A stretch of 64,000 bases of DNA. It comes from Cytobacillus oceanisediminis. Its GTDB lineage: Bacteria; Bacillota; Bacilli; Bacillales; Cytobacillaceae. The stretch spans positions 195,989 to 259,988 of the forward strand of contig NZ_SOEE01000008.1 in assembly GCF_004366035.1 (NCBI RefSeq), read 5' to 3'. Below the pieces are notes generated by a model that ran no database searches, was not told where the DNA came from, and saw only the letters and a list, made by a program, of their open reading frames with translations. Below are positions 1 through 64,000 of the stretch, one piece after another; the stretch's first letter is position 1, and the number at the start of each line of letters is the position of its first letter. Both the position numbers and the translations under genes were made by a program.

Positions 1-129
1 CGTTCCTGTTGCACCCAAAAGCGTCTGGTGCTTCTTGCCGGCATTAATTCCCTCCACAATTTTTTTGATTGCCCCAGGCTGATCGCCCTGAGGGGAATAT
101 TTTGAAACTAATTCAAATTGATCCTTCAC
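1..129 (-). CDS. uvrB: UvrB, excinuclease ABC subunit B (N-terminal 43 codons, runs off the window)
   Basis: The first 43 residues translate as [20 protein letters not shown] onward and end in LLGATGT, the start of the UvrB Walker A motif GATGTGKT. UvrB is the DNA-damage verifying helicase subunit of nucleotide excision repair, working with UvrA and UvrC in the cytoplasm. The start is GTG at 127-129, preceded by a GGGAGG ribosome site seven bases upstream. The gene continues beyond base 1. A LexA-type box lies about 160 bp upstream, and csbA precedes it as in Bacillus subtilis (csbA-uvrB-uvrA). Confidence 0.95.
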
Positions 130-288
130 CTATAAGCCTCCCGTTCAAATTACTTTTATCTATATATTAATCACAAACCAGCATTGAAAGAATTTAAGAT
201 CCGGGATGCATGGCTGATTTGTCAGTTTTTTACTCAAAACTCATATCATCATTCTACCACAAAGAGCCTAAAACAAACCAACAATATG

Positions 289-302
289 CGAACGGATATT
301 CG
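289..302 (-). promoter_or_regulatory. LexA (DinR) SOS box upstream of uvrB
   Basis: CGAACGGATATTCG matches the Bacillus SOS operator CGAAC-N4-GTTCG with one mismatch (A for G in the right half). It lies between the csbA terminator and uvrB, whose Bacillus homologue is LexA-controlled. Site by similarity only. Confidence 0.7.
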
Positions 303-371
303 TTTTTTTAATTTGCCGAGAAAATATTGCTTGGGAAATATGCCGAATTTTTGAGGGAGATGTCGAAGCAA

Positions 372-424
372 GGTTAATCAATCGTTTGATTAACCCCCTG
401 AAATTAAATCAATCGTTTGATTGA
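372..424. promoter_or_regulatory. Two near-identical palindromic operator-like sites
   Basis: The first site, 372-395, is a perfect 10-bp inverted repeat GGTTAATCAA / TTGATTAACC around TCGT. The second, 407-422, repeats AATCAA-TCGT-TTGATT. The shared core AATCAATCGTTTGATT is 16 bp and the centres are 31 bp apart, about three DNA turns. Neither has a following T-run, so they are not terminators. They look like a tandem operator for a dimeric repressor, perhaps TetR-like, between csbA and uvrB. The regulator is not identified. Confidence 0.5.
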
Positions 425-479
425 TATTGATTAATAGCTGATTTTACGCAGGCATTAATGCAGCTGAAATTACATTAAG

Positions 480-513
480 CAAAAAACCTGTCGATGCGTT
501 TATTCGACAGGTT
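480..513 (-). terminator. Rho-independent terminator after csbA
   Basis: Perfect 10-bp stem AACCTGTCGA / TCGACAGGTT with a 9-base loop, followed on the minus strand by TTTTTT. It separates csbA from uvrB transcription. Confidence 0.85.
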
Positions 514-522
514 CCGCAAAAA

Positions 523-759
523 TTATTCCGCACTTGGCTTTGTTTTGGGCTTCAGTTTTTGAGCGTACCAAAACCCGACAGTCAATGAAAGTGCGTCTAT
601 AACAATCAAGGCAAAAGAATTTGTATACCCTTTATAGACAGAAGCCGCAATCAGTCCCACCGTCAATACAAGCCCAATCACACGATTATAGCTTACTCTC
701 GTAAAGAGCAATACCAGCAGGCCAGGCAGCAGCAGAGCTGACAAGTACTTTAATGCCAA
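523..759 (-). CDS. csbA: CsbA family small membrane protein
   Basis: A 78-residue hydrophobic protein with about three membrane segments. The LLFTRVSYNRVIG region and the KGYTNSFALIVIDALSL region match B. subtilis CsbA (76 aa), a sigma-B dependent membrane protein of unknown function. I place the start at TTG 757-759, six bases after AGAAGGTG, because it aligns with the known protein. An upstream GTG at 784-786 would add nine residues but has no ribosome site. It precedes uvrB as in B. subtilis. A sigma-A-like TTGTAC-17-TATTCT lies upstream; I see no clear sigma-B promoter. Confidence 0.88.
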   Translation of the reverse strand: MALKYLSALLLPGLLVLLFTRVSYNRVIGLVLTVGLIAASVYKGYTNSFALIVIDALSLTVGFWYAQKLKPKTKPSAE

Positions 760-908
760 CCAAAACACCTTCTTTTGTTTATTCACAAAAATTTAAGGTT
801 TCTATCATTAGAATAGCTTTTCATAAGCAGATGTACAAGTTTTTTCAGGGTTATTCCCTCTGTTCTTTCACATAATAAGAAAAAGTACTTATTATGGAGG
901 AATGCATC

Positions 909-1184
909 ATGGCAAGAAGAAAAAAACGCCCGCTTGTGCCGGATTCAAGAGCGGCATTAGACCAGCTGAAAAATCAGGTAATGGCAAACCAGGGATACCA
1001 TGTTGACAGTGAAAATCCAGATGGCGTGAAATATGAAATTGCCGAGGAGGCCGGTGTGCCATTGAAGCCGGGCTATAACGGCCGTCTTACATCCAAACAG
1101 GCAGGAACAGTTGGCGGGAAGATTGGCGGAAGTATGGTGAAGGAGCTTATTCGAATGGCACAGGAACGGATGAAGGAACAGTAG
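909..1184 (+). CDS. Alpha/beta-type small acid-soluble spore protein
   Basis: A 91-residue protein with the two conserved SASP blocks: YEIAEEAGVPLKPGYNG (residues about 46-62), which contains the GPR protease cleavage region, and LTSKQAGTVGGKIGG near the C-terminus. These proteins coat DNA in the forespore and protect it from UV and heat, and are degraded on germination. The N-terminal ARRKKRPLVPDSRAALDQLK is longer and more basic than in SspA/SspB. The start is ATG 909, after GGAGG at 896-900. CATAATA at 871-877 resembles a sigma-G -10 box. The paralogue cannot be assigned. Confidence 0.93.
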   Translation: MARRKKRPLVPDSRAALDQLKNQVMANQGYHVDSENPDGVKYEIAEEAGVPLKPGYNGRLTSKQAGTVGGKIGGSMVKELIRMAQERMKEQ

Positions 1185-1302
1185 GAAATCGCGAACTTTT
1201 GGAAAAGCATTATGAAATTGAGGCAATTAATTGGAGGAGAAGAATCAGCATTTTGGGGCCGAACAACACTCCAATTTGAGGAAATGACTCACTAAAATAA
1301 GG

Positions 1303-1331
1303 AAAAGCTATCCCGCAAAAGGATAGCTTTT
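1303..1331. terminator. Bidirectional terminator between the spore protein gene and the M20 hydrolase gene
   Basis: Perfect 11-bp stem AAAAGCTATCC / GGATAGCTTTT with a 7-base loop and flanking A/T tracts. It serves the convergent genes on both sides. Confidence 0.85.
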
Positions 1332-1335
1332 ATTC

Positions 1336-2544
1336 TTATTCAGCAGCCTTCCGCTCTAGAAATTCCTGTTTAACGGATTTTAGCAGCTCTGGGTCCGTTA
1401 CCAGCTGGAAGGCAGTGAGTGCGAGCCCTTTTGCCCCGGTTATCAGTGCTTCGTCTCCTTTTACAGATGCTGCAGCCTCACGAAACGGAACGGTATGGGC
1501 AACAAGATCATCAGCACCAATTTTAATATAAGGATGAATGGTTGGCACCACCTGGCTGATGTTGCCTGCATCCGTCGAGCCGATTCCATCTCTGTCCCCT
1601 TCCACGACCGTTTCTCCCAGGTCTTCAATCACTTCTTTAAACACTTGGTCATATGTCTTGTTTAACAGCAGGTTATCAACTTCATTTTGAAAAGCAATGA
1701 CATTGAGCTTTGCTCCTGTTGCCAATGCGGCGCCTTCGGCGACAGCTTTAACCTTCCGTGTTACCTCATTAAGACTGGTTCTGGTTGAAGCACGGATGAA
1801 GAATCTGGCTTTTGCATACTCAGGGATAATATTTGGAGCATCCCCGCCATGAGTAATAATGCCATGGATTCGCACATCATCCTTTAATTGCTGACGAAGA
1901 GCATTAATTCCGTTAAACAGCTGAATAACTGCATCAAGGGCATTGATTCCTTCCTCCGGTGAAGCCGCCGCATGGGCAGGCTTGCCGATAAACTCGAAGT
2001 CAAGCGGATCAACTGCCAGTGATGAACTGGTCAGGCGGGTATGGTTTGATGGATGAACCATTAGGGCCGCATCAATGCCTTCAAGCAAGCCATGCTTCAC
2101 AAAGCTGCCTTTTGCACTTCCATTTGGGCCGCCTTCTTCTGCCGGGGTTCCAAATACTACTGCTTCTCCTCCGGTCTCATCAATAGCCTTGCTCAATGCA
2201 ATGGCTGCTGCCACACTTGTCGTGCCAATGATATTGTGACCGCATCCATGCCCTAGCCCGGGAAGGGCATCATATTCTGCAAGGAATGCAATAGACGGCC
2301 CCGGTTTATCGGATTTTTTCCGGGCAAGGAAAGCTGTTTCATGCCCGGCCACTGCCCGCTCAACTTCAAAACCCTCCTTCTCAAGGATGCCTGAAAGCAA
2401 GCCAGAGGCAAAAAACTCCTCATTTCCTATTTCCGGGTTCGCATGGATCTGGTGGCTTGCGGAAAGATAAAGTTCTTTATTATCCTCAACATTTTTCTTG
2501 ATTGCTTCTTTCAGTTCAGATAGTGCTTTTACAGGTGCCGCCAT
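1336..2544 (-). CDS. M20 family metal-dependent amidohydrolase in the methionine uptake operon
   Basis: A 402-residue zinc hydrolase of the M20D (AbgB/aminoacylase-like) group. Metal-site motifs are visible: HxxPE near residue 35 (HANPEIGNEE), GHGCGHN near 97-103, GTPAEEGG near 132, and HPSNH. The dimerisation insert carries GKPAHAAASPEEGINALDA. It is the last gene of a metN-metP-metQ operon, 23 bp after metQ, which suggests it removes acyl groups from N-acyl methionine or other imported sulfur amino-acid derivatives. That substrate is an inference from context. Two ATGs follow AAAGGAGG; the second, seven bases away, is better placed. Confidence 0.85.
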   Translation of the reverse strand: MAAPVKALSELKEAIKKNVEDNKELYLSASHQIHANPEIGNEEFFASGLLSGILEKEGFEVERAVAGHETAFLARKKSDKPGPSIAFLAEYDALPGLGHGCGHNIIGTTSVAAAIALSKAIDETGGEAVVFGTPAEEGGPNGSAKGSFVKHGLLEGIDAALMVHPSNHTRLTSSSLAVDPLDFEFIGKPAHAAASPEEGINALDAVIQLFNGINALRQQLKDDVRIHGIITHGGDAPNIIPEYAKARFFIRASTRTSLNEVTRKVKAVAEGAALATGAKLNVIAFQNEVDNLLLNKTYDQVFKEVIEDLGETVVEGDRDGIGSTDAGNISQVVPTIHPYIKIGADDLVAHTVPFREAAASVKGDEALITGAKGLALTAFQLVTDPELLKSVKQEFLERKAAE

Positions 2545-2570
2545 CATTGTTCCTCCTTTACAAATAATTT

Positions 2571-3398
2571 TTACCAGCCAATATCACTTAAAGGAATAAA
2601 AGTCGGGATCATGCTTCCGTCATATTCTTTCGTGATGAAATCAGCTACATCATCTTCCTGGTAAAGTTCAGCAATTCTCTTAAGCGTTTTGTTGTCCTTG
2701 TCTTCTGTTCTGACAGCGATAATATTTACATACGGAGTAGCGGTTTCGCTTTCCATAAAAACTGAATCCTTAGTTGGGTTAAAGCCTGCTTCTACGGCAA
2801 TTCCGTTATTGATTACAGAAGCAGAGACATCCGGAAGTGCACGCGGCGTCTGCGCTGATACCATTTCTACAAATTCAAGGTTCTTCGGATTTTCAACGAT
2901 TTTATTCAAGTCCAGGTTTCCGTCATAGTCCTCGGATAATTTGATCAGGCCGGCTTCCTCCAGTAAAAGAAGGGCTCTTCCGCCATTTGAAGCATCATTT
3001 GGAATGGCAATTTTGCCGCCTTCCGGAATGTCTTCTACAGATTTTACTTTTTCAGAATAAAGACCCATTGGTGCTAAAACAGTTGTCGCAATCGGTGAAA
3101 GATCCATATTATGCTCTTTAATAAAAGTGTCAAAATAAGCGACTGTTTGGAATGCGTTCACATCAAGATCGCCTTCTGCAAGGGCAACGTTCGGCTGCAC
3201 ATAGTCAGAGAATGTCACAACCTCAATTTCAATGCCTTCCTTTTCAGCCTTCTCTGCAATAAAGTCCCAGATGCGTGTATCTGATCCGCTGACACCTAAT
3301 TTAATCTTTTTTGTTTCTTCTCCGCCAGTTGTGCTTGAGCATGCTGCAGTGAACACAGCCAATGCTAAAATAATGAATGTTAAGAATAGTTTTTTCAT
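2571..3398 (-). CDS. metQ: MetQ, methionine-binding lipoprotein of the ABC importer
   Basis: A 275-residue NlpA/MetQ family lipoprotein. The signal peptide MKKLFLTFIILALAVFTAAC ends in a lipobox with Cys20 as the lipidation site. Family motifs include KLGVSGSDTRIWDF and the DLDVNAFQTVAYFDTF segment. It binds methionine (L- or D-) outside the membrane and delivers it to MetP/MetN. It lies 18 bp after metP and is controlled by the upstream SAM-I riboswitches. Confidence 0.95.
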   Translation of the reverse strand: MKKLFLTFIILALAVFTAACSSTTGGEETKKIKLGVSGSDTRIWDFIAEKAEKEGIEIEVVTFSDYVQPNVALAEGDLDVNAFQTVAYFDTFIKEHNMDLSPIATTVLAPMGLYSEKVKSVEDIPEGGKIAIPNDASNGGRALLLLEEAGLIKLSEDYDGNLDLNKIVENPKNLEFVEMVSAQTPRALPDVSASVINNGIAVEAGFNPTKDSVFMESETATPYVNIIAVRTEDKDNKTLKRIAELYQEDDVADFITKEYDGSMIPTFIPLSDIGW

Positions 3399-3416
3399 GA
3401 TGTGTTTCCTCCTAAT

Positions 3417-4067
3417 TTATCTTCTTCTGATTTTTTTGGATAAGATATTTCCGAATGACTGCAGGCCTTGGACCATGACAACTAAGATCGCAACAGTAAT
3501 CAGCATGACTGTTGTATCGAATCGCTGGTAGCCGTAGGTAATGGCGAGGTCACCAAGCCCGCCGCCTCCGACTGCCCCGGCCATAGCCGATGCTCCGACC
3601 AATCCGATTGTCGCAATTGTAAAGCCTAATACCAGCGAACTAAGTGCTTCTGGAATCAGGAACTTTAATATTATCTGGCCCGGTGTTGCTCCCATTGCTT
3701 CTGCGGCTTCTATGACTCCCGGGTCTACCTCAAGCAATGAGTTTTCTATTAATCTTGCAATATATGGCCCGGCATAAAAGACAAGCGGCACTACGGCTGC
3801 AGCCGTACCAATCGATGTTCCAACAATAAGCCTGGTAATGGGGATAATGGCTACCATTAAAATAATGAAGGGAACCGATCTGAAAATATTAATAATGCTG
3901 TTTATGATGTTAAAAACAACAAGGTTTTCCAGCAGATGCCCTTTCCTTGTCACGACAAGCAATATGCCAAGCGGCAGTCCGATAACAGCTGAAAACAGCA
4001 ATGAGAATGCCACCATTTGAATCGTTTCGATTAAGGCTTCGATGATTTTTTCCTGGTTAACTAGCAC
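3417..4067 (-). CDS. metP: MetP (MetI), methionine ABC transporter permease
   Basis: A 216-residue integral membrane protein with five predicted segments and the permease loop EAAEAMGATPGQIILKFLIPEA, which couples to the MetN ATPase. The ending QSFGNILSKKIRRR is typical of MetI/MetP. The start is GTG 4065-4067, which overlaps the end of metN by 11 bp with an upstream AAGGAAG, so translation is probably coupled. It forms the channel of the methionine importer. Confidence 0.95.
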   Translation of the reverse strand: MLVNQEKIIEALIETIQMVAFSLLFSAVIGLPLGILLVVTRKGHLLENLVVFNIINSIINIFRSVPFIILMVAIIPITRLIVGTSIGTAAAVVPLVFYAGPYIARLIENSLLEVDPGVIEAAEAMGATPGQIILKFLIPEALSSLVLGFTIATIGLVGASAMAGAVGGGGLGDLAITYGYQRFDTTVMLITVAILVVMVQGLQSFGNILSKKIRRR

Positions 4068-5088
4068 GTGTTGTCACTTCCTTTATTGAAACTTTTTCCT
4101 GGCTGATGTACTGAATAGCACGTCTGATTTCACTGTCCGGACCTTGGAATTCGACAATCAGGTTACCAAACGGCGTTCCCTGAAGTTCAGTAATATTTCC
4201 AAACAGGACGTTGAAGTCGATATTAAACTTTTTGGCAACCTGCGAGAGGAGCGGCTGCCCGGCAGAATTTCCAACAAAGTTGATTCTAAATACCTTTTGA
4301 AGCCCTTGCTGTTTTTCAATCACTTCTTTAATAGAGTCAGGGATTTGATCATTCATGACAGTGCTGACAAAGTTCTTCGCTGTTGGTGTTTTTGGTGAGG
4401 AAAAGACATTGAAGACGGTTCCTTCTTCGATAATTTTTCCTGCCTCTATTACAGCGACACGATCACAGATCTCTCTGATTACAGACATTTCATGGGTAAT
4501 GATCAGTATAGTAATGTTGTATTCTTTATTTATTTTTTTCAGCAGCTGCAGGATTGAGCTGGTTGTCTGCGGATCCAGCGCTGAAGTTGCTTCATCACAT
4601 AATAGAATGGAAGGCTGGGTCGCCAGCGCCCTGGCAATTCCGATCCGCTGCTTTTGCCCGCCTGACAGCTGATCAGGATAGCTGTTAGCCTTGTCTGCAA
4701 GCCCCACGAATTCTAATAGTTCATGGACACGCTTTTTGATTTCATCTTTTGGGAGCTTAGCCAGTGTGAGCGGCATCGCCACATTGGCATACACTGTTTT
4801 TGAGTTTAAAAGGTTAAAATGCTGAAAGACCATCCCGATGTTTCTTTTCACTTCGCGAATTTCTCTTACAGATAAAGCCATCAGATCATGTCCGCTGACA
4901 ATGACCTTTCCTGAAGTCGGCTTCTCCAGCCAATTGACACAGCGTATCAAAGAGCTCTTTCCCGCACCGCTGAAGCCGATGACTCCGAAAATCTCACCCT
5001 TGTTAATCTTTAAGTCTATTCCATTTAAGGCAGCTACCTGCTGGCCTCCGCTTTCAAAGACTTTCTTTAAATTCTGAAACTCTATCAT
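4057..5088 (-). CDS. metN: MetN, methionine ABC transporter ATPase
   Basis: A 343-residue ATPase with Walker A GFSGAGKSS (about 38-46), signature LSGGQKQR (about 140-147), Walker B LLCDEATSALD and switch His (THEMSV). The C-terminal 90 residues are the NIL/ACT-like regulatory domain of MetN proteins, which binds methionine and inhibits transport. It heads the metN-metP-metQ-M20 operon, 110 bp downstream of the proximal S-box. The ribosome site AGGAGAGAGG sits four to five bases before ATG. Confidence 0.96.
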   Translation of the reverse strand: MIEFQNLKKVFESGGQQVAALNGIDLKINKGEIFGVIGFSGAGKSSLIRCVNWLEKPTSGKVIVSGHDLMALSVREIREVKRNIGMVFQHFNLLNSKTVYANVAMPLTLAKLPKDEIKKRVHELLEFVGLADKANSYPDQLSGGQKQRIGIARALATQPSILLCDEATSALDPQTTSSILQLLKKINKEYNITILIITHEMSVIREICDRVAVIEAGKIIEEGTVFNVFSSPKTPTAKNFVSTVMNDQIPDSIKEVIEKQQGLQKVFRINFVGNSAGQPLLSQVAKKFNIDFNVLFGNITELQGTPFGNLIVEFQGPDSEIRRAIQYISQEKVSIKEVTTRAS

Positions 5089-5198
5089 GCAGCCTCTCTC
5101 CTTTTCTAAACGTTATATATAATTATCCCTATATGAAAACTAAGAATTATATCCTGAAATTTACCCCTTCCATCAGAAGAGGTTTTTTGAAGTCCCCT

Positions 5199-5297
5199 CC
5201 TTATCTTTCAGGCTTATCGCCTGCTGGATTTGGCACAGTGCAGTCTGCCTGCTGCCGAAGCTTCATTGGGCCAGGTCCCTCTGCTTCTCTCGATAAG
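5199..5297 (-). promoter_or_regulatory. SAM-I riboswitch aptamer, proximal copy
   Basis: On the minus strand the S-box landmarks appear in order: CTTATCGAGAGAAGCAGAGG, GGACCTGGCCCAATGAAGC, TTCGGCAGCAGGC, TGTGCCAAATCCAGC, and closing GAAAGATAAGGAG. This is the SAM-I aptamer that turns methionine genes off when SAM is abundant. The following stretch (5160-5195) can form CCTCTTC-TGAT-GGAAGGGG, but it is followed by TAAATTTC rather than a T-run, so a normal terminator is not obvious. Confidence 0.92.
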
Positions 5298-5351
5298 AAT
5301 TATTCATATGTTTATGAATAGAATCTTGATGCATTTTTTTCGGATAAAAAC

Positions 5352-5380
5352 AAAAACCCTCTTCTAAAGAAAGAAGAGGG
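5352..5380 (-). terminator. Terminator of the distal SAM-I riboswitch
   Basis: Stem CCCTCTTC / GAAGAGGG followed on the minus strand by TTTTTGTTTTT. It lies immediately after the distal aptamer. Its 5' strand can alternatively pair with the AAGGAGAGG at the aptamer 3' end, which is the usual antiterminator arrangement. Confidence 0.9.
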
Positions 5381-5401
5381 CAGCATTTATCAATGGTCCT
5401 C

Positions 5402-5498
5402 TCCTTATCTTTCAAGCAATGCTTGCTGGATTTGGCACGGTACATGCTGTCCGCTGCCGAGGTGTCATAGGGCCAGTCCCTCAACCTCTCTTGATAAG
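5402..5498 (-). promoter_or_regulatory. SAM-I riboswitch aptamer, distal copy
   Basis: The minus strand shows CTTATCAAGAGAGGTTGAGG, GGACTGGCCCTATGACACC, TCGGCAGCGGAC, CCGTGCCAAATCCAGC and GAAAGATAAGGAGAGG, the conserved SAM-I elements. With the proximal copy it forms a tandem riboswitch leader for metN-metP-metQ. Confidence 0.93.
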
Positions 5499-5534
5499 AA
5501 GATTTTTATTATTCGGTTGTTTAATATGCTTACT

Positions 5535-5564
5535 ACTTTACCACCTTAAAGAAAAGGATGTCAA
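5535..5564 (-). promoter_or_regulatory. Sigma-A promoter of the methionine operon
   Basis: TTGACA at 5559-5564 and TAAAGT at 5535-5540 (minus strand), 18 bp apart, just upstream of the distal SAM-I aptamer. The -35 lies directly after the stop codon of the EamA gene. Confidence 0.6.
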
Positions 5565-5572
5565 TCATTATT

Positions 5573-6487
5573 TCAAATATTTTCGCTTGATCCATTTTCA
5601 AAAATTTCTGTTACTTTAACGGAGCTATCTTTACGGTGAATAATCATCACACCTGCTAGAGCGATCATACCACCCGCAATGGATAATATAGTCGGCACCT
5701 CTCCCAGCCAAATCCAAGCAATGACAAACGCTATTGCTGGTGTCAGATAAAGAGAGCTTGTCGCTTCAGAAGTCCCTCCTATGGACGCAAGAAAAGCGAG
5801 GGCAATATATGGAACTACCGTTGGAAAAATCCCCAAATAGATGACACTAAAAGTGGATTCGGCCGACGCATGAAGGATCCCATTACCAAGCCCTGGAAGA
5901 TAAATCAGCATAAAACTAGTCCCTGCCCATACCGTATAGGATGTAAATGACAAAAATCCGTATTTATTAAAATATTTAGTCTGAAACACGAAATAGATGC
6001 TTTCTGAAACGGAAGCAAGCAGGACGAATAAAACACCGGTTTGGAGTTCAAACCCGCCTCCTGCACCAAGCGAAATAAGTGCGGCACCCGCAAAACTGAC
6101 TGCGGAACCAGTCCACCTTACCCTTCCAAACCTTTCCCTTAAAAATAGAGCAGCCAAAGCAGCCGAAAAGATCGGCGTCATTGATACAATCAAGCTTGCC
6201 GGCCCGGCGCTTACTGTTTTTTCCCCAATGTTGAGTGCTGTGTGATAAACCGTAAAACCAAGGAATCCAAGTATAAAAATAGCAGGAAGATCTCTCATAT
6301 CCGGAAGGCGCATCTTTGTCAGCAGCGCTAAGACACCAAGTGCAGCGGAACCAACTAAAAGTCTAAAAAGGGCAAGGTGCTCCGGGGAGTACGATTCAAG
6401 CCCAGCCCGAATTCCCGGGAATGCGGATGCCCATAGAATGATGATAGAACTATGCGCCCCGATTATCATTAGTTTTTTATGAGCCAA
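5573..6487 (-). CDS. EamA (DMT superfamily) transporter
   Basis: About 304 residues with ten hydrophobic segments arranged as two EamA repeats. Typical pieces are WASAFPGIRAGLESYSPEHL at the start and GGTSEATSSLYLTPAIAFVI in the second half. These are drug/metabolite exporters of the inner membrane, often for amino acids. It is divergent from a MocR regulator, like ydfC/ydfD and ycxC/ycxD of B. subtilis, so the regulator probably controls it. The likely start is TTG 6485-6487, six bases after GGGGG; ATG 6493 or 6508 are alternatives. The substrate is not identifiable. Confidence 0.85.
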   Translation of the reverse strand: MAHKKLMIIGAHSSIIILWASAFPGIRAGLESYSPEHLALFRLLVGSAALGVLALLTKMRLPDMRDLPAIFILGFLGFTVYHTALNIGEKTVSAGPASLIVSMTPIFSAALAALFLRERFGRVRWTGSAVSFAGAALISLGAGGGFELQTGVLFVLLASVSESIYFVFQTKYFNKYGFLSFTSYTVWAGTSFMLIYLPGLGNGILHASAESTFSVIYLGIFPTVVPYIALAFLASIGGTSEATSSLYLTPAIAFVIAWIWLGEVPTILSIAGGMIALAGVMIIHRKDSSVKVTEIFENGSSENI

Positions 6488-6618
6488 CTTCATCCCCCTT
6501 ATCAACATTTCCAGCCATTATCTGTGCTGCTTTTCATGATAGTTAATAACTGATACAATGTCCTCAACCAATTAGGAAAGAATTTTGCCAGCCAATTTTC
6601 ATGAAGGCGGTTATGCGG

Positions 6619-8043
6619 ATGGATACAACACAATTGCCAAAATATCAGCAAATTATTGAGACTATTAAAGAGAAGATTTCCAAAGGTGAATGGCCAATCG
6701 GAAGTAAAATTCCAAGCCAGCGGAAACTGGCTGAGGAGTTTGGAGTAAACCGAAGCACAATTATCACTGCTCTGGAAGAACAGGCTGCAGATGGACTAAT
6801 AGAAGGGAAAACAGGGGTTGGCACTAAGGTTATTAATAATACATGGACACTTCTCGCTTCCAGGCAGTCTGCCAACTGGAGTGAATATATCGATACAGGG
6901 ATACACAGAGCAAGCGAAAAAATCGTTCAGGAAATTAATGACTTAGAAATGGATCCCGCTTTTATACAGCTCAGCAAAGGAGAGCTTTCCCCTGAAATTT
7001 TCCCTGTGCAAACGATGCAGAAAGTTCTAAAGGAAGCTGCTGATGAATTGAGTGAACTCGGTTATGAGGAACCAAAGGGATATTTGCCATTAAGACAGGC
7101 AGTCAGTGAGTATTTGGCAGCATCCGGAATATACGCTTCTCCTTCCTCCATACTTATTGTTTCTGGAGGTCTGCAAGCCCTTCAGCTTGTTTCACTGGGC
7201 CTTGTGCAAAGAGGGGCACCCGTATTTCTGGAAAAGCCCTCTTACTTATATTCATTACAGCTCTTCCGTTCATCAGGCATGAATTTAAAAGGCCTGCCAA
7301 TGGATAAGGAGGGAATTATTACGAAAAGCATCTCTTTGAAGAAATATGAAAAAGGGAAATCCATTTTATACACGATTCCTTCATATCATAATCCTACTGG
7401 AATTTTAATGACAGAAAAAAGAAGGAGGGAACTGCTTGATGTTTGCAGAATAGAACAGCTGCCAATTGTGGAAGACGATATTTACCGTGAGCTTTGGCTT
7501 GATGAAATGCCCCCTCCACCATTAAAAGCAATGGACAAAAACGGCCAGGTCCTTTATATGGGAAGCTTGTCGAAAACATTGAGTCCAGGACTTCGAATAG
7601 GCTGGGTAGCAGCACCTGAACCTGTTATCGACCGGCTTGCCGATCTTAAAATGCAGACTGACTATGGTTCAAGTTCACTATCACAAAGGGCAGCTGAAAA
7701 ATGGCTGTCCACCGGGCTCTATCAAAAGCATATAGAAAATGTACGTGAGCAGCTGAGAGTTCGTCGTCATACTGCCCTAAATACATTAGATGAACACCTG
7801 TCCGGGATAGCAGAATGGAATTCTCCGGAAGGAGGGTTTTTTATATGGCTGAAAGTACCGTCTACTATTCCAATTCGACTCCTCTATCGGCAGGCTATTT
7901 CAAGAAAACTGCTGCTTAATCCCGGCAGCATATACAGTGACGGGCCGAATCATTTTATACGAATTTCATATGCTTATGCCTCCCTGGGGGAACTGCAGGA
8001 AGGTATATTGATCCTTGGAGAGGAAATTAGAAAGCTCCTATGA
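6619..8043 (+). CDS. MocR/GntR-family regulator with aminotransferase domain
   Basis: About 474 residues. An N-terminal GntR winged helix (SKIPSQRKLAEEFGVNRSTI) is followed by a fold-type I aminotransferase-like domain with GYEEPKGYLPLRQAVSEYL, YHNPTG, and the pyridoxal phosphate lysine in SLSKTLSPGLRIGW (about residue 319). Such proteins are transcription factors using PLP or an aminated ligand as effector. It is divergent from the EamA transporter, 110 bp apart, its probable target. ATG 6619 starts MDTTQLPKYQQ after AAGGCGG; ATG 6601 is an upstream alternative. Confidence 0.9.
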   Translation: MDTTQLPKYQQIIETIKEKISKGEWPIGSKIPSQRKLAEEFGVNRSTIITALEEQAADGLIEGKTGVGTKVINNTWTLLASRQSANWSEYIDTGIHRASEKIVQEINDLEMDPAFIQLSKGELSPEIFPVQTMQKVLKEAADELSELGYEEPKGYLPLRQAVSEYLAASGIYASPSSILIVSGGLQALQLVSLGLVQRGAPVFLEKPSYLYSLQLFRSSGMNLKGLPMDKEGIITKSISLKKYEKGKSILYTIPSYHNPTGILMTEKRRRELLDVCRIEQLPIVEDDIYRELWLDEMPPPPLKAMDKNGQVLYMGSLSKTLSPGLRIGWVAAPEPVIDRLADLKMQTDYGSSSLSQRAAEKWLSTGLYQKHIENVREQLRVRRHTALNTLDEHLSGIAEWNSPEGGFFIWLKVPSTIPIRLLYRQAISRKLLLNPGSIYSDGPNHFIRISYAYASLGELQEGILILGEEIRKLL

Positions 8044-8169
8044 GAATAGTACCTGACAAGGGATCCTTTTCACAGTTTGGCATAGAGTGAAATTTATCCT
8101 ATATGTCAAACTAAACATGTATTGTATAATGATGGAAAAGTGCTATTTTTCAAAAAGGAGGGACAGAAA

Positions 8170-9585
8170 ATGATCATGACCGAGAACCCAGCAGATTTAT
8201 TCGCGGACAAAGTCGAAGCGAGGAATCTGCAGCTGGCCATTCAGCATTCCAGCGATGTGGTTGCAAGAGTAACAAAAGAAGGCATTGCTTTATATGTCTC
8301 CCCTTCCAGCTTGCCGACGCTGGGGTATTCACAGCAGGACTTTTATCGAAGCAGCCTTTATACATACTGCCATCCAAATGACCGGGATCTCTTAAGAGAG
8401 GCATTGGCCGAGCTCGAACAGCTTCCGCATAAACGTGAGACCTTTCGCTTCAGGCATAAGGAGGGGCATTATCTGTGGCTTGAAGCCAATTTTTCAGTCA
8501 TTAATGACGATAAAGAAATGATGTGCATCATCCGGGATATGACACAGAGAATTATTATGGAAGAGGAGATTCTTGAAACACAGGAGAAGTACCGCTTTCT
8601 GGTGGAGTACTCCAAGGATACGATAGGAATGGTGACACAAAAAGGGATTTGGACCTACATCAATAATGAAGGAAAAAAGCTTTTTGGATTCACAAGCATC
8701 AAAGAGATGATCGGCACCTCCCTCCACGACTACATTCCTCCTTCAGAACATTCCACCCTCGATGATTTTCTGCAAACAAAGCTAAGTGTGAATTTTGAGC
8801 TTAATCTAATCCGGACTGACGGACAAATGAGAAAAGCCGAAGTCCAGCTGATTCCAACCACTTTCAAGAACAGAAAGGTCTACCAAATCATTATTAAAGA
8901 CGTAACCGGACAAAAGAAGACGGAGGAAAAGCTGCAGAATGCTGAAAAACTTTCAGTTGTCGGCCAGCTTGCCGCAGGCATTGCCCATGAAATCCGCAAC
9001 CCGCTTACAGCCATAAAAGGCTTTACACAGTTATTATATGAAGAACATAAAGGCGATTTCGCGGAGGTCATCTTAAGTGAGCTGGAACGGATTGAAGGCA
9101 TTGTCAATGACCTGCTCGTTCTCGCCAAACCTCAAATAACCGAAATGGAAGAAACCTGCCTGACAAACGTTGTGAAAAGTGTGATCACTCTCTTAAGCAG
9201 CCAGGCTGTTATGGAGAATATCGTAATCGAACTAACACAGTCACCCGGCGAGTTTTATGTGAAATGTGAAAAAGATAAAATTAAGCAGGTGCTGATTAAT
9301 ATCATTAAGAACTCGATTGAAGCCATGCCGGCGGGCGGAAAAATAAACGTGGATATCCGCCAGGAGGACCATTCTGTCATCATCAGTGTCGAGGATGAAG
9401 GAATTGGCATACCCGAGGAACGCCTAGCCAAATTGGGAGAGCCATTTTACAGCACAAAAGAAAAAGGCACAGGCCTTGGCATCATGATCTGCAAAAAAAT
9501 CATTAAAAACCATGGCGGAAATCTTTACATCCACAGCAGGGAAAATGAAGGCACAACGGTCAGGATTACTTTGCCGCTTGCCTAA
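8170..9585 (+). CDS. PAS-domain sensor histidine kinase (KinA/KinE-like)
   Basis: A 471-residue kinase without membrane segments. Two PAS domains (about 25-140 and 155-270) precede a HisKA domain with the phosphorylated His273 in GIAHEIRNPLTAIKGF, then a HATPase domain with NIIKNSIEAMP (N box), DEGIGIPEE (G1) and GTGLGIMICKKII (G2). Cytoplasmic orphan kinases of this layout commonly feed the sporulation phosphorelay in bacilli; that role is inferred. No response regulator is adjacent. The start is ATG 8170, after GGAGG at 8158-8162. TATAAT at 8125-8130 may be the -10, and an 11-bp imperfect inverted repeat (8074-8084/8102-8112) lies just upstream. Confidence 0.9.
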   Translation: MIMTENPADLFADKVEARNLQLAIQHSSDVVARVTKEGIALYVSPSSLPTLGYSQQDFYRSSLYTYCHPNDRDLLREALAELEQLPHKRETFRFRHKEGHYLWLEANFSVINDDKEMMCIIRDMTQRIIMEEEILETQEKYRFLVEYSKDTIGMVTQKGIWTYINNEGKKLFGFTSIKEMIGTSLHDYIPPSEHSTLDDFLQTKLSVNFELNLIRTDGQMRKAEVQLIPTTFKNRKVYQIIIKDVTGQKKTEEKLQNAEKLSVVGQLAAGIAHEIRNPLTAIKGFTQLLYEEHKGDFAEVILSELERIEGIVNDLLVLAKPQITEMEETCLTNVVKSVITLLSSQAVMENIVIELTQSPGEFYVKCEKDKIKQVLINIIKNSIEAMPAGGKINVDIRQEDHSVIISVEDEGIGIPEERLAKLGEPFYSTKEKGTGLGIMICKKIIKNHGGNLYIHSRENEGTTVRITLPLA

Positions 9586-9588
9586 TGA

Positions 9589-9623
9589 AAGAAGCCAGAT
9601 GTCTGAACTGGCTTCTTATTTTT
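9589..9623. terminator. Bidirectional terminator
   Basis: Perfect 10-bp stem AAGAAGCCAG / CTGGCTTCTT with T-rich tails, between the convergent kinase and NRDE genes. It overlaps the last codons of the NRDE gene. Confidence 0.8.
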
Positions 9624-10371
9624 GAATAATAAACTCCTGGTCCTCCGGGCTATCCCCTATATGTACTCTTTCCTTATAAATAATCTCACCATCTGACATC
9701 AGCATCACTGTTGAACTCCTGGTTCCGTAGCCTTCGCTTTTGATAAATAAAGGAGACAAAACCCGCTCCCACTCCAGTGAAACTCCTGTTTTCGGAAGCA
9801 TGTCATCAGGGACAGGATCTGCATTCTGGAGAAGTGTGAACAGGGCTTCCGTAATATCCCCTGATGCATGATCCATTATCTTAGATAACCCTTCCTTCCC
9901 CTTTTTCACCTTCGGCCACCCGGTATTCAGCACATGATTACTGACCCCGTACACTCCTGGTTGGAGCTGTTCTATTCTATCTTCTACGTTCGAGTAATAA
10001 AAGAGCTCCTCCGAATTTCCCGCAAGCAGATTGTATCCGGGATAGCTGCTGCGGTGTTCGGATGCTACTTTCATAAAATCAGCAGGCGAAGTACTGCCTT
10101 TCAAGAAATCCGCCACCAGATCTCCTCTTGACCTTTTGCCATCTGTCACTTCGTTCGGATCACGGTAATTTGTAAGAGCTGCAAATCGTCCATTCTTTGT
10201 GACACCCATCCATGTCCCCATCTTGCTTAAATCACGTCCAGCCAGAATGGCAGGATGGTCATCCAAAAAATGGGCCGGTGCAGTCGGCCGCCCATAAAAT
10301 TCATCACGATTGGCAGCAACAACAAGCTTGTATGCCGGATGGACTTTGTATCCGAAAAGGATTAAACACAT
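9616..10371 (-). CDS. NRDE (TANGO2-like) family protein
   Basis: About 251 residues starting MCLILFGYKVHPAYKLVVAA followed by the family signature NRDEFYGRP, with a GTWMGVTKNGRFAALTNYR block. Cys2 would become the N-terminal residue after Met removal, as expected for an Ntn-hydrolase-like fold. The biochemical role is unsettled; the eukaryotic relative TANGO2 has been linked to haem and lipid handling. I chose ATG 10369-10371; the GTG at 10378-10380 would add three residues. It appears monocistronic. Confidence 0.85.
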   Translation of the reverse strand: MCLILFGYKVHPAYKLVVAANRDEFYGRPTAPAHFLDDHPAILAGRDLSKMGTWMGVTKNGRFAALTNYRDPNEVTDGKRSRGDLVADFLKGSTSPADFMKVASEHRSSYPGYNLLAGNSEELFYYSNVEDRIEQLQPGVYGVSNHVLNTGWPKVKKGKEGLSKIMDHASGDITEALFTLLQNADPVPDDMLPKTGVSLEWERVLSPLFIKSEGYGTRSSTVMLMSDGEIIYKERVHIGDSPEDQEFIIQK

Positions 10372-10562
10372 TTGGATCACTGCTTTCGTTTTATTTATTA
10401 TTCTAACTTTTCGGGAGGGAAAAACAAAAAATAACCGCTTTAATTATGTGAAATGTTAGATAAAATAGAGATCATGCCAAATAAAACTTTTAACATGCCA
10501 GAAAAACCCAACAAGCTGTAACAAATTTAATGAATCATGTTAGATAAATCCTGAAATAAAAA

Positions 10563-10585
10563 AAGCCCCTTCTTTAAAAGGAGCT
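10563..10585 (-). terminator. Terminator after the AI-2E family gene
   Basis: Minus-strand stem AAGCTCCTT / AAGGGGCTT followed by TTTTTTTATT, directly after the stop codon of the permease gene. Confidence 0.75.
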
Positions 10586-10593
10586 TGCTCAAT

Positions 10594-11694
10594 TTAAGTA
10601 ACCGCTTCTTCCCTCGCTGTCTTCCTCGCCCTTAAAAATCGAATTGTATTCAACACGATCGTTTTGGTCACAGCATAGGTAGGTATTGCCAGGATCATTC
10701 CGAGGATGCCGGCAAGATTGCCTGCAACCAGCAATAGGATGATGATGGTGGCCGGATGTGTGTTTAAGGTTTTTCCGAGAATCAGCGGCGACAGCACATT
10801 CCCTTCTATCTGCTGGGCAATCACTATGACTACGACCACCAGAAAGGCTTTAGTCGGCGAGTCAAAAAGTGCGACGATTACGGCAGGTGCACCACCCAGA
10901 AACGGTCCGACATAAGGAATGATATTGGTTATGGCAACAACAAGCGCCATGACTAACGCATATGGCAAATCGATGATTAAATATCCTATAAACGAAAGTG
11001 TACCAACAAATAATGCTACAGTAATCTGCCCCTGAATGTAGGAAGAAAGTGTCTCCCCTGTTTCCTTAAGCGTCTTAACCCCCTCTTCCCTGTAAGAGGC
11101 AGGAAGGAACTTCGAAACAGCAGCAGGGAACTTATCGCCGTCTTTAAACATATAGAAAAGCAGGAATGGCACCGTTACAATTGTAATGGCAATATTGGTG
11201 ACCAGGCTGACTATTCCTGCTACGCCTTGCGTCACACGGCTTGGCAGGGTATTGGCATATTCCATAATGCGGGCTTCAATTTCTTCAATCGATATGTAGT
11301 CCTGCTCCAAAAACCATTTGAACTCTTCTGTGTTAGACATTGAGTTAACAAAGTCTCTTGTCGTCTTTGCATATCCCGGCAGGTCGTTGAATAATTCAGT
11401 CACCTGTCTGCTGATAAGCGGAGCAATGTTGCCAATTATCAGCATTACTAACCCGATAACAGCTGCATAGATGATCAATATTGCTGCCGTTCTTGGCACC
11501 TTGTAGCGCTGCAGCAATCTTACCAGCGGATTCAATAGGAAATAGAGAAATCCTGAAATAATAATTGGAAAAAACAATGTTGACGCAAAAATGCCCACTG
11601 GTTCAAACAGAAAAGAAATTTTTGTTGAAACATAAATGATTGTTAAGATAAGCAGCAATTGCAAAGTCCAGTATTGCAGTTTTTTCTTTGCCAC
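10594..11694 (-). CDS. AI-2E family transporter (PerM/YueF-like permease)
   Basis: A 366-residue membrane protein with about eight segments. The family signature lies in ALVVAITNIIPYVGPFLGG and QQIEGNVLSPLILGKTLNTHP, with a large extracytoplasmic loop between segments 3 and 4 (about 95-150). Members are proposed exporters of autoinducer-2 or Na+/H+ antiporters, so the substrate is open. The start is GTG 11692-11694 after AAAGGTGA. It stands alone with its own terminator. Confidence 0.87.
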   Translation of the reverse strand: MAKKKLQYWTLQLLLILTIIYVSTKISFLFEPVGIFASTLFFPIIISGFLYFLLNPLVRLLQRYKVPRTAAILIIYAAVIGLVMLIIGNIAPLISRQVTELFNDLPGYAKTTRDFVNSMSNTEEFKWFLEQDYISIEEIEARIMEYANTLPSRVTQGVAGIVSLVTNIAITIVTVPFLLFYMFKDGDKFPAAVSKFLPASYREEGVKTLKETGETLSSYIQGQITVALFVGTLSFIGYLIIDLPYALVMALVVAITNIIPYVGPFLGGAPAVIVALFDSPTKAFLVVVVIVIAQQIEGNVLSPLILGKTLNTHPATIIILLLVAGNLAGILGMILAIPTYAVTKTIVLNTIRFLRARKTAREEAVT

Positions 11695-11957
11695 AATGTC
11701 ACCTTTTTCTTTGAATGGATTAACTAAAGAATATCATATTCGCGTGTTTACTCCTAAGAAGATGCTACTTCTATTACGATTAGAAATTGAAAAGGTTTCG
11801 GAAAAAATGATCCATATAATTTAAGAATCACACAACCTTTAATTAGTTATATTCACTCATAAATATCCCATATTGTGGTTTTCAAACCCCGAAACAGGGT
11901 ATGAAAGACTATAAATCAAAAACTTCCCCCTCTTAAAAGCCAGGAGTGAACAGACAC

Positions 11958-12095
11958 ATGAGTACAATAGACATTTTCAAGAAGGAACTCGTATTACTGA
12001 ATGGCGAATTGAATCGCTGTAAGAATGCAAGGATAAAAAAACAAATTTTTAATGATATCCTTCTCATCCAGAATGCTGTCCAGAACTTACTCTAA
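11958..12095 (+). CDS. Small hypothetical protein, 45 aa
   Basis: ATG 11958 follows a good AGGAGTG ribosome site nine bases upstream. It encodes MSTIDIFKKELVLLNGELNR and on to QNAVQNLL, a lysine-rich, probably helical peptide. I do not recognise a family. A hairpin AAAACCAG / CTGGTTTT at 12144-12179 may terminate it. The ribosome site and the peptide's composition support coding, but only comparative data would establish it. Confidence 0.5.
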   Translation: MSTIDIFKKELVLLNGELNRCKNARIKKQIFNDILLIQNAVQNLL

Positions 12096-12143
12096 TCAGC
12101 TATAAATTAGAATCCAGCTGCTTTCTTACCTCCCTTGATGAAC

Positions 12144-12179
12144 AAAAAACCAGCATTCATTGGCTGATATACTGGTTTT
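12144..12179. terminator. Hairpin terminator
   Basis: AAAACCAG / CTGGTTTT stem with an 18-20 base loop and T-rich sequence on both exits, downstream of the 45-aa ORF. Confidence 0.5.
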
Positions 12180-12592
12180 AGAAGTTATTTTTAAGCTTCT
12201 TTATTTTTCGTTATTTTCCGGAACGGCCCCTTATAATCTCACTGTTTTACATTGTACCGTTATTCTAATTTCGCGGAATTAGATACCTGCTAACTAGTTT
12301 TATCTATAACAAACGGAATAACTTTTTTTGGAACTGCCTTCTTTAACAATAGCCCCCGCTGTTTAAGGGAATGCTGCCCCTTTTGTTAAAAAGCAGTATT
12401 CATATTCAAAAATAAATCAATATAATCTTCACTTAATTGGTATTACATCTGGAGGTAGAACGCCATCCTGAATCCAATAACATTATTCTTCTGCTAAACT
12501 GCCCCGTTTGACATGAAGAAAGCTGCCCTTAGAGAATGGCAGCCTTATGAGAATCTACTTTTAGGAAATCCGAATTAGTCATTTTATTTGTC
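12180..12592. other. Intergenic stretch with short inverted repeats, no gene seen
   Basis: AT-rich DNA with several small palindromes, such as CTAATT-TCGCGG-AATTAG near 12265 and GCTGCC / GGCAGC at 12522-12543. The last, on the minus strand, is followed by TTTCTTC and may terminate the small hydrophobic ORF above it. No reading frame with a ribosome site was found here. Confidence 0.5.
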
Positions 12593-12664
12593 TTATTTTT
12601 TTATCAAAAAACCTAGAGCTGCTGCAGCCGCAATTCCAATTGCAGCCCATCCGCCAAAATTCAT
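12593..12664 (-). CDS. Possible 23-aa hydrophobic peptide
   Basis: The minus strand reads MNFGGWAAIGIAAAAALGFL then IKK and stop: one membrane-spanning helix with a basic C-terminus. The upstream GTGGTGTGAGAG is a weak ribosome site. Length and composition resemble small membrane peptides and type I toxins of bacilli, but no antisense RNA or family match can be shown. A hairpin at 12522-12543 follows it. Confidence 0.35.
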   Translation of the reverse strand: MNFGGWAAIGIAAAAALGFLIKK

Positions 12665-12840
12665 CTCTCACACCACTTAATACTATTTACAATTCTCGAT
12701 TCGTAACGAACAGAGCTTGTTGATCATCTTTTCTTTGAATTGCTAAGGGTGGGGATTTGGTGTTACGATATTAAAGCAACTGAATGGAGCCCCATTCAAT
12801 ATACCTTTCTTTGAGATAGTTGTTACAAAAGCTATGGGCT

Positions 12841-12892
12841 TTGACCTATTAAAAATTTGTAATATTCTTTTCACTATTGTTGAATAGGTCAA
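12841..12892. repeat. 10-bp perfect inverted repeat with 32-bp spacer
   Basis: TTGACCTATT at 12841-12850 and its exact reverse complement AATAGGTCAA at 12883-12892, in the 260-bp gap between the small peptide and the dioxygenase gene. Function unknown; it has no T-run and is not a convincing terminator. Confidence 0.45.
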
Positions 12893-12925
12893 TTGAAAGC
12901 ATATTGGGAATCACCTCTATTAAAT

Positions 12926-13864
12926 TCAATCCAATTCTCTGACTGTAAACGGAATAAGATCTCTTTCTATTTTATCCCTTTGTGTCTCATACTGTTCAGG
13001 CAGCATTAACTTCTCGCCCATTGTTTCCTGGGATTCATCATTGGAAAATCCTGGAGGATCTGTAGCAATTTCAAATAAGATTTCTCCATGTTCCCTAAAA
13101 TAAATAGCATTAAAGTAGTTTCTGTCTTGTACTGGTGTGACCCCATATCCATTATCTGCAACATACTTTTGCCAATCCAATTGGTCCTGATCATCGATTG
13201 CCCTCCAGGCAATATGATGCACGGTTCCCACACCCATTCGCCCCCGTCCAATTGGAGTTAATTTAAGATCGATGATATTTCCAATATCAGCAGAAGAACG
13301 ATAACGGATAAAATCCCCTTCTTGGCTAACGACTTCAAGCCCCATAATGTTTTCCAGCAGATCAGAAGTCTTCGCGGGCTGAGTTGATAAGAGGGTTGCT
13401 CCTCCGAATCCTTTTATAGATGTTTCAGGGGTAAACTCCCCGAATGTCCAAGAATTTGCTTCCCCTTCTTCTCTTTCAACAATCTCCAAATGAAGTCCGT
13501 GAGGATCATCAAATTCCAAATACCGCTCGCCAAAACGTTCCATTTTTGTATAAGGAACCTTAAACTTTTCGAGCCTTTCTTCCCAAAACTTCATGGCACC
13601 TAACGGAACAACATACGAAGTAACTCCTACCTGGCCATCGCCAATAACCCCTTGACGGGCACCTGCCCAAGGAAAAAAAGTAATGATTGTTCCTGGCTTA
13701 CCACTCTCATTTCCGAAGTAAAGATGATATGTGCCCGGATCATCAAAGTTGACTGTTTGTTTGACTAAGCGCAAACCTAAAACTCCTGCATAGAAATCTG
13801 CATTTTCTTGAGGATGACCAACGATTGCAGTTATATGATGAATACCCATTGTTTTTTTACCCAT
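12926..13864 (-). CDS. Ring-cleaving dioxygenase of the VOC family (MhqA/MhqE/MhqO-like)
   Basis: A 312-residue protein of two VOC (glyoxalase/bleomycin) modules: GIHHITAIVGHPQENADFY at the start and VHHIAWRAIDDQDQLDW in the second half. Candidate metal ligands are His10, His218 and a Glu near the C-terminus (ILFEIATDPPGF). B. subtilis MhqA, MhqE and MhqO of this family belong to the MhqR regulon and act in resistance to hydroquinone and catechol. It lies downstream of DoxX, itself behind an MhqR-type operator. The start ATG follows AAAGGAG. Confidence 0.88.
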   Translation of the reverse strand: MGKKTMGIHHITAIVGHPQENADFYAGVLGLRLVKQTVNFDDPGTYHLYFGNESGKPGTIITFFPWAGARQGVIGDGQVGVTSYVVPLGAMKFWEERLEKFKVPYTKMERFGERYLEFDDPHGLHLEIVEREEGEANSWTFGEFTPETSIKGFGGATLLSTQPAKTSDLLENIMGLEVVSQEGDFIRYRSSADIGNIIDLKLTPIGRGRMGVGTVHHIAWRAIDDQDQLDWQKYVADNGYGVTPVQDRNYFNAIYFREHGEILFEIATDPPGFSNDESQETMGEKLMLPEQYETQRDKIERDLIPFTVRELD

Positions 13865-13969
13865 CTTTTCGACACTCCTTTAAGATTGGACTGGTTCCTT
13901 TATTCATCTCATTGACAAGACTTTAATTCCTTTTTATAAATTGTTGTTTATATGAATAAATTCTGCCCG

Positions 13970-14094
13970 AGGATTTCCGCTTCGGGTACTTGCCTTCCGC
14001 GGGGAAGAATCAGAGCCCTTCTCGGCTCTTCGCCTGGGAGGGCTTCCACTTCCTCTCTTCCCGCTGGAGCCAAGTGCCCTCCGTTACAATTAAC
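13970..14094 (+). repeat. Dispersed GC-rich intergenic repeat, copy A
   Basis: Begins GGATTTCCGCTTCGGGTACT, contains CTTCCGCGGGGA and GAGCC, and ends CCCTCCGTTACAATTAAC. It is clearly related to copies at 27951-28064, 44623-44744 (reversed) and 57115-57259. GC content is much higher than in the flanks, and the ends are imperfect inverted repeats around GTTGATT / AATCAAC. Similar elements occur between genes in many Bacillaceae, as far as I recall. Confidence 0.7.
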
Positions 14095-14178
14095 TTAGTC
14101 GGTAAGTTAGGTATCTATTCGAAAACTACAAACCTAACGAAAACAAATTAACTTAAATAGGTTTTAACTCGGGATAAA

Positions 14179-14577
14179 TTAGAATAATAAGAAATCTAAT
14201 GCATATCGACCTGGGCCAATTAGTGCAATACCAATGGCTACAGCAAGCAAAGTTAGATTATATTCATATCCATTAGATGTTGCCCACAACCCATTTGGAC
14301 CATGCACCTTTACAATTGCCATAACCATGGTTCCTGCAATCATTAGTGCTGCGAGCGGGGTTAAAAGTCCTATTGAAAACAAAATCCCCCCAAGTAATTC
14401 TGCTAATCCAGCGAAAAAGGCCATCATTACTCCCGGCTTCATCCCTATTGATTCAAACCAGCCACCAGTACCTTTTAATCCATGACCCCCGAACCAGCCA
14501 AACAATTTTTGAGTACCATGACCAATAAATAATACCCCAATTACCAACCTAATAATTAATAAACCTAAATCCATCAT
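14179..14577 (-). CDS. DoxX family membrane protein (MhqP-like)
   Basis: A 132-residue protein with four membrane segments and the DoxX pattern [20 protein letters not shown] and [13 protein letters not shown]. DoxX proteins are linked to quinone and thiol stress; B. subtilis mhqP encodes one next to mhqO, as here. The start ATG ATG follows GGAGG eight bases upstream. A perfect MhqR-type palindrome lies 24 bp before the start, so induction by quinones is likely. Confidence 0.88.
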
Positions 14578-14735
14578 TTTTTAATCCTCCTAATATTATT
14601 TATCTCGAATTCGAGATACTTTACAAAAAAACTCATTGGTTTTTTTCTTGCTTTTTCCAGATGCTTGATTAATGCCTCTGACTCCTCCGAATTTAAAGAT
14701 CTAAACATATCGTCAATTAACTCCTGAATATCTTT
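14574..14735 (-). pseudogene. C-terminal remnant of a MarR-family regulator (MhqR-like)
   Basis: An open frame of 53 codons reads KDIQELIDDMFRSLNSEESE, then ALIKHLEKARKKP, ending with TGA overlapping the doxX start. This resembles the C-terminal dimerisation helix of MarR proteins such as MhqR. The DNA-binding part is missing: in frame there is a TAA just upstream and the DUF896 gene comes directly before. The MhqR-type operator lies inside its 3' end. It looks like the leftover of an mhqR gene that once preceded doxX. The assignment rests on a short segment. Confidence 0.5.
14601..14618. promoter_or_regulatory. MhqR-type operator upstream of doxX
   Basis: TATCTCGAATTCGAGATA is a perfect 18-bp palindrome and matches the known B. 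subtilis MhqR box (TATCTCGAAnTCGAGATA). It sits about 24 bp before doxX. Confidence 0.8.
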
Positions 14736-14772
14736 TTATTTTACTTTGTCTAGTAACCCTGATACCCGCAAT

Positions 14773-15009
14773 TTACCATATTGGTTTCATTCTTTGTTTT
14801 GCCTGGGCTTTTTTTAACTTTTTCGGAGTTACATCATCTCCTTTAGGGTCAATGATGGTTGTGTTTAATAACAGTTCTTCCATCGATCCGCGAAATTCTT
14901 GAATGTATTGACTGCGTAAATTGGCTATTTCAGCATTTTCATATTGTGTTAATCCCTCTGTCTTTCTCTTAAATGCGAGTTCATTTATTCTTTTTAATAT
15001 TTCATTCAT
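14773..15009 (-). CDS. DUF896 family protein (YnzC-like)
   Basis: A 78-residue helical protein starting MNEILKRINELAFKRKTEGL with the family core TEGLTQYENAEIANLRSQYI, close in length to B. subtilis YnzC (77 aa). YnzC-type proteins form a short helical hairpin and their function is unclear; some are in the SOS regulon. ATG 15009 follows AAAGGAG. No LexA box is seen; instead a degenerate MhqR-like palindrome lies 70 bp upstream. Confidence 0.88.
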   Translation of the reverse strand: MNEILKRINELAFKRKTEGLTQYENAEIANLRSQYIQEFRGSMEELLLNTTIIDPKGDDVTPKKLKKAQAKQRMKPIW

Positions 15010-15078
15010 TAGAATTACTCCTTTCAACTAAATTTTACGCTGCAAAATAATCTTTAATTCAAACTTCCTTAATTAATA

Positions 15079-15096
15079 TATCTTGAATTAAAGATA
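15079..15096. promoter_or_regulatory. Degenerate MhqR-like palindrome upstream of DUF896 gene
   Basis: TATCTTGAATTAAAGATA keeps the TATCT...AGATA arms and central GAATT of the MhqR box but differs at three positions from the perfect copy at 14601. Confidence 0.5.
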
Positions 15097-15099
15097 ATA

Positions 15100-15655
15100 T
15101 ATTTCATTTGATATGTCAACATACATCTGTTGATTTTTTTCTGCTGCATAGAAATTTTGATTTCTTTAAAAAATTCGTGGTGGACTATAATTTGAAGTAA
15201 CTAAAAATAATTTCAAAAAATAAGCCTCAAAAGAACGAAATTTAATTACTTGCATTTATCGTTTATTCTGCTTTGTATTTAGGGTTTACCTAATTTTCAG
15301 GTAAAGGGTCTTCAAAATTATAGGACTCATGTTTTATCTTCCTTTGAAGATATTGCAAACCTGAAGTATAGGTTCTATACGCATACCTATATATGCGAAT
15401 AGAGGATTCTCTCCTTAGGTATGTTTATAAGCTTATTTAGTCATCCTGTTCAGATTGTTCTATTGAAACAATATTTTACGGTTGGGGGAGATAAAGCCAG
15501 GGAGCAAGGCAGAATTCCGGGTTTGGGCATCAAATACGCGAATGAGATATGTTCAATGTTAGTGAAAGGAAATCAAATATTGACACTCCCCATCAAAGGA
15601 TAGGGAGTAAAAATCAAATAATAGAGGGGGGTACGGGGAATTATCTAGATTATAT
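15100..15655. other. AT-rich intergenic region without a supported gene
   Basis: About 550 bp between the DUF896 gene and ltrA. A frame at 15421-15603 lacks a ribosome site. A small inverted repeat ACTCCC / GGGAGT lies near 15585-15608. I see no RNA gene or mobile element. Confidence 0.5.
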
Positions 15656-16747
15656 TTAAGTAGTGGTTAATTTAGCATAGATGATAAAAAACAAGGCTAA
15701 TTCCCCCATTATGACAATGTTTGGGACCACTACTATCAAATTCAAAATAAAAAACGCTGCTAGAATTCCTATAAATAATCCTAAATGGTAAAATTTCAAA
15801 CGGTTATTTTTATACCTGAATCGATGAAAAACGAGAGAAGTTGCAATGAAATAGAGCAATACAGCACCAAACACAAAATATAATATAAATGAATAATGGA
15901 CCTCATGTAAAAACAGCAGCTTGACGGATGCTGCAATCATGCTCAAAGTCATTAAAATAAACAGATGTCCATATAAAATGGTTTGACCTGCAGTCTGGAT
16001 TGACTTGTCCACTTTCTTTTCCACATTATCGAAATACTGCCACCACATGGATATGATTAGAATAAATGAAATGATGGAAAAGCCGATTGAATTCCAATTT
16101 CCTTTTTGAGGTTGAATTACTGCAAGGGTACTGACAAGGGCTTCACCAAAGAGAATGATGGTAAATAGGCCAAACCGCTCTAACAGATGGGCCGTATTTG
16201 TAGGAACCTTTGCCAAATACCTCCGTCCAAACATGGGGACAATAATATCGATCATGATTCCCGCATATAAAACAACATATCGAATCCAGGAATCAAAAAA
16301 GACGGAGAATAATGAAATACTGATTCCGATCCAAAAATACCTGCCCAAATATAGCGCTACTTTTTTCCGTTCTCCATCTTCTATGCGCTGGACAACAAGG
16401 TATTGAATCGCAGTCACGGCTCTAACGCCAATATAACCAATTAAAAAAGAAAGATAATAAGGATCAAAATCAACTGACAGGCTGGATGTCATGATCAGCA
16501 CAAATAGCATTTGAAGGATCAAAAATAACCTTTGATGAAATAGGTCTTGTCCAAACCGGTTAATAAACATGGTTTGCCCAACCCAAGCCCACCAGATAGG
16601 AATAAAAATTAATACAAATTTTAATAAATATTCTGGATGTATTATTCCCTCTTCAACGTGAAGTAACACATGAGTCGCAGTTGCAACAGCCGCCACGTAC
16701 AGTAAATCATAAAAAAGCTCTAACCACGTAACTCTCTTTTCCTCCAT
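15656..16747 (-). CDS. Low temperature requirement protein A (LtrA) family
   Basis: A 363-residue polytopic membrane protein with about ten to eleven segments. Family hallmarks are VTWLELFYDLLYVAA at the N-terminus and HLLERFGLFTIILFGEAL near residue 190. LtrA was named from a Listeria mutant unable to grow in the cold; the molecular role is unknown. It is divergent from the flavin reductase gene with 78 bp between starts. The ribosome site is AAAGGGG. Confidence 0.9.
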   Translation of the reverse strand: MEEKRVTWLELFYDLLYVAAVATATHVLLHVEEGIIHPEYLLKFVLIFIPIWWAWVGQTMFINRFGQDLFHQRLFLILQMLFVLIMTSSLSVDFDPYYLSFLIGYIGVRAVTAIQYLVVQRIEDGERKKVALYLGRYFWIGISISLFSVFFDSWIRYVVLYAGIMIDIIVPMFGRRYLAKVPTNTAHLLERFGLFTIILFGEALVSTLAVIQPQKGNWNSIGFSIISFILIISMWWQYFDNVEKKVDKSIQTAGQTILYGHLFILMTLSMIAASVKLLFLHEVHYSFILYFVFGAVLLYFIATSLVFHRFRYKNNRLKFYHLGLFIGILAAFFILNLIVVVPNIVIMGELALFFIIYAKLTTT

Positions 16748-16825
16748 ATTGTCTTTATTCCCCTTTCTATTCTCTAGTTACCTATAGTATGATAAAAATA
16801 ATTTAAAAGAAAGAGGGAATATTCC

Positions 16826-17392
16826 ATGACCCAAACAATCGGCCTAATATGTGGAAGTTTAAGAAAAGGTTCATATAATCGAATTATTGCACAGGCATTG
16901 ACGACCATGGATGATTCCATCGAATTTCGATGGATCGAGCTAAATGATCTTCCTTTATTTAATGAAGATTTAGAAGCAGGCGGTGATCCAAAGTCTGTCT
17001 CATTATTTAAGTCTTCTATTGAGGAAGTTGATGGTCTCATTATCGTTAGCCCAGAATACAATTCCGGCATTCCAGGTGTATTAAAAAATGCTCTTGATTG
17101 GGCATCAAGACCTTCAAAGTCCTCAGTTCTACATAGAAAACCAGTCGGTGTCATTGGAGCTACCCCTGGAGGTTTAGGAACCGCTTTTTCCCAGATGCAA
17201 ATCAGACAAACACTTGAAACTATTCAGGCACATGTTCTTCCATTTCAGAAAGTGCTGATCTCCCAAGTACATGAAAAGATTGATACCGATCAAAAGGTTC
17301 TTGCTGATGAAAAAACGAAAAGATATCTTCAAGTGTATTTACAACAATTTCGTCTATGGATTAGTAATATTTCTAGCTTAGAAACTAAATAG
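16826..17392 (+). CDS. NADPH-dependent FMN reductase family protein
   Basis: A 188-residue flavodoxin-fold protein. The FMN phosphate loop is GSLRKGSYNR (about 10-19), and the second signature is SPEYNSGIPGVLKNALDW (about 74-91). Relatives include chromate reductase and azoreductase/quinone reductases, so a role in detoxifying quinones or chromate with NAD(P)H is plausible. The start follows GAGGG. A strong terminator lies 15 bp after the stop. Confidence 0.9.
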   Translation: MTQTIGLICGSLRKGSYNRIIAQALTTMDDSIEFRWIELNDLPLFNEDLEAGGDPKSVSLFKSSIEEVDGLIIVSPEYNSGIPGVLKNALDWASRPSKSSVLHRKPVGVIGATPGGLGTAFSQMQIRQTLETIQAHVLPFQKVLISQVHEKIDTDQKVLADEKTKRYLQVYLQQFRLWISNISSLETK

Positions 17393-17406
17393 ATTCTTCC
17401 ATTTTT

Positions 17407-17434
17407 AGCTGCAGCGAAAATCTGCAGCTTTTTA
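17407..17434 (+). terminator. Terminator of the FMN reductase gene
   Basis: AGCTGCAG / CTGCAGCT stem with a 7-base loop followed by TTTTATTT. Confidence 0.85.
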
Positions 17435-17572
17435 TTTCCCCTTCCTATTTTATCAAGCCATCACCCATGTTGAATACTTACTGTTTTTTATCTCTCATTT
17501 TTTACTTATTCTCTATAATCCAATTTTGCTCTGAATCAGAGCTAAAGACTAAACTGTCCCTTGTATCGAATA

Positions 17573-17600
17573 AGAAAAAGCAATGCTTAATGGGCATTGC
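17573..17600 (-). terminator. Terminator of the GNAT gene
   Basis: Minus-strand stem GCAATGC / GCATTGC followed by TTTTTCTT, 20 bp after the GNAT stop codon. Confidence 0.8.
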
Positions 17601-17619
17601 CTTCTATCCTCCAAGACTA

Positions 17620-18072
17620 TTAAATAATATTTAATTCTAAAAATCCGTCAGCTTCCTTAAACCCAAACTTCTTATATAAAGGCCTTCCCATATCTGATGC
17701 ACCAAGCCAGATTCTTGATATACCATATAATTTGACCTCTTCTACTAATTTTGATAATAGATTTTTTGCAATGCCTTGACCTCGGTAATTTTCGTTAGTG
17801 TACATATTTGCAATGTATGCTTTTTTCCCAGTTTTATTGGTATAGCTAGGTGGGAAATCATAAAAAATCACTGCACCACAAGCTATAATTTCTTCATCAT
17901 CTTCTACAAGCCATTGGATAAGCCTGCCCTCACTTAACTTATCTCTAAAGAAAACTAATAGTTCCTTATCAATATCAATATTTGGTTCTAACCCCTCATC
18001 AATTAATTGTATTTTTCTTAGTTCAACCATTTTTTCAATATCGTTCAGGTTTGCTCTGCGATAGTTCAACAT
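17620..18072 (-). CDS. GNAT family N-acetyltransferase
   Basis: A 150-residue acetyltransferase. The acetyl-CoA site is seen as ANMYTNENYRGQGIAKNLL (about 89-107), matching the Q/RxxGxG/A motif. The C-terminal MGRPLYKKFGFKEADGF is the usual final strand region. The acceptor substrate cannot be told. It is a single gene with ribosome site GGAGTGA and its own terminator. Confidence 0.9.
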   Translation of the reverse strand: MLNYRRANLNDIEKMVELRKIQLIDEGLEPNIDIDKELLVFFRDKLSEGRLIQWLVEDDEEIIACGAVIFYDFPPSYTNKTGKKAYIANMYTNENYRGQGIAKNLLSKLVEEVKLYGISRIWLGASDMGRPLYKKFGFKEADGFLELNII

Positions 18073-18241
18073 CTAATCACTCCTAACAATGGATTGTATC
18101 GGAAATGTATTCTTCATGCTCAATTATAAATCCTGTTTCCATAAATCTGCCCCTTTGGTTCAATAAAAAATAAGCTGCATTCAACTCTACACTCATTAGT
18201 TTCGAGTCTTGATAAATACATGATCCAGACAATGCATTTAC

Positions 18242-19600
18242 CTACATCAATTTTGAAATAAACATTGTGGCAATTCCAAAGTAAATAAGTAATGAGAGTA
18301 TGTCATTCAGTGTTGTAATCAATGGACCTGAAGCCACAGCAGGGTCAATATTAAATTTATAAAGAATGATTGGAATGATAGTGCCAGCTAAAGTTCCAAT
18401 GATTAGAGTCATAACCAACGAGCTTCCAACCACTACCCCTAAAACAGCATTTCCTTGCCAAACAAGTGCAATGATGGATATTAATATTCCGCAAATAAAT
18501 CCAATGATCAGGCCAACTTTTAACTCTCTAAAAATAAGCCTGAAAACCACCCCTTTGTCAATATCACGGGTAACCAGCCCTCTTACGACAACAGCTAAAG
18601 ATTGGGTGCCTGTATTTCCTGTCATACCTGCTATCATGGGCATAAAGAATGCTAAAGCCACTGCTTTTGACAGCGTTTCTTCAAAACCGCTAATTATTGT
18701 TCCGGAAACTATGCCAATAAATAAAAGTAAAATGAGCCAGGGAAGACGGCGATAGGCAGCAACAAATGCCTTCGTCTCAAAATCAATGGCTTTACCTGAC
18801 GCTGAAAGCTTCTCAATATCTTCATTTGCCTCTCTTATAACAACATCAATAATATCGTCTACTGTAACAATCCCTACCAGCTGGTTATTCCTTTCCACAA
18901 CAGGAATTGCTAAGAAATCATAACGCTCGATGATGCGGGCTGCTTCCTCCTGGTCGGATTCTGCTGAAACAGAAATGACTCGGCTATACATAATATCGTA
19001 AATTTTTTCCTTTTCATCGGCCAGGATTAAATCTCGGTAGGATACTACTCCAACAAGCTTCTTATCGTGATCAATGACATATAAGTAATTTATTGTTTCT
19101 GAGTACTCAGCAAACCCTTTTAATTTGTCTACTGTCTCTCGAACAGTGAAATGCTGAGGTATCCAGACAAAACGGTTAGTCATCAATCGCCCTGCTGTTT
19201 CAGGAGGATAGTTCATGATGTTTTGAACAATTTGGGACTCTTCCTCCTTCATACCTGAAAGGAGTTCCTCTAATTTGGCAGGGGATAAGTCTTCAAGTAA
19301 AGAAGCCAAATCATCATTATCCATTAAGTCCATAACGTGGCCTGACTTTTCTATTCCTAATTTAGTGAGAATCTCCAGCTGAAATGGTTTTTCCAGCTCT
19401 TGTATTAAGTCAGCGATTTGTTTAGGAGAAAGCAATAACAGGAAGCGTGTGTGATGTTTTTCTGGGAGCCCCTCGAATACTCTTGCAATATCATAAGGCT
19501 GGAGTTCTTCTAAAATCCCATGAAATTCTTTCTTTTTTCCTTCTTTTAAAGACTTTATGATTTGAAGAGTTATTTGATCTGCTTGCATGCTTATCTTCAT
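18242..19600 (-). CDS. mgtE: MgtE, magnesium transporter
   Basis: A 452-residue MgtE: N-terminal superhelical domain (about 1-130), two CBS domains (about 140-260), and five membrane segments with the pore signature MPMIAGMTGNTGTQSLAVVVRG near 325. The cytosolic domains bind Mg2+ and close the channel when magnesium is high. ATG 19600 follows AAGGAG nine bases upstream. An M-box riboswitch and a strong terminator lie upstream, and a separate 70-codon frame with a very strong ribosome site overlaps its start. Confidence 0.95.
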   Translation of the reverse strand: MKISMQADQITLQIIKSLKEGKKKEFHGILEELQPYDIARVFEGLPEKHHTRFLLLLSPKQIADLIQELEKPFQLEILTKLGIEKSGHVMDLMDNDDLASLLEDLSPAKLEELLSGMKEEESQIVQNIMNYPPETAGRLMTNRFVWIPQHFTVRETVDKLKGFAEYSETINYLYVIDHDKKLVGVVSYRDLILADEKEKIYDIMYSRVISVSAESDQEEAARIIERYDFLAIPVVERNNQLVGIVTVDDIIDVVIREANEDIEKLSASGKAIDFETKAFVAAYRRLPWLILLLFIGIVSGTIISGFEETLSKAVALAFFMPMIAGMTGNTGTQSLAVVVRGLVTRDIDKGVVFRLIFRELKVGLIIGFICGILISIIALVWQGNAVLGVVVGSSLVMTLIIGTLAGTIIPIILYKFNIDPAVASGPLITTLNDILSLLIYFGIATMFISKLM

Positions 19601-19703
19601 TTTTTGTCACTCCTTCTGAAAGGAACAAGGGATCATTTCCCTTTTCACATTCTTTTAGATGCATTCTATTTTCATGATGTTTTGAGCAGGGGTCATTTTC
19701 CAT
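19491..19703 (-). CDS. Possible 70-aa leader ORF overlapping the mgtE start
   Basis: ATG 19703 follows GGAGGTGAGGAGTA, a near-perfect ribosome site six bases away. The frame runs 70 codons and ends 110 bp inside mgtE in another reading frame. It encodes a polar peptide starting MENDPCSKHHENRMHLKECE, with His and Cys clustered at the front and a basic C-terminus. It lies after the M-box terminator, so it is transcribed only with mgtE. I know no homologue. It may be a leader peptide coupling mgtE translation to a signal, or just a spurious frame. Confidence 0.4.
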   Translation of the reverse strand: MENDPCSKHHENRMHLKECEKGNDPLFLSEGVTKNEDKHASRSNNSSNHKVFKRRKKERISWDFRRTPAL

Positions 19704-19726
19704 TACTCCTCACCTCCCGGAAAGAT

Positions 19727-19757
19727 AAAAAAACACCTTCATGTTTGAATGAAGGTG
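19727..19757 (-). terminator. Terminator of the mgtE M-box leader
   Basis: Minus-strand stem CACCTTCAT / ATGAAGGTG followed by TTTTTTTATC, between the M-box aptamer and the mgtE translation start. Its position fits a magnesium-dependent attenuator. Confidence 0.88.
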
Positions 19758-19780
19758 CAGGTTTAAAGATGACAAAATAA

Positions 19781-19958
19781 GAATAACAAACCTGGTTATT
19801 CTGTTCCTCCATTCGTAGAGCTTTAGCACTGTGTGGCATAGGACAAAGCCAGCTACATTAAAAACCACCTTAAGTCGATGGTTTCTGTTGACCCATTGGC
19901 GTCTTTCGACATTTTTGGGCAGCAGCATATCTCCAACACAGGAGCCTCACCTAACGAG
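19781..19958 (-). promoter_or_regulatory. M-box (ykoK) magnesium riboswitch
   Basis: The minus strand carries the M-box signature in order: CGTTAGGTGAGGCTCC, ATATGCTGCTGCCC, AAAAATGTCGAAAGACGCCA, ATGGGTCAACAGAAA, AGCTGGCTTTGTCCTATGCC, ACACAGTGCTAAAGCTCTAC and GGAGGAAC. The aptamer is about 19804-19958. A small hairpin GAATAAC / GTTATTC follows at 19781-19801 and the main terminator at 19734-19757. It senses Mg2+ and shuts off mgtE when the ion is plentiful. Confidence 0.95.
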
Positions 19959-20069
19959 GTTATTCAGTTTACAAAGTTCAATCTACTGGATTTTTCATTA
20001 AAAGTAAACACTTTTTATAAAATTAACTTTTTCTAATTCTTTCTTATTTAGCGTATCATTAGCATTCAT

Positions 20070-20669
20070 TTATAAGTCTCTGGACCTGTCCCTGCCAGGA
20101 AAAAAGTGTTTTTCCCCTTTTTCATAAAGCAATAGAAACTTTTCTATAAAGTCGAGACGGGGGACAATATAAGAAACGATTATTGCCGAAACAATGCTTA
20201 TTAACGCTCCAGCCAAGATATCTGCAGGGTAGTGAACCCCCACCCATATACGGGAAATGCCAACCAAAAGGGCAATGCTGATCCAAAGATATCCCCATCT
20301 TTTTTGATAGATGAAAAAAGTCGTACAAAATGCAAAGAATAAAATGGTATGGTCACTTGGAAAGGAATTATCTACTGCTTTCTCTATTAATTTGTTTACA
20401 TTAGATAATTCTGCAAATGGCTGATGGTTTGAATGGAACTTTCCGGCAATTTTACCGACAATCTCAGCAGCAATAAAGGCGATGGCAGCCGAGATAATCA
20501 TGAACCTGTTTTCTTTTCTCCTGGTAAACCAGAAAATTAAAGCCATTAACCCAAGGACAAATACCATATACTCAGCTAAAAATATGAAAGTATGGTTTAA
20601 ATATGTATGTTCTTTACCGAAATCATTAATGATCCTAAACAGTTCCACGTTCATTTGAGTTAAATCCAT
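20070..20669 (-). CDS. PAP2 undecaprenyl-diphosphatase (BcrC-like)
   Basis: A 199-residue membrane phosphatase with about five segments. The acid-phosphatase motifs are KIAGKFHSNHQPF (motif 1), NSFPSDHT (motif 2, catalytic His) and SRIWVGVHYPADILAG (motif 3). BcrC enzymes dephosphorylate undecaprenyl pyrophosphate for cell wall synthesis and give bacitracin resistance. The starting ATG follows AGGAAG. It lies upstream of the mgtE leader but is probably a separate transcript. Confidence 0.9.
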   Translation of the reverse strand: MDLTQMNVELFRIINDFGKEHTYLNHTFIFLAEYMVFVLGLMALIFWFTRRKENRFMIISAAIAFIAAEIVGKIAGKFHSNHQPFAELSNVNKLIEKAVDNSFPSDHTILFFAFCTTFFIYQKRWGYLWISIALLVGISRIWVGVHYPADILAGALISIVSAIIVSYIVPRLDFIEKFLLLYEKGEKHFFPGRDRSRDL

Positions 20670-21001
20670 AATTTTTACTTCCTTCCTGTTTCATCCCTAT
20701 GAAAGAAGTATAGACAATCTTTTATTTGTAAAAAATCGATTTACCTTACATGAATCTAACAATTGTGTAATATGACGCAGCTTTTGGCATCAGAAGCTGA
20801 ACCGGACTTGCATAATGAACACAGCAATAAAGCATTTTGGCTCCGTCTTGAGTATAATCTAAACTAACCGCCCCGTTAGTTTCAGTACAACACTTCACAT
20901 ATTTAAAAGAAAAAAGACCCTTCAATAAAATTAATGAAGGATCTCTGAAAGTCTTTCCGGAGGATAAAGTACGTATTCCGGCCGATAATGAAAAATAATA
21001 C
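20670..21001. other. Intergenic region between minJ and the PAP2 gene
   Basis: Holds the minJ terminator and a perfect 8-bp inverted repeat AAACTAAC / GTTAGTTT at 20861-20882 around CGCCCC. A frame ending at 20746 encodes cysteine pairs (VKCCTETNG, MLYCCVHY) but has no ribosome site after the terminator, so I do not call it a gene. Confidence 0.4.
20905..20944 (-). terminator. Terminator after minJ
   Basis: Minus-strand stem GATCCTTCA / TGAAGGGTC followed by TTTTTTCTTTT, 58 bp after the minJ stop. Confidence 0.85.
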
Positions 21002-22204
21002 TTATACCGCTTCACTATCCCATTTCTTCTCTTCCTGTACAAACAGCAATCCAAGTTCATGATGATCACCTTCATAAAGAGCGCGCTGCACGAACCGAAC
21101 CTGGCCGTTCACATCAAGAACCTCAAGTTTGCAATGAGCCCCGTTTTTTTGCAGCGCTTCATAGAAGCCTTTTTCATCTTGGGTCTTCACACCATTGACT
21201 TTTGTAACAACCTCTCCCACTTGCAGAGACATTTTATAAGCTGGTGAATCCGGAACTACTCCAAGTATTATGATACCCTGATTGCGCTTGGAAAAGTAAA
21301 ACGGTGCCTGATCCTCTGCCATTCTCTGGCGGAGAGAGATGAATTCACGCCCAATGATAGCCAGTGCGGCTGCACCCACAGAAGCAAGCGGATACCAGTA
21401 GCCTGCAGATGAAATCAGCAAAAGAAGTACGCCAAAAACGCAGATTCTTTGTCCGAGTAATGCTGTTGCCTCTTTAGGAAGCGTGCCCTGAATCCGCTGG
21501 TAAAAACCTATCGAAAAAGGAACAAGAATGAGGGAATACGTCTCCCCGCCAATCGGGATCGCTGGCCACCAATCAAACGGCAGCTGCAGTGCCTGACCGG
21601 GAATAAGGAGAAACACAGGCACCATCCAGATTCTTTTTGATTCATGAATGCCGATCGTCTGGCCCCGCTTACTCTTTACAAGCCTGGGAGATGTCCCTTT
21701 CCGGCCGTTTCTTATAACCAGGAAGCCTTCTGCCATAACAAGAAGAGCCAGGAGAACAGCGATGGACGGAAATATGGAAGAGCCAAGGTCTGCTTCCGAC
21801 TGGGCGAATGATGGCAATGGCCATTTCTGTTCAGCAGCAAACATTGTTGCGAAAAATGCAAAGCCCAGCGTATAAACAGGCGCCATCCATCTCACTTTTG
21901 CCGTAAAGCTCCACAGGAACGTAAGAGCAGCAGTAAAGACAATCGTTTCCACTGGTACGACAAGTCCTGCTCCAACCATCACAACACTCACTGATAGACC
22001 TGCCAGGATCCCCAGAGGAAGAAGCTGCCTCAGCTCATAATAAGCATTTTCAGCACGAACAGAAAAGTCTTTGCGCTCACGCTTTACACGGGAAACTCCC
22101 AAAAATGCAGCTGCAAAAAACAGGTAATAAAATACCGGATTCAGCAGCAGTTTTCCTGTTCCTTTTAAAAACTCAAAGATCCACTCCTCTATCAAACTTG
22201 CCAC
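21002..22204 (-). CDS. minJ: MinJ, PDZ-domain division topology protein
   Basis: A 400-residue protein with seven to eight membrane segments (about 15-300) and a C-terminal cytoplasmic PDZ domain (about 300-385, NQGIIILGVVPDSPAYKMSL and VGEVVTKVNGVKTQDEKGF). In B. subtilis MinJ bridges DivIVA and MinD to keep the division inhibitor at poles and septa. It follows ctpB and the fts genes as in B. subtilis, which supports the call. It has its own terminator, and ctpB upstream is also terminated. Confidence 0.9.
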   Translation of the reverse strand: MASLIEEWIFEFLKGTGKLLLNPVFYYLFFAAAFLGVSRVKRERKDFSVRAENAYYELRQLLPLGILAGLSVSVVMVGAGLVVPVETIVFTAALTFLWSFTAKVRWMAPVYTLGFAFFATMFAAEQKWPLPSFAQSEADLGSSIFPSIAVLLALLVMAEGFLVIRNGRKGTSPRLVKSKRGQTIGIHESKRIWMVPVFLLIPGQALQLPFDWWPAIPIGGETYSLILVPFSIGFYQRIQGTLPKEATALLGQRICVFGVLLLLISSAGYWYPLASVGAAALAIIGREFISLRQRMAEDQAPFYFSKRNQGIIILGVVPDSPAYKMSLQVGEVVTKVNGVKTQDEKGFYEALQKNGAHCKLEVLDVNGQVRFVQRALYEGDHHELGLLFVQEEKKWDSEAV

Positions 22205-22310
22205 CAGCCTCTATTAATAAATTCTCATGAATTATGTAACAAAAAAACTCTATTACTCTATATTCTACCAAAAGCTCCTTCCAAAACCTATTACAATCTG
22301 GCTCAAATAC

Positions 22311-22340
22311 AAAAATAGCAGAAGGTAAATCCCTCCTGCT
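22311..22340 (-). terminator. Terminator after ctpB
   Basis: Minus-strand stem AGCAGGAGG / CCTTCTGCT (one mismatch) followed by ATTTTTG. Confidence 0.65.
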
Positions 22341-22368
22341 AAAGAAAGCTTGCTTTCTACAGAATCCG

Positions 22369-23820
22369 CTATCTTGCTATATATCTCAGAGCTGTTTGCA
22401 GCTGAAGGTCATTCTGCTCTTTCTTCATTTCCTCAATGGCGGCTTGTTCAAGCGCTGCTGCAGTTTTCTTGTCTATCCGGCCGGATGCTTCAAGCTCTTT
22501 TTGCTTCTGAAATGCTTTTACAGCGGCTGAGGTAGAATCATTGAAGTAGCCATCTGTCCGTCCAGGAGCATATCCAAGGCCTGCCAGAATTTCCTGTGCA
22601 TTCTTCACCATTTCATTATTCATATCGATGGCCAAAGGCTTCTCCACCTGCAAAGGATGTGTTTGGTAGATGTCTGGCTGTTTGACCTCGAGGGTTGGCT
22701 TGATTCCCTTGTTATGGATCCAGTTTCCGTCCGGTGTCAGCCATTTAAACAAAGTAAGCTTGATATTGCTGCCATCTCCCATCGGAACAGGCTGCTGAAC
22801 AGTGCCCTTCCCAAATGAATTTTCACCGATTATGGCATAACCCTGCGCTTCCTTTAAAGCCCCGGCAAGAATCTCCGATGCAGATGCACTCCCTTTATCA
22901 ACAAGTACAGCAATCGGATAGCTTTTAGGCTTTTCAAGTGTGGAAAAATACCTCATTTTTTCTCCATCCCGTTTTTCTATCTGCAGATATGGCTTATCAG
23001 CCGTAACCAATTCCTTCAGGATTTCCTGTACTGATGTCAGGAGGCCTCCGGGATTTCCGCGCACATCGATTACTAGACCGTCAATCCCTTCCTTCTCCAT
23101 TTCACTCAGCTGTTTGGCAAATTCCTTGGATGTCTCTTCGGAAAATGAGGTGATTTCCAGATATCCTACATTCTTTCCTCTTTGCTTCTTGATTTCCGAG
23201 TATACTGAGATTTGTGGAATCTCATCTCTTTTAACTTCTACCTTTAAAGGTGCCTTCAGTCCCTGGCGCGCTATTTCAAGTTTTACTTTTGTTCCTTTTT
23301 TCCCGCGGATCTTCATGGTAGCTTTATATAAATCAAGACCCTCCACACTTTCCCCATCCACTTTTAAAATTTCATCTTTCGGCTTAAGCCCTGCTTTTTC
23401 AGCTGGTGAATCTTTAAATGGTGCAACAATGATTATCTTACCTTCCACCATGCTGACCTCTGCCCCGATTCCTTCAAAAGAAGATTCCAGTGTATCACTG
23501 AATTGTTTTGCTGTTTCTTCATCCATATAAACAGAGTAAGGATCTTCAAGGGTGGCTAGCATGCCCTGGATAGCTCCTTCCACGAGCTGCTTTTCCTCTA
23601 CTTTTTCCACATAGCTACTTAAAATTAACTGATAGGCCGTTTCCATCTTTTCGATTTTCTCTTTTTCAATTTGTATTCCGTCTTCCTTAGAATCTATTAA
23701 TTGATTTCCGGCCCCTGTCTGCGGAGCTTCCTTTGCCAGCCACTGCATGCCTGCATATGTACCGCCAGCTCCTGTCAGCAAAGATCCCGTCATCAGAACG
23801 GCGATCCATTTTCTGCTCAT
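22369..23820 (-). CDS. ctpB: CtpB-type S41 carboxy-terminal processing protease
   Basis: About 483 residues: an N-terminal membrane anchor, PDZ domain (about 90-170, FEGIGAEVSMVEGKIIIVAP), S41 protease with the catalytic Ser in KGSASASEILAGAL and Lys in GENSFGKGTVQQP, and a C-terminal peptidoglycan-binding domain (YAPGRTDGYFNDSTSAAVKA). B. subtilis CtpB cleaves SpoIVFA to time sigma-K activation. The best start is ATG 23818-23820, six bases after GGGAG; in-frame upstream starts at 23826 and beyond lack spacing. It keeps its usual place between ftsX and minJ. Confidence 0.92.
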   Translation of the reverse strand: MSRKWIAVLMTGSLLTGAGGTYAGMQWLAKEAPQTGAGNQLIDSKEDGIQIEKEKIEKMETAYQLILSSYVEKVEEKQLVEGAIQGMLATLEDPYSVYMDEETAKQFSDTLESSFEGIGAEVSMVEGKIIIVAPFKDSPAEKAGLKPKDEILKVDGESVEGLDLYKATMKIRGKKGTKVKLEIARQGLKAPLKVEVKRDEIPQISVYSEIKKQRGKNVGYLEITSFSEETSKEFAKQLSEMEKEGIDGLVIDVRGNPGGLLTSVQEILKELVTADKPYLQIEKRDGEKMRYFSTLEKPKSYPIAVLVDKGSASASEILAGALKEAQGYAIIGENSFGKGTVQQPVPMGDGSNIKLTLFKWLTPDGNWIHNKGIKPTLEVKQPDIYQTHPLQVEKPLAIDMNNEMVKNAQEILAGLGYAPGRTDGYFNDSTSAAVKAFQKQKELEASGRIDKKTAAALEQAAIEEMKKEQNDLQLQTALRYIAR

Positions 23821-24019
23821 CTTCATCTCCCTTTCTATTTTGCAGCGGTCTCTTAGGCCTTTATAGAAACTTTCCATCATGGATGATGGAATGACCTTGC
23901 TCATCACATCCTATGCAGGATAAGGACAAGTTATGTTTTCAATAATCAGGTTAGGCATATGCTCAATATCCCAATTTAAGAATATATAAAGGGGAATTTC
24001 ACATAAAGGGTGTGTGCAA

Positions 24020-24369
24020 ATGTTCTATCATATTAAAGAACTTCAATACAATGCCAAGCCGGATAAACCAGACTGGGTTTATAGCTTGCTGCGATAAATG
24101 AGCTTGAAGCCCAGGAAGGGAAAACCGTGCCAAGCACATTCCCGAAGGAGCTTGAAAAAGAAGAGTTTTCCTATGTATTTATGAACCTTTCAAGAGGAGA
24201 TGAAAGCAGCCAGGGCCGCTGGGCTCAAGGTCGGAGCATGGATGGCCAGGGAACCTTCCAATACATGCAGGAAGTTCCGCCTTTTGCTCCAGCACCTAAG
24301 CTGAAGCCGGCACCTAAGCTGAAGCCGGCACCTCCATATATTCATGACACTCCTCCAAACGTAAAATAA
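24020..24369 (+). pseudogene. Manganese catalase gene with large internal deletion
   Basis: The first codons read MFYHIKELQYNAKPDKPDWV, the start of Mn-catalases such as YjqC/YdbD, then stop after 25 residues. A shifted frame then gives AINELEAQEGKTVPSTFPKE followed by SYVFMNLSRGDESSQGRWAQ and a proline-rich end, which is the catalase C-terminus. Nearly all of the di-manganese four-helix core (roughly 170-180 residues) is missing, so it is non-functional. An 18-bp tandem duplication encodes PKLKPA twice in the tail. Confidence 0.85.
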
Positions 24370-24404
24370 AACGCTAATAATAGGATTAAAGACCTGCTTG
24401 ACGG

Positions 24405-24446
24405 GTAAAAGAAAAGTGGAAGAAGCTTAGCTCCTTCCACTTTCAC
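24405..24446. terminator. Bidirectional terminator
   Basis: AGTGGAAG / CTTCCACT stem with T-rich exits on both strands. On the minus strand it ends the M23 hydrolase gene. Confidence 0.8.
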
Positions 24447-24452
24447 TATTTT

Positions 24453-25820
24453 TTATAGAGGCACAATGCCTACAGGATTAATCGCATTTGATTTTGCTGC
24501 ATTCCAAGAACCTCTGTGAAGTTCAAAGTGCAGATGCTGGCCATAAGATTGTCCAGTATTACCCATGATACCGATTTGCTGGCCTTTAGAAACAGTCTGG
24601 CCAGAGCCTACTGAACGGCTTCTCATATGAGCGTATACTGTTGTATAAGTTTGTCCGCCTATAGAGTGGGCAATGAAAATGGCATTTCCGTAGCTGCTTG
24701 AATAGTATGAACGGATTACGACACCATCTGCAGCTGCCACAATTGGCACTGTACCGCCTGATGCTATATCAACACCATAGTGCTCGCCTAATGAACGGCC
24801 GCCAAAACCTGAAGAAAGTCTTCCTGCAGCTGGCTTTGTCCAGGCGCCGCTTGAAACAGAAGGTGCAGAAACCTGCGGGCTGCTTGATAATCCACTGTCA
24901 GATGATGAACTGCTTCCTGCTGATGAACTGCCTGCTGACGATGAGCTGCTCTTTTTAGCCGCTTCCTGGGCAGCTTTCTGTTTTGCCAATTCAGCTTGTC
25001 TTGCTGCCTCAGCTTGTCTTGCTGCTTCAGCTTGTCTTTCCTGCTCGAGCTTGATTGCTTTTTGAATTGCTGCTTCCTGGGCCGCAAGAATTTCATTTTC
25101 TTCTGCTAGTTCAAGCTTATGAGCATGCATTTCCTCTTCTTCATGCTTTAGGGATGCAAGCAGTTTATCTTTCTCTGCCTTTTGGGCATTTAAGTTCTTT
25201 TTCATGCTTTCAAGCTCTGCACGCATTTTTTCTAAAGAGGCAAGCTCTTCTTTTACCTGAGCCTGTTTTTTCTCCAGCTCGTCTTTATCCGCCTGATGCG
25301 CTTTTAGAATATCCTGGTCAGCTTCTACGATTGTTGCAACTGCTCCAACGCGTTCAACAAAATCTCCAAAGCTTTGCGCACCCATTAAAACATCAATATA
25401 GCTCACCATTCCGCCAGTCTCCTGGTAGTTGCGGGCACGATCTTTTAATAGTTCATTTCGCTTTTTGATGCGCTCTACTAATACTTTAATTTCGGCTTCT
25501 AATTTTTCAATTTCCTTTTTGGTTTCTGCAATCTGGCCGTTTTTCTCTTCAATCTTTGCTAAAGCATCACTGATGGCTTTATCAAGGCGCTCAATCTCAC
25601 TTTGTACAGACTGCTGCTCGCCCTGGTTTTCGTTAATCTTTTTATCTGTATCGGTAATCTTCGATTCTACTCCTGAACGCTGCTGGTTAATTTTATCCTT
25701 TTGGCTGTTTAGATCGTTTAGTTTATTTGCTGCAGACGCCTTTTCGAGAGGCAGTCCGACTGTTGCGCTGCCAAATCCCAAAATGGCAGCCAGTGATAAT
25801 GTGATGATGGATTTCTTCAA
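24453..25820 (-). CDS. Secreted coiled-coil M23 murein hydrolase (FtsEX-linked, EnvC/PcsB-like layout)
   Basis: About 455 residues. A signal peptide ends at EKASA; a long coiled coil (about 35-270) follows; a Ser-rich linker; and an M23 endopeptidase domain (about 330-455) with HYGVDIASGG, VYAHM and GQHLHFELH, which holds the zinc ligands and catalytic His. Directly downstream of ftsE-ftsX, it is probably the hydrolase or activator driven by FtsEX during wall growth, a job done by CwlO in B. subtilis. The start is probably TTG 25818-25820 (MKKSIITLSLAAI). Confidence 0.88.
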   Translation of the reverse strand: MKKSIITLSLAAILGFGSATVGLPLEKASAANKLNDLNSQKDKINQQRSGVESKITDTDKKINENQGEQQSVQSEIERLDKAISDALAKIEEKNGQIAETKKEIEKLEAEIKVLVERIKKRNELLKDRARNYQETGGMVSYIDVLMGAQSFGDFVERVGAVATIVEADQDILKAHQADKDELEKKQAQVKEELASLEKMRAELESMKKNLNAQKAEKDKLLASLKHEEEEMHAHKLELAEENEILAAQEAAIQKAIKLEQERQAEAARQAEAARQAELAKQKAAQEAAKKSSSSSAGSSSAGSSSSSDSGLSSSPQVSAPSVSSGAWTKPAAGRLSSGFGGRSLGEHYGVDIASGGTVPIVAAADGVVIRSYYSSSYGNAIFIAHSIGGQTYTTVYAHMRSRSVGSGQTVSKGQQIGIMGNTGQSYGQHLHFELHRGSWNAAKSNAINPVGIVPL

Positions 25821-25977
25821 TTTTCCGATTTCTCCTTTCAATGAACACCATATGTACAGGTCAATCGTTCTATTTTTTTAACTATGTCTGAAACATTTAA
25901 CACTGCTGAATCGTCTATTATTATGAGGCTTGAAGGCGCCTGGACAGGTTCCCCCCGCAGGGCCTTCTAAGCTGGTT

Positions 25978-26871
25978 TTATACTTTCAGGAACTTTCTGA
26001 CTGACATCAAGCTTCCCCATACACCAATGAGTGCACCCATCAGGATAATTAGTCCGGAAATCTGATAGACAAACGGACTAAACTCCAGCAGCTTGATAAA
26101 GTGCCCTTCAAGCTTTGGCGCCAAATAGTCATAGGCATAATAATAGGCTGTTGATACAAGTGCAATTGGAATAATCGATCCAAGCAATCCAAGCCATAAA
26201 CCTTCCAGGAAGAATGGCCATCTGATGAAGGAATTGGTCGCTCCTACCAGTCTCATAATCTCAATTTCTTTTCTTCGCGACATGATCGTAATTTTAATCG
26301 TATTGGAAATCAGGAACATGGCAGTAAATAATAGGCCGATAATCAAAACAAGGCCAACATTTCGGCCGGCATTGATAAAGTTAAATAGCTTTTCAACCTG
26401 CCCCTGCCCATATTTTACTTTTGCGGCATATTCCATTTTTTCAATCTGCTTCGCTGCTTTCATTGTTTCTGCCGGGTTTTTCGTCTTTACGATAAATACA
26501 TCGTTCAGCGGATTATCCTGTTCGAACAGTTTAAAGGCTTCTCCTTCTTCACCAAGGCTGTCTATTAAACTATTAAGCTCTTTTTCCTTAGTTGAATATT
26601 CAACTGTTTTGACTTCGGGTATCCCTTCGATTTTTTGCCGTAAATCTTCCTGATCCTGCTCATTTGCAGCAACATCGATGTGAACGCGGATTTCCACGTC
26701 CTCTTCAATGGTTGTAGCCACCTTGTTGAGATTCATCATAATGACGAAAAATACGCCAACCAAAATGAGTGTTACTGTCACCGCACTTGCCGAAGCAAAC
26801 GTCATCCATCCATTCCGTCCGAGGCTCTTAAAGCTTTCACGGAAGTGCCGGCCCAATGTTCTAGCTTTCAT
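25978..26871 (-). CDS. ftsX: FtsX, membrane subunit of the FtsEX complex
   Basis: About 297 residues: a cytoplasmic N-terminus, one segment at about 25-45, an extracellular domain (about 50-170), then three segments with SNTIKITIMSRRKEIEIMRL between them, the FtsX/MacB fold. It transmits ATP hydrolysis in FtsE to cell wall hydrolases outside. The start is ATG 26871, overlapping the last codons of ftsE by 11 bp (CTATGAAAGCTAG) after GAGGTGA; longer frames upstream lie inside ftsE. Confidence 0.94.
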   Translation of the reverse strand: MKARTLGRHFRESFKSLGRNGWMTFASASAVTVTLILVGVFFVIMMNLNKVATTIEEDVEIRVHIDVAANEQDQEDLRQKIEGIPEVKTVEYSTKEKELNSLIDSLGEEGEAFKLFEQDNPLNDVFIVKTKNPAETMKAAKQIEKMEYAAKVKYGQGQVEKLFNFINAGRNVGLVLIIGLLFTAMFLISNTIKITIMSRRKEIEIMRLVGATNSFIRWPFFLEGLWLGLLGSIIPIALVSTAYYYAYDYLAPKLEGHFIKLLEFSPFVYQISGLIILMGALIGVWGSLMSVRKFLKV

Positions 26872-27547
26872 AGCCGTAATCACCTCTTTGCTCGTCACGC
26901 ACAATCCTTCCGCCCTCAATGGCAATTACGCGGTGCTTAATCGTGTTAACAATTTCTTTATTATGAGTTGCCATGACCACAGTCGTTCCTCTCGTGTTGA
27001 TTTCATCGAAAATGTTCATGATTTCCCATGAAGTATCCGGGTCAAGGTTTCCTGTAGGCTCGTCCGCTATTACGACCTTAGGAGAATTTACGATGGATCT
27101 GGCGATGGAAACACGCTGCTGCTCGCCGCCTGATAATTCGGTCGGAAGCATTCTTGCCTTATGCTTTAAACCTACAAGGTCCAAAGTTTCCATGACTTGT
27201 TTTTTAATATTTTTTGGATGCTCTTCAATGACCTCAAGAGCAAAAGCAACATTCTCATAGACAGTCAATGTCTGGAGCAGCTTAAAGTCCTGGAAAACGA
27301 CACCTATTTTACGGCGCATTAGCGGTACCTTTGCATTCTTTAATGTAGCCAGGTTCACTCCATCAATGGTTATCGTTCCGCTCGAAGGCTTTTCTTCCCG
27401 GTACATCATTTTGATAAAAGTGGATTTACCGGCCCCACTCGGTCCTACTACATAAACAAACTCGCCTTGTTTGATATGCACATCAATCCCGCTGGCAGCT
27501 GTAACTCCATTGGGGTATCTCTTATAGACGTCTTTCATATCGATCAT
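26861..27547 (-). CDS. ftsE: FtsE, ATPase subunit of the FtsEX complex
   Basis: A 228-residue ABC ATPase: Walker A GPSGAGKST, Q-loop VVFQDFKLL, signature LSGGEQQR, Walker B VVIADEPTGNLD and switch ATHNKEIV. The opening IDMKDVYKRYPNGV is typical of FtsE. ATG 27547 follows AGGTGAT; a GTG nine bases earlier is less likely. It is co-transcribed and translationally coupled with ftsX. Confidence 0.95.
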   Translation of the reverse strand: MIDMKDVYKRYPNGVTAASGIDVHIKQGEFVYVVGPSGAGKSTFIKMMYREEKPSSGTITIDGVNLATLKNAKVPLMRRKIGVVFQDFKLLQTLTVYENVAFALEVIEEHPKNIKKQVMETLDLVGLKHKARMLPTELSGGEQQRVSIARSIVNSPKVVIADEPTGNLDPDTSWEIMNIFDEINTRGTTVVMATHNKEIVNTIKHRVIAIEGGRIVRDEQRGDYGYES

Positions 27548-28075
27548 ATATATCACCTAGCATCTAGTGTGTATTAAGAATTAAATAACAGACGGCTTTT
27601 TTCGCTAAAAAACGACATCCTTTCGACATAGAGGATGACAAAATACTTGTAAATACTGCCTATTTAGCCATCTAAAATTCTCACACAACCCATTATAACA
27701 TCATAAGTTGTCAAAATAACGGAAAAAATTATTACAGTTTCTTTTCAATCCCTTAACTATTGTTACTTTCTTCCTGAGTTTCATTAATATTCTAGCGTTT
27801 TAATCGCTCAATCGACGAATTTTTCCTTCTTTTTGCATATTGCATTCACTCGATATTTGTCACATATTGTTTTTCCTCAGCACAAGCAGTAAAGAAAATA
27901 GCCTTGCATATATTGTTGTTTTTTCACCTTAATGCATTCCGTTGATTTACGCTTCAGGATGCTCGCTTTCCTCTTGCGGGCGCTGAGCCTCATCGGCGCT
28001 TCTCGCTGTGGGGTCCCATCTGTCCCACTGCTCCCGGAGTCTCGCACTCTCCGCTCCAATTTACGATGACAGAAA
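27548..28075. other. Intergenic region upstream of ftsE
   Basis: About 530 bp between the ftsE start and the cccB terminator. Its left half is AT-rich and must contain the ftsE promoter, which I could not fix precisely. The right part holds dispersed repeat copy B. Confidence 0.6.
27951..28064 (+). repeat. Dispersed GC-rich intergenic repeat, copy B
   Basis: Starts GTTGATTTACGCTTCAGGAT and ends ACTCTCCGCTCCAATTTACG, same plan as copies A, C and D, in the ftsE upstream region. Confidence 0.7.
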
Positions 28076-28112
28076 AAATAAAAACGCCCTGCTGAACAGA
28101 ACGTTTTTATTT
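28076..28112 (-). terminator. Terminator after cccB
   Basis: Minus-strand AAAAACG / CGTTTTT stem with a 15-base loop and following ATTTTTT, 10 bp after the cccB stop. Confidence 0.7.
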
Positions 28113-28121
28113 TGAACCCTA

Positions 28122-28475
28122 TTATTTCTTGCCTGCTAGCCAAGATGCAACTGCAGAAGCTTCTTCTCCCTGAAGCAATCCTTTAGGCATAGCTCCTTTA
28201 CCGTTAGCAATTGTGTTTTCAATATCTTCCTTTGATAGGCTGGCACCAATTTTATCTAGTGCAGGTCCTACACCGCCTTCAAGGTTTGCACCGTGGCAGC
28301 TTGAACATTTCTGTTCAAAAAGCTTTTGTGCATCACCAGCATCAGCAGTATCAGTCGTTGTTTCACCGCCGCCGTTTGTAGCAGTGTCCTTGTCTTCAGC
28401 AGCATCGTCTCCGCCGCCGCAGGCTGCAAGAACTAAAGATGTACCCATCAGTAATGCTAGTAGCTTCTTTTTCAC
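28122..28475 (-). CDS. cccB: Cytochrome c551, lipoprotein type
   Basis: A 117-residue lipoprotein: MKKKLLALLMGTSLVLAAC with a LAAC lipobox, an acidic Thr/Gly linker, and a cytochrome c domain with haem motif CSSCH (about 57-61) and axial Met in KGAMPKG. B. subtilis CccB is a membrane-tethered electron carrier for the bc/caa3 branch. It lies between yvjA and ftsE, the same position as in B. subtilis. Confidence 0.94.
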   Translation of the reverse strand: MKKKLLALLMGTSLVLAACGGGDDAAEDKDTATNGGGETTTDTADAGDAQKLFEQKCSSCHGANLEGGVGPALDKIGASLSKEDIENTIANGKGAMPKGLLQGEEASAVASWLAGKK

Positions 28476-28527
28476 CTATAATTCCCCCTCAGGAAAAAAT
28501 ACTAAGTACAGCTATATTATACCAACA

Positions 28528-29394
28528 CTATACTCGTTTGAAACCCTCGCCCAACACCTCGGAAGCATCCGTAACAATGATAAATGCAGTAGGATCAACG
28601 GTTTGAACCAGTTGTTTCAATTTTGTGAACTCCGTCTGGTCCACCACACACATGAGGACTGGGCGTTCATGGTCGGTATAACCACCGTATGCTGATAGTT
28701 TTGTCACACCCCGGTCAATTTTATTCAAAATTCCTTCACGAACTTCACTTTGTTTTTCAGTAATGATTAAAGCCATCTTTGTCCGGCTGAATCCAAGCTG
28801 TATGAGATCGATTGTTTTGCTTGTTACATATAAAGCAATTAAGGCATACAGCCCCTGCTCTATGTCGAAAATAATCGCAGCCGACAGTACGATCAATCCA
28901 TCGATTATCGCAACACAAGTTCCAAGAGACAAACCTGTATACTTGTTAATAATCTGTGCTGCAAGGTCTGTCCCTCCTGTTGATGCTTTACCCCGGAAAA
29001 CGATGCCTAAACCCAGGCCAACTCCAATTCCGCCAAACAGAGAAGCCAGCAGCGGATCGGATGTCCATGGCTCATATTCTTTCGTAAGGAATACAACTAA
29101 GGGCAGAAAGATTGTTCCTGCCAGCGTTTTAACCCCAAATTGTTTGCCGAGCAAAAGTACGCCTGCAATAAAAAGCGGTATATTAAATGCCCACTGTACG
29201 TATGCGGGCTCCCAGCCAGCAACCGCATCCAGGATTGTACTGATCCCGCTCACCCCTCCTGATGCAATTCGATTGGGCAGCAAAAACATATTAAATGCAA
29301 TGGCGATAATTCCTGATCCTATTAAAACATATATGTACTCCAGCAATCTCTCCGCTTTTGTACTATAAGTATATTCTCTTCTATTCTTGCCCAT
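28528..29394 (-). CDS. YitT family membrane protein (YvjA)
   Basis: About 288 residues with five to six membrane segments and a C-terminal DUF2179 domain (about 205-285, ALIITEKQSEVREGILNKI). The YitT signature is GGVSGISTIL with GKASTGGTDLAAQIINKY. Function is unknown; it is probably a membrane transporter. ATG 29394 follows GGAGG eight bases upstream. It corresponds to B. subtilis yvjA, which sits between prfB and cccB; here prfB is displaced 26 kb. Confidence 0.87.
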   Translation of the reverse strand: MGKNRREYTYSTKAERLLEYIYVLIGSGIIAIAFNMFLLPNRIASGGVSGISTILDAVAGWEPAYVQWAFNIPLFIAGVLLLGKQFGVKTLAGTIFLPLVVFLTKEYEPWTSDPLLASLFGGIGVGLGLGIVFRGKASTGGTDLAAQIINKYTGLSLGTCVAIIDGLIVLSAAIIFDIEQGLYALIALYVTSKTIDLIQLGFSRTKMALIITEKQSEVREGILNKIDRGVTKLSAYGGYTDHERPVLMCVVDQTEFTKLKQLVQTVDPTAFIIVTDASEVLGEGFKRV

Positions 29395-29687
29395 TTCTTC
29401 TCCCTCCGGTGTCACGATCTATACAGAATTAAGTTCCTATTCCATTTTTACCGTCAGTGAGTATAGCACGGAGTCTTGAGCATGTAAATGCCATTAAACT
29501 GCCGTATTAAAGGATGGTAGTCCTCCACCTCTGCTTTTCATTATGTTGTGACAAAAACAGTCAATTTATCATGCCGATTTTTGTATGCAATGTTTATGAA
29601 CTTTGTTTCGGGATACATCTATACTGCTTTCTCAGCAGCATGAAATTCAGCGGCATGTGGTATAATGTCGAAAGGGAGGTGAGATAA

Positions 29688-30143
29688 ATGGAGAAGATAC
29701 TTAATGAAATTTTAGGTACCTTAAAGGAGCATTCAAAGAGATTTGATTCGATTGATCATGAATTTGCTGATGTTAAAAACAGGCTCGGGAATGTTGAGGA
29801 CAGAATTGATAAAGTTGATAACAGGCTCGAGAATGTTGAGAACAGAATTGATAAAGTTGATAGCAGGCTCGAGAATGTTGATAATAGGCTCGGAGTTGTT
29901 GAAAATAGGCTCGGAGTTGTTGAAAATAGCATTGAAAGACTTTCTGAACAAATTGAAAACAATGCCACCGAATTCAGAAGCCATTTTAAGCATATTGAAA
30001 CGAAGTTAGAGCAGCATGAAGAGACTTTCCATATAATTTCGGATACTCTGAAGGGTACAAAAATTGATATTGAACACCTTAGTAAAAAAAGCGGAGTCCA
30101 CGAAACTGAAATTAATCAACTCAAAAAGCGTATCCACTCCTAG
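29688..30143 (+). CDS. Coiled-coil protein with heptad repeats
   Basis: A 151-residue, highly charged protein with no membrane segment. From about 30 to 85 it consists of near-identical seven-residue units such as VENRLGV and KVDNRLE, with hydrophobic residues at heptad positions, so it forms a long coiled coil. The DNA is itself repetitive (42-bp and 21-bp units), implying growth by slippage. The ribosome site AAAGGGAGGTGA is perfect. Similar short coiled-coil proteins occur in many bacilli; I cannot assign a function. It reads opposite to its neighbours and lies beside the edge of the accessory block. Confidence 0.8.
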   Translation: MEKILNEILGTLKEHSKRFDSIDHEFADVKNRLGNVEDRIDKVDNRLENVENRIDKVDSRLENVDNRLGVVENRLGVVENSIERLSEQIENNATEFRSHFKHIETKLEQHEETFHIISDTLKGTKIDIEHLSKKSGVHETEINQLKKRIHS

Positions 30144-30185
30144 AGCAATCCCCATTCACCGGCTAGCTCAGTTATAATTCCATAA

Positions 30186-30232
30186 AAAAACAAGCCTATG
30201 CCGGTTATACGCCAGCATAGGCTATTTTGTGT
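30186..30232. terminator. Strong bidirectional terminator
   Basis: Perfect 9-bp stem AGCCTATGC / GCATAGGCT; minus-strand exit TGTTTTTTT, plus-strand exit ATTTTGTG. Spacing after the prfB-like remnant matches the terminator that follows intact prfB at 55881-55920. Confidence 0.88.
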
Positions 30233-30233
30233 A

Positions 30234-30302
30234 TTAGTCCTGAGATAAACTCAATCTTGAGCGTAAATATGCTTTTGTAATCATCTCAAGGCTGCCGTCC
30301 AT
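30234..30302 (-). pseudogene. Orphan copy of the last 22 codons of prfB
   Basis: The minus strand reads [20 protein letters not shown] then QD and stop, against [20 protein letters not shown] then QD in intact prfB: 16 of 22 residues identical. Over the first 70 aligned bases from the stop codon I count about 52 matches without gaps. Similarity fades just upstream of the ATG. The remnant sits next to yvjA, where the end of prfB would be expected, and marks the left edge of the 26-kb accessory block. Confidence 0.8.
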
Positions 30303-30339
30303 GAATTGGCAATAAACTTAGATGAAACTGATAAAAGTC

Positions 30340-30963
30340 TCAAAAAAATAAATTATTGCTTACCTCATATATATAATAAATCCCATATAGAATACTGGCT
30401 GCTGAAGAAGCCCGCACAAGAATAAGGGGTATCTTTTTTTGTCCCGCTGAAGAAATCAAAAATGGCAACCCAAGAACAGTCGTAAACAGAAGCATACCAA
30501 TAATTGTCCCTGCTCCAAAAATGAGGATAAAAAGAAATGCTTGCACCTCTGTTTGAGCCCGGGCAGTTGTTAATACAATTAGAGCAGCACTGCCAGCCAA
30601 ACCATGAATTCCTCCAATGATAAAAGACTTTTTATGATAATGCTGTGTGGCCGATCCCAACTGTTGATTGTCCCTAAAGCCATTAAAGCCAAGATATAAA
30701 AGCATTATGCCAACTACCAATTCAAGAGAAAGAGCAAAAGGGTTAGGAATATGCTGTTTAAGTGCTATTACTGTAACCCCCATTAACAAAAGCATTAAAG
30801 TATGCCCCAGCCCCCAAAAAACACCGGAAAGTGAAGAGCGAAACAAACGCTTAGTTTGGCTTGCAATTGTTGAAACCGCGATAATGTGATCAGGCTCTGT
30901 TGAATGCTTTATTCCTAATGTAAAGCCAAGCAATAATATAGAAAATAATCCGCTTTCAAGCAT
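30340..30963 (-). CDS. Nickel/cobalt permease of the NicO/UreH type
   Basis: A 207-residue membrane protein with six segments. Segment 1 has GIKHSTEPDHIIAVST, which contains the HX4DH nickel-binding signature of nickel/cobalt permeases. A further His-containing block (KKSFIIGGIHGLAGSAALI) follows. It is the last gene of the larB-larC1-larE operon, 48 bp after larE, so nickel uptake for the nickel-pincer cofactor is the likely job. Ribosome site GGGAG. Confidence 0.85.
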   Translation of the reverse strand: MLESGLFSILLLGFTLGIKHSTEPDHIIAVSTIASQTKRLFRSSLSGVFWGLGHTLMLLLMGVTVIALKQHIPNPFALSLELVVGIMLLYLGFNGFRDNQQLGSATQHYHKKSFIIGGIHGLAGSAALIVLTTARAQTEVQAFLFILIFGAGTIIGMLLFTTVLGLPFLISSAGQKKIPLILVRASSAASILYGIYYIYEVSNNLFF

Positions 30964-31011
30964 TTAAATTCTCCCAACAAAATTCTACTTTTTAAGTTAG
31001 TTTCAATCAAT

Positions 31012-31836
31012 TTAAGAAATTGTTCCTTCCAGCATTTTATTCATACTTCCGCTTTTATATCCGACCAGGTCCATTGCTACATATTTAAACCCGATGAATC
31101 TTAATTGCTCAGAGACTTCATTGTGATATTTTAGCAGCTCATTCATATCCGCCGGATCAACTTCGATCCTTGCAATTTCATGGTGGACTCTGACACGGAC
31201 TTGCTTAATTCCAAAACCTTTAATAAATTGCTCCGCTTCATCAACTTTCCTTAACTTTTCAATTGTAATTTTTTCACCATATGCAATTCTGGAGGATAAG
31301 CATGCGAGTGAGGGTTTATCCCAGGTATCAAGACCCAACTCCTTGGAGCGGATTCTGATATCTTCTTTCGTTATATCAGCCTCGGCCAGCGGGCCTCTTA
31401 CATTTTTTTCAATAGCAGCCTTTACACCAGGACGATGATCTCCTAAATCATCTTTTATAAGACCAAAAGTCAAGTTATGATAACCTTTTTCAATCATTAT
31501 TGGATATAGATTCTCAAACAGTCCTTTTTTACAGTAATAGCATCTGTTGGAATCATTCTCCGAATATCCGGGGATAGAGAGCTCTGACATCTTAATAATT
31601 TGATGTGGAGCATCAATTGCTTTAGCGATTCGAATGGTTTCTTCCCGCTCGGAAGGAGGAAAAGATTCCGAGTCTGCTGTAATAGCAAGCACATTTTCTT
31701 TGCCCAAGGTTTGCAAAGCTACCTTTAATAAGTAGGTACTATCTACCCCTCCTGAAAATGCAATTATAATCCGTTTCATCTCTGAAAGTATTTCCATCAG
31801 CCTTTGTTCTTTGACTAAACTGTCATGTATATTCAT
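31012..31836 (-). CDS. larE: LarE, sulfur insertase of nickel-pincer cofactor synthesis
   Basis: A 274-residue PP-loop protein with the ATP site FSGGVDS (27-33). LarE adenylates and then thiolates the pyridinium dicarboxylate mononucleotide made by LarB. Three cysteines stand out: Cys99 and Cys102 in NRCYYCKKG and Cys179 in KPSLACLSSR. The last matches the sacrificial Cys176 of Lactobacillus LarE. The three together suggest the iron-sulfur type of LarE that recycles its sulfur (described for Thermotoga). Ribosome site AGGAGGAGG, 20 bp after larC1. Confidence 0.93.
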   Translation of the reverse strand: MNIHDSLVKEQRLMEILSEMKRIIIAFSGGVDSTYLLKVALQTLGKENVLAITADSESFPPSEREETIRIAKAIDAPHQIIKMSELSIPGYSENDSNRCYYCKKGLFENLYPIMIEKGYHNLTFGLIKDDLGDHRPGVKAAIEKNVRGPLAEADITKEDIRIRSKELGLDTWDKPSLACLSSRIAYGEKITIEKLRKVDEAEQFIKGFGIKQVRVRVHHEIARIEVDPADMNELLKYHNEVSEQLRFIGFKYVAMDLVGYKSGSMNKMLEGTIS

Positions 31837-31856
31837 TTGGGCGCTTCCTCCTCCTG

Positions 31857-32579
31857 TTATTGTTCTCCGATCACAAACCTGACAACATTTGGGTGGGATT
31901 TAAAATCCTTTGTACCTGCACCATACCCGATTTTCTGAACTTTCATGGAAGGCATGTTCCCGAATTCATCGGTTAGGGTACGGACAATGGCAGCACCAGT
32001 GGGTGTTGTTAATTCACTTTGGACGTCAGTTTTACGCAAAGGAATGTCTTTTAGAATTTCCAATGTGGCCGGGGCAGGCACAGGATAAAGGCCATGAGCA
32101 ATATTGATATATCCATTTCCCGCTGCAACCGGTGTGCAGACTACTTTTTCAATGTTTAGAGTATGATAAGCAATTGCGGTCCCTATAATATCAATCATCG
32201 AGTCTACACCGCCAACTTCATGGAAATGCACCTTTTCGAGAGTGCTATCATGTATTTTTGCCTCTGCTGCCCCTATAGCTTCAAACATTTTTAAGGCGGT
32301 TTCTTTTTCTGCTTCTTCAAGGCCGGATTCTTCGATTGCTTTTTTTATCTGTGTATAATGGCGGTGTGAATGTTTTTCTTCTTCTGTATTAATAATTAAT
32401 TCCGTACTGGAGATCCCTTTCTTTACAACCTTTTTTGCTGATAACGAAAACTCTTCCTTAATCATGGATTTAAGCTTTCTTTCCACAGCGGATAAATCAA
32501 CACCTAATTCAGTAAAGGCTGCCAAAGACATATCTCCTGCAATGCCCGAAATACCGCAATCTATAAATAATACGTTCAT
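31857..32579 (-). CDS. larC1: LarC1, N-terminal half of the nickel insertase LarC
   Basis: A 240-residue protein that begins NVLFIDCGISGIAGDMSLAA, the LarC start, with HHH-rich HSHRHYTQI, EKVHFHEVGGVDSMIDIIG, and ends at GYGAGTKDFKSHPNVVRFVI. It covers only the N-terminal part of LarC (normally about 400 residues). LarC uses CTP to insert nickel into the pincer nucleotide. The missing C-terminal half is encoded separately and divergently at 33409-33864. It lies between larB and larE in one operon. Confidence 0.92.
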   Translation of the reverse strand: MNVLFIDCGISGIAGDMSLAAFTELGVDLSAVERKLKSMIKEEFSLSAKKVVKKGISSTELIINTEEEKHSHRHYTQIKKAIEESGLEEAEKETALKMFEAIGAAEAKIHDSTLEKVHFHEVGGVDSMIDIIGTAIAYHTLNIEKVVCTPVAAGNGYINIAHGLYPVPAPATLEILKDIPLRKTDVQSELTTPTGAAIVRTLTDEFGNMPSMKVQKIGYGAGTKDFKSHPNVVRFVIGEQ

Positions 32580-32606
32580 TTAAAATGTCTCCCTTTGTTT
32601 CTATTG

Positions 32607-33347
32607 TTAGACTCTCAGCATTAAAGAAGCTGAGTAGCCTGCACCAAATCCATTATCTATATTGACAACCGTTACGCCGGAAGCGCATGTGTTAAGCATG
32701 CTTAACAATGAGGTAATGCCATTTAAATGTGCACCATAGCCTATGCTGGTTGGCACAGCTATAACAGGAGCGGAAACCAATCCCCCGACAACACTGGGCA
32801 GTGCGCCTTCCATTCCTGCTACAACAATCAATACATCACACTTTCTAATTTCTTCTATTTGTGCGAATAAACGATGAATACCCGCTACGCCTATATCATA
32901 AAAGCTTACATAACGGTGTCCCATCGCCTCAATCGTCACTTCTGCCTCCCTGGCTACAGGAATGTCTGAAGTTCCTGCACAGATAACTCCAATTTTCTTC
33001 TCCGTCTTCAGCTCGTATCCCTCAGGCTTATAAAGAAGAGTTCTGCCGGATGAATCGTATACTGCCCCCTCTACCTGCCTGCATACTTCTTCCGCAGAAT
33101 TTGCATCAACCCTTGTAGCTAAAACGGTATTCCCCTTATAAACCAAATGTTTAAAAATATGTAAAATTTGTTCTGCTGTTTTCCCTGCACCAAAAATAAC
33201 TTCAGGAAAGCCTTGTCTGAATTCACGCTCATCGTCCACTTTTGCAAATCCGTAATCTGTAAAGCCCTTCAGTTGTTCCTCCGCTTCCTCAATTGAAAGA
33301 TGGCCATTTTTTAATTGTGTTAGAATATGTGTAGTATAAGATTGCAT
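32607..33347 (-). CDS. larB: LarB, NaAD carboxylase/hydrolase
   Basis: A 246-residue protein related at its C-terminus to PurE (VICAGTSDIPVAREAEVTIE, VVAGMEGALPSVVGGLVSAP). LarB carboxylates the pyridinium ring of nicotinic acid adenine dinucleotide and cleaves off AMP, the first step of nickel-pincer nucleotide synthesis. The opening LKNGHLSIEEAEEQLKGF is the usual LarB N-terminus. It heads the minus-strand lar operon. The 61-bp region shared with divergent larC2 must hold both promoters. Confidence 0.93.
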   Translation of the reverse strand: MQSYTTHILTQLKNGHLSIEEAEEQLKGFTDYGFAKVDDEREFRQGFPEVIFGAGKTAEQILHIFKHLVYKGNTVLATRVDANSAEEVCRQVEGAVYDSSGRTLLYKPEGYELKTEKKIGVICAGTSDIPVAREAEVTIEAMGHRYVSFYDIGVAGIHRLFAQIEEIRKCDVLIVVAGMEGALPSVVGGLVSAPVIAVPTSIGYGAHLNGITSLLSMLNTCASGVTVVNIDNGFGAGYSASLMLRV

Positions 33348-33408
33348 TCATTTCTTCCTTTCTTTTCTTCATTTAAAATTCATATCAACTTAAGGAGGCT
33401 CGTGAAAA

Positions 33409-33864
33409 ATGCAGCATGGTCAAGAGCATATCGATCATGACATGATCAAAATTGAAGTAAACCTGGATGACATACCTGGAGAATGGCTGGGACATGTTAT
33501 GGACTTATTGTTTCAATCCGGGGCCAATGATGTCTTTTATATACCGATTTACATGAAGAAAAATCGTCCGGGTACCATGCTTCAGGTTTTGTGTGATAAT
33601 AAGCAAAAATCCGAGATGATGAATATCATTTTTAGAGAAACCACCACATTGGGCGTGCGATATTATCCACTTTCTGTAAAACGTCTTGGCCGGAAATTCA
33701 GAAAGGTCGAAACACCTTGGGGAACTGTCTCTGTTAAAGAGGGGCTGATGGAAGGTGAAATAGTTCAGCAAGCCCCTGAATTCAGTGATTGCAAAGCTAT
33801 ATCTGAGCAATACGGAATTCCATTAAAATTAGTGTTTCAAGAAGTTTGGAAGCAACTAAAATAA
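33409..33864 (+). CDS. larC2: LarC2, C-terminal half of LarC as a stand-alone divergent gene
   Basis: A 151-residue protein with the LarC C-terminal signature: IKIEVNLDDIPGEWLGHVMD, then GANDVFYIPIYMKKNRPG and a KVETPWGTVSVKEG segment. In Lactobacillus LarC this half binds CTP, and larC1/larC2 are joined by ribosomal frameshifting. Here it is an independent gene with ATG 33409 after AAGGAGG, facing away from larB-larC1. It has its own terminator. The two halves must assemble as separate chains. Confidence 0.9.
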   Translation: MQHGQEHIDHDMIKIEVNLDDIPGEWLGHVMDLLFQSGANDVFYIPIYMKKNRPGTMLQVLCDNKQKSEMMNIIFRETTTLGVRYYPLSVKRLGRKFRKVETPWGTVSVKEGLMEGEIVQQAPEFSDCKAISEQYGIPLKLVFQEVWKQLK

Positions 33865-33891
33865 ATTGCCAGCTAATCCAGTATTCTATTC

Positions 33892-33928
33892 AAAGGACCT
33901 CCACCTACCCTAAATGCAGGTCCTTTTG
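33892..33928 (+). terminator. Terminator after larC2
   Basis: AAAGGACCT / AGGTCCTTT stem with 17-base loop and TTTTGACATTT exit, 28 bp after the larC2 stop. Confidence 0.7.
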
Positions 33929-33969
33929 ACATTTATTAAGCTTCCAAAAAACCGCAAAAAAAATAAAAA

Positions 33970-34599
33970 TCAAAAAATGGCTGATTCAGAAAATTGCTTT
34001 GCCTTTTCAGTCAGCTTTAAATAATCCTCATCCGAATTTAGATTCTTCGCATTTACTAACGAACTGCCTACTCCTGCGGCAACAGCTCCCGCCTTTAGAT
34101 AGTCCTGGATATTTCCAACATCCATACCCCCGGTAGGCATTAACGGAATATGGGAAAGCGGACCCTGAAGGCTTTTGAAATAAGAGACACCCATCACATC
34201 GGCAGGAAACACTTTAATAAGATCCCCGCCATTTTCATAAGCTGTCAGGATTTCTGTTGGGGTGAGGGCCCCTGGAATACTGAGGACACCATACCGTTTT
34301 GCCATTTTAATGGTTTCGGCATTAACGATTGGCGAAAAAATGAACTCCGCTCCAGACATAATGACTGCACGTGCTGTTTCAGGGTCCAGCACGGTCCCTG
34401 CCCCGACGATTGCCTGGTTCCCAAACTCGTCTTTTACTTTTTCTATTAACAAGCAAACCTTTGGTGTTTCAACTGTTATTTCAAATGTGCTGACACCGCC
34501 GGACAGCAGCGCATGGGCAATGGGCAAAATCTGATCCGAACGTGCACCGCGAATAACAGCAACAATCTTGCTCTTCTTTAACTCTTCTAACTTGCTCAC
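33970..34599 (-). CDS. eda: KDPG/KHG aldolase
   Basis: A 209-residue class I aldolase. Catalytic Glu lies in FEITVETP (about 40-47) and the Schiff-base Lys in GGDLIKVFPADV (about 127-138). It splits 2-keto-3-deoxy-6-phosphogluconate into pyruvate and glyceraldehyde 3-phosphate, or 4-hydroxy-2-oxoglutarate into pyruvate and glyoxylate. Start GTG 34597-34599 after AAAAGGAGG. It follows KDG kinase by 15 bp and ends the sugar-acid gene series. Confidence 0.93.
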   Translation of the reverse strand: MSKLEELKKSKIVAVIRGARSDQILPIAHALLSGGVSTFEITVETPKVCLLIEKVKDEFGNQAIVGAGTVLDPETARAVIMSGAEFIFSPIVNAETIKMAKRYGVLSIPGALTPTEILTAYENGGDLIKVFPADVMGVSYFKSLQGPLSHIPLMPTGGMDVGNIQDYLKAGAVAAGVGSSLVNAKNLNSDEDYLKLTEKAKQFSESAIF

Positions 34600-34614
34600 T
34601 GATTTTCCTCCTTT

Positions 34615-35571
34615 TTACCTCGTAACATCCTCCAGGCTGCCGTTCATAAAGGACGCCAGATCAGAGCGATTTGGCAAACCTTCTGCATCCCCATTCACCA
34701 TCGTTACCATGGCTCCCATCGCGTTGCCCTGCAATACTGCTTCTTCCAACTGTTTTCCGTCCAGCAGTCCTGAAAGCACACCAGCTGCAAATGCATCTCC
34801 CGCTCCTACGGGGTCGACTACCCGCTCAACCGTAAAGCCAGGGACTCTTGTCATCGGAACGGATGAGGATGAAATCAGCGCCCCTTCTTTGCCCAGTTTC
34901 ATAATCACTGTATCAATGCCAAGATCATGAAATTTTTCAGTATATTCCTCTGGAGTACAGGGGCCAAATAAAAATTCTGCTTCGGAAATGCCCGGAAGCA
35001 CTATATCGCTTTCAGAGGCATATTTTTTGATAAACTGCCGGGCTTCTTCTTCATCCCGCCAAATTTTCAAACGAAGATTTGGATCAAAGACAATTCTCGT
35101 TCCATTTCCTTTTGCTATCCAGATTGCCTTTTCCAGCATCTCCCGGCATGAGGCACTGAGTCCTGGCGTAATACCTGTAAGATGAAGATATTCAGCATCT
35201 TTAATGGCCTCATCCTCCAGCCATTCAGCTTTCATTTTGCTCGCGGCCGAATCCTTTCTGTAATAATAAACACGCGTATCATTTAACCGCCTGAACTCTT
35301 TAAAAAATACTCCGGTCGGTGCACTTTGATCGCGTGTCACATAGGAAACATCCACGCCTTCTCCGCGGATGAATGAAAGCATCGCATCGCCGAACTCATC
35401 CTCCCCGAGACGGCTGATCCATCTGGAGCGATGGCCGAGACGGCTCAATCCAATCGCAACATTCGATTCTGCGCCGCCAAATTTCATTGAAAAAGAATGG
35501 GTATGACGAAGCATGCCCTCTTCATTCGGTGTAAAAAGAGCCATCGTTTCCCCGATTGTTACCACATCCAT
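34615..35571 (-). CDS. kdgK: 2-keto-3-deoxygluconate kinase (PfkB family)
   Basis: A 318-residue PfkB kinase with GGAESNVAIGLSRLGH near the N-terminus, the KDG-kinase TGVFFKEFRRLNDTRVYYYR block for substrate binding, and the C-terminal DPVGAGDAFAAGVLSG with the catalytic Asp. It phosphorylates KDG (or the galacto epimer) to the substrate of the adjacent aldolase. Five bases separate it from the preceding gene, so both are on one transcript. Confidence 0.92.
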   Translation of the reverse strand: MDVVTIGETMALFTPNEEGMLRHTHSFSMKFGGAESNVAIGLSRLGHRSRWISRLGEDEFGDAMLSFIRGEGVDVSYVTRDQSAPTGVFFKEFRRLNDTRVYYYRKDSAASKMKAEWLEDEAIKDAEYLHLTGITPGLSASCREMLEKAIWIAKGNGTRIVFDPNLRLKIWRDEEEARQFIKKYASESDIVLPGISEAEFLFGPCTPEEYTEKFHDLGIDTVIMKLGKEGALISSSSVPMTRVPGFTVERVVDPVGAGDAFAAGVLSGLLDGKQLEEAVLQGNAMGAMVTMVNGDAEGLPNRSDLASFMNGSLEDVTR

Positions 35572-35576
35572 GTCTA

Positions 35577-36461
35577 TCAGCCCTCTTCCTTCTGTATATC
35601 ACCTTTTACGTAATTGGATAGTGTTCCGATGTTTTCAATGGTGATGCTCATTTTGTCACCGTCTTTGAGCCACACCTTTGGATCGCGGCCCATTCCGACT
35701 CCTGGAGGGGTGCCAGTTGCAATTAAATCGCCCGGCCTAAGCGTCATCGACTGCGATAAAAAGGAAATGATCTGCGGGATGGTAAATATCAGGTTGCTTG
35801 TATTTGAGTCTTGCATGATTTCACCATTAAGTTCCAGTGAGATTGAAAGGTTATGAGGATTACCTGCTTCATCTTTTGTCACGATCACTGGCCCTGTTGG
35901 CGCAAAGGTGTCTGCTGTTTTCCCCCTGGACCACTGTCCATCCTTAAATTGCAAATCTCTCGCGCTAATATCATTCATGATAGTGTAGCCAAAAACATAA
36001 TCCATTGCCTCTTCTTCCGTTACCCGCTTTGCTTCCTTGCCTATGACAACAGCAAGCTCTGCCTCAAAATCGACTTCATTTGAATTGGTAGGAATTTCCA
36101 CCGCGTCATGATGGCCGACGATGGCATTCGCATATTTTGAAAAGATTACCGGTGAAGCAGGCGGCTCCATCCCGGTTTCCCTGCAATGATCAATATAATT
36201 CAGGCCGACACAAATAATTTTTTCCGGAGCTTGTATCGGCGGAAGGATTTTTACATCTGATATCGGAAAAACAGCATCCTCATTGGCACCCTGCCCAATA
36301 AGCTGTTCAGCAAGCGGCAGCAGTTCTTCGCTTTTTTCTATAAAGGCTTTCAGGCAAGAAGGAATTTGATTACCCTTCAATACTGTTAAGCTAATGGCTT
36401 TCTCTCCTTGGACAACGCCAATATGATGTTGAGAATTAATAGTGATAGCAGCTAGTTTCAT
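35577..36461 (-). CDS. Fumarylacetoacetate hydrolase family protein (second copy in cluster)
   Basis: A 294-residue FAH-fold enzyme. Metal ligands are expected in VDFEAELAVVIGKEA and the motif ICVGLNYIDHCRETG; substrate contacts in IMNDISARDLQFKDGQWSRG. Relatives hydrolyse or dehydrate 2-oxo acids, such as 2,4-diketo-3-deoxy-L-fuconate hydrolase or acylpyruvases. In this cluster it probably handles a diketo or 2-keto-3-deoxy sugar acid. The exact reaction cannot be read from sequence. Confidence 0.87.
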   Translation of the reverse strand: MKLAAITINSQHHIGVVQGEKAISLTVLKGNQIPSCLKAFIEKSEELLPLAEQLIGQGANEDAVFPISDVKILPPIQAPEKIICVGLNYIDHCRETGMEPPASPVIFSKYANAIVGHHDAVEIPTNSNEVDFEAELAVVIGKEAKRVTEEEAMDYVFGYTIMNDISARDLQFKDGQWSRGKTADTFAPTGPVIVTKDEAGNPHNLSISLELNGEIMQDSNTSNLIFTIPQIISFLSQSMTLRPGDLIATGTPPGVGMGRDPKVWLKDGDKMSITIENIGTLSNYVKGDIQKEEG

Positions 36462-36480
36462 ATTCAGAATCCATCCTTTC

Positions 36481-37440
36481 TTACGTTAAGGCATAAGGTG
36501 TTTTTTCACCTTTTATAACCTGCACGATGTTTTTGGCAGCCTTTTGCCTTAGCTCCACCATGGCTTCCTCTGAATACCAGGCGCTGTGCGGAGTAATGAT
36601 GACATTTTCCATCTGGAGAAGCGGGCTATCGATGCTAATCGGCTCTTCTTCGGTTACATCAAGAGCCGCACCTGCTATAACGCCTTTTTCCAATGCTTCT
36701 ATTAGGGCCTTTTCATCAATAATCGGACCGCGGGCAGTATTAATGATGACCGCACTTTTCTTCATTTGGCTAAAGCACTTTGCATTTAAAAGATGGAAGG
36801 TATCCTTAATAAGCGGTACATGTAGAGATAAATAGTCTGCTTCCCGGATGATTTCGTCCAGTTCCATTTTCTGCACTCCTGCAGCTGCCATATCCTCAGC
36901 AGAAACAAATGGGTCATATGCAGCCAACTTAAACCCAAGAGGCTTTACCTTTTCAATAAACCTTCTCGGAATGCGGCCGAATCCAAGAACCCCTACTGTT
37001 TGATTGTTAAAACGATGAATAGGGACACAGGCTTTGAAATCCCAGTTGCCTTTTTTCACTTCATTATTTAATAGGGTTACTTTGCGGGCCCATGCTAAAA
37101 GCAGGGCTAATGCATGGTTTGACACCTCTTCCATCCCATAGTCAGGAACATTAGCAACTGTAATGCCTTTTTTATTGGCAGCATCCAAATCAATCGTGTT
37201 AACACCAACACCATAGCGGGATATCACCTTGGCCTTTTCAAGGGATTCAATTACACGGCGGGAAATTGGCGCATATTGATTTAAAATCGCATCCGCATCT
37301 TTTGCCTGCTCGATCACATCCTCTTCCGTTTTACACTGTGCTTTGATGAATTCAATATCTAGTCCACTTTCTGCAAAAACGTCTTCTTCATATTTTAGAT
37401 TTTCAAATTCATAGTCTGTTAAAAGTACTTTAAATGCCAT
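36481..37440 (-). CDS. D-2-hydroxyacid dehydrogenase, CtBP-like C-terminal binding group
   Basis: About 319 residues. NAD site VGVLGFGRIPRRFIEK (about 150-165), substrate-binding Arg in NTARGPIIDEKALIEAL, and His near ITPHSAWYSEEA. The opening KVLLTDYEFENLKYEED is typical of the C-terminal binding protein subgroup. It likely reduces a 2-oxo acid to a D-2-hydroxy acid or the reverse; in a sugar-acid cluster a keto-sugar acid is plausible. Start ATG 37440 after GGGGTGA. Confidence 0.88.
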   Translation of the reverse strand: MAFKVLLTDYEFENLKYEEDVFAESGLDIEFIKAQCKTEEDVIEQAKDADAILNQYAPISRRVIESLEKAKVISRYGVGVNTIDLDAANKKGITVANVPDYGMEEVSNHALALLLAWARKVTLLNNEVKKGNWDFKACVPIHRFNNQTVGVLGFGRIPRRFIEKVKPLGFKLAAYDPFVSAEDMAAAGVQKMELDEIIREADYLSLHVPLIKDTFHLLNAKCFSQMKKSAVIINTARGPIIDEKALIEALEKGVIAGAALDVTEEEPISIDSPLLQMENVIITPHSAWYSEEAMVELRQKAAKNIVQVIKGEKTPYALT

Positions 37441-37508
37441 TCTTTTCACCCCTGAAATAATAGTAAGAAATCCCTGGAAGGGATGGAGTCCGTTCCAGGG
37501 ATTGGAAA

Positions 37509-38456
37509 TTATTTAGCTAACGCTTTTTCAGCCTTTGGAATCCCAAGCCCCGCTGCACCCAACTTTGAAGTCAGAGCTTCCGGATAGTAGCGTTCAATCA
37601 TTTGAATGCCTAGAGAGGCACGGCGGACACGTTCTTTTACCAGTGAAATATTCGTGCTTTCCCATTGCTTACCGGAAGGATACACATCCGGGTGATTGCG
37701 AAGGCCAAATTTAATATAAACGGGGGCAAGCACCCGAATGATTTCCGGAATTTCGTAGTAGCGGAGGAATCCTCCGAAATTATCTGGAACCTCCACATAA
37801 AGGTCGATTGGAATATCAATGGCCTGCCGGATGGCTGCAAGCTTTGCGAGCGGCAATGCGGAAGGAACATTATAAGTATTTGCGCCAATGTCCTGCATAA
37901 GCTTCACTGATACCGGATTAGCGGAGCCCATTTGAACGGATACCTTTATAAAGAAATCTTCCGGAAGCTGGCCTTTTCTTTTCATTTCTTTGGTTAACAG
38001 AAGCAGCCCTTCATCAGCAACAAGTGCGCCTCTCAAGCCCAGTGCGGCACCGCGCTTTAGATCCTCCATGGCATAGACAAGCTGATCCGCTCCTTCATGG
38101 CGCAGTGCCTGAGATTTACCGCCGGATGTAAACGGAGCTGCACTGATATCCCATGTGCCTCGAGGGCCTACGAATAAGCTAAGCTCCATTCCGCGTTCTG
38201 CAGTCAATTCACACATCTCTTTGATTTCCTCATCTGTTTGCAGCATAATGCCGCTTCCCTGGGAGACGCGGTGAATCGTCAAGCCGAGGCGGTCAATTTC
38301 TTCAAGGGTGGCCTTTAACGCTTCTGGCCCTTCAACACTCGGAATCTCAACCCGGTATTGTGCGCCGTCCGGGAATCTTTTTGCGGAAGTCGGCAATTCC
38401 TGAAAATCGCTGGAAGGGTAGCCTAATTGTTCAAGCAATTCGCGGGATTCTTTCAT
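37509..38456 (-). CDS. Conserved protein of the sugar-acid cluster, TIM-barrel-like (possible U32 relation)
   Basis: A 315-residue soluble protein; I do not recognise its activity. Segments such as LSLFVGPRGTWDISAAPF, GLRGALVADEGLLLLTKEM, VQMGSANPVSVKLMQDIGAN and KFGLRNHPDVYP suggest an alpha/beta barrel; proteins like it are often labelled U32 peptidase family. Its ATG overlaps the stop of the aldolase gene (ATGA), so it is translationally coupled to it. A metabolic rather than proteolytic role seems likelier from context. No catalytic residues can be named. Confidence 0.7.
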   Translation of the reverse strand: MKESRELLEQLGYPSSDFQELPTSAKRFPDGAQYRVEIPSVEGPEALKATLEEIDRLGLTIHRVSQGSGIMLQTDEEIKEMCELTAERGMELSLFVGPRGTWDISAAPFTSGGKSQALRHEGADQLVYAMEDLKRGAALGLRGALVADEGLLLLTKEMKRKGQLPEDFFIKVSVQMGSANPVSVKLMQDIGANTYNVPSALPLAKLAAIRQAIDIPIDLYVEVPDNFGGFLRYYEIPEIIRVLAPVYIKFGLRNHPDVYPSGKQWESTNISLVKERVRRASLGIQMIERYYPEALTSKLGAAGLGIPKAEKALAK

Positions 38457-39364
38457 AATTGGACGCCTTCTTTCGTTTCGATAGTTTTTAATAGACTTCT
38501 GACATTTTCACGTAAATTCGCAGGGTATACATCAAACGGAGCACGATGACCTGCTGCTGTCTCAAACCAGCGCTGGTGAACAGCTTCTTTCATCGTGGTA
38601 AAAAATGTCGGGCAATAGGTGTAAACATCCATAAGCTTGGAAATCAGCTGATGGTTCCTCTGTGCTTCAGCAAAATCACCTCTTTGATAAGCTTCAAATA
38701 AGTCCACTGATATTTCCGGGGCAAACACGGCGCTGCCATTAATGCTGCCAGCTGCACCGATCATTTGAGCCGGAAGCATATGCTCATCAAATGCAGAGAA
38801 GATAAGGAAATCAGGACGGACTTTTTTCACCTCAGTGAGCACCTGGCGAATGTGGCCAAAATCACCGACTGTTTCTTTAATGCCTGCAATATTTGGATAA
38901 TCTTTGGCCAATTTAACGATTAGCTCAACCGGCAAATTTTGGCCGGTCAATTGCGGGATATTATAAATAAACACTGGCAGCTCAGTATGGCTGGCAACCG
39001 TTGAATAAAAGCGGTAAAGTTGCTCATCTGAAAGCTTCCAATAGTATGGGCTGACAGCCAGTACACCATCCGCTCCCAGTTCCTCTGCATAAGAAGTCAG
39101 TTCAAGGACTTCCTTGAGCGCCGTATGGCCCACACCAACCATTACTTTTACGCGCCCATGAATATGTTTAATCATTTCCCTTACATACAGTTTCCGCTCT
39201 TCGATGGAAAGAGAAGAAAACTCGCCTGAGCTGCCCATCAGCAAAATACCATGAATATTCTGTGAAATCAGCTTATCGAGATACCGTCTATTCATCTCCA
39301 AATCCAAATTTCCCGCTTCATCAAATAAAGTGACAACCGGGGGGATAATTCCATGAAAGCTCAT
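38453..39364 (-). CDS. DapA-family aldolase/dehydratase (2-keto-3-deoxy sugar acid type)
   Basis: A 303-residue class I aldolase fold: GSSGEFSSLSIEER (pyruvate-binding), the Tyr in FIYNIPQLTGQNL, and Schiff-base Lys in IAGIKETVGDFGHI. Members of this group include 2-keto-3-deoxy-gluconate aldolase (YagE/YjhH) and 5-keto-4-deoxy-glucarate dehydratase (KdgD). Near galactonate dehydratase and an aldehyde dehydrogenase either reaction would fit. Ribosome site GAGGAGGAG; it follows dgoD by 16 bp. Confidence 0.88.
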   Translation of the reverse strand: MSFHGIIPPVVTLFDEAGNLDLEMNRRYLDKLISQNIHGILLMGSSGEFSSLSIEERKLYVREMIKHIHGRVKVMVGVGHTALKEVLELTSYAEELGADGVLAVSPYYWKLSDEQLYRFYSTVASHTELPVFIYNIPQLTGQNLPVELIVKLAKDYPNIAGIKETVGDFGHIRQVLTEVKKVRPDFLIFSAFDEHMLPAQMIGAAGSINGSAVFAPEISVDLFEAYQRGDFAEAQRNHQLISKLMDVYTYCPTFFTTMKEAVHQRWFETAAGHRAPFDVYPANLRENVRSLLKTIETKEGVQL

Positions 39365-39380
39365 TTTTACTCCTCCTCAT

Positions 39381-40529
39381 TTACCATTCGGCAATGCTGC
39401 CATCTTCATGGCGCCAAATAGGATTTTTCCAATCATGTCCGGCTTCCGCTGCCTGTTTGACTTTTTCCTCGTTTATCTCAATACCCAGGCCAGGCTGATC
39501 CGGAATGTTCACATAGCCATCTTCATAGGCGAATACTTCAGGATTATGAATATAGTCGAGAATGTCCATTCCCTGATTATAGTGAATGCCAAGGCTTTGT
39601 TCCTGGATGATGAAATTAGGGGTTGAGGCATCCAGGTGAACCGAAGATGCCAGCGTCATCGGCCCAAGAGGGCAATGCGGCGCAACCGACACATCGTACG
39701 CTTCTGCCATTGCTGCGATTTTTTTTCCTTCCAAAATACCTCCCGTGTGAGAAAGATCAGGCTGGATAATATCCACATAGCCGTCTTGCAGAAGCTGCTT
39801 AAACCCCCAGCGCGTATACATTCTTTCCCCAGTGGCAATCGGGCAGGTTGTGTGCTGCGCAATTTCACGCAAAGCTTCGTTGTTTTCCGGAAGCACCGGC
39901 TCTTCTATGAACATCGGGCGATAAGGCTCCAGCTCTTTCACAAGCGTTTTGGCCATGGTTTTATGAATCCGGCCGTGGAAGTCAACGCCGATGCCAAAGT
40001 CCTTGCCGAGTGCCTCGCGAATGGATGCCACACGCTCAATCACCGCTTCTACTTTTGAAAAGCTGTCTATGTAGTTCATTTCCTCGGAGGCGTTCATTTT
40101 AATCGCTTGAAAACCCTGTTCCTGCTTTTCTTTTGCTGCTGCAGCAACTTCAGCCGGCCGGTCCCCTCCAATCCAGGAATACACCTTTATTTTCTGGCGT
40201 GCTTTGCCGCCAAGCATCTCATAGACTGGAATATTGTAATATTTTCCTTTAATATCCCAGAGGGCCTGTTCAATTCCGGAGATTGCGCTCATCAGAATCG
40301 GTCCGCCCCGGTAAAATCCTCCCCTATACAGGGTTTGCCAAATATCTTCAATGTCATTTGGATTGCGGCCAATGATATAATCTGATAGTTCATTGACGGC
40401 CGCCTTCACGGTTTCAGCCCGCCCTTCGACAACAGGCTCTCCCCAGCCGGAAATGCCTTCATCTGTTTCTATTTTTAAAAACAGCCATCTCGGGGGAACT
40501 TTATATAATAAAAGTTTCGTAATCTTCAT
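39381..40529 (-). CDS. dgoD: D-galactonate dehydratase (enolase superfamily)
   Basis: A 382-residue mandelate racemase-type enzyme very close to DgoD along its length: [84 protein letters not shown] and the ending [14 protein letters not shown]. Metal ligands are Asp in DFHGR, Glu in EEP and Glu in GER; the catalytic His is in APHCPLGP. It dehydrates D-galactonate to 2-keto-3-deoxygalactonate. Start ATG 40529 after GAGGT; TTG 15 bases upstream is less likely. Confidence 0.9.
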
Positions 40530-40619
40530 TTGGATACCTCGCAACTTTTTTATAAAAGGAGATTTCTATTCTGGAAATCTCCTTTTTATGGCGGAATGGT
40601 GCACTATACCTAATAGTTT

Positions 40620-42086
40620 TTAAGAACCTTTTATGAAAACTGTTTTAATGGCTGTATAAAATTCCTTCGCAGCTTCACCCTGTTCGCGTGAGCCAGTGCT
40701 TGAAGCTTTCATGCCGCCAAATGGAGCCTGCAGCTCTACACCAGCGCTTTCTGCATTGATACGGACAAGGCCTGCTTCAATTTCATCGATAAATTCGAGA
40801 ATGGAGCTGATATCTGAAGTAAAGATGGATGCGCTCAATCCGTATTTCGTATTGTTCGCCAATTCGATTGCTTCTTCCAGATCAACGGCTCTGATAAGCG
40901 CAATGACCGGTCCAAAGATCTCTTCCTGGGCAATCGTCATTTCAGGTGTTACTTCTTCAAAAATCGCCGGTTTAACGAAGAAGCCTTTATCATATTCTCC
41001 GCCTGTCAGCACTTCGCCGCCATGGACCAGTCTTGCTCCTTCGTTTTTCCCAATTTCAATATACTTATTGAACGTGTTAAATTGGCTTTCGCTTGCACAA
41101 GGTCCCATCCAGATGCCCTCTTCAAGGCCATTGCCGACGGTGATCTTTTCAGAGGCTTCGATTAGCTTTTGCTTAAATTCGTTATAAACCTCAGATTCCA
41201 CGATTACGCGGCTTGAAGCGGTACATTTTTGGCCGGAAGAGCGGAACCCTCCGCTGATGACAGCTTCAACAGCCTGGTCAAGATTGGCATTTTTCGTGAC
41301 AATAACAGGATTCTTTCCGCCCATTTCAAGCTGGAACTTGATGCCGCGTGCAGCTGCGGCTTTCGCTACACTCTGCCCGACACTTTCTGAGCCTGTAAAC
41401 GTAATGGCGTTCAATTTAGGGTGATCGATCAATCCCTGGCCAATAACAGAGCCTGAACCCGTTACGAAGTTTAAGACACCTTCAGGGAAGCCGGCTTCTG
41501 CAAAGCATTCGACCACCTTTGCAGCCGTGACAGCCGCTTCACTGGCAGGCTTGAATACAACGGTATTTCCGTACACAAGAGCAGGCGCAATTTTCCAGAT
41601 TGGAATCGCAACAGGGAAGTTCCAAGGAGTGATGACACCTACAACACCAAGCGGAGTACGCTTTGTGAACATAAGTGCATCTTTATCTGTTGATGGAATA
41701 ACATCCCCGTCTTTGCGCATTCCTTCTCCTGCATAATAACGAAGAATGGCAATGCCCCTGGCAGTTTCCCCTTTTGCTTCAGGAAGGGTTTTTCCCATCT
41801 CCCTTGTCATGCTTTCAGCAATTTCATCCAGCCGTGCTTCCAAGATGTTTGCTGTCTGGAACAATAGCTGTCCTCTTGCTGCCTGGCCCAGCTTGCGCCA
41901 TGCTTTCTTCGCATTGTACGCAGCTTCTACAGCCTGATTCAGCTCTGCCTCAGAAGATTTTTGTACATATCCTACAGCTTCCTTTGTAGCCGGGTTAATA
42001 CTTTCAATAACTTTTCCGGATGCGGATTCTATCCATTCATTATTAATAAAGTTACTGTACGTTTTTGTCTCAATTGTAGCTTTCAT
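40620..42086 (-). CDS. 2-oxoglutarate semialdehyde dehydrogenase-like ALDH
   Basis: A 488-residue aldehyde dehydrogenase: Rossmann NAD site with [18 protein letters not shown] and FTGSESVGQ, catalytic Glu in LEMGGKNPV, nucleophile Cys in [11 protein letters not shown]. It resembles GucD/YcbD and ketoglutarate-semialdehyde dehydrogenases of the hexarate and pentonate pathways, converting the semialdehyde to 2-oxoglutarate. Ribosome site AAAAGGAGAGG. The intergenic DNA before it carries a small piece of the dispersed repeat. Confidence 0.88.
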
Positions 42087-42137
42087 GTTTTAACCTCTCC
42101 TTTTTAATAGGCTTTGTTAACTCTGTTAATCTTGATT

Positions 42138-42176
42138 ATTGATTTCCGCTTCAGCGGGCGGTCCTGATGGTGTTAA
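42138..42176 (+). repeat. Short fragment resembling the dispersed repeat ends
   Basis: ATTGATTTCCGCTTCAGCGG followed by GCGGTCCTGATGGTGTTAAC looks like the two ends of the GC-rich repeat joined with the middle deleted. Seen by eye only. Confidence 0.4.
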
Positions 42177-42200
42177 CAATAAGCATAAAAGAGCCCTTTA

Positions 42201-43373
42201 TTAAAACGTCGGACCAATACGCCAAATTCCAAAGTCATGCTGCTTCAGGATTTCTGCTTTTGTCAATTTGCCATTTGCTACAGCCTGGATTTCTTTCATG
42301 ATGCGTCCGCCTACTTCTCCCACCGTTTCTTTGCCGTCCACGATAGCCCCGGCATCAAGATCCATATTTTCGTTCATGCGTTCGAACATTGGTGTATTTG
42401 TTGAAATTTTAATAACTGGTGCAATTGGCGATCCGGTTGGCGTGCCGCGCCCGCTTGTGAAAAGGACAATTTGCGCGCCGCCTGCAACCATACCGGTTAA
42501 CTGTTCAATGTCATGTCCAGGAGTATCCATCCAGACCAGCCCTTTTTTGGTCGGTCTTTGTGCGTAATCAATTACTTCCTCCAGACGGGATGTACCTGAC
42601 TTTGTTGCGGCCCCAAGCGACTTTTCCTCGAGAGAGCTTAAGCCGCCTTCAATGTTGCCCGGGCTTGGATTGCCGGTACGGATGTCTACACCCATTTGGA
42701 TGGAGCGGTTTTCCATCATTTTAATGACTGCATAGGCTTTTTTGGCGACTGAGTCATTCGCTGCACGGTTGGCGAGCAAATGCTCTGCACCGATTAATTC
42801 TGTCGTTTCAGCTAAAATGGCGGTACCGCCCTGTTCTACAATCATATCGCTTGTGCGCCCAACGGCTGGATTAGCCGAAAGGCCGGAGCATGCATCAGAT
42901 CCCCCGCATTCTGTACCGACGATCAATTCGCTAAAATCGCATAGCTCCCGCTGTACCATGGAAGCATCCTGAACCATTTTTACCGCTATTTTTGCCACCT
43001 CGGCAATGGTTTGAAGTGTGCCGCCATGTTCCTGTATTGATACTGTCGCAACCGGCTTGCCGCATTTGGCAATTTCATCGCCAATGCGGTGTGCCTGATG
43101 GGTTTCACAGCCAAGGCCAAGGACGATGACACCGTAAACATTTGGGTTCATCCCCATTCCTGCATATGTTCTGGCTGTCTGATCATAATCCGTGCCAACC
43201 TGGGCACAGCCATGCTGGTGTATGAATGTAACCGTGCCGCTGACAAGCTCTGTCACCCGCTGGGCAGTTTGGGTCGCACATGTAATTGTTGGCAGGATCA
43301 TGACATGATTTCTCACTCCAACACGGCCATCAGGACGGCGGTAACCCCAAAACTGAAGTTTTTCATTAAACAA
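42201..43373 (-). CDS. UxaA-family dehydratase, large (catalytic) subunit
   Basis: About 390 residues of the altronate/galactarate dehydratase C-terminal type: FWGYRRPDGRVGVRNHVMIL at the start, GTECGGSDACSGLSANPAVG in the middle and TPGHDIEQLTGMVAGGAQIV. Cysteines in HQHGCAQVG, GLGCETHQ and ECGGSD are candidate iron ligands. It removes water from a sugar acid to give 2-keto-3-deoxy acid. The best start is TTG 43371-43373, six bases after GAGGTG and overlapping the small-subunit stop by 8 bp; in-frame upstream starts exist. Confidence 0.87.
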   Translation of the reverse strand: MFNEKLQFWGYRRPDGRVGVRNHVMILPTITCATQTAQRVTELVSGTVTFIHQHGCAQVGTDYDQTARTYAGMGMNPNVYGVIVLGLGCETHQAHRIGDEIAKCGKPVATVSIQEHGGTLQTIAEVAKIAVKMVQDASMVQRELCDFSELIVGTECGGSDACSGLSANPAVGRTSDMIVEQGGTAILAETTELIGAEHLLANRAANDSVAKKAYAVIKMMENRSIQMGVDIRTGNPSPGNIEGGLSSLEEKSLGAATKSGTSRLEEVIDYAQRPTKKGLVWMDTPGHDIEQLTGMVAGGAQIVLFTSGRGTPTGSPIAPVIKISTNTPMFERMNENMDLDAGAIVDGKETVGEVGGRIMKEIQAVANGKLTKAEILKQHDFGIWRIGPTF

Positions 43374-43662
43374 CTTTGTCACCTCTCCCTCGTTTGCCTT
43401 CGAGATTGTGAACATGAACATGCTCCCCGGCATCGATCGGGATAGCTGCCGCCCCGATCACCTCACCATATTTAATAATGTCATCACCCTGGGGAATCGC
43501 CCTGACTGCAAATTTATGGCCAAAGCGGATGGGTTCTAGAATTTTTACACGAAACTCTCTGCTCTCAAGCTTGACAATCACTTCCGCATCAGCAGGAATA
43601 TCTGATAAAGCGACAGCAACACTATCCTTTTCGTTTAAAAAAAGCGTCTTATACTCACTCAT
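43366..43662 (-). CDS. UxaA-family dehydratase, small SAF-domain subunit
   Basis: A 98-residue SAF domain: KTLFLNEKDSVAVALSDIPA, GHKFAVRAIPQGDDIIKYGE and GEHVHVHNLEGKRGRGD. In UxaA and GarD this domain is fused to the catalytic part, while in sulfolactate sulfo-lyase (SuyA/SuyB) it is a separate chain, as here. It lies directly before and overlapping the large subunit, so they form one enzyme. Start ATG 43662 after GGGGTGAGG. Confidence 0.85.
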   Translation of the reverse strand: MSEYKTLFLNEKDSVAVALSDIPADAEVIVKLESREFRVKILEPIRFGHKFAVRAIPQGDDIIKYGEVIGAAAIPIDAGEHVHVHNLEGKRGRGDKVV

Positions 43663-43666
43663 TTCC

Positions 43667-44563
43667 TCACCCCTTAGCTGCTTGCCCCACTTTTTCACTT
43701 TGGACAACCGGGTTATTGAGGATGCCGATGCCAGGAATTTCAATTTCAATCCGGTCATTTTCCGCTAATGTAAATTCGTTTGGCGGGACAACGCATGTTC
43801 CTGTAAGAAGAACTGTTCCGTCAAAAATTTGGTTATCAAGCACTAAGTACTGGACTAGCTCATCAAGTGTGCGTTTCAGCTGATTGACTTGTGCATCCCC
43901 ATAAAATACAAGCTCTTCATCGCGGTAGATGCGGCAAATAATCTGGAATTCGTAAGGATCTGAAACCGTCTCTGCCAAAACAATAGCCGGCCCAATGGAG
44001 CAGGAATTCTTCCAAACCTTTGCCTGCGGCAGGTACAGTGGATTTTCCCCTTCAATATCCCGGCAGCTCATATCGTTGCCAGCCGTATAGCCAAGAACAT
44101 AGCCCTCTTTATCAATGACCAGCCCAAGCTCAGGCTCCGGGATTTGCCAGTTGGAATCGGAACGGAGATATACAGGATCATTCGGCCCTACCGTTCTTGC
44201 AGATGTTGATTTAAAGAAAATTTCCGGACGCACTGCATCGTAGACTTTGTCATAAAACGTTTCGCGGTCAAGCTTCCCTTGTGTAGCTTCATAGTTTCGC
44301 GCTTCCCTGCTTTTTTTGTATGTCACGCCTGAAGCCCATACTTCCGGAGCATCAATTGGAGTGGTTAACCGAAGGCCTTCGATTGGCTGCTTCTCCGCTT
44401 CATCGGAAATTTGTTTTACAATATCAAACGCTGTTCTGTTATCTTCACGTGCCTTAGCAATCAACGACAAAAAATCGCTGAATGGAAGGTCTGCTACTTC
44501 ATTCTCGTTTGTTACAGCTGCAAGTTGTTTTTCATTTTCTTTTAGGTAGCGAATAATTCTCAT
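43667..44563 (-). CDS. FAH-family 2-keto-3-deoxy-pentonate dehydratase (AraD1/XylX-like)
   Basis: A 298-residue FAH-fold enzyme. The segments VWASGVTYKKSREAR, IFFKSTSARTVGPND, PEPELGLVIDKEGYVLGYTA and NDMSCRDIEGENPLYLPQAK match the AraD1/XylX branch that dehydrates 2-keto-3-deoxy-arabonate or -xylonate to 2-oxoglutarate semialdehyde. The semialdehyde dehydrogenase in the same cluster would complete that route. Metal ligands include the Glu pair in PEPELGL and Asp in NDMSCRD. Ribosome site CAGGAGG. Confidence 0.86.
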   Translation of the reverse strand: MRIIRYLKENEKQLAAVTNENEVADLPFSDFLSLIAKAREDNRTAFDIVKQISDEAEKQPIEGLRLTTPIDAPEVWASGVTYKKSREARNYEATQGKLDRETFYDKVYDAVRPEIFFKSTSARTVGPNDPVYLRSDSNWQIPEPELGLVIDKEGYVLGYTAGNDMSCRDIEGENPLYLPQAKVWKNSCSIGPAIVLAETVSDPYEFQIICRIYRDEELVFYGDAQVNQLKRTLDELVQYLVLDNQIFDGTVLLTGTCVVPPNEFTLAENDRIEIEIPGIGILNNPVVQSEKVGQAAKG

Positions 44564-44622
44564 CTCTATTCCTCCTGAATGACCGTTATCGTTTTTTAAA
44601 TTTTTCGTTAATTCCCAGCGCT

Positions 44623-44744
44623 CTGTTGATTGAAGCGGCAGGCACGAGACCTAAGCGGGAGCCAACGGGAGACCCCGCAGGCTTAATGCTTGAGGGGCGT
44701 CGGACCGCCCGCGGGAATGCGAGCTTCTTGAGAGAAACCAACAG
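44623..44744 (-). repeat. Dispersed GC-rich intergenic repeat, copy C (reverse orientation)
   Basis: On the minus strand it starts CTGTTGGTTTCTCTCAAG and ends TGCCGCTTCAATCAACAG, with CCCGCGGG and GGGGTCTCCCG inside. It lies between the IclR gene and the FAH gene. Confidence 0.7.
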
Positions 44745-44758
44745 ATAAGTTTAGTAAG

Positions 44759-45526
44759 TTAAATTTTTTGATATTCATAGCCGAGATCCTGTGAAATGCT
44801 GGTGCTGCATTCTTTTAGGAGTCCAACGTGATATTCACGGACCTCATCTGTAACTTTCGCTGCCGGCATAGACATGCTGATGCCTGCTATTACCTTACCG
44901 GAATAATCCTTAATTGGAACTGCATAACAGACAATGCCCGGTTCGTTTTCTTCATTATCCACTGAATAGCCAGCCGTGCGGACATGAGCTATTTCCGAGA
45001 GTAATTCTTCTTTTGAAGAGATTGATTTTGGTGTTTGTTTTGTGTACTGATAATTTTCAAGAAACTGATCCAGTTCGGCATCTGTTTTCGTTGAAATAAG
45101 CGATTTGCCTACAGCGCTTGTATGAACAGGAACACGGCGGCCAATGCGGGAATAAAGAACGGTCACACCACTTCCTTCAACCTTATCGATGTATACGCCT
45201 TCCTGTCCGTCCAGAATAACCAGATGTACCGTCAAGTTTGTCATCGCCGATATCCTTTCAAGATGCTTTCTGGCAACTTTCCGCAAATCGAGATTGCTTA
45301 GAACCATGTTGCCCCGTTCAAAAAGCTTGAGCCCCAGACGATACTTTCCATTCTCTTCGTTTTGTGAGATATACCTTTGTTCCTGCAAAGTTTTTAATAA
45401 GGAATGAACCGTGCTTTTATGCAGATTCATCCTTTTGCTGATTTCTGTAATGGTTAATTCTCTTTCCCGCTCGTCAAATAAATCCATTATTTTTAATGCG
45501 CGTTCCACTGATTGGATAATAGGCAT
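44759..45526 (-). CDS. IclR-family transcriptional regulator (KdgR-like)
   Basis: A 255-residue regulator: N-terminal winged helix (LTITEISKRMNLHKSTVHSL, about 24-43) and C-terminal effector domain (about 80-250, SRIGRRVPVHTSAVGKSLIS, GYSVDNEENEPGIVCYAVPI). IclR proteins such as KdgR sense 2-keto-3-deoxy acids and usually repress. It is the only dedicated regulator in the sugar-acid block. The palindrome GTTTTA-N5-TAAAAC before both TRAP operons is its likely operator. Confidence 0.92.
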   Translation of the reverse strand: MPIIQSVERALKIMDLFDERERELTITEISKRMNLHKSTVHSLLKTLQEQRYISQNEENGKYRLGLKLFERGNMVLSNLDLRKVARKHLERISAMTNLTVHLVILDGQEGVYIDKVEGSGVTVLYSRIGRRVPVHTSAVGKSLISTKTDAELDQFLENYQYTKQTPKSISSKEELLSEIAHVRTAGYSVDNEENEPGIVCYAVPIKDYSGKVIAGISMSMPAAKVTDEVREYHVGLLKECSTSISQDLGYEYQKI

Positions 45527-45587
45527 TTCCGCTCACTCTCCTAGTTCTATTTAGTCTAATTTTACAGGATATTTGACGAGCTTGCCT

Positions 45588-47792
45588 TTATTTTGCAGCC
45601 GCGCTTGCTTCTTGAAGCAAAACATCTTTTTCGTAATCCAGGACTGCATCCTCTGCTACTGCCAGCGGAACCACACCGTTTGCGGCATCAGTATGACCAT
45701 ACATGCGATTGCTTGCTGCAACCAGCTTCTGGCGTGCTTTCATTCGCCGCTTTCTCTCTACCACAAGTGATTGGCGATCTGCTTTTAAGCTGTCAGTAAA
45801 TGAATGGACAACCTGACCTGCGAAAAGCTGGGTTCTGTCTACAAAATCAATGCGGCGTCCCCGAAGCTGAAGATGTACAACATCACCTGTCTGAAGGAAG
45901 CCAATGCCGCCGCCCTCATATCCTTCCGGTGTCATATGTCCAATCGCAGCCCCGTAGGTAACGCCGGAATAGCGACCGTCACTGATAATGGTTGCGAGCT
46001 TTTTCATGATCCGGCTGGCATTAATATGCTGCATCGGAGTAAACATTTCTGGCATTCCAAAAGCAATCGGACCCTGCCCGGCAATGACAACTGAAATTTT
46101 CAATATGCCTTTTTCAGCCATCTCGTCAAATAGTTTTTCGTATGTTGCTTCTTTTAAAAGTTCCCATTCCGCTGTATTGTTATATTTCAGTGTTTCCAGC
46201 AAGAGGTTATGGTCAAATAACTTATCCTTTTTAATTTTGTTAAGCAGATTGGAGTCAAGGAGACTTCTGTTTGCATCATCTTCATTCTCAAAATAAAGAA
46301 CAAATGCAAGCTTATCATCGAACTGATCAAGCTGAGATGTCGGCATGCCGCTGATTTTTACCACTGCGCTTTCAAAGAAGTTCCCTTGCAATACATCTAC
46401 TCCGCTGAATGCCCTGCGCGGGGTTGATAAGATGACAGGATTTTCTTTTACATTGATTGCCTGCAGGCTTCGTGTAATGGCCAGACGCTCTCTCCATGTT
46501 CTGGCTGCAACGGTCGGTGCATCCTGATCCATTGGGACGCCATGTTCAAGCAGTTCGTAAAAGAGTGTTTCCATGCCCCTGCTCGTGCCGCTGCAGCACT
46601 GCATGGCGAGCGAGTAAATGTCTCGGCCTTCTGTCAGGCTGTAGTCAAACAAATCCGGAATCGGATACTCATGATGGATGCGGTCCAAATCCCATAGACT
46701 AAACTTGTATCCCCCATAGAGCATGCCTGCAACAATATGCATCATCAGGTTGGTCGAGCCGCCGGAGGCACTGTGAATGCGAATTGCGTTTTTGATATTG
46801 GCAGCCACAATATTGGAAACGCCATATTTTTCTTCATTAATCATGGTGGCAAAGCTGTCAAGAACGGCATTGATCTGCCTTTGGGTCGGAGGATCTGTCA
46901 GCAGCTCCACCGCTGGATGAACAAGTCCCAATCCGGCTACCAGATGCCTGGAGCTATTGCCGGTTCCATTAAAGGCACAAACACCGCCCTGTCCGTCACA
47001 TGTCGCAACAGCCAGCCTCATTTCAAAATATTTATGCTGTTCTTTTGTTAAAATGCCCCTCTCGCAGGCACGCTCAAAAACTCCCTGGAAGGCTGTGTTC
47101 GATGAGCATTGCAGGATGTATGCCATCGTGTCGCGCAAATCTGCAGCCACATCCGCAGCAACTTCCGCCTCTGCTTTTTTCGCCAATTCTTCCAGCTCTG
47201 CAATAACATCATCAGGGATCGAGCCGCCTTCGAGAACATGCGCCGGGGCAAATGTGGCAAAAAACGGAGCTTCTCCGCGGCTGCGCCTCACCCGGTCGAC
47301 ATGTGCCAATGCACTTACGACGCCCAGGGGCTGTTTATCACATCCTTGAATGACAAATGCACCGTGATAACTATGGGCCTCAAGCTGATTGACCACCATT
47401 TGGGCAACCGCATTCCGGCTTTGCAGGGAATAGCTCATCCCCTGATTGCTTTGGGCAGTGCCGTCACACATAACCGGTGTGGAAAAGTAAAAAGGGACTC
47501 CTCCGTTTTGCCAAATGCGGATGGCCGCGCGTGCTGAGGTTTGATAGTCCATGATGTGAGCCGGATGGTCAGATGAACCTCCGATAATGGCAATGCGCGG
47601 AGCGTTTATTTCAAGGCGATTATAAATTTCTTCAAGCGTCCAATCCGGCTTTCCGCCTTCATATGAGGAACCGAGTGTCTGTTTGGCGCGGTCCAGAAGT
47701 CCAGCTACCGTAATCGGTTCATTGGCTTTTCCCTGTACATTGTCACGATATGGATTTACAGGATTATCTATGAGCGGGTATAAATGTGTCAT
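45588..47792 (-). CDS. IlvD/Edd-family sugar-acid dehydratase, long divergent form
   Basis: A 734-residue protein, longer than IlvD or Edd (about 550-610) and YjhG (about 655). Cluster cysteines are seen in PVMCDGTAQSN, VIQGCDKQPLG and VATCDGQGGVCAFNGTGNSS; the active-site region is SDGRYSGVTYGAAIGHMTPE near 600. The family dehydrates sugar acids such as xylonate, arabonate or gluconate with a 2Fe-2S or 4Fe-4S cluster. Extra acidic sequence at about 490-560 is unusual. It follows the LarA-like gene by 54 bp. Confidence 0.82.
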   Translation of the reverse strand: MTHLYPLIDNPVNPYRDNVQGKANEPITVAGLLDRAKQTLGSSYEGGKPDWTLEEIYNRLEINAPRIAIIGGSSDHPAHIMDYQTSARAAIRIWQNGGVPFYFSTPVMCDGTAQSNQGMSYSLQSRNAVAQMVVNQLEAHSYHGAFVIQGCDKQPLGVVSALAHVDRVRRSRGEAPFFATFAPAHVLEGGSIPDDVIAELEELAKKAEAEVAADVAADLRDTMAYILQCSSNTAFQGVFERACERGILTKEQHKYFEMRLAVATCDGQGGVCAFNGTGNSSRHLVAGLGLVHPAVELLTDPPTQRQINAVLDSFATMINEEKYGVSNIVAANIKNAIRIHSASGGSTNLMMHIVAGMLYGGYKFSLWDLDRIHHEYPIPDLFDYSLTEGRDIYSLAMQCCSGTSRGMETLFYELLEHGVPMDQDAPTVAARTWRERLAITRSLQAINVKENPVILSTPRRAFSGVDVLQGNFFESAVVKISGMPTSQLDQFDDKLAFVLYFENEDDANRSLLDSNLLNKIKKDKLFDHNLLLETLKYNNTAEWELLKEATYEKLFDEMAEKGILKISVVIAGQGPIAFGMPEMFTPMQHINASRIMKKLATIISDGRYSGVTYGAAIGHMTPEGYEGGGIGFLQTGDVVHLQLRGRRIDFVDRTQLFAGQVVHSFTDSLKADRQSLVVERKRRMKARQKLVAASNRMYGHTDAANGVVPLAVAEDAVLDYEKDVLLQEASAAAK

Positions 47793-47846
47793 GTGAACAC
47801 TCCTTATCTATCAATCTAAGAATAGTTTCTGCAGCTTTTTTTCGGA

Positions 47847-49097
47847 TTAATCGAGCACCAGTTCTTCAAGCTCTGAAATAATTTCTAGATTGCTATTTTG
47901 TTTTGCTTCCTCCATCATGCTCTCTGAGATCAAAATCTCGCCGATGTCTAATGTATTCTTGATTCTGACGGCTTTTACCTTGTTTAAATCAAAGGCATTG
48001 CAGGTTTTAATGGCAGCCTTGACCGCCAGCTCTTTTGTTTCTAGCACCATCGGAAGCTTAATCACTTCGATCACGGTGCTGGTCAAAGCGTTTGCATAGC
48101 CTTTTTCCCATATAATTTCATCTGCGACCGCTTTGGTTGTCATGTCCGCCATGCCAATGCCATTAGCGTTTCCATGCGTTTTTTCGGTCAGGCCCAGCAC
48201 CACGGTTCTTTTTATTTCCGGGCCGCCAGAGGCATATGGGGTAGCAAAATTCCCCGTAATGTTGGGGTCCATCCCATCACCCGAAATATCTTTTCCGAGC
48301 TCGTCGACAATCAGGACATCAAACTCATCGAAATGAATTTTGGGCATGAGGGATTTTGCTTCTTTTAATAGTTCCGGCTCCTCTGTTTCCAGATCCTCTG
48401 CCGGAACGGCAATCACTTTTGCAATCTTGTCATAAGCATTTTCAAGAGAAGCGAGACCGAAAATGATCGGAGCTTTTGATAATGAAATTTTGGCCATCTC
48501 CGGCACATGCTCTGCCATATATTTAAAGCTGTAAGCATGGGCAGCTTCCGCCCCTTTTTGCTTTCCGAGCCCGATTGTAATCATTTTCATAAGTCCGCTT
48601 TCAACCGGTCCGCGGAATGCTGTATGAGGCTTAATCCGGTTAATAACGACAATTTTGTCCGCTTCATAAGCGATTCGGTCAATATAGATCGGAAGCCCAT
48701 TTGGGAGCTCGCCAATTTTGACAACTTCCATTGAGGATTCAATCGGTGCCTCAACAGCTCCTTCCGTCACGCCCAATTGGTGAAGCACATCTATCTGGCC
48801 TTCGGCTGTGGCCCCTCCATGGCTTCCCATTGCCGGAACAATAAACGGCTTTCCGCCAACACGCTTAATTTCTCGAACCGTCTCGCGTACCAGAACAGGC
48901 AAATCAGCCAGCCCTCTGCTGCCAACTGCGATCGCAACGGAATCGCCTTCATTAATTTTAGAAAGCACATTGGTTTCATTGAGTGTTTTCCGCACCTCGG
49001 CTCCCACATCATCAAGCTGGGGTGCGTGAAATTTCTGCTTTACTTTAACCATTTTGGGAATGGGGATATCTTTTAAAATTTCTTTAATGATGTCCAT
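47847..49097 (-). CDS. LarA-like nickel-pincer racemase/epimerase (DUF2088 family)
   Basis: A 416-residue protein with the LarA N-terminal fold. AVGSRGLADLPVLVRETV, IVPAMGSHGGATAEGQ (His93), VINRIKPHTAFRGPVES (His158), GLMKMITIGLGKQKGAE (Lys171/Lys179) and AAHAYS (His187) parallel the residues of lactate racemase that hold the nickel-pincer nucleotide and catalyse hydride transfer. Bacterial LarA relatives include malate racemase and gluconate 2-epimerase. Set between TRAP genes and an IlvD-type dehydratase, and sharing the block with larB, larC1, larC2 and larE, it is probably a sugar-acid C2 epimerase. The substrate is inferred. Confidence 0.8.
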   Translation of the reverse strand: MDIIKEILKDIPIPKMVKVKQKFHAPQLDDVGAEVRKTLNETNVLSKINEGDSVAIAVGSRGLADLPVLVRETVREIKRVGGKPFIVPAMGSHGGATAEGQIDVLHQLGVTEGAVEAPIESSMEVVKIGELPNGLPIYIDRIAYEADKIVVINRIKPHTAFRGPVESGLMKMITIGLGKQKGAEAAHAYSFKYMAEHVPEMAKISLSKAPIIFGLASLENAYDKIAKVIAVPAEDLETEEPELLKEAKSLMPKIHFDEFDVLIVDELGKDISGDGMDPNITGNFATPYASGGPEIKRTVVLGLTEKTHGNANGIGMADMTTKAVADEIIWEKGYANALTSTVIEVIKLPMVLETKELAVKAAIKTCNAFDLNKVKAVRIKNTLDIGEILISESMMEEAKQNSNLEIISELEELVLD

Positions 49098-49140
49098 CTA
49101 TCCTTATCTCCTTCATCATTCTCACTCTGGTCAGCTCAGG

Positions 49141-50415
49141 TTAATTCAGCCATTCAAGCGGCACCGTAATAATTTCCGGGAACAGGATTAAGAGCGCGAG
49201 CACAATTGCATGAACGACCAGGAATGGCCAGATGCCTTTCGTCAAGTCTGCCAGGCTGATTTTGCTTATTCCGCAGCCAACATATAAAACAGTGCCGACA
49301 GGCGGAGTAATTAATCCAATGCATAGATTGATAACCATTACAATTCCGAAGTAGACTGGATCAATTCCGGCCATTTTAACAAGCGGCATCAATACCGGTG
49401 TGAAGATCAGAATAGCCGGTGTCAGGTCCATCACAAGGCCGATCAATAATAGGAAGATCATAATGACAATCATTAACAGCAGCGGACTGCTGACAAGCGA
49501 ACCCATGTAGCCTGCAATTTCTGCCGGAACATTGGCAACAGTGATAAGCCAGGCTGATACCATTGCAGCAGCAGCCACAAACATAACCACACTCGTTGTT
49601 TTTGCCGAAGCAATTAAAACCTGATACAACTCTTCAAGCTTTAACTCCCGGTAAATAAATAACCCTACAAACAGCGCATAAAACGCTGCCACTACAGCTG
49701 CTTCAGTTGGGGTAAAAACACCGCCTCGCAGACCGCCAATAATAATGACCGGAAGCATTAACGCAAAACTGGCCTGCTGGATCGCCTTCCAGATTTCTTT
49801 AGCCGATTTCCGCGGAGGAAGTTCACTCGTATCCTTCCGTGACATAAAGAACCAGCCAATCATAAGCCCCAATCCCATCATAATGCCGGGAATAATTCCG
49901 CCCATGAATAAATCTGTAATCGATACACCTGCGGTTACCCCAAATAAAATCATGGGAATGCTTGGCGGTATAACAGGAGCAATAATACCGGATGCACAGA
50001 TGATGCCTGTAGAAGTGTTGACGTTATATCCTTTGGCAATCATCATCGGAATTAAAATCGCCCCGAGTGCGGCTGTATCCGCAACAGCAGAACCCGATAG
50101 CCCTGCAAATAAAATACTGGCAATAATGGCTACAAAGCCAAGGCCGCCTCGGATGTGCCCTACAAGCGCCATGGAAAAATCAACGATACGCTTGGAAATT
50201 CCACCGGCATTCATCAATTCTCCGGCTAAGACAAAGAACGGGATCGCCATTAACGAAAAGTTATTGGCTCCATTAATCAAATTCTGGGCAACAATTTGGC
50301 TATCAAACGTACCCATGGCAAACATCAGCATAACCCCGCTGGCAAGCAGTGCGAATGCAATCGGCACCCCTAATGCCAGCGATCCAAATAGTGACCCTAA
50401 GAATACTCCTATCAT
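49141..50415 (-). CDS. TRAP transporter large permease (DctM), system 1
   Basis: A 424-residue protein with about twelve membrane segments; LAGELMNAGGISKRIVDF, GLSGSAVADTAALGAILIPM and IIAPVIPPSIPMILFGVT are DctM hallmarks. It is the sodium-driven transport unit for organic or sugar acids captured by the binding protein at 51073. It follows dctQ by 30 bp and precedes the LarA-like gene by 43 bp in the same direction. Confidence 0.93.
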   Translation of the reverse strand: MIGVFLGSLFGSLALGVPIAFALLASGVMLMFAMGTFDSQIVAQNLINGANNFSLMAIPFFVLAGELMNAGGISKRIVDFSMALVGHIRGGLGFVAIIASILFAGLSGSAVADTAALGAILIPMMIAKGYNVNTSTGIICASGIIAPVIPPSIPMILFGVTAGVSITDLFMGGIIPGIMMGLGLMIGWFFMSRKDTSELPPRKSAKEIWKAIQQASFALMLPVIIIGGLRGGVFTPTEAAVVAAFYALFVGLFIYRELKLEELYQVLIASAKTTSVVMFVAAAAMVSAWLITVANVPAEIAGYMGSLVSSPLLLMIVIMIFLLLIGLVMDLTPAILIFTPVLMPLVKMAGIDPVYFGIVMVINLCIGLITPPVGTVLYVGCGISKISLADLTKGIWPFLVVHAIVLALLILFPEIITVPLEWLN

Positions 50416-50445
50416 GGCGAGTGTTGCCCTCCTTTCTTGCCGCCG

Positions 50446-50997
50446 TTATTTTGCGATAATCTTATCTTCCTGATCAGGGTGATTATCCGATAAAACATCG
50501 TCCGGGGATTGGATGATCGTTAAGCTTTCAGACTTTCCTCTGATGGCTTTAAAAAGGCTGGCAATAATGAGGATCATCATCCAAATGCTTGATACAATCC
50601 CGATTCCATACAGATAGGAAAGCGGCATTCCTGTTGCGGGACCTGTACTGTTCATATTGAGAAGGGTCATTTTCCAGCTTCCTTCCAAAACAAGCCATAG
50701 CAGATAAAGGACCACTGCATTGCTGATCAGGAAGGCAGCCTTTTGAAGCCCCTTTGGCAGCGAATTGACGACAATGTCTACACCAAGGTGCATTTTATCC
50801 TTTAATGCGGCAATGGCACCCAGGAAGACCATCCATACGAATAAGTAGCGGGACATTTCTTCAGACCAGGTAAGACCGGAGTTGAACACATATCTCAAAA
50901 CGACATTTCCAAAGACGGAGAGGGACATGGCTGCCAGCGAAAAGGCAATCGCAATGTTTAATAGTTTGGTAGAAAAAGAATTAATTTTGCTAAACAC
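50446..50997 (-). CDS. TRAP transporter small permease (DctQ), system 1
   Basis: A 183-residue membrane protein with four segments and the DctQ motif VLRYVFNSGLTWSEEMSRYL followed by FVWMVFLGAIAALKDKMHLG. The C-terminal tail is hydrophilic and acidic. It supports DctM assembly and couples to the binding protein. Start GTG 50995-50997 after GGAGG. Confidence 0.93.
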   Translation of the reverse strand: MFSKINSFSTKLLNIAIAFSLAAMSLSVFGNVVLRYVFNSGLTWSEEMSRYLFVWMVFLGAIAALKDKMHLGVDIVVNSLPKGLQKAAFLISNAVVLYLLWLVLEGSWKMTLLNMNSTGPATGMPLSYLYGIGIVSSIWMMILIIASLFKAIRGKSESLTIIQSPDDVLSDNHPDQEDKIIAK

Positions 50998-51023
50998 GGC
51001 TTTCTCCTCCCTGCAAATTTAAA

Positions 51024-51058
51024 CCTGGAGGAATAAAAGGCATTATTATTCCTCCAGG
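51024..51058 (-). terminator. Intra-operon hairpin after the TRAP 1 binding-protein gene
   Basis: CCTGGAGGAATAA / TTATTCCTCCAGG stem followed on the minus strand by TTTAAATTTG, between dctP and dctQ. Probably gives partial termination or mRNA protection so that the binding protein is made in excess. Confidence 0.7.
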
Positions 51059-51072
51059 CCTTCCTGCTGGTT

Positions 51073-52101
51073 TTACTCTGCTTCTGCACGGATACGGTCA
51101 GCTAAATCCTTCGCCCATTCAAATTCACTGTAAATTTTTTCATATAGAGGCTGTGCTGCTTCTTCCATCTCAGCTGAAAACTCTCCTGAAGGAGTCGTAA
51201 ACTTCAGGCCATTATCCTCGAGAAATTTCTTATCTTCTTCATAGCTCTTCTCAAGCAGTTCAAATTCATAATCTGCAGCTTCCTTTGAAGCCTTTTCAAT
51301 AATCTTCTGCTGCTCTTCAGTCAAACCATTCCAAAAATTACTGTTGATGATATACAAGTTCGGACTAAACATATGCTTTGATTCCAGGATATCGCTTTGT
51401 ACTTCATACCAGCCAGATGCCCGAACTGTGGCAATTGGGTTATCCTGGCCATCCACCACTTTTTGCTCCATCGCTGTGAAAACCTCGGAAATTGGCAGCG
51501 GCGTTACATTGGCGCCAAGCAATTTTCCAAGTTTGATATAGTTTGGGATATTCGGCATTCTCAGGCGGAGGCCGTCAAAATCTGCTAAGCTGCCAATTGT
51601 TTGATTGGATGAGAACATCCGGAACCCATTCGCACTCCAGGCAAGCGGCTTTACGCCATGCTCTGACTCAAGGTCTGCTGTCAGCTCTTTGCCAATCGGT
51701 CCATTTAACACCTTTTTGGCATGTTCAAAGTCTTTGAATAAGAACGGCCATTCAGGTGCGGCCATCTTCGGAATATCCGCCTGCATGATCAAGCCCGGGA
51801 TTCCCATTTCGATAGTCCCATTGCGGACACCGTCATAGAATTCCTTTTCAGCACCAAGCGTGCTGTTTGGGTAAAGTTGCACTTCAAGCTCTCCGTTGCT
51901 TTCTTCTTCTACAATCGTTTTAAACTTTTCTTTTAAGGCAACATTCTGGGGATGGTCTTCAGCAAAGTAGTGTGCTACTTTAATTACCTTCTTCTTTCCT
52001 CCCCCATTTTCGCCCCCTGCCTCTTCCCCGCCGCAGCCGGCAAGGAATAAAAAGCTTGCCAGAACAGCAGTGGCCAGGCCAAATATCTTCTTCTTTTTCA
52101 T
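51073..52101 (-). CDS. TRAP transporter substrate-binding lipoprotein (DctP), system 1
   Basis: About 342 residues; MKKKKIFGLATAVLASFLFL followed by the lipobox LAGC. DctP features are GAEKEFYDGVRNGTIEMGIP, PEWPFLFKDFEHAKKVL, GLRLRMPNIPNYIKLGKLLG (substrate-carboxylate Arg) and VVDGQDNPIATV. It binds an organic acid outside the cell, probably a sugar acid given its neighbours. Start ATG 52099-52101 is six bases after GGGGAG; the ATG two codons earlier overlaps that site. A GTTCTA-N5-TAAAAC operator lies about 50 bp upstream. Confidence 0.93.
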   Translation of the reverse strand: MKKKKIFGLATAVLASFLFLAGCGGEEAGGENGGGKKKVIKVAHYFAEDHPQNVALKEKFKTIVEEESNGELEVQLYPNSTLGAEKEFYDGVRNGTIEMGIPGLIMQADIPKMAAPEWPFLFKDFEHAKKVLNGPIGKELTADLESEHGVKPLAWSANGFRMFSSNQTIGSLADFDGLRLRMPNIPNYIKLGKLLGANVTPLPISEVFTAMEQKVVDGQDNPIATVRASGWYEVQSDILESKHMFSPNLYIINSNFWNGLTEEQQKIIEKASKEAADYEFELLEKSYEEDKKFLEDNGLKFTTPSGEFSAEMEEAAQPLYEKIYSEFEWAKDLADRIRAEAE

Positions 52102-52153
52102 CTTCATCTCCCCTTCTTTAAATTTGCTGTTTAGAATCTAAATTTGAGTTTTG

Positions 52154-52170
52154 TTCTACATTATAAAACT
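52154..52170 (-). promoter_or_regulatory. Probable IclR operator at the TRAP 1 promoter
   Basis: GTTCTACATTATAAAAC differs by one base from the two operator copies before TRAP 2. Read on the minus strand it contains TATAAT, so it overlaps a likely -10 box. Confidence 0.55.
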
Positions 52171-52186
52171 TAGTTTTATATTCCTC

Positions 52187-52229
52187 AAAAAAAAGGAACA
52201 GCATTTTTGAAACTTATAAAATGCTGTTT
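52187..52229 (-). terminator. Terminator of the TRAP 2 operon
   Basis: AACAGCATTTT / AAAATGCTGTT stem with a 10-base loop followed on the minus strand by CCTTTTTTTT. It separates the two TRAP operons. Confidence 0.88.
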
Positions 52230-52253
52230 TAATAGAAATAGGATGTCATATTT

Positions 52254-53519
52254 TTATAAGAACAGCAATGATAGCTGCGGCGCAACAACGATAATTAGCA
52301 AGGTAATCAGCATCGCAAAGAAAAACGGCACAATCGCTTTTGACAATTGCTCAAGTGACAAGCCGGAGATTCCTGCCCCAACAAATAAGTTAACTCCAAG
52401 AGGCGGTGTGATGAACCCAATTGACAGGTTTACAATCATGATAATCCCGAAGTGAATCGGATCGTATCCAATCTGAAGGGCAACCGGGAGCAGGATTGGC
52501 GTTAAAATGATAATCGCAGCAATCGTGTCCATAAAGCACCCTACTATCAATAGCAATAATGTAATCAGCAGCATGATGATGAGCGGCTCGCTGGAGATGG
52601 ACATCATTGCTTCTGCAATCTGATTCGGGATTTGCTCGATCGTTAATAGGCGGCCAAATGCTGTGGCAGCTCCCACGATCACAAGCACCGTGGCTGTCGT
52701 TAACGCAGAATCAACAAAAATCTGCGGCAGATCTTTGAATTTCAATTCTTTATATACGAAAACACTGACGATTAATCCGAATACTACGGCGACAACGGCT
52801 GCTTCTGTCGGGGTGAAAACGCCCCCATAAATGCCCCCTAAAATAACAATCGGAATCATGAGAGCCCATTTGGCCTCCCAAATTGCTGTAAAAATGCCTT
52901 TTATGGTTGTTTTTTGATCTGTTCCGGTATACCCCATTTTTTTCGAATGGATATAAGAATAAATCATTAAGCCAATCCCTACGAGAATTCCTGGGATGAT
53001 CCCGGCAATAAACATATCCCCAATCGATACACTTCCGGATACACCGTAAATAACCATTGGAATACTTGGCGGAATGATAACCCCGATGGAACCTGCTGCA
53101 GCAACAACTGCAGTCGCAAAACGTTTATCATACCCTTTTTGAACCATGGCAGGAATCATGATCCCGCCGATCGCCGCAACGGTCGCAGGCCCTGAACCGG
53201 AAATTGCCGCAAAAAACATACAGGTAATGATGGTAGCCATCGCAATGCCGCCTGTTTTATTACCGACCATTGAATCTGCTACATTAAAGAGCCGCTTGGA
53301 TATTCCGCCCTTCCCCATTATTTCGCCTGCGATAATGAAGTAAGGAACAGCCAATAGAGGAAATGAGTCAACAGAGTTTGTTAATTCTTTCATTAAAAAT
53401 TCAACTGGCATACTGCCGGTATATAAAATAGTGAATAATACCGCTAACCCGATTGCGATTCCTATGGGAACTGTAAGAAATAGGAATGCTGCGAAGGAAC
53501 CGAATAATACACCTGCCAT
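52254..53519 (-). CDS. TRAP transporter large permease (DctM), system 2
   Basis: A 421-residue DctM with about twelve segments; IAGEIMGKGGISKRLFNVAD, ISGSGPATVAAIGGIMIPAM and GVIIPPSIPMVIYGVSGSVS identify it. It shares the domain plan of the system 1 protein but is clearly diverged, so the two systems are not a recent duplication. It is the last gene of the operon, with a strong terminator 25-65 bp after the stop. Confidence 0.93.
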   Translation of the reverse strand: MAGVLFGSFAAFLFLTVPIGIAIGLAVLFTILYTGSMPVEFLMKELTNSVDSFPLLAVPYFIIAGEIMGKGGISKRLFNVADSMVGNKTGGIAMATIITCMFFAAISGSGPATVAAIGGIMIPAMVQKGYDKRFATAVVAAAGSIGVIIPPSIPMVIYGVSGSVSIGDMFIAGIIPGILVGIGLMIYSYIHSKKMGYTGTDQKTTIKGIFTAIWEAKWALMIPIVILGGIYGGVFTPTEAAVVAVVFGLIVSVFVYKELKFKDLPQIFVDSALTTATVLVIVGAATAFGRLLTIEQIPNQIAEAMMSISSEPLIIMLLITLLLLIVGCFMDTIAAIIILTPILLPVALQIGYDPIHFGIIMIVNLSIGFITPPLGVNLFVGAGISGLSLEQLSKAIVPFFFAMLITLLIIVVAPQLSLLFL

Positions 53520-53548
53520 TCAGAGCCTGCCTCCTTTAATAAATTCTT

Positions 53549-54082
53549 CTAAATCACATTAATAGTTTGTTCTGCATCTTTTGGGAGTTCATGAGTTTTA
53601 TCAAAGTTTTTAATCGCTATAATATTGCCGATTATGTTCTGAATCAATCTAATGCCCGCAAGCCCCATGCCAACGGGAGGAGCCAGATAAACGATTCCTG
53701 TTGGAATTTGAAGTGCCGGTGTTGTCTGTCCAAATAAAAGCAGCTGGGATGCAATGCCATAGCCATAGATCCCAACATACACGCAGAAAACCAAAAAGAG
53801 GATATTAGAGATGAGAGAAAAATAAATTTTCGTTTTATCTTTAAAAAGAATAAGTGCAGCATCCACCTTAATATGGCGATGATGCTTGACTGCGTAGCTT
53901 ATTCCGATATAGATAAGCCAGATAAAGCAGTACCGCGCAAGCTCCTCAGACCATGACAATGAATTTGACATGACATAGCGCATAAATACCTGGATAAAAA
54001 TGACCGTAACCATGACAGTCGATAAAAGAAACAGTATGTACTTTTCGAGGTTTTCATCAAGCCATTTTAATGGTTTTAGCAT
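53549..54082 (-). CDS. TRAP transporter small permease (DctQ), system 2
   Basis: About 177 residues with four segments; FMRYVMSNSLSWSEELARYC is the DctQ signature. Start ATG 54082 (MLKPLKWLDENLEKYI) after GAGAGGCG is preferred; the longer frame to 54145 reads through an intergenic hairpin. It acts with DctP2 and DctM2 in uptake of an organic acid. Confidence 0.9.
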   Translation of the reverse strand: MLKPLKWLDENLEKYILFLLSTVMVTVIFIQVFMRYVMSNSLSWSEELARYCFIWLIYIGISYAVKHHRHIKVDAALILFKDKTKIYFSLISNILFLVFCVYVGIYGYGIASQLLLFGQTTPALQIPTGIVYLAPPVGMGLAGIRLIQNIIGNIIAIKNFDKTHELPKDAEQTINVI

Positions 54083-54103
54083 ACTGGATCGCCTCTCTTC
54101 TTT

Positions 54104-54139
54104 AAAAAGCGGCCGGCAATCAGTCGAAAGCCGGCTGCT
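54104..54139 (-). terminator. Intra-operon hairpin after the TRAP 2 binding-protein gene
   Basis: AGCAGCCGGC / GCCGGCCGCT stem followed on the minus strand by TTTTT, between dctP2 and dctQ2. Same position as the hairpin in the TRAP 1 operon. Confidence 0.7.
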
Positions 54140-54150
54140 TATCAAAATAA

Positions 54151-55203
54151 TTATTTTGCCTTATCAACTTCAGCCAGGAACTCGTCTACAATTTCAGCAC
54201 CGATTTTATCCTTGTACTTACCAACAACCGGCTTCACAGCTTCCTGGAATTTTTCAAATTCTCCATCCTTGATTTCTGTAAAAGTCATTTCCTTCTTTAA
54301 CGTTTCAAGTGATTCCTCCGCTACTTCACGTGTACGCTCACGGTTGAATTTGCCTGCTTCTAATGCAGCTTTAGAAACCACTTCCTGCTGTTCAGCGGAA
54401 AGCTGTTCCCAAATTTTCTTACTGAATAAGAAAATAAACGGTGTGTATACATGATTTGTATTCGAAACATGCTTCTGAACCTCAGGGTACTTACTTAACA
54501 AAATGGTTGGATATGGATTTTCCTGTCCATCGATCGTACCCTGCTGCAATGCAGTGAACAATTCAGTGAATGCCATTGGAGTTGGGTTTGCACCAAGAGC
54601 TTTCCAAGCATCTAAGTGGATTTCATTTTCCATTGTACGGATTTTCAAGCCTTTAACATCTTCCATTGTCGCAACAGGTTTTACATCGTTTGTTAAGTTA
54701 CGGAAGCCATTTTCCCACCATGCAAGACCAACAAGACCTTGCTGATCAACCATCTCAAGCATCTTATCTCCAAATGGGCCATCCAATACCTTGTCTGCTA
54801 CTTCCTCATTCGGAACCGTGAATGGAAGATCAAATACCCCGAACTCCGGTATAAAGTTTACAAGCGGTGATGTAGATGGAATCGTCACATCTAGCGTGCC
54901 GAACTGAAGCATTTCAATCGCTGAACGGTCATCGGCAACCTGGCCGGAATGATAAACTTCAACTGTTAAATCGTCAGACTCTGCTTCAACAAGCTCTTTA
55001 AATTTCATAGATGCTTCATATTCTGGATGCTTGTCATTAACCCCAATACTAACCTTAATCGTACGCTTGCCGCCTTCACCGCTTGCACTATCTGATGACC
55101 CTTTCTCAGAAGCGCCGGTCGAGCTTGAATTTCCTCCGCAGGCCGCCAGTACCATTGTGCTGATCATTAAGATACTAAGAAATAAAATGGACAATTTCTT
55201 CAT
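54151..55203 (-). CDS. TRAP transporter substrate-binding lipoprotein (DctP), system 2
   Basis: About 350 residues; MKKLSILFLSILMISTMVLA followed by lipobox LAAC. DctP blocks: FGTLDVTIPSTSPLVNFIPE, FDLPFTVPNEEVADKVL, GLKIRTMENEIHLDAWKALG and GTIDGQENPYPTIL. It captures an acidic substrate for the adjacent permeases. Start ATG 55201-55203 lies seven bases after GAGGGGG. Two copies of a 30-bp direct repeat and a possible CcpA site lie in its upstream region. Confidence 0.92.
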   Translation of the reverse strand: MKKLSILFLSILMISTMVLAACGGNSSSTGASEKGSSDSASGEGGKRTIKVSIGVNDKHPEYEASMKFKELVEAESDDLTVEVYHSGQVADDRSAIEMLQFGTLDVTIPSTSPLVNFIPEFGVFDLPFTVPNEEVADKVLDGPFGDKMLEMVDQQGLVGLAWWENGFRNLTNDVKPVATMEDVKGLKIRTMENEIHLDAWKALGANPTPMAFTELFTALQQGTIDGQENPYPTILLSKYPEVQKHVSNTNHVYTPFIFLFSKKIWEQLSAEQQEVVSKAALEAGKFNRERTREVAEESLETLKKEMTFTEIKDGEFEKFQEAVKPVVGKYKDKIGAEIVDEFLAEVDKAK

Positions 55204-55230
55204 CAATCTTCCCCCTCAACTATTTTAAAA

Positions 55231-55263
55231 AATGATAGTGTACTCTATTTTTGCGCTATCATT
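55231..55263 (-). other. Leader hairpin of the TRAP 2 mRNA
   Basis: AATGATAG / CTATCATT perfect inverted repeat (ten pairs with a G-U) around a 13-base loop, in the 5' leader about 30 bp before dctP2. No T-run follows. Could be an mRNA stabiliser. Confidence 0.35.
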
Positions 55264-55282
55264 GGAAGTAGGCTTTTCAAAA

Positions 55283-55297
55283 TTAAAACGCTTTCAT
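55283..55297 (-). promoter_or_regulatory. Possible CcpA cre site
   Basis: The minus strand reads ATGAAAGCGTTTTAA, one mismatch from the cre consensus WTGNAARCGNWWWCA. It lies downstream of the likely TRAP 2 promoter, where a cre would block elongation. Confidence 0.45.
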
Positions 55298-55348
55298 GTT
55301 TCACTAAAAAAATAAAATATGGTATGTAAATCACCTCTCTGTTTTTTT

Positions 55349-55404
55349 GTTTTACATTATAAAACTCTGTTCTGTATCCAAGATTTTGTTTTACATTATA
55401 AAAC
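55349..55404 (-). promoter_or_regulatory. Tandem probable IclR operators at the TRAP 2 promoter
   Basis: GTTTTACATTATAAAAC occurs at 55349-55365 and again, identically, at 55388-55404, each inside a longer direct repeat that continues into CTCTGTTCTG. Arms GTTTTA / TAAAAC are perfect with 5-bp spacing. On the minus strand each includes TATAAT, so binding would occlude the -10. The IclR gene at 44759 is the obvious candidate. Confidence 0.6.
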
Positions 55405-55880
55405 TCTGTTCTGCATTCATGAACTTATTTGTATTGTAACTTCAGCTCGTTTTATTTGTCAAACTATTTTTTATATTCAAAATGAAATACAAAATTAAAA
55501 CTATTTAAAGAAAATTAGTTGGATGTTTAAGGGTTTGGAATCATTAATAAGGAAGAAGATTTAATGATATACCGGTAAAACTTTTTTTCGAAAAAAATTT
55601 CATAAATTGATAATTTATTTGCGGGTTGGTGGCGGCAGCGATTTTGGGTCGGAATAGTATGCGTATTTTTTATATAAATTTTCGATTTTTCCTTATGAAA
55701 ATTAGCTGTTTTAGACTTTTTTTCAGTCAATGTTGATGTGTTTTGGCATGCTTTTAAGGGGATAATATGCTCGTTTTAAGTGCTGTCTTTTTAGAAATTG
55801 GACGAAAGGTTGCGTTATTTGAAAGTTTCCGATTTTATTTGCAGCTTTCCAGTTTTAATTGCTAGTTCATTTTTCACACG
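55405..55880. other. AT-rich region between the TRAP 2 promoter and prfB
   Basis: About 475 bp with no supported gene. A 67-codon frame at 55527-55730 lacks a ribosome site. No integrase or insertion sequence is visible although this is the right edge of the accessory block. Confidence 0.5.
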
Positions 55881-55920
55881 CAAAAAGCCAATGCCGCTGG
55901 TCTGCAGGCATTGGCTTTTG
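55881..55920 (-). terminator. Terminator after prfB
   Basis: AAAGCCAATGCC / GGCATTGGCTTT perfect stem with T-tract on the minus strand, four bases after the prfB stop. Same design as the hairpin beside the prfB remnant at 30186-30232. Confidence 0.9.
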
Positions 55921-55924
55921 TTTT

Positions 55925-57038
55925 TTAATCTTGGGATAAGCTCAATCTTGAACGCAGGTATGCGTTGATAAAGATGTCGAGGTCGCCATCCATAACTCCC
56001 TGCAAATTGCCGACTTCCGTGTTGGTACGGTGGTCTTTTACCATGGAATACGGATGGAAGACATAAGAGCGGATCTGGCTTCCCCAGCCGATGTCTTTTT
56101 GCTCACCGCGGATTTCAGCCAATTCTGCTTCCTGCTCTTCGATTTTCTTTTGATATAGCTTAGCTTGAAGCATTTTCATGGCACGTTCGCGGTTTTTGAT
56201 CTGGGAACGCTCCGTCTGGCAGGTTACCACGACATTTGTCGGCAAGTGAGTGATACGGACAGCAGAGTCAGTCGTGTTGATATGCTGACCGCCTGCGCCG
56301 CTTGCACGGTATGTGTCGATTTTCAGATCTTCGGTACGGATGTCGATTTCAATTTCATCATTGAATTCCGGCATCACTTCACATGAAACGAATGAAGTAT
56401 GGCGGCGTCCTGATGAATCAAATGGAGAAATCCTTACCAGGCGGTGTACGCCTTTTTCTGCCTTCAAATAGCCGTAAGCATTATGGCCTTTAATGCTAAG
56501 GGTAACACTCTTGATGCCCGCTTCGTCTCCCGGCAGGTAATCAAGTGTTTCGACTTTGAAGCCTTTCTTCTCTGCCCAGCGTGTATACATACGAAGCAGC
56601 ATGCTTCCCCAGTCCTGTGACTCGGTTCCGCCTGCACCCGGATGCAGTTCAAGAATGGCATTGTTCTTATCATATTCCTCGCTTAAAAGAAGCTGAAGCT
56701 CGAAATCGTTCAGGCGCTTCACTAAGTCCTTGAGCTCTTCCTCAAGCTCGGCCTGCAGTTCTGCGTCGCTCTCTTCTTTTACTAGCTCATAAGTTAATTC
56801 CAGATTCTCAAACGTTTCGTATAAATCGTGGAATTCAACCACCTGTTCTTTCAGTGAGTTTGATTCGCTGATAACTACCTGTGCCGCCTGCTGGTCATCC
56901 CAAAATCCAGGCTGCAGCATGACATCATCAAGCTCAGCGATGCGCGCCTCTTTGTTTTCTAAGTCAAAGAGACCCCCTAAAGTCCGCTAAAATCTTAGCT
57001 GTTTTTTCAAGTTCATTGCGAATATCTGCTAATTCCAT
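55925..57038 (-). CDS. prfB: Peptide chain release factor 2, expressed by programmed +1 frameshift
   Basis: RF2 recognises UGA and UAA. The first 24 codons start at ATG 57036-57038 ([13 protein letters not shown]), then reach an in-frame TGA at 56964-56966; a +1 shift continues into the 331-codon main frame. That frame holds the GGQ loop ([15 protein letters not shown]) and the codon-recognition SPF tripeptide ([12 protein letters not shown]). The gene follows secA. It is intact at its 3' end, but a second, diverged copy of that end lies at 30234-30302. Confidence 0.95.
56964..56981 (-). promoter_or_regulatory. RF2 recoding site
   Basis: The minus strand reads AGGGGG-TCT-CTT-TGA-C: a Shine-Dalgarno-like AGGGGG, the slippery CTT and the UGA stop followed by C. 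This is the classic autoregulatory frameshift of prfB. Confidence 0.95.
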
Positions 57039-57114
57039 TTTGGTCACCTCGTAAGTTATTTTTTCCTATTATTTCGTGATTATCTTGAAAAAGCAATCAG
57101 TTTAGATGTCACAT

Positions 57115-57259
57115 GTTGATTTCCGCTGCGAGCATTTGCTTTCCGCGGGGAGGAACGGGAGCCTCCCGCAGGACATTGAATAAGCTTACTCGAATGAACA
57201 CTGCACGAAGGAAATGTGTCAGCATTTTCGAGGATCAAGTGCCCTCCACTCCAATCAAC
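57115..57259 (+). repeat. Dispersed GC-rich intergenic repeat, copy D
   Basis: Starts GTTGATTTCCGCTGCGAGCA, contains CTTTCCGCGGGGAGG and GGGAGCCTCCCGC, ends GTGCCCTCCACTCCAATCAAC. Longest copy, between prfB and secA. The termini GTTGATT / AATCAAC are inverted repeats. Confidence 0.72.
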
Positions 57260-57284
57260 TCAGATGTAAAACATAGTTTTCTGC

Positions 57285-57352
57285 TAAAAAAGAAAAGCTC
57301 CACAGAAACAGCTTTTTCAAAAAGGATGAGCCGGCAAAGCTGTTGCCGGCTC
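57285..57352 (-). terminator. Double terminator after secA
   Basis: First hairpin GAGCCGGCA / TGCCGGCTC (57328-57352) with a following CCTTTTTG, then a weaker AAAGCT / AGCTTT hairpin with TTTCTTTTTT. It separates secA from prfB. Confidence 0.8.
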
Positions 57353-57358
57353 GGGTGT

Positions 57359-59872
57359 TTATTTTTCTGCACCACAGCAGTTTTTATATTTCTTGCCGCT
57401 GCCGCAGATGCATGGGTCATTGCGTCCGACGTCCATCTGCTTGACGACAGGCTTTTTCTTAACCTTTTCACTGTCTTCTTTCGGGTTGACGGCCTGGCCT
57501 TTGGCTACTTCCTGGCGCTCGAGGTTGTTGCGGATTTCGGCTTTCATGATGTACTTCGCAACATCTTCTTCGATGGAAGCGATCATGTTTTCAAACATCG
57601 CAAAGCCTTCACCCTGGTACTCGCGAAGAGGATCTGTCTGGCCATACGCACGCAGGTGGATTCCCTGGCGAAGCTGATCCATTGCGTCAATGTGATCCAT
57701 CCATTTGGAGTCAACCGCACGCAGCACGATGACTTTCTCAAATTCTCGCATTTGCTCAGGGCTAAGCATTTCCTCTTTTTCATTGTAGCGTTCTTTGACC
57801 TTGGCAAAAATGGTTTCGGCGATTTCCTCCGTATCCTTGCCGCGGATATCATTTACGGTTAGGTCGCCTTCATTTAGAAGGTTTCCATTTACATAGTCAA
57901 TGATGCCCTGCAGGTTCCAGTTTTCCTCGTCTTCATGTCCAGGTGCATACCCTTCCACATTACGCTGGATGCTGGTCATGATCATCTTTTCAACAATTTC
58001 TCTCAAGTTCTCAGACTCCAGAACTTCGTTACGCTGACCGTAAAGAATCTCACGCTGCTGACGGAGAACATCGTCGTAAGAAAGAAGCTGCTTACGTGCA
58101 TCGAAGTTGTTGCCCTCAACGCGTTTTTGCGCTGATTCAACGGCTCTTGAAACCATTTTACTCTGGATTGGCTGAGTGTCATCCATTCCAAGGCGCTCCA
58201 TCATCGATTTCATATTGTCAGAACCGAAGCGGCGCATCAATTCATCTTCCATGGAAAGATAGAATTGCGTGACACCAGGATCTCCCTGACGTCCGGAACG
58301 TCCGCGGAGCTGGTTATCGATTCGTCTGCTTTCATGGCGTTCTGTACCAATAACGCATAGTCCGCCAAGTTCCTTCACACCTTCACCGAGCTTGATATCT
58401 GTACCGCGCCCTGCCATGTTAGTCGCAATTGTCACGGCACCCGGCTTACCGGCATCCAAGATGATTTCCGCTTCACGGCCGTGGTTCTTCGCATTTAGGA
58501 CGTTATGCGGAACACCTTTTTTAGTCAGGTATTTAGAAATGATTTCAGATGTTTCGATAGCCACTGTACCGACAAGCACAGGCTGTCCTTTTTTGTGGCG
58601 ATCAGCGATATCTTCCACCACCGCACGGAATTTCCCATCCATTGTTGCATAAATTAAGTCCGGACGGTCATCACGGGCGATCGGACGGTTTGTCGGAATG
58701 ACAATAACGTTCATATTGTAGATATTGCGGAATTCCTCTTCTTCCGTTTTCGCCGTACCAGTCATTCCGGCAAGCTTTTCATACATACGGAAATAGTTCT
58801 GGAATGTGATCGTTGCAAGCGTCATGCTTTCGTTCTGGATTTCGAGGCCTTCCTTAGCTTCGATAGCCTGGTGAAGTCCATCACTGTAGCGGCGGCCCTT
58901 CATCAGACGGCCGGTAAATTGGTCAACAATGACAATTTCGCCTTCCTGAACAACATAATCGACATCCAAATGCATGCTGGAATGTGCTTTTAATGCCTGT
59001 GTAATATGGTGGTTAAGTGCAACATGAGAAATGTCGAAAAGGTTATCGATTCCAAAAGCCTTCTCTGCTTTGGTCATCCCCTCTTCTGTCAGCTGCACAC
59101 CTTTTGTCTTTTCATCATATGTGAAGTCTTCATCTTTTTTCAGGCGGCTGACAAAGGCATTGGCCTGAATATAAAGCTGAGTGGACTTTTGTGCTGAACC
59201 TGAAATGATCAGCGGTGTACGAGCTTCATCAATGAGGATGGAGTCCACTTCATCGATTACGGCATAGTGCAGCGGGCGCTGAACCTTCTGCTCTTTGTAG
59301 AGAACCATGTTATCGCGAAGGTAATCGAATCCAAGCTCGTTGTTTGTGCTGTATGTGATATCGGCCGCATATGCTGCCTGTTTTTCTTCTTTGGAAAGTC
59401 CATTTAAGTTCAAACCGACAGTCAGGCCAAGGAATTCATAAAGCTGGCCCATTTCAGTAGCGTCACGGCTCGCAAGGTATTCGTTGACCGTTACAACGTG
59501 AACGCCTTTGCCGGTTAAGGCATTGAGGTATACCGGCATGGTTGCAGTCAGGGTTTTACCTTCACCGGTTTTCATCTCAGAAATATTTCCGTCATGAAGG
59601 GAAATACCCCCCATTAACTGAACCGGATAAGGATATAAACCAAGAACGCGCTTTGCTGCTTCGCGGACAACCGCAAAAGCTTCAGTCAGCATATCATCGA
59701 CGGTTTCACCCTTTTGGTAGCGGGCTTTGAATTCTTCTGTTTTCTCGCGCAGCTGCTCGTCCGATAATTTTTCCATATCAGATGCAAGTACTTCAATTTG
59801 TTCTGCCATTTTGGTGAGACGTTTTATTTCGCGTTTATTTTGATCAAACACTTTATTTAAAATCCCAAGCAT
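57359..59872 (-). CDS. secA: SecA, preprotein translocase ATPase
   Basis: An 837-residue SecA. Walker [12 protein letters not shown] (about 100-110), Walker [15 protein letters not shown], the crosslinking domain, [17 protein letters not shown] and [11 protein letters not shown] motifs of the second ATPase fold, and a C-terminal SEC-C zinc motif [16 protein letters not shown]. It drives protein export through SecYEG. Ribosome site AAAGGAGCG. The hpf gene usually upstream in B. subtilis is not adjacent here. Confidence 0.97.
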
Positions 59873-60084
59873 AAAAACGCTCCTTTATGTTGGATATGAC
59901 AGCACAAGTGCCTTGCTGATGAATCAAGGCGCCGGAGCTATGCATATCTAATTTCAAAGTCTATTGAAGCATAGGTAGTTAAAGATTCGCTCTTTTTCGG
60001 CGGAATCCTCCCATGAAAATTCACATTATTTCTTATTAATATTACCACTTTGGGCAGGGGGTGACAACTTATGCCACATGCTGG

Positions 60085-61076
60085 CTATTCCAGATCTTTA
60101 ATTTGCTGATAGTCGGGTTTCGGTAAATACACTCTTCCTTTTTTTGAACCGGAACTCGGCAGTTTACTGGCTGAGAGAAGTTTTTTGGCTATATCCCCTG
60201 AAGAAATGTGAAGAAAACTGCAGATTTGTCTATTTTTCAATGGAGAATCATTGTTTAGGAGGAATAAATCCATAAGAGCTGAAATGTGTGCATTCTTGTC
60301 TTTAGATTGGCATTTGGTGCAAAACCATGTTCCATAATGGCGTTTTATTGGATAGAAAGAGCAAGCTTTGCAGATAACCCTGTTTGTATATCAGATATTG
60401 AGATTTCATAATGCTTTAGGATATCAAATTGTTTTGGGGTATGTTCTTTTAGAAGGAAGCGGGAGATTTTCTTCATATCTTTTGGAGATAGGACTTCTTT
60501 TTTATGGGAGGCCTTTATTTTCTCAATACTTTTCAGAAGGAATTGAACATGAAGAACTTTTTGGAGCATTTTCGCGTTGCCTGGAGCGGTTTTAAGAATG
60601 GTAGAGGGTTTGCTGATGACGATGAAAAACTCAATCGGAATATTGATATTGCGTTTCAATAGCCATTTTTTCATTTCGGAAGATTGTACTCTGGCTTGCT
60701 CTATCGGATTTGGAAAGCCTTTGACTTCACCTTTGCTATTTGTTTGGATCAATTGATTGAAATCAGGATCGAAATATAAGGTCCCGCCATAGTTTTTCAC
60801 TTCTAAAATTAAGGCAAAAGCAGGATTTAAGATAAGCGTATCAATCTGGAAAAAATGCTTTCCGTTTGAAAGACGCAGGTCATGGAGGATCATATGCTCT
60901 TTTTCCGGCAGTTTGCTTAAGTGGAAGTCAATTGCCTGCTCCCCTTTATAACCTGCTAATCTCCTGGTTTGATCTGATTCGACCATTAACCGCTTGGAAT
61001 GATTTTTCGCAATTCTTTTCAGCAATGCATGATTTTTTTGTATTCTAATGGGGATATATCTGTCTTTTTCAATCAA
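60085..61076 (-). pseudogene. NERD-domain nuclease-related gene with a frameshift
   Basis: The 5' frame (to 60345) encodes a NERD domain with GYKGEQAIDFHLSKLPEKEH and LILEVKNYGGTLYFD, then runs into out-of-frame SAKLALSIQ and stop. One base out, the sequence continues VICKACSFYPIKRHYGTWFC then TKC, a CxxC-CxxC zinc ribbon, and the C-terminal domain down to 60085. One G appears missing in AGGGTT (complement of 60378-60380), where GGGG would restore the frame. NERD plus zinc ribbon is common in bacilli; function unknown. Start probably TTG 61074-61076 after AAAGGAG. Confidence 0.8.
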
Positions 61077-61168
61077 AAGCAGCACTCCTTTTTAGGTTTG
61101 AAGATAGAATTCGTTTGCGAAGACAAATTTTCCTGCTTTCTTAATTCATTTTCAATGCAGAGAAGGTA

Positions 61169-61258
61169 TATCGGTCACTTTGCCAGATTTATCGGTCAAA
61201 ATTTATGTTTATCGGTTACTTTCTGGTTATATCGGTCATATTCTACTTTTATCGGTCA
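61169..61258 (+). repeat. Array of five TATCGGTCA repeats, 20-21 bp period
   Basis: TATCGGTCA at 61169, 61190, 61230 and 61250, and TATCGGTTA at 61210: spacings 21, 20, 20, 20. Between them are AT-rich 11-12-mers such as CTTTGCCAGATT that are not conserved. The array ends in GTCCGCGCC. It lies between the SEC-C gene terminator and the NERD gene start. A second array of the same kind and orientation is at 62510-62620. Confidence 0.85.
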
Positions 61259-61283
61259 GTCCGCGCCAGATCCACTTTACCGC

Positions 61284-61308
61284 AAAAAAAGAGAGCAAAA
61301 ATGCTCTC
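61284..61308 (-). terminator. Terminator after the SEC-C gene
   Basis: GAGAGC / GCTCTC stem with an AT loop followed on the minus strand by TTTTTTTG. Confidence 0.8.
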
Positions 61309-61313
61309 CGTTT

Positions 61314-62369
61314 TTATGAATTCGACGATTCAATCAGTTCAATAATGGTTTCCTCAACTGCATCATAAATTTCACCATAATAAGCAGAGACACGGTTCGC
61401 ATTGATTCCGTATTTCTCTCCAAATTCCTTCTGAGTGAGATTTTCCTTTGTTGGCGCTATCGTGCTCACAAGGTAACGAAGACCTGCAACATAGTTGTCA
61501 GGCTTTTTGACCTGTTTTCCCGTTTTCGTCAGATACTCCATCCAGAGTGAAATCCCCATCCCGGTGAGCCATGGTTCTTCGCCGGCATCTGTCATATGGT
61601 CCCTAAACATGTCGGCCACCTGCTTTGCACCCTTTGTTGGCCAGTCGAAATTTTCCATTGATGGAACTGTCAGCGATTTTGGCGTGTCATTCATGAGGTC
61701 AATGAAGTATTCAGCCAAGTATTCTTCAGGATCATCGTATTTTGCATCTTCAAATGAATACTGAATGTAATCTGCAAACTGTGCAGCATTTTCTCCTGGC
61801 AGATCGAAAATGGCCGGAAACGCTACATACTCTTCTCCATAGGGAAGAAGCATGGCAAAGGCAAAGTTTCCTTCATTAACATCCATATCACCAAATAGAG
61901 AGATATTGTAAACCTTCCCGGTCAGGCAATCTTTAATCGCTGCTTTATTTTCAGTCACTTCGGTCAGTATTCCAGCTGCCGCTTTGCTGTCTGCCCACGA
62001 TTTTAAAATGTTTTTTAAGCGCGGGCGTGCCACAGCCGGTAATTTCGCATGGATGAACTCAACCATTACGGATTCCATTTCTTCCAGAGTTCCATAGAGT
62101 ATGTACCAAAAAGAGTGTACAAACTCATAGAACTCTTTTTCCTCTGGTTCAATGTCTTCAAGGATATCCTGAAGATCCATGAAATCTTCATTCATGTCAT
62201 CTGCAAAATGAGTAAGCGCATAAGCCCTTACTTCCTTTTGAAGCTCAAGAACTTCGTGATTCAAAACATCCTTAATTGAAACAGCATCTTTGCTGCCGCA
62301 GCACTTTTTATATTTTTTTCCGCTCCCGCACGGGCACGGTTCATTTCTGCTTACTTTTACTGTTGACAT
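61314..62369 (-). CDS. SEC-C metal-binding motif protein of unknown function
   Basis: About 351 residues. The N-terminus carries the zinc motif [17 protein letters not shown], here at residues about 8-25 rather than at the C-terminus as in SecA. The rest is acidic and helical ([40 protein letters not shown]) and ends with a helix-turn-helix-like [20 protein letters not shown]. No further function is recognised. Start ATG 62369 after AGGAGAG. Both sides are flanked by TATCGGTCA arrays. Confidence 0.8.
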
Positions 62370-62509
62370 CTTATAAATCTCTCCTACCAAATTCGTTTAA
62401 CTCTACTATCCTAACATTTATCAGCAGTTTAGGCATTAATCAAGCGGATTTAAACATTTGGCAGGTTAAGGAAGCTGAAATTGGGTGGTTTTTTAATGGA
62501 GTTAGCTGA

Positions 62510-62620
62510 TTTCGGTTACTTTATCAGTTTTATCGGCCAGTTTTTTATTTTATCAGTCACTATCCAGGTATATCGGTCACATTTTCCCTTTTATCGGTCA
62601 GCTTTTCAATATATCGGTCA
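62510..62620 (+). repeat. Array of six TATCGGTCA-type repeats, 20-21 bp period
   Basis: Units start at 62510 (TTTCGGTTA), 62531 (TATCGGCCA), 62551 (TATCAGTCA), 62571, 62592 and 62612 (TATCGGTCA): spacings 21, 20, 20, 21, 20. The array decays towards its left end and finishes with GTTCGCGTCC, echoing GTCCGCGCC after array 1. It lies upstream of the SEC-C gene and downstream of the chromate transporter genes. Confidence 0.85.
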
Positions 62621-62660
62621 GTTCGCGTCCTAACAGCTTTCCAGCAGGCCTCCATTAGAA

Positions 62661-62695
62661 ACAAAAAACGGTGAGTCCCCAAATACTCACCGTTT
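62661..62695 (-). terminator. Terminator after the chromate transporter genes
   Basis: AAACGGTGAGT / ACTCACCGTTT perfect stem, TTTG exit on the minus strand, 25 bp after the stop codon. Confidence 0.85.
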
Positions 62696-62719
62696 CTCGC
62701 TTATTTATTGTTTTGCCAA

Positions 62720-63250
62720 TTACGCTAAGAAAATCCCCCCATAAACCAGCGCCCCTGCAATAACAAAAGCGGGATGCACTTTAAGTTTTTCCAAAAGGAA
62801 AAAACTAAGCAGTCCAATGAAAAGCGTCTGCCAGATGCCGATTCCATCATAAGAAGAGAATAGGAAATCATAAGTCATAACCCCCAGCAGGACGGCGATA
62901 ATCGGCCGAATATAATTGGTCATCCGCTTAACACGGGGGGATTCTTTATACTTCATCAGCAGACCAAGCAATGCGAGCATTAGAATCATGGAAGGTGCCA
63001 CTGTTGCAAATACACCAATTATAGATCCAAGAACCCCTCCCTGCTCATAGCCAATATAGCCTGCCATTTTTGTTGCAATTGGACCTGGCAGTGCATTGCC
63101 CATTGCCAGCATTTCACTGAATTCATTCGTTGTCATCCATTCATAATTGTCTACCACTTCATGTTCAATCAAGGGAATGGACGAAGGTCCCCCGCCGTAT
63201 CCAAGGATTCCGGGGATGAAAAATGCCAGGAAAATCTGTACATATATCAT
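62720..63250 (-). CDS. Chromate transporter family protein, second half of a split pair
   Basis: A 176-residue protein with about five segments: FFIPGILGYGGGPSSIPLIE, MLAMGNALPGPIATKMAGYI. CHR-family single-domain proteins come in pairs that form the equivalent of ChrA (compare ywrA/ywrB). They export chromate or related oxyanions. Its ATG overlaps the stop of the preceding gene by 4 bp, so the two are coupled. Confidence 0.92.
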   Translation of the reverse strand: MIYVQIFLAFFIPGILGYGGGPSSIPLIEHEVVDNYEWMTTNEFSEMLAMGNALPGPIATKMAGYIGYEQGGVLGSIIGVFATVAPSMILMLALLGLLMKYKESPRVKRMTNYIRPIIAVLLGVMTYDFLFSSYDGIGIWQTLFIGLLSFFLLEKLKVHPAFVIAGALVYGGIFLA

Positions 63251-63819
63251 GCCGGATTCCTCTCCTTTTTAGCTTCATTTTTTTCTGCAGCATCCTTTTT
63301 CAGAAGGGCAGTCACCAGTGCAATAAATATAATAATTCCAGGATGAATATTCACAAATTCGATAAGAACCAAGCTGGCCGCTACAAAAAGAAATGTCCAA
63401 ACCCAGCCGAGTGATGACTTTGTAGACTTTTTAATAAAATCCCAGGTTAAAGTGGCCAGCATAACAGCAACAACGGGAACGACCGCCTTTGTCATGCCGG
63501 CAACCCATGGCTGATCCTTTAAGTTATTTAATGCTGTTAAAAGAACAATCATAAGAATGATGGTTGGGACCATTGTAGCTATCAGCGCGTTCAGCATTCC
63601 CAGAAACCCGCCTACCCGATAGCCGATATATCCCGCCATTTTTGTATTAATAGGTCCGGGCAGCGCATTGGCGAGGGCTAATATATCTCCAAACTCGTCT
63701 GAATCCATAAATTTAAAGGTATCCACAACCTCTTTATGAACTAGCGGAATGGCAGAAGGCCCGCCGCCAAAACCCAAAATGCCCGACCGAAAAAACGCAA
63801 TGAAAATCTCCTTTTGTTT
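63247..63819 (-). CDS. Chromate transporter family protein, first half of a split pair
   Basis: About 190 residues: FFRSGILGFGGGPSAIPLVH, LANALPGPINTKMAGYIGYR and a basic C-terminal tail. It pairs with the overlapping downstream gene. Start ATG 63819 (MKQKEIFIAFFRSG) after AGAGGA is preferred to longer in-frame starts, because family members begin here. Confidence 0.92.
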   Translation of the reverse strand, partial: KQKEIFIAFFRSGILGFGGGPSAIPLVHKEVVDTFKFMDSDEFGDILALANALPGPINTKMAGYIGYRVGGFLGMLNALIATMVPTIILMIVLLTALNNLKDQPWVAGMTKAVVPVVAVMLATLTWDFIKKSTKSSLGWVWTFLFVAASLVLIEFVNIHPGIIIFIALVTALLKKDAAEKNEAKKERNPA

Positions 63820-64000
63820 CATGTGTTCACATCCTCTAACCAATTGCTTAGACAAGCCATGTCCCTTTTCAGCTTGCATCCCAAAAAAGCAGGTTGAAGG
63901 AGCGGTCATTTCTTCCGCTCCCCAATTCCTTTTATATGTTTATTTTACTCTTATATGCGCGCTGCTTCCTCATTTTTTATTACCAGGCGGCGATAGATCC

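Follow-up and report, generated by a model that had tools for sequence, protein, structure and literature searches.

A LarA-like protein of NCBIfam group 22 as a candidate aldonate 2-epimerase encoded beside a long IlvD/EDD-family dehydratase

We analysed a stretch of 64,000 nucleotides of Cytobacillus oceanisediminis DNA (the window) that encodes a LarA-like protein, larA22, next to a long IlvD/EDD-family dehydratase, ilvDx. We hold with moderate confidence that larA22 is a nickel-pincer aldonate C2-epimerase which feeds the dehydratase by converting (2S,3S) acids into their (2R,3S) epimers. What would be new is this specific role, in which the epimerase would act as a stereochemical gate to a long, unnamed IlvD/EDD dehydratase on a non-phosphorylative pathway, together with a likely role as mannonate epimerase for a sister clade. 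A C2-epimerase would explain the use of the wrong epimers by bacteria, since sugar-acid IlvD/EDD dehydratases are exacting about the configuration at C2, and it would be useful for obtaining 2-oxoglutarate from rare sugar acids. The contexts of group 22 genes also give testable substrates, namely mannonate and gluconate for the sister clade and a dehydratase-coupled aldonate for the window's clade.

Family, fold and active-site residues of larA22

47847..49097, minus strand: larA22, LarA-like nickel-pincer isomerase of NCBIfam group 22 (NF052515, Lar_N, AlphaFold2, Foldseek)

The larA22 open reading frame occupies exactly these positions and encodes 416 amino acids from an ATG start. Its product matched the NCBIfam model NF052515 over residues 13-400 with 558.6 bits (cutoff 400; E = 7e-168), the second-best model being that of the LarAH6 malate racemase (36.8 bits). 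The lactate racemase equivalog NF033504 was ruled out by score (22.4 bits, cutoff 460). Pfam searches detected Lar_N (44.4 bits, cutoff 23.3) and DUF362 (28.4 bits). The C-terminal LarA domain, whose Pfam family we take to be Lar_C, gave no Pfam match at E<=0.001, and the C-terminal part of the protein is covered by the fold comparison only. It had been suggested that this family may be new; the score above the group 22 cutoff rules this out. The NCBIfam name, 'nickel pincer cofactor-dependent isomerase, group 22', includes no substrate, and we infer from it that the 22 follows the group numbering of Desguin et al. (2020). In that study LarA homologues fall into 25 groups, and 22 does not appear among the numbers of the 13 assayed proteins in the text available (PMC7583248). 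The term 'group 22' is absent from the available main texts of PMC7583248, PMC11770544, PMC12611868 and PMC11796402, and we found no assayed group 22 member, pentonate link or genomic context in the open-licence literature. Of 398 genomes sampled from the window's phylum, 85 encode a group 22 protein over cutoff, as do 57 of 398 sampled from its class.

An AlphaFold2 model of larA22, built with 46 sequences (pLDDT 94, pTM 0.89), was compared with the PDB using Foldseek. The top 18 matches were all LarA, the malate racemase Mar2 or LarA-like proteins, with E values from 2.9e-13 to 3.4e-9, the 19th match falling at 2.7e-3. This ranking supports the predicted two-domain LarA fold. The superpositions themselves are loose, with TM scores of 0.42-0.57 and an rmsd of 5.7-9.5 A over 312-451 alignment columns, which counts on the other side. 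In sequence searches, the profile of the 46-row family alignment against PDB sequences returned a single chance match (Hax3, E 2.8), and the single sequence found LarA at E 0.006-0.05. It is the fold comparison that settled the relation to LarA. The first-pass annotation of a LarA-like protein at this place is confirmed.

The family alignment comprised the window's protein and 45 sequences from the best 80 of at least 586 related loci. It was aligned by hhalign with a reference of seven bona fide LarA proteins, kept from 12 extracted ORFs of which several were wrong or cut. Residues 8-409 of larA22 aligned with 12-417 of LarA (probability 86, E 5e-6), pairing R61, H93, H158, K171 and H187 with LarA R75, H108, H174, K184 and H200, the roles of which are described in PMC11770544. 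All five larA22 residues were invariant in 30/30 and 46/46 aligned sequences, window included. The earlier placement of H93, H158, K171 and H187 in LarA contexts thus stands; K179, which had been offered beside K171, is present, but the K184 counterpart is K171. K269 is also invariant in the 46-row alignment; a possible pairing with LarA K298 would fall in the C-terminal region, where the hhalign result is unreliable. For the GntE signature (E, V, A and H at LarA F175, F176, W358 and T359), hhalign placed a gap at F175/F176 and was unreliable beyond. The invariance of H158 rules out a single-histidine LarAH of the group 17 type, in which Asn replaces the second catalytic histidine.

Gene neighbourhood of larA22

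As the first-pass annotation had reported, larA22 lies between TRAP genes and a dehydratase gene; 43 bp separate it from dctM upstream and 54 bp from the IlvD/EDD gene downstream. All three belong to a run of 20 minus-strand genes, in which larA22 comes seventh; the run extends from 55206 to 33970, and no gap in it exceeds 195 bp. Besides larA22, the run comprises:

52254..55206, minus strand: TRAP transporter 1 (DctM, DctQ, DctP)
49141..52107, minus strand: TRAP transporter 2 (DctM, DctQ, DctP); nearest solved relative of DctP 4pbq, E 2e-80
45588..47792, minus strand: ilvDx, long IlvD/EDD-family dehydratase of an unnamed subfamily, 734 aa; Pfam ILVD_EDD_N and ILV_EDD_C over cutoffs
44759..45526, minus strand: IclR-family regulator, KdgR-like; IclR_C 175.6 bits, KdgR model 229.6 bits (cutoff 275)
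43667..44563, minus strand: fah1, FAH enzyme; PDB 2q18, E 2e-70, 240.5 bits, next chain 71.5 bits
43366..43758, minus strand: SAF-domain small subunit of a UxaA/GarD-type dehydratase; SAF 34.3 bits
42201..43433, minus strand: large subunit of a UxaA/GarD-type dehydratase; GD_AH_C 332 bits
40620..42086, minus strand: alpha-ketoglutaric semialdehyde dehydrogenase (GucD-type); NF042993 855.6 bits, cutoff 770
39381..40544, minus strand: galD, enolase-superfamily galactonate dehydratase; NF010624 686.3 bits, cutoff 311
38453..39364, minus strand: DHDPS-family aldolase/dehydratase, YagE-like; PDB YagE (3n2x, 2v8z) 221 bits, next 137
37509..38456, minus strand: protein with a weak match to peptidase U32; PF01136 26.2 bits, cutoff 22.4; no NCBIfam match at E<=0.001
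36481..37449, minus strand: D-2-hydroxyacid dehydrogenase; 2-Hacid_dh_C 203.6 bits
35577..36461, minus strand: second FAH-family enzyme; FAA_hydrolase 266 bits
34615..35571, minus strand: kdgK, PfkB sugar kinase, KDG-kinase-like; PfkB 226.5 bits, NF040938 225.5 bits (cutoff 400)
33970..34599, minus strand: eda, KDPG/KHG aldolase; TIGR01182 188.9 bits, cutoff 156

The PDB match of fah1 is the enzyme by which the dehydration product of D-pentonates is converted to alpha-ketoglutarate semialdehyde. The SAF-subunit ORF as listed overlaps fah1 by 92 bp, and its true start may lie lower; the sole PDB match of the large subunit at E<=1e-5 was the galactarate dehydratase 6u7l (E 1e-72). NCBIfam matches of ilvDx all fell far under cutoff (best 183.9 bits against 644). 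Its best PDB matches were dihydroxy-acid dehydratases, at about 104 bits, against 57 for galactonate and L-arabinonate dehydratases; C151, C272 and S609 (the serine of GRYSG) were invariant in 22/22 aligned IlvD proteins. A scan for promoters and terminators was uninformative, with 23 promoter-like sites against 32.9 expected and 27 terminator-like sites against 21.9 expected.

The genes for the NPN cofactor, with a permease gene, lie past the end of the catabolic run:

33409..33864, plus strand: larC2, divergent from larB; 57-69% identical to larC2 of related loci, where the gene mostly sits beside larC1
32607..33347, minus strand: larB; NF033503 291.3 bits, cutoff 175
31857..32579, minus strand: larC1; TIGR00299 222 bits, cutoff 90
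31012..31836, minus strand: larE with a CXXC-C motif (CYYC, then ACLSSR); TIGR00268 346.8 bits, cutoff 150
30340..30963, minus strand: short NicO-like nickel permease, weak match; PF03824 30.3 bits, cutoff 27.7, residues 7-71

These five genes (30340-33864) do not adjoin larA22, which lies 14-17 kb upstream of larB, larC1, larE and the permease gene. The same CXXC-C pattern marks the LarE of Thermotoga maritima, an enzyme of the [4Fe-4S] type (PMC9283937). Of the block as originally described, larB, larC1, larE and larC2 were recovered; the permease is a weak match only, far under its NCBIfam cutoff (TIGR00802, 23.1 against 333). In the 5.84 Mb assembly no Lar_N protein other than larA22 was found at E<=0.001, so the lar genes of the window have one evident client; a self-search with larA22 gave no other match at E<=10.

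Recurrence of the arrangement in related loci

Related loci were taken as the best 80 of at least 586 confirmed stretches, a sample which leans to the window's clade and the next one. Neighbouring genes were identified by BLAST with a small reference set of our own, so that only gene types in this set could be seen. The tree was made with FastTree only, from 135 of 137 sequences (two were dropped by length), and has several long branches. Within this sample the window's clade holds 16 loci (support 94). The run is present in 14 of them and absent from L044 and L047; near larA22 we found ilvDx in 14 of the 16, fah1 in 14, the iclR gene in 13 and the semialdehyde dehydrogenase gene in 11. Further counts refer to 14 loci (L033-L043, L045, L046, L048) chosen for ilvDx, whose 14/14 is by construction. 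Among these 14 of the best 80, TRAP dctM2 occurs in 13, the DHDPS-family gene in 11, the UxaA/GarD large subunit in 10, the U32-like gene in 8, larE in 8, the galactonate dehydratase gene in 7 and larB in 6; kdgK and eda occur in 3 each, the flanks stopping at 10 kb, which may hide some. larA22 is directly followed by ilvDx in 12 of the 14; a galactonate dehydratase gene comes between them in L040, and the same gene with one more ORF in L037. The shortest version, in Anoxybacillus and Parageobacillus (L042, L043, L045), consists of larA22, ilvDx, iclR, fah1, the semialdehyde dehydrogenase gene, larE, larB and larC1.

A sister clade shows another set of genes. We counted 43 Bacilli loci picked by eye from the same best 80 of at least 586 (L053-L100 without L054, L055, L060, L096 and L098). 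Within 6 kb, 40 of them have an SDR gene, 35 an FGGY kinase gene, 26 any of larB, larC or larE, 20 a 6-phosphogluconate dehydrogenase gene and 9 a glucuronate isomerase gene; a sugar-acid dehydratase of our reference set was found within 6 kb in none of the 43. In the tree the clade comprises 46 loci of the best 80 (support 97), adding L051, which has none of these genes, L055, with the SDR gene only, and L060, with IlvD, UxaA/GarD and galD matches and neither SDR nor kinase. One representative of each gene type was compared with family models. The best model for the SDR was D-mannonate oxidoreductase (276 bits, slightly short of the cutoff of 281) and that for the kinase gluconokinase (478 against a cutoff of 649); 6-phosphogluconate dehydrogenase and glucuronate isomerase scored over cutoff. 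These genes probably spell a route from glucuronate via fructuronate to D-mannonate and, after a gap, from D-gluconate to 6-phosphogluconate, a gap which larA22 would fit. GntE is proposed to fill the equivalent mannonate/gluconate gap in Thermotoga (PMC7583248). In the tree the sister clade and the window's clade group together (support 88), L049, L050, L052, L054 and L103 falling on the side of the window.

We also used samples drawn more widely. Among 398 genomes of the class, sampled without regard to larA, 39 have ilvDx, 57 group 22 and 31 both (Fisher p 3e-23, uncorrected for relatedness). For 25 of the 39 ilvDx genes a group 22 gene is found within 6 kb; 8 of the 39 genomes that carry ilvDx gave no match to group 22. 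The phylum sample consisted of 52 regions, one per genome, hand-picked from the 85 genomes over cutoff; 33 genomes, several best-scoring ones among them, were left out. Contigs shared with named loci indicate that this phylum is Bacillota. As controls we took 8 stretches from 8 of the 52 genomes, at a distance of 200 kb or 1 Mb from the sampled region. A dehydratase of detectable type lay within 6 kb of group 22 in 12/52 phylum loci against 1/8 control stretches, and a TRAP gene in 16/52 against 0/8. An association with dehydratases for all of group 22 was thus not upheld, and since only 12 of the 52 loci have a detectable dehydratase, the dehydratase-linked role is not family-wide. Within 4 kb, 13/52 loci instead have a GlcD-like gene and 11/52 an LdhH/GlcF-like gene, each named from one representative, indicating that group 22 is mixed in function.

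Homologues were found in 113 plasmid records; we opened five of these regions, and the arrangement of larA22 with a dehydratase recurred in two, both alphaproteobacterial. These are two roseobacter plasmids with homologues 52% and 44% identical to larA22, each adjoining an altronate-dehydratase-family gene and accompanied by an IlvD/Edd or L-arabinonate dehydratase gene, a DHDPS-family gene and a larC gene; the Loktanella region adds larB and a possible larE. A Paenibacillus plasmid carries the gene set of the sister clade again. The haloarchaeal homologue comes after an L-lactate permease gene, and in Rubrobacter the gene after the homologue encodes an enolase-superfamily protein on the opposite strand. 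With ilvDx at 14/16 loci of the window's clade, 25/39 in the class and recurrence in 2/5 plasmid regions, a C2-epimerase feeding a dehydratase, as proposed in the first-pass annotation, is the best-supported reading of larA22.

Proposed reaction, alternatives and known systems

In the pathway that we propose, aldonates would be taken up by the TRAP transporters. NPN, made by LarB, LarE and LarC1 plus LarC2, would be held in larA22 by K171 and R61, with the nickel, on which the enzyme presumably depends, ligated by H187. By the mechanism of LarA, H93 and H158 would alternate as acid and base, and NPN would take and then give back the C2 hydride, a 2-keto intermediate forming in between. A (2S,3S) aldonate would so become the (2R,3S) aldonate accepted by sugar-acid IlvD/EDD dehydratases. 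Then ilvDx would produce the 2-keto-3-deoxy acid, fah1 alpha-ketoglutarate semialdehyde and the semialdehyde dehydrogenase 2-oxoglutarate. The YagE-like aldolase would form a side branch, cleavage of the same 2-keto-3-deoxy intermediate being a fitting activity for such an enzyme.

The proposed stereochemistry draws on the dehydratases. One sugar-acid IlvD/EDD dehydratase accepts D-xylonate (2R,3S) but not D-lyxonate (2S,3S), and neither D-ribonate nor D-arabinonate; (R) at C2 is termed essential (PMC9314677). Because of this demand, a C2-epimerase ahead of an IlvD enzyme would rescue (2S,3S) acids. A dihydroxy-acid dehydratase described in the same paper accepts both D-ribonate and D-xylonate (PMC9314677). 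Since ilvDx is nearest in the PDB to dihydroxy-acid dehydratases, and such an enzyme took D-ribonate too, its substrate and stereochemistry are guesses; that it dehydrates a sugar acid is itself our guess from context. The nearest reaction for larA22 would be (2S,3S) to (2R,3S), because the sister clade, with its mannonate/gluconate gap, joins the window's clade.

More specifically, larA22 may be a pentonate C2-epimerase (D-lyxonate to D-xylonate, perhaps D-ribonate/D-arabinonate), a stereochemical funnel heading a non-phosphorylative pathway with a new long IlvD/EDD subfamily. We put this forward tentatively, and it overlaps with the broader aldonate reading, as does the hexonate version considered next. 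D-lyxonate/D-xylonate is our first guess for the substrate pair, ranked so because of the IlvD stereochemistry, the fah1 match and the YagE-like enzyme. Two FAH/MhpD-type enzymes of Herbaspirillum with alpha-ketoglutarate-semialdehyde-forming activity use D- and L-forms, and a UxaA/GarD-type protein is a D-arabinonate dehydratase (PMC6336799), so the split UxaA/GarD pair of the window might serve (2S,3R) acids. Genomic context is not always predictive of LarAH activity (Desguin et al., 2020, PMC7583248).

The main rival pair is D-mannonate/D-gluconate. Here larA22 would interconvert these two hexonates (or D-talonate/D-galactonate), and ilvDx or the galactonate dehydratase would make KDG/KDGal for the kinase and the KDPG aldolase. 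The strong galD match, together with kdgK and eda, points to hexonates and counts against a pentonate. So do the mannonate-oxidoreductase-like and gluconokinase-like genes of the sister clade, and the DctP of the second transporter, closest to 4pbq; this Haemophilus L-gulonate binding protein was solved with L-gulonate, and L-gulonate and D-mannonate were its candidate ligands in a thermal-shift screen (PMC5788505). However, among the 14 counted clade loci kdgK and eda were each found in just 3, some perhaps hidden by the 10-kb flanks, against 14 for fah1 and 11 for the semialdehyde dehydrogenase gene. We give the hexonate version, including the route via galactonate dehydratase, almost the same odds as the pentonate one, both below even. 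It is improbable that larA22 instead epimerises an aldarate or 2-hydroxy-dicarboxylate, a C5/C6 diacid destined for the UxaA/GarD-type enzyme and the semialdehyde dehydrogenase. The GucD-type dehydrogenase over cutoff, the galactarate-dehydratase relative in the run and the epimerisation of D-arabinarate as a side activity of a LarAH (PMC11770544) would suit such a role, but 4 of the 14 counted loci gave no UxaA/GarD large subunit, whereas all 14 have ilvDx (for which they were chosen). Low similarity to LarA (Lar_N at 44 bits, no match to the C-terminal LarA domain) could also suggest a protein with the LarA fold that has lost NPN binding, or one catalysing another hydride transfer; with the five NPN/catalytic residues invariant in 46/46 sequences and larB, larC and larE linked, we consider this very improbable.

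Compared with known systems, the larA22 reading preferred here, that of an aldonate C2-epimerase ahead of ilvDx, shares features with several. With LarA lactate racemase larA22 has in common the fold and the five NPN/catalytic residues; it differs by its score against the LarA equivalog (22.4 bits, cutoff 460). Foldseek matches 9q3j and 9q3k relate it to the LarA_Bw/LarA_Sp type, which has one catalytic histidine (PMC12611868), whereas the second histidine of larA22, H158, is invariant. The GntE D-gluconate 2-epimerases (LarAH19, LarAH20, LarAH15) are NPN enzymes acting on aldonate C2 (PMC7583248, PMC11770544), as is proposed for larA22. However, LarAH19 and LarAH20 belong to other groups (PMC7583248), no GntE-named model was among the NCBIfam matches of larA22, and the neighbour of larA22 is a dehydratase. 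An L-fuconate dehydratase of the enolase type is described as epimerising D-arabinonate to D-ribonate at C2 in a side reaction (PMC6336799). Finally, the Weimberg-type non-phosphorylative pentonate pathways employ a dehydratase, an FAH-type 2-keto-3-deoxypentonate dehydratase and a semialdehyde dehydrogenase (PMC6336799), all of which have counterparts in the window; no dedicated C2-epimerase is named for them in the available text of that paper, whereas the window has the putative epimerase larA22.

Cofactor genes and the dehydratase

Four genes of the window are considered here:

31012-31836, larE, predicted cofactor gene whose product carries a CXXC-C motif
33409-33864, larC2, predicted cofactor gene on the strand opposite larB, larC1 and larE, 61 bp from larB
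37509-38456, gene for a U32-like protein
45588-47792, ilvDx, predicted dehydratase gene adjoining the LarA-like gene larA22 (about 734 aa)

In the window, larC1 and larC2 are two separate genes. Unlike the window, related loci in which larC2 was found carry it on the same strand as larA22. The CXXC-C motif is described as a mark of the iron-sulfur LarE type in the literature (PMC9283937), and by this motif the window LarE is predicted to be of that type rather than of the sacrificial single-cysteine type. The ilvDx product belongs to a long IlvD/EDD subfamily with extra segments and scores far below the NCBIfam cutoffs. Its gene was present in 39 of the 398 class genomes sampled, three of these 39 showing in-frame stops.

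The window's clade and its sister clade

The U32-like protein was found in 8 of the 14 loci counted in the window's clade, which had been picked by the presence of ilvDx. Two clade members, L044 and L047, lack the 20-gene catabolic run; in one of them a GGDEF protein gene adjoins larA22, and the other has genes for cytochrome oxidase, a dienelactone hydrolase and a phosphoesterase in its vicinity. The cluster of L033, a record titled Pseudomonas sp. ISL-84, is 88-99% identical to that of the window; the title is probably wrong, or the record contaminated.

In the sister clade (43 Bacilli loci picked by eye from L053-L100), the group 22 gene is accompanied by larE/larB/larC and by genes named from one annotated representative each: a mannonate-oxidoreductase-like SDR, glucuronate isomerase, 6-phosphogluconate dehydrogenase and a gluconokinase-like kinase. 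The sister-clade protein does not belong to the known GntE groups and is probably a D-mannonate 2-epimerase.

Group 22 beyond these clades

GlcD-like and LdhH/GlcF-like genes both adjoin the group 22 gene at eleven loci (L116, L117, L119, L132, L133, L139, L142, L143, L145, L149 and L150), some of which also have TRAP genes. Group 22 would have a different, oxidase-linked role there.

At L191, a Haladaptatus homologue annotated as DUF362 comes after an L-lactate permease gene; it is perhaps a lactate racemase inside group 22.

Haloferax volcanii, our control genome, gave a group 22 match above cutoff. A 2021 annotation paper (PMC8305020) reports larBCE-like genes in this organism and considers an enzyme with the nickel-pincer cofactor possible; the group 22 protein may be this suspected cofactor-using enzyme.
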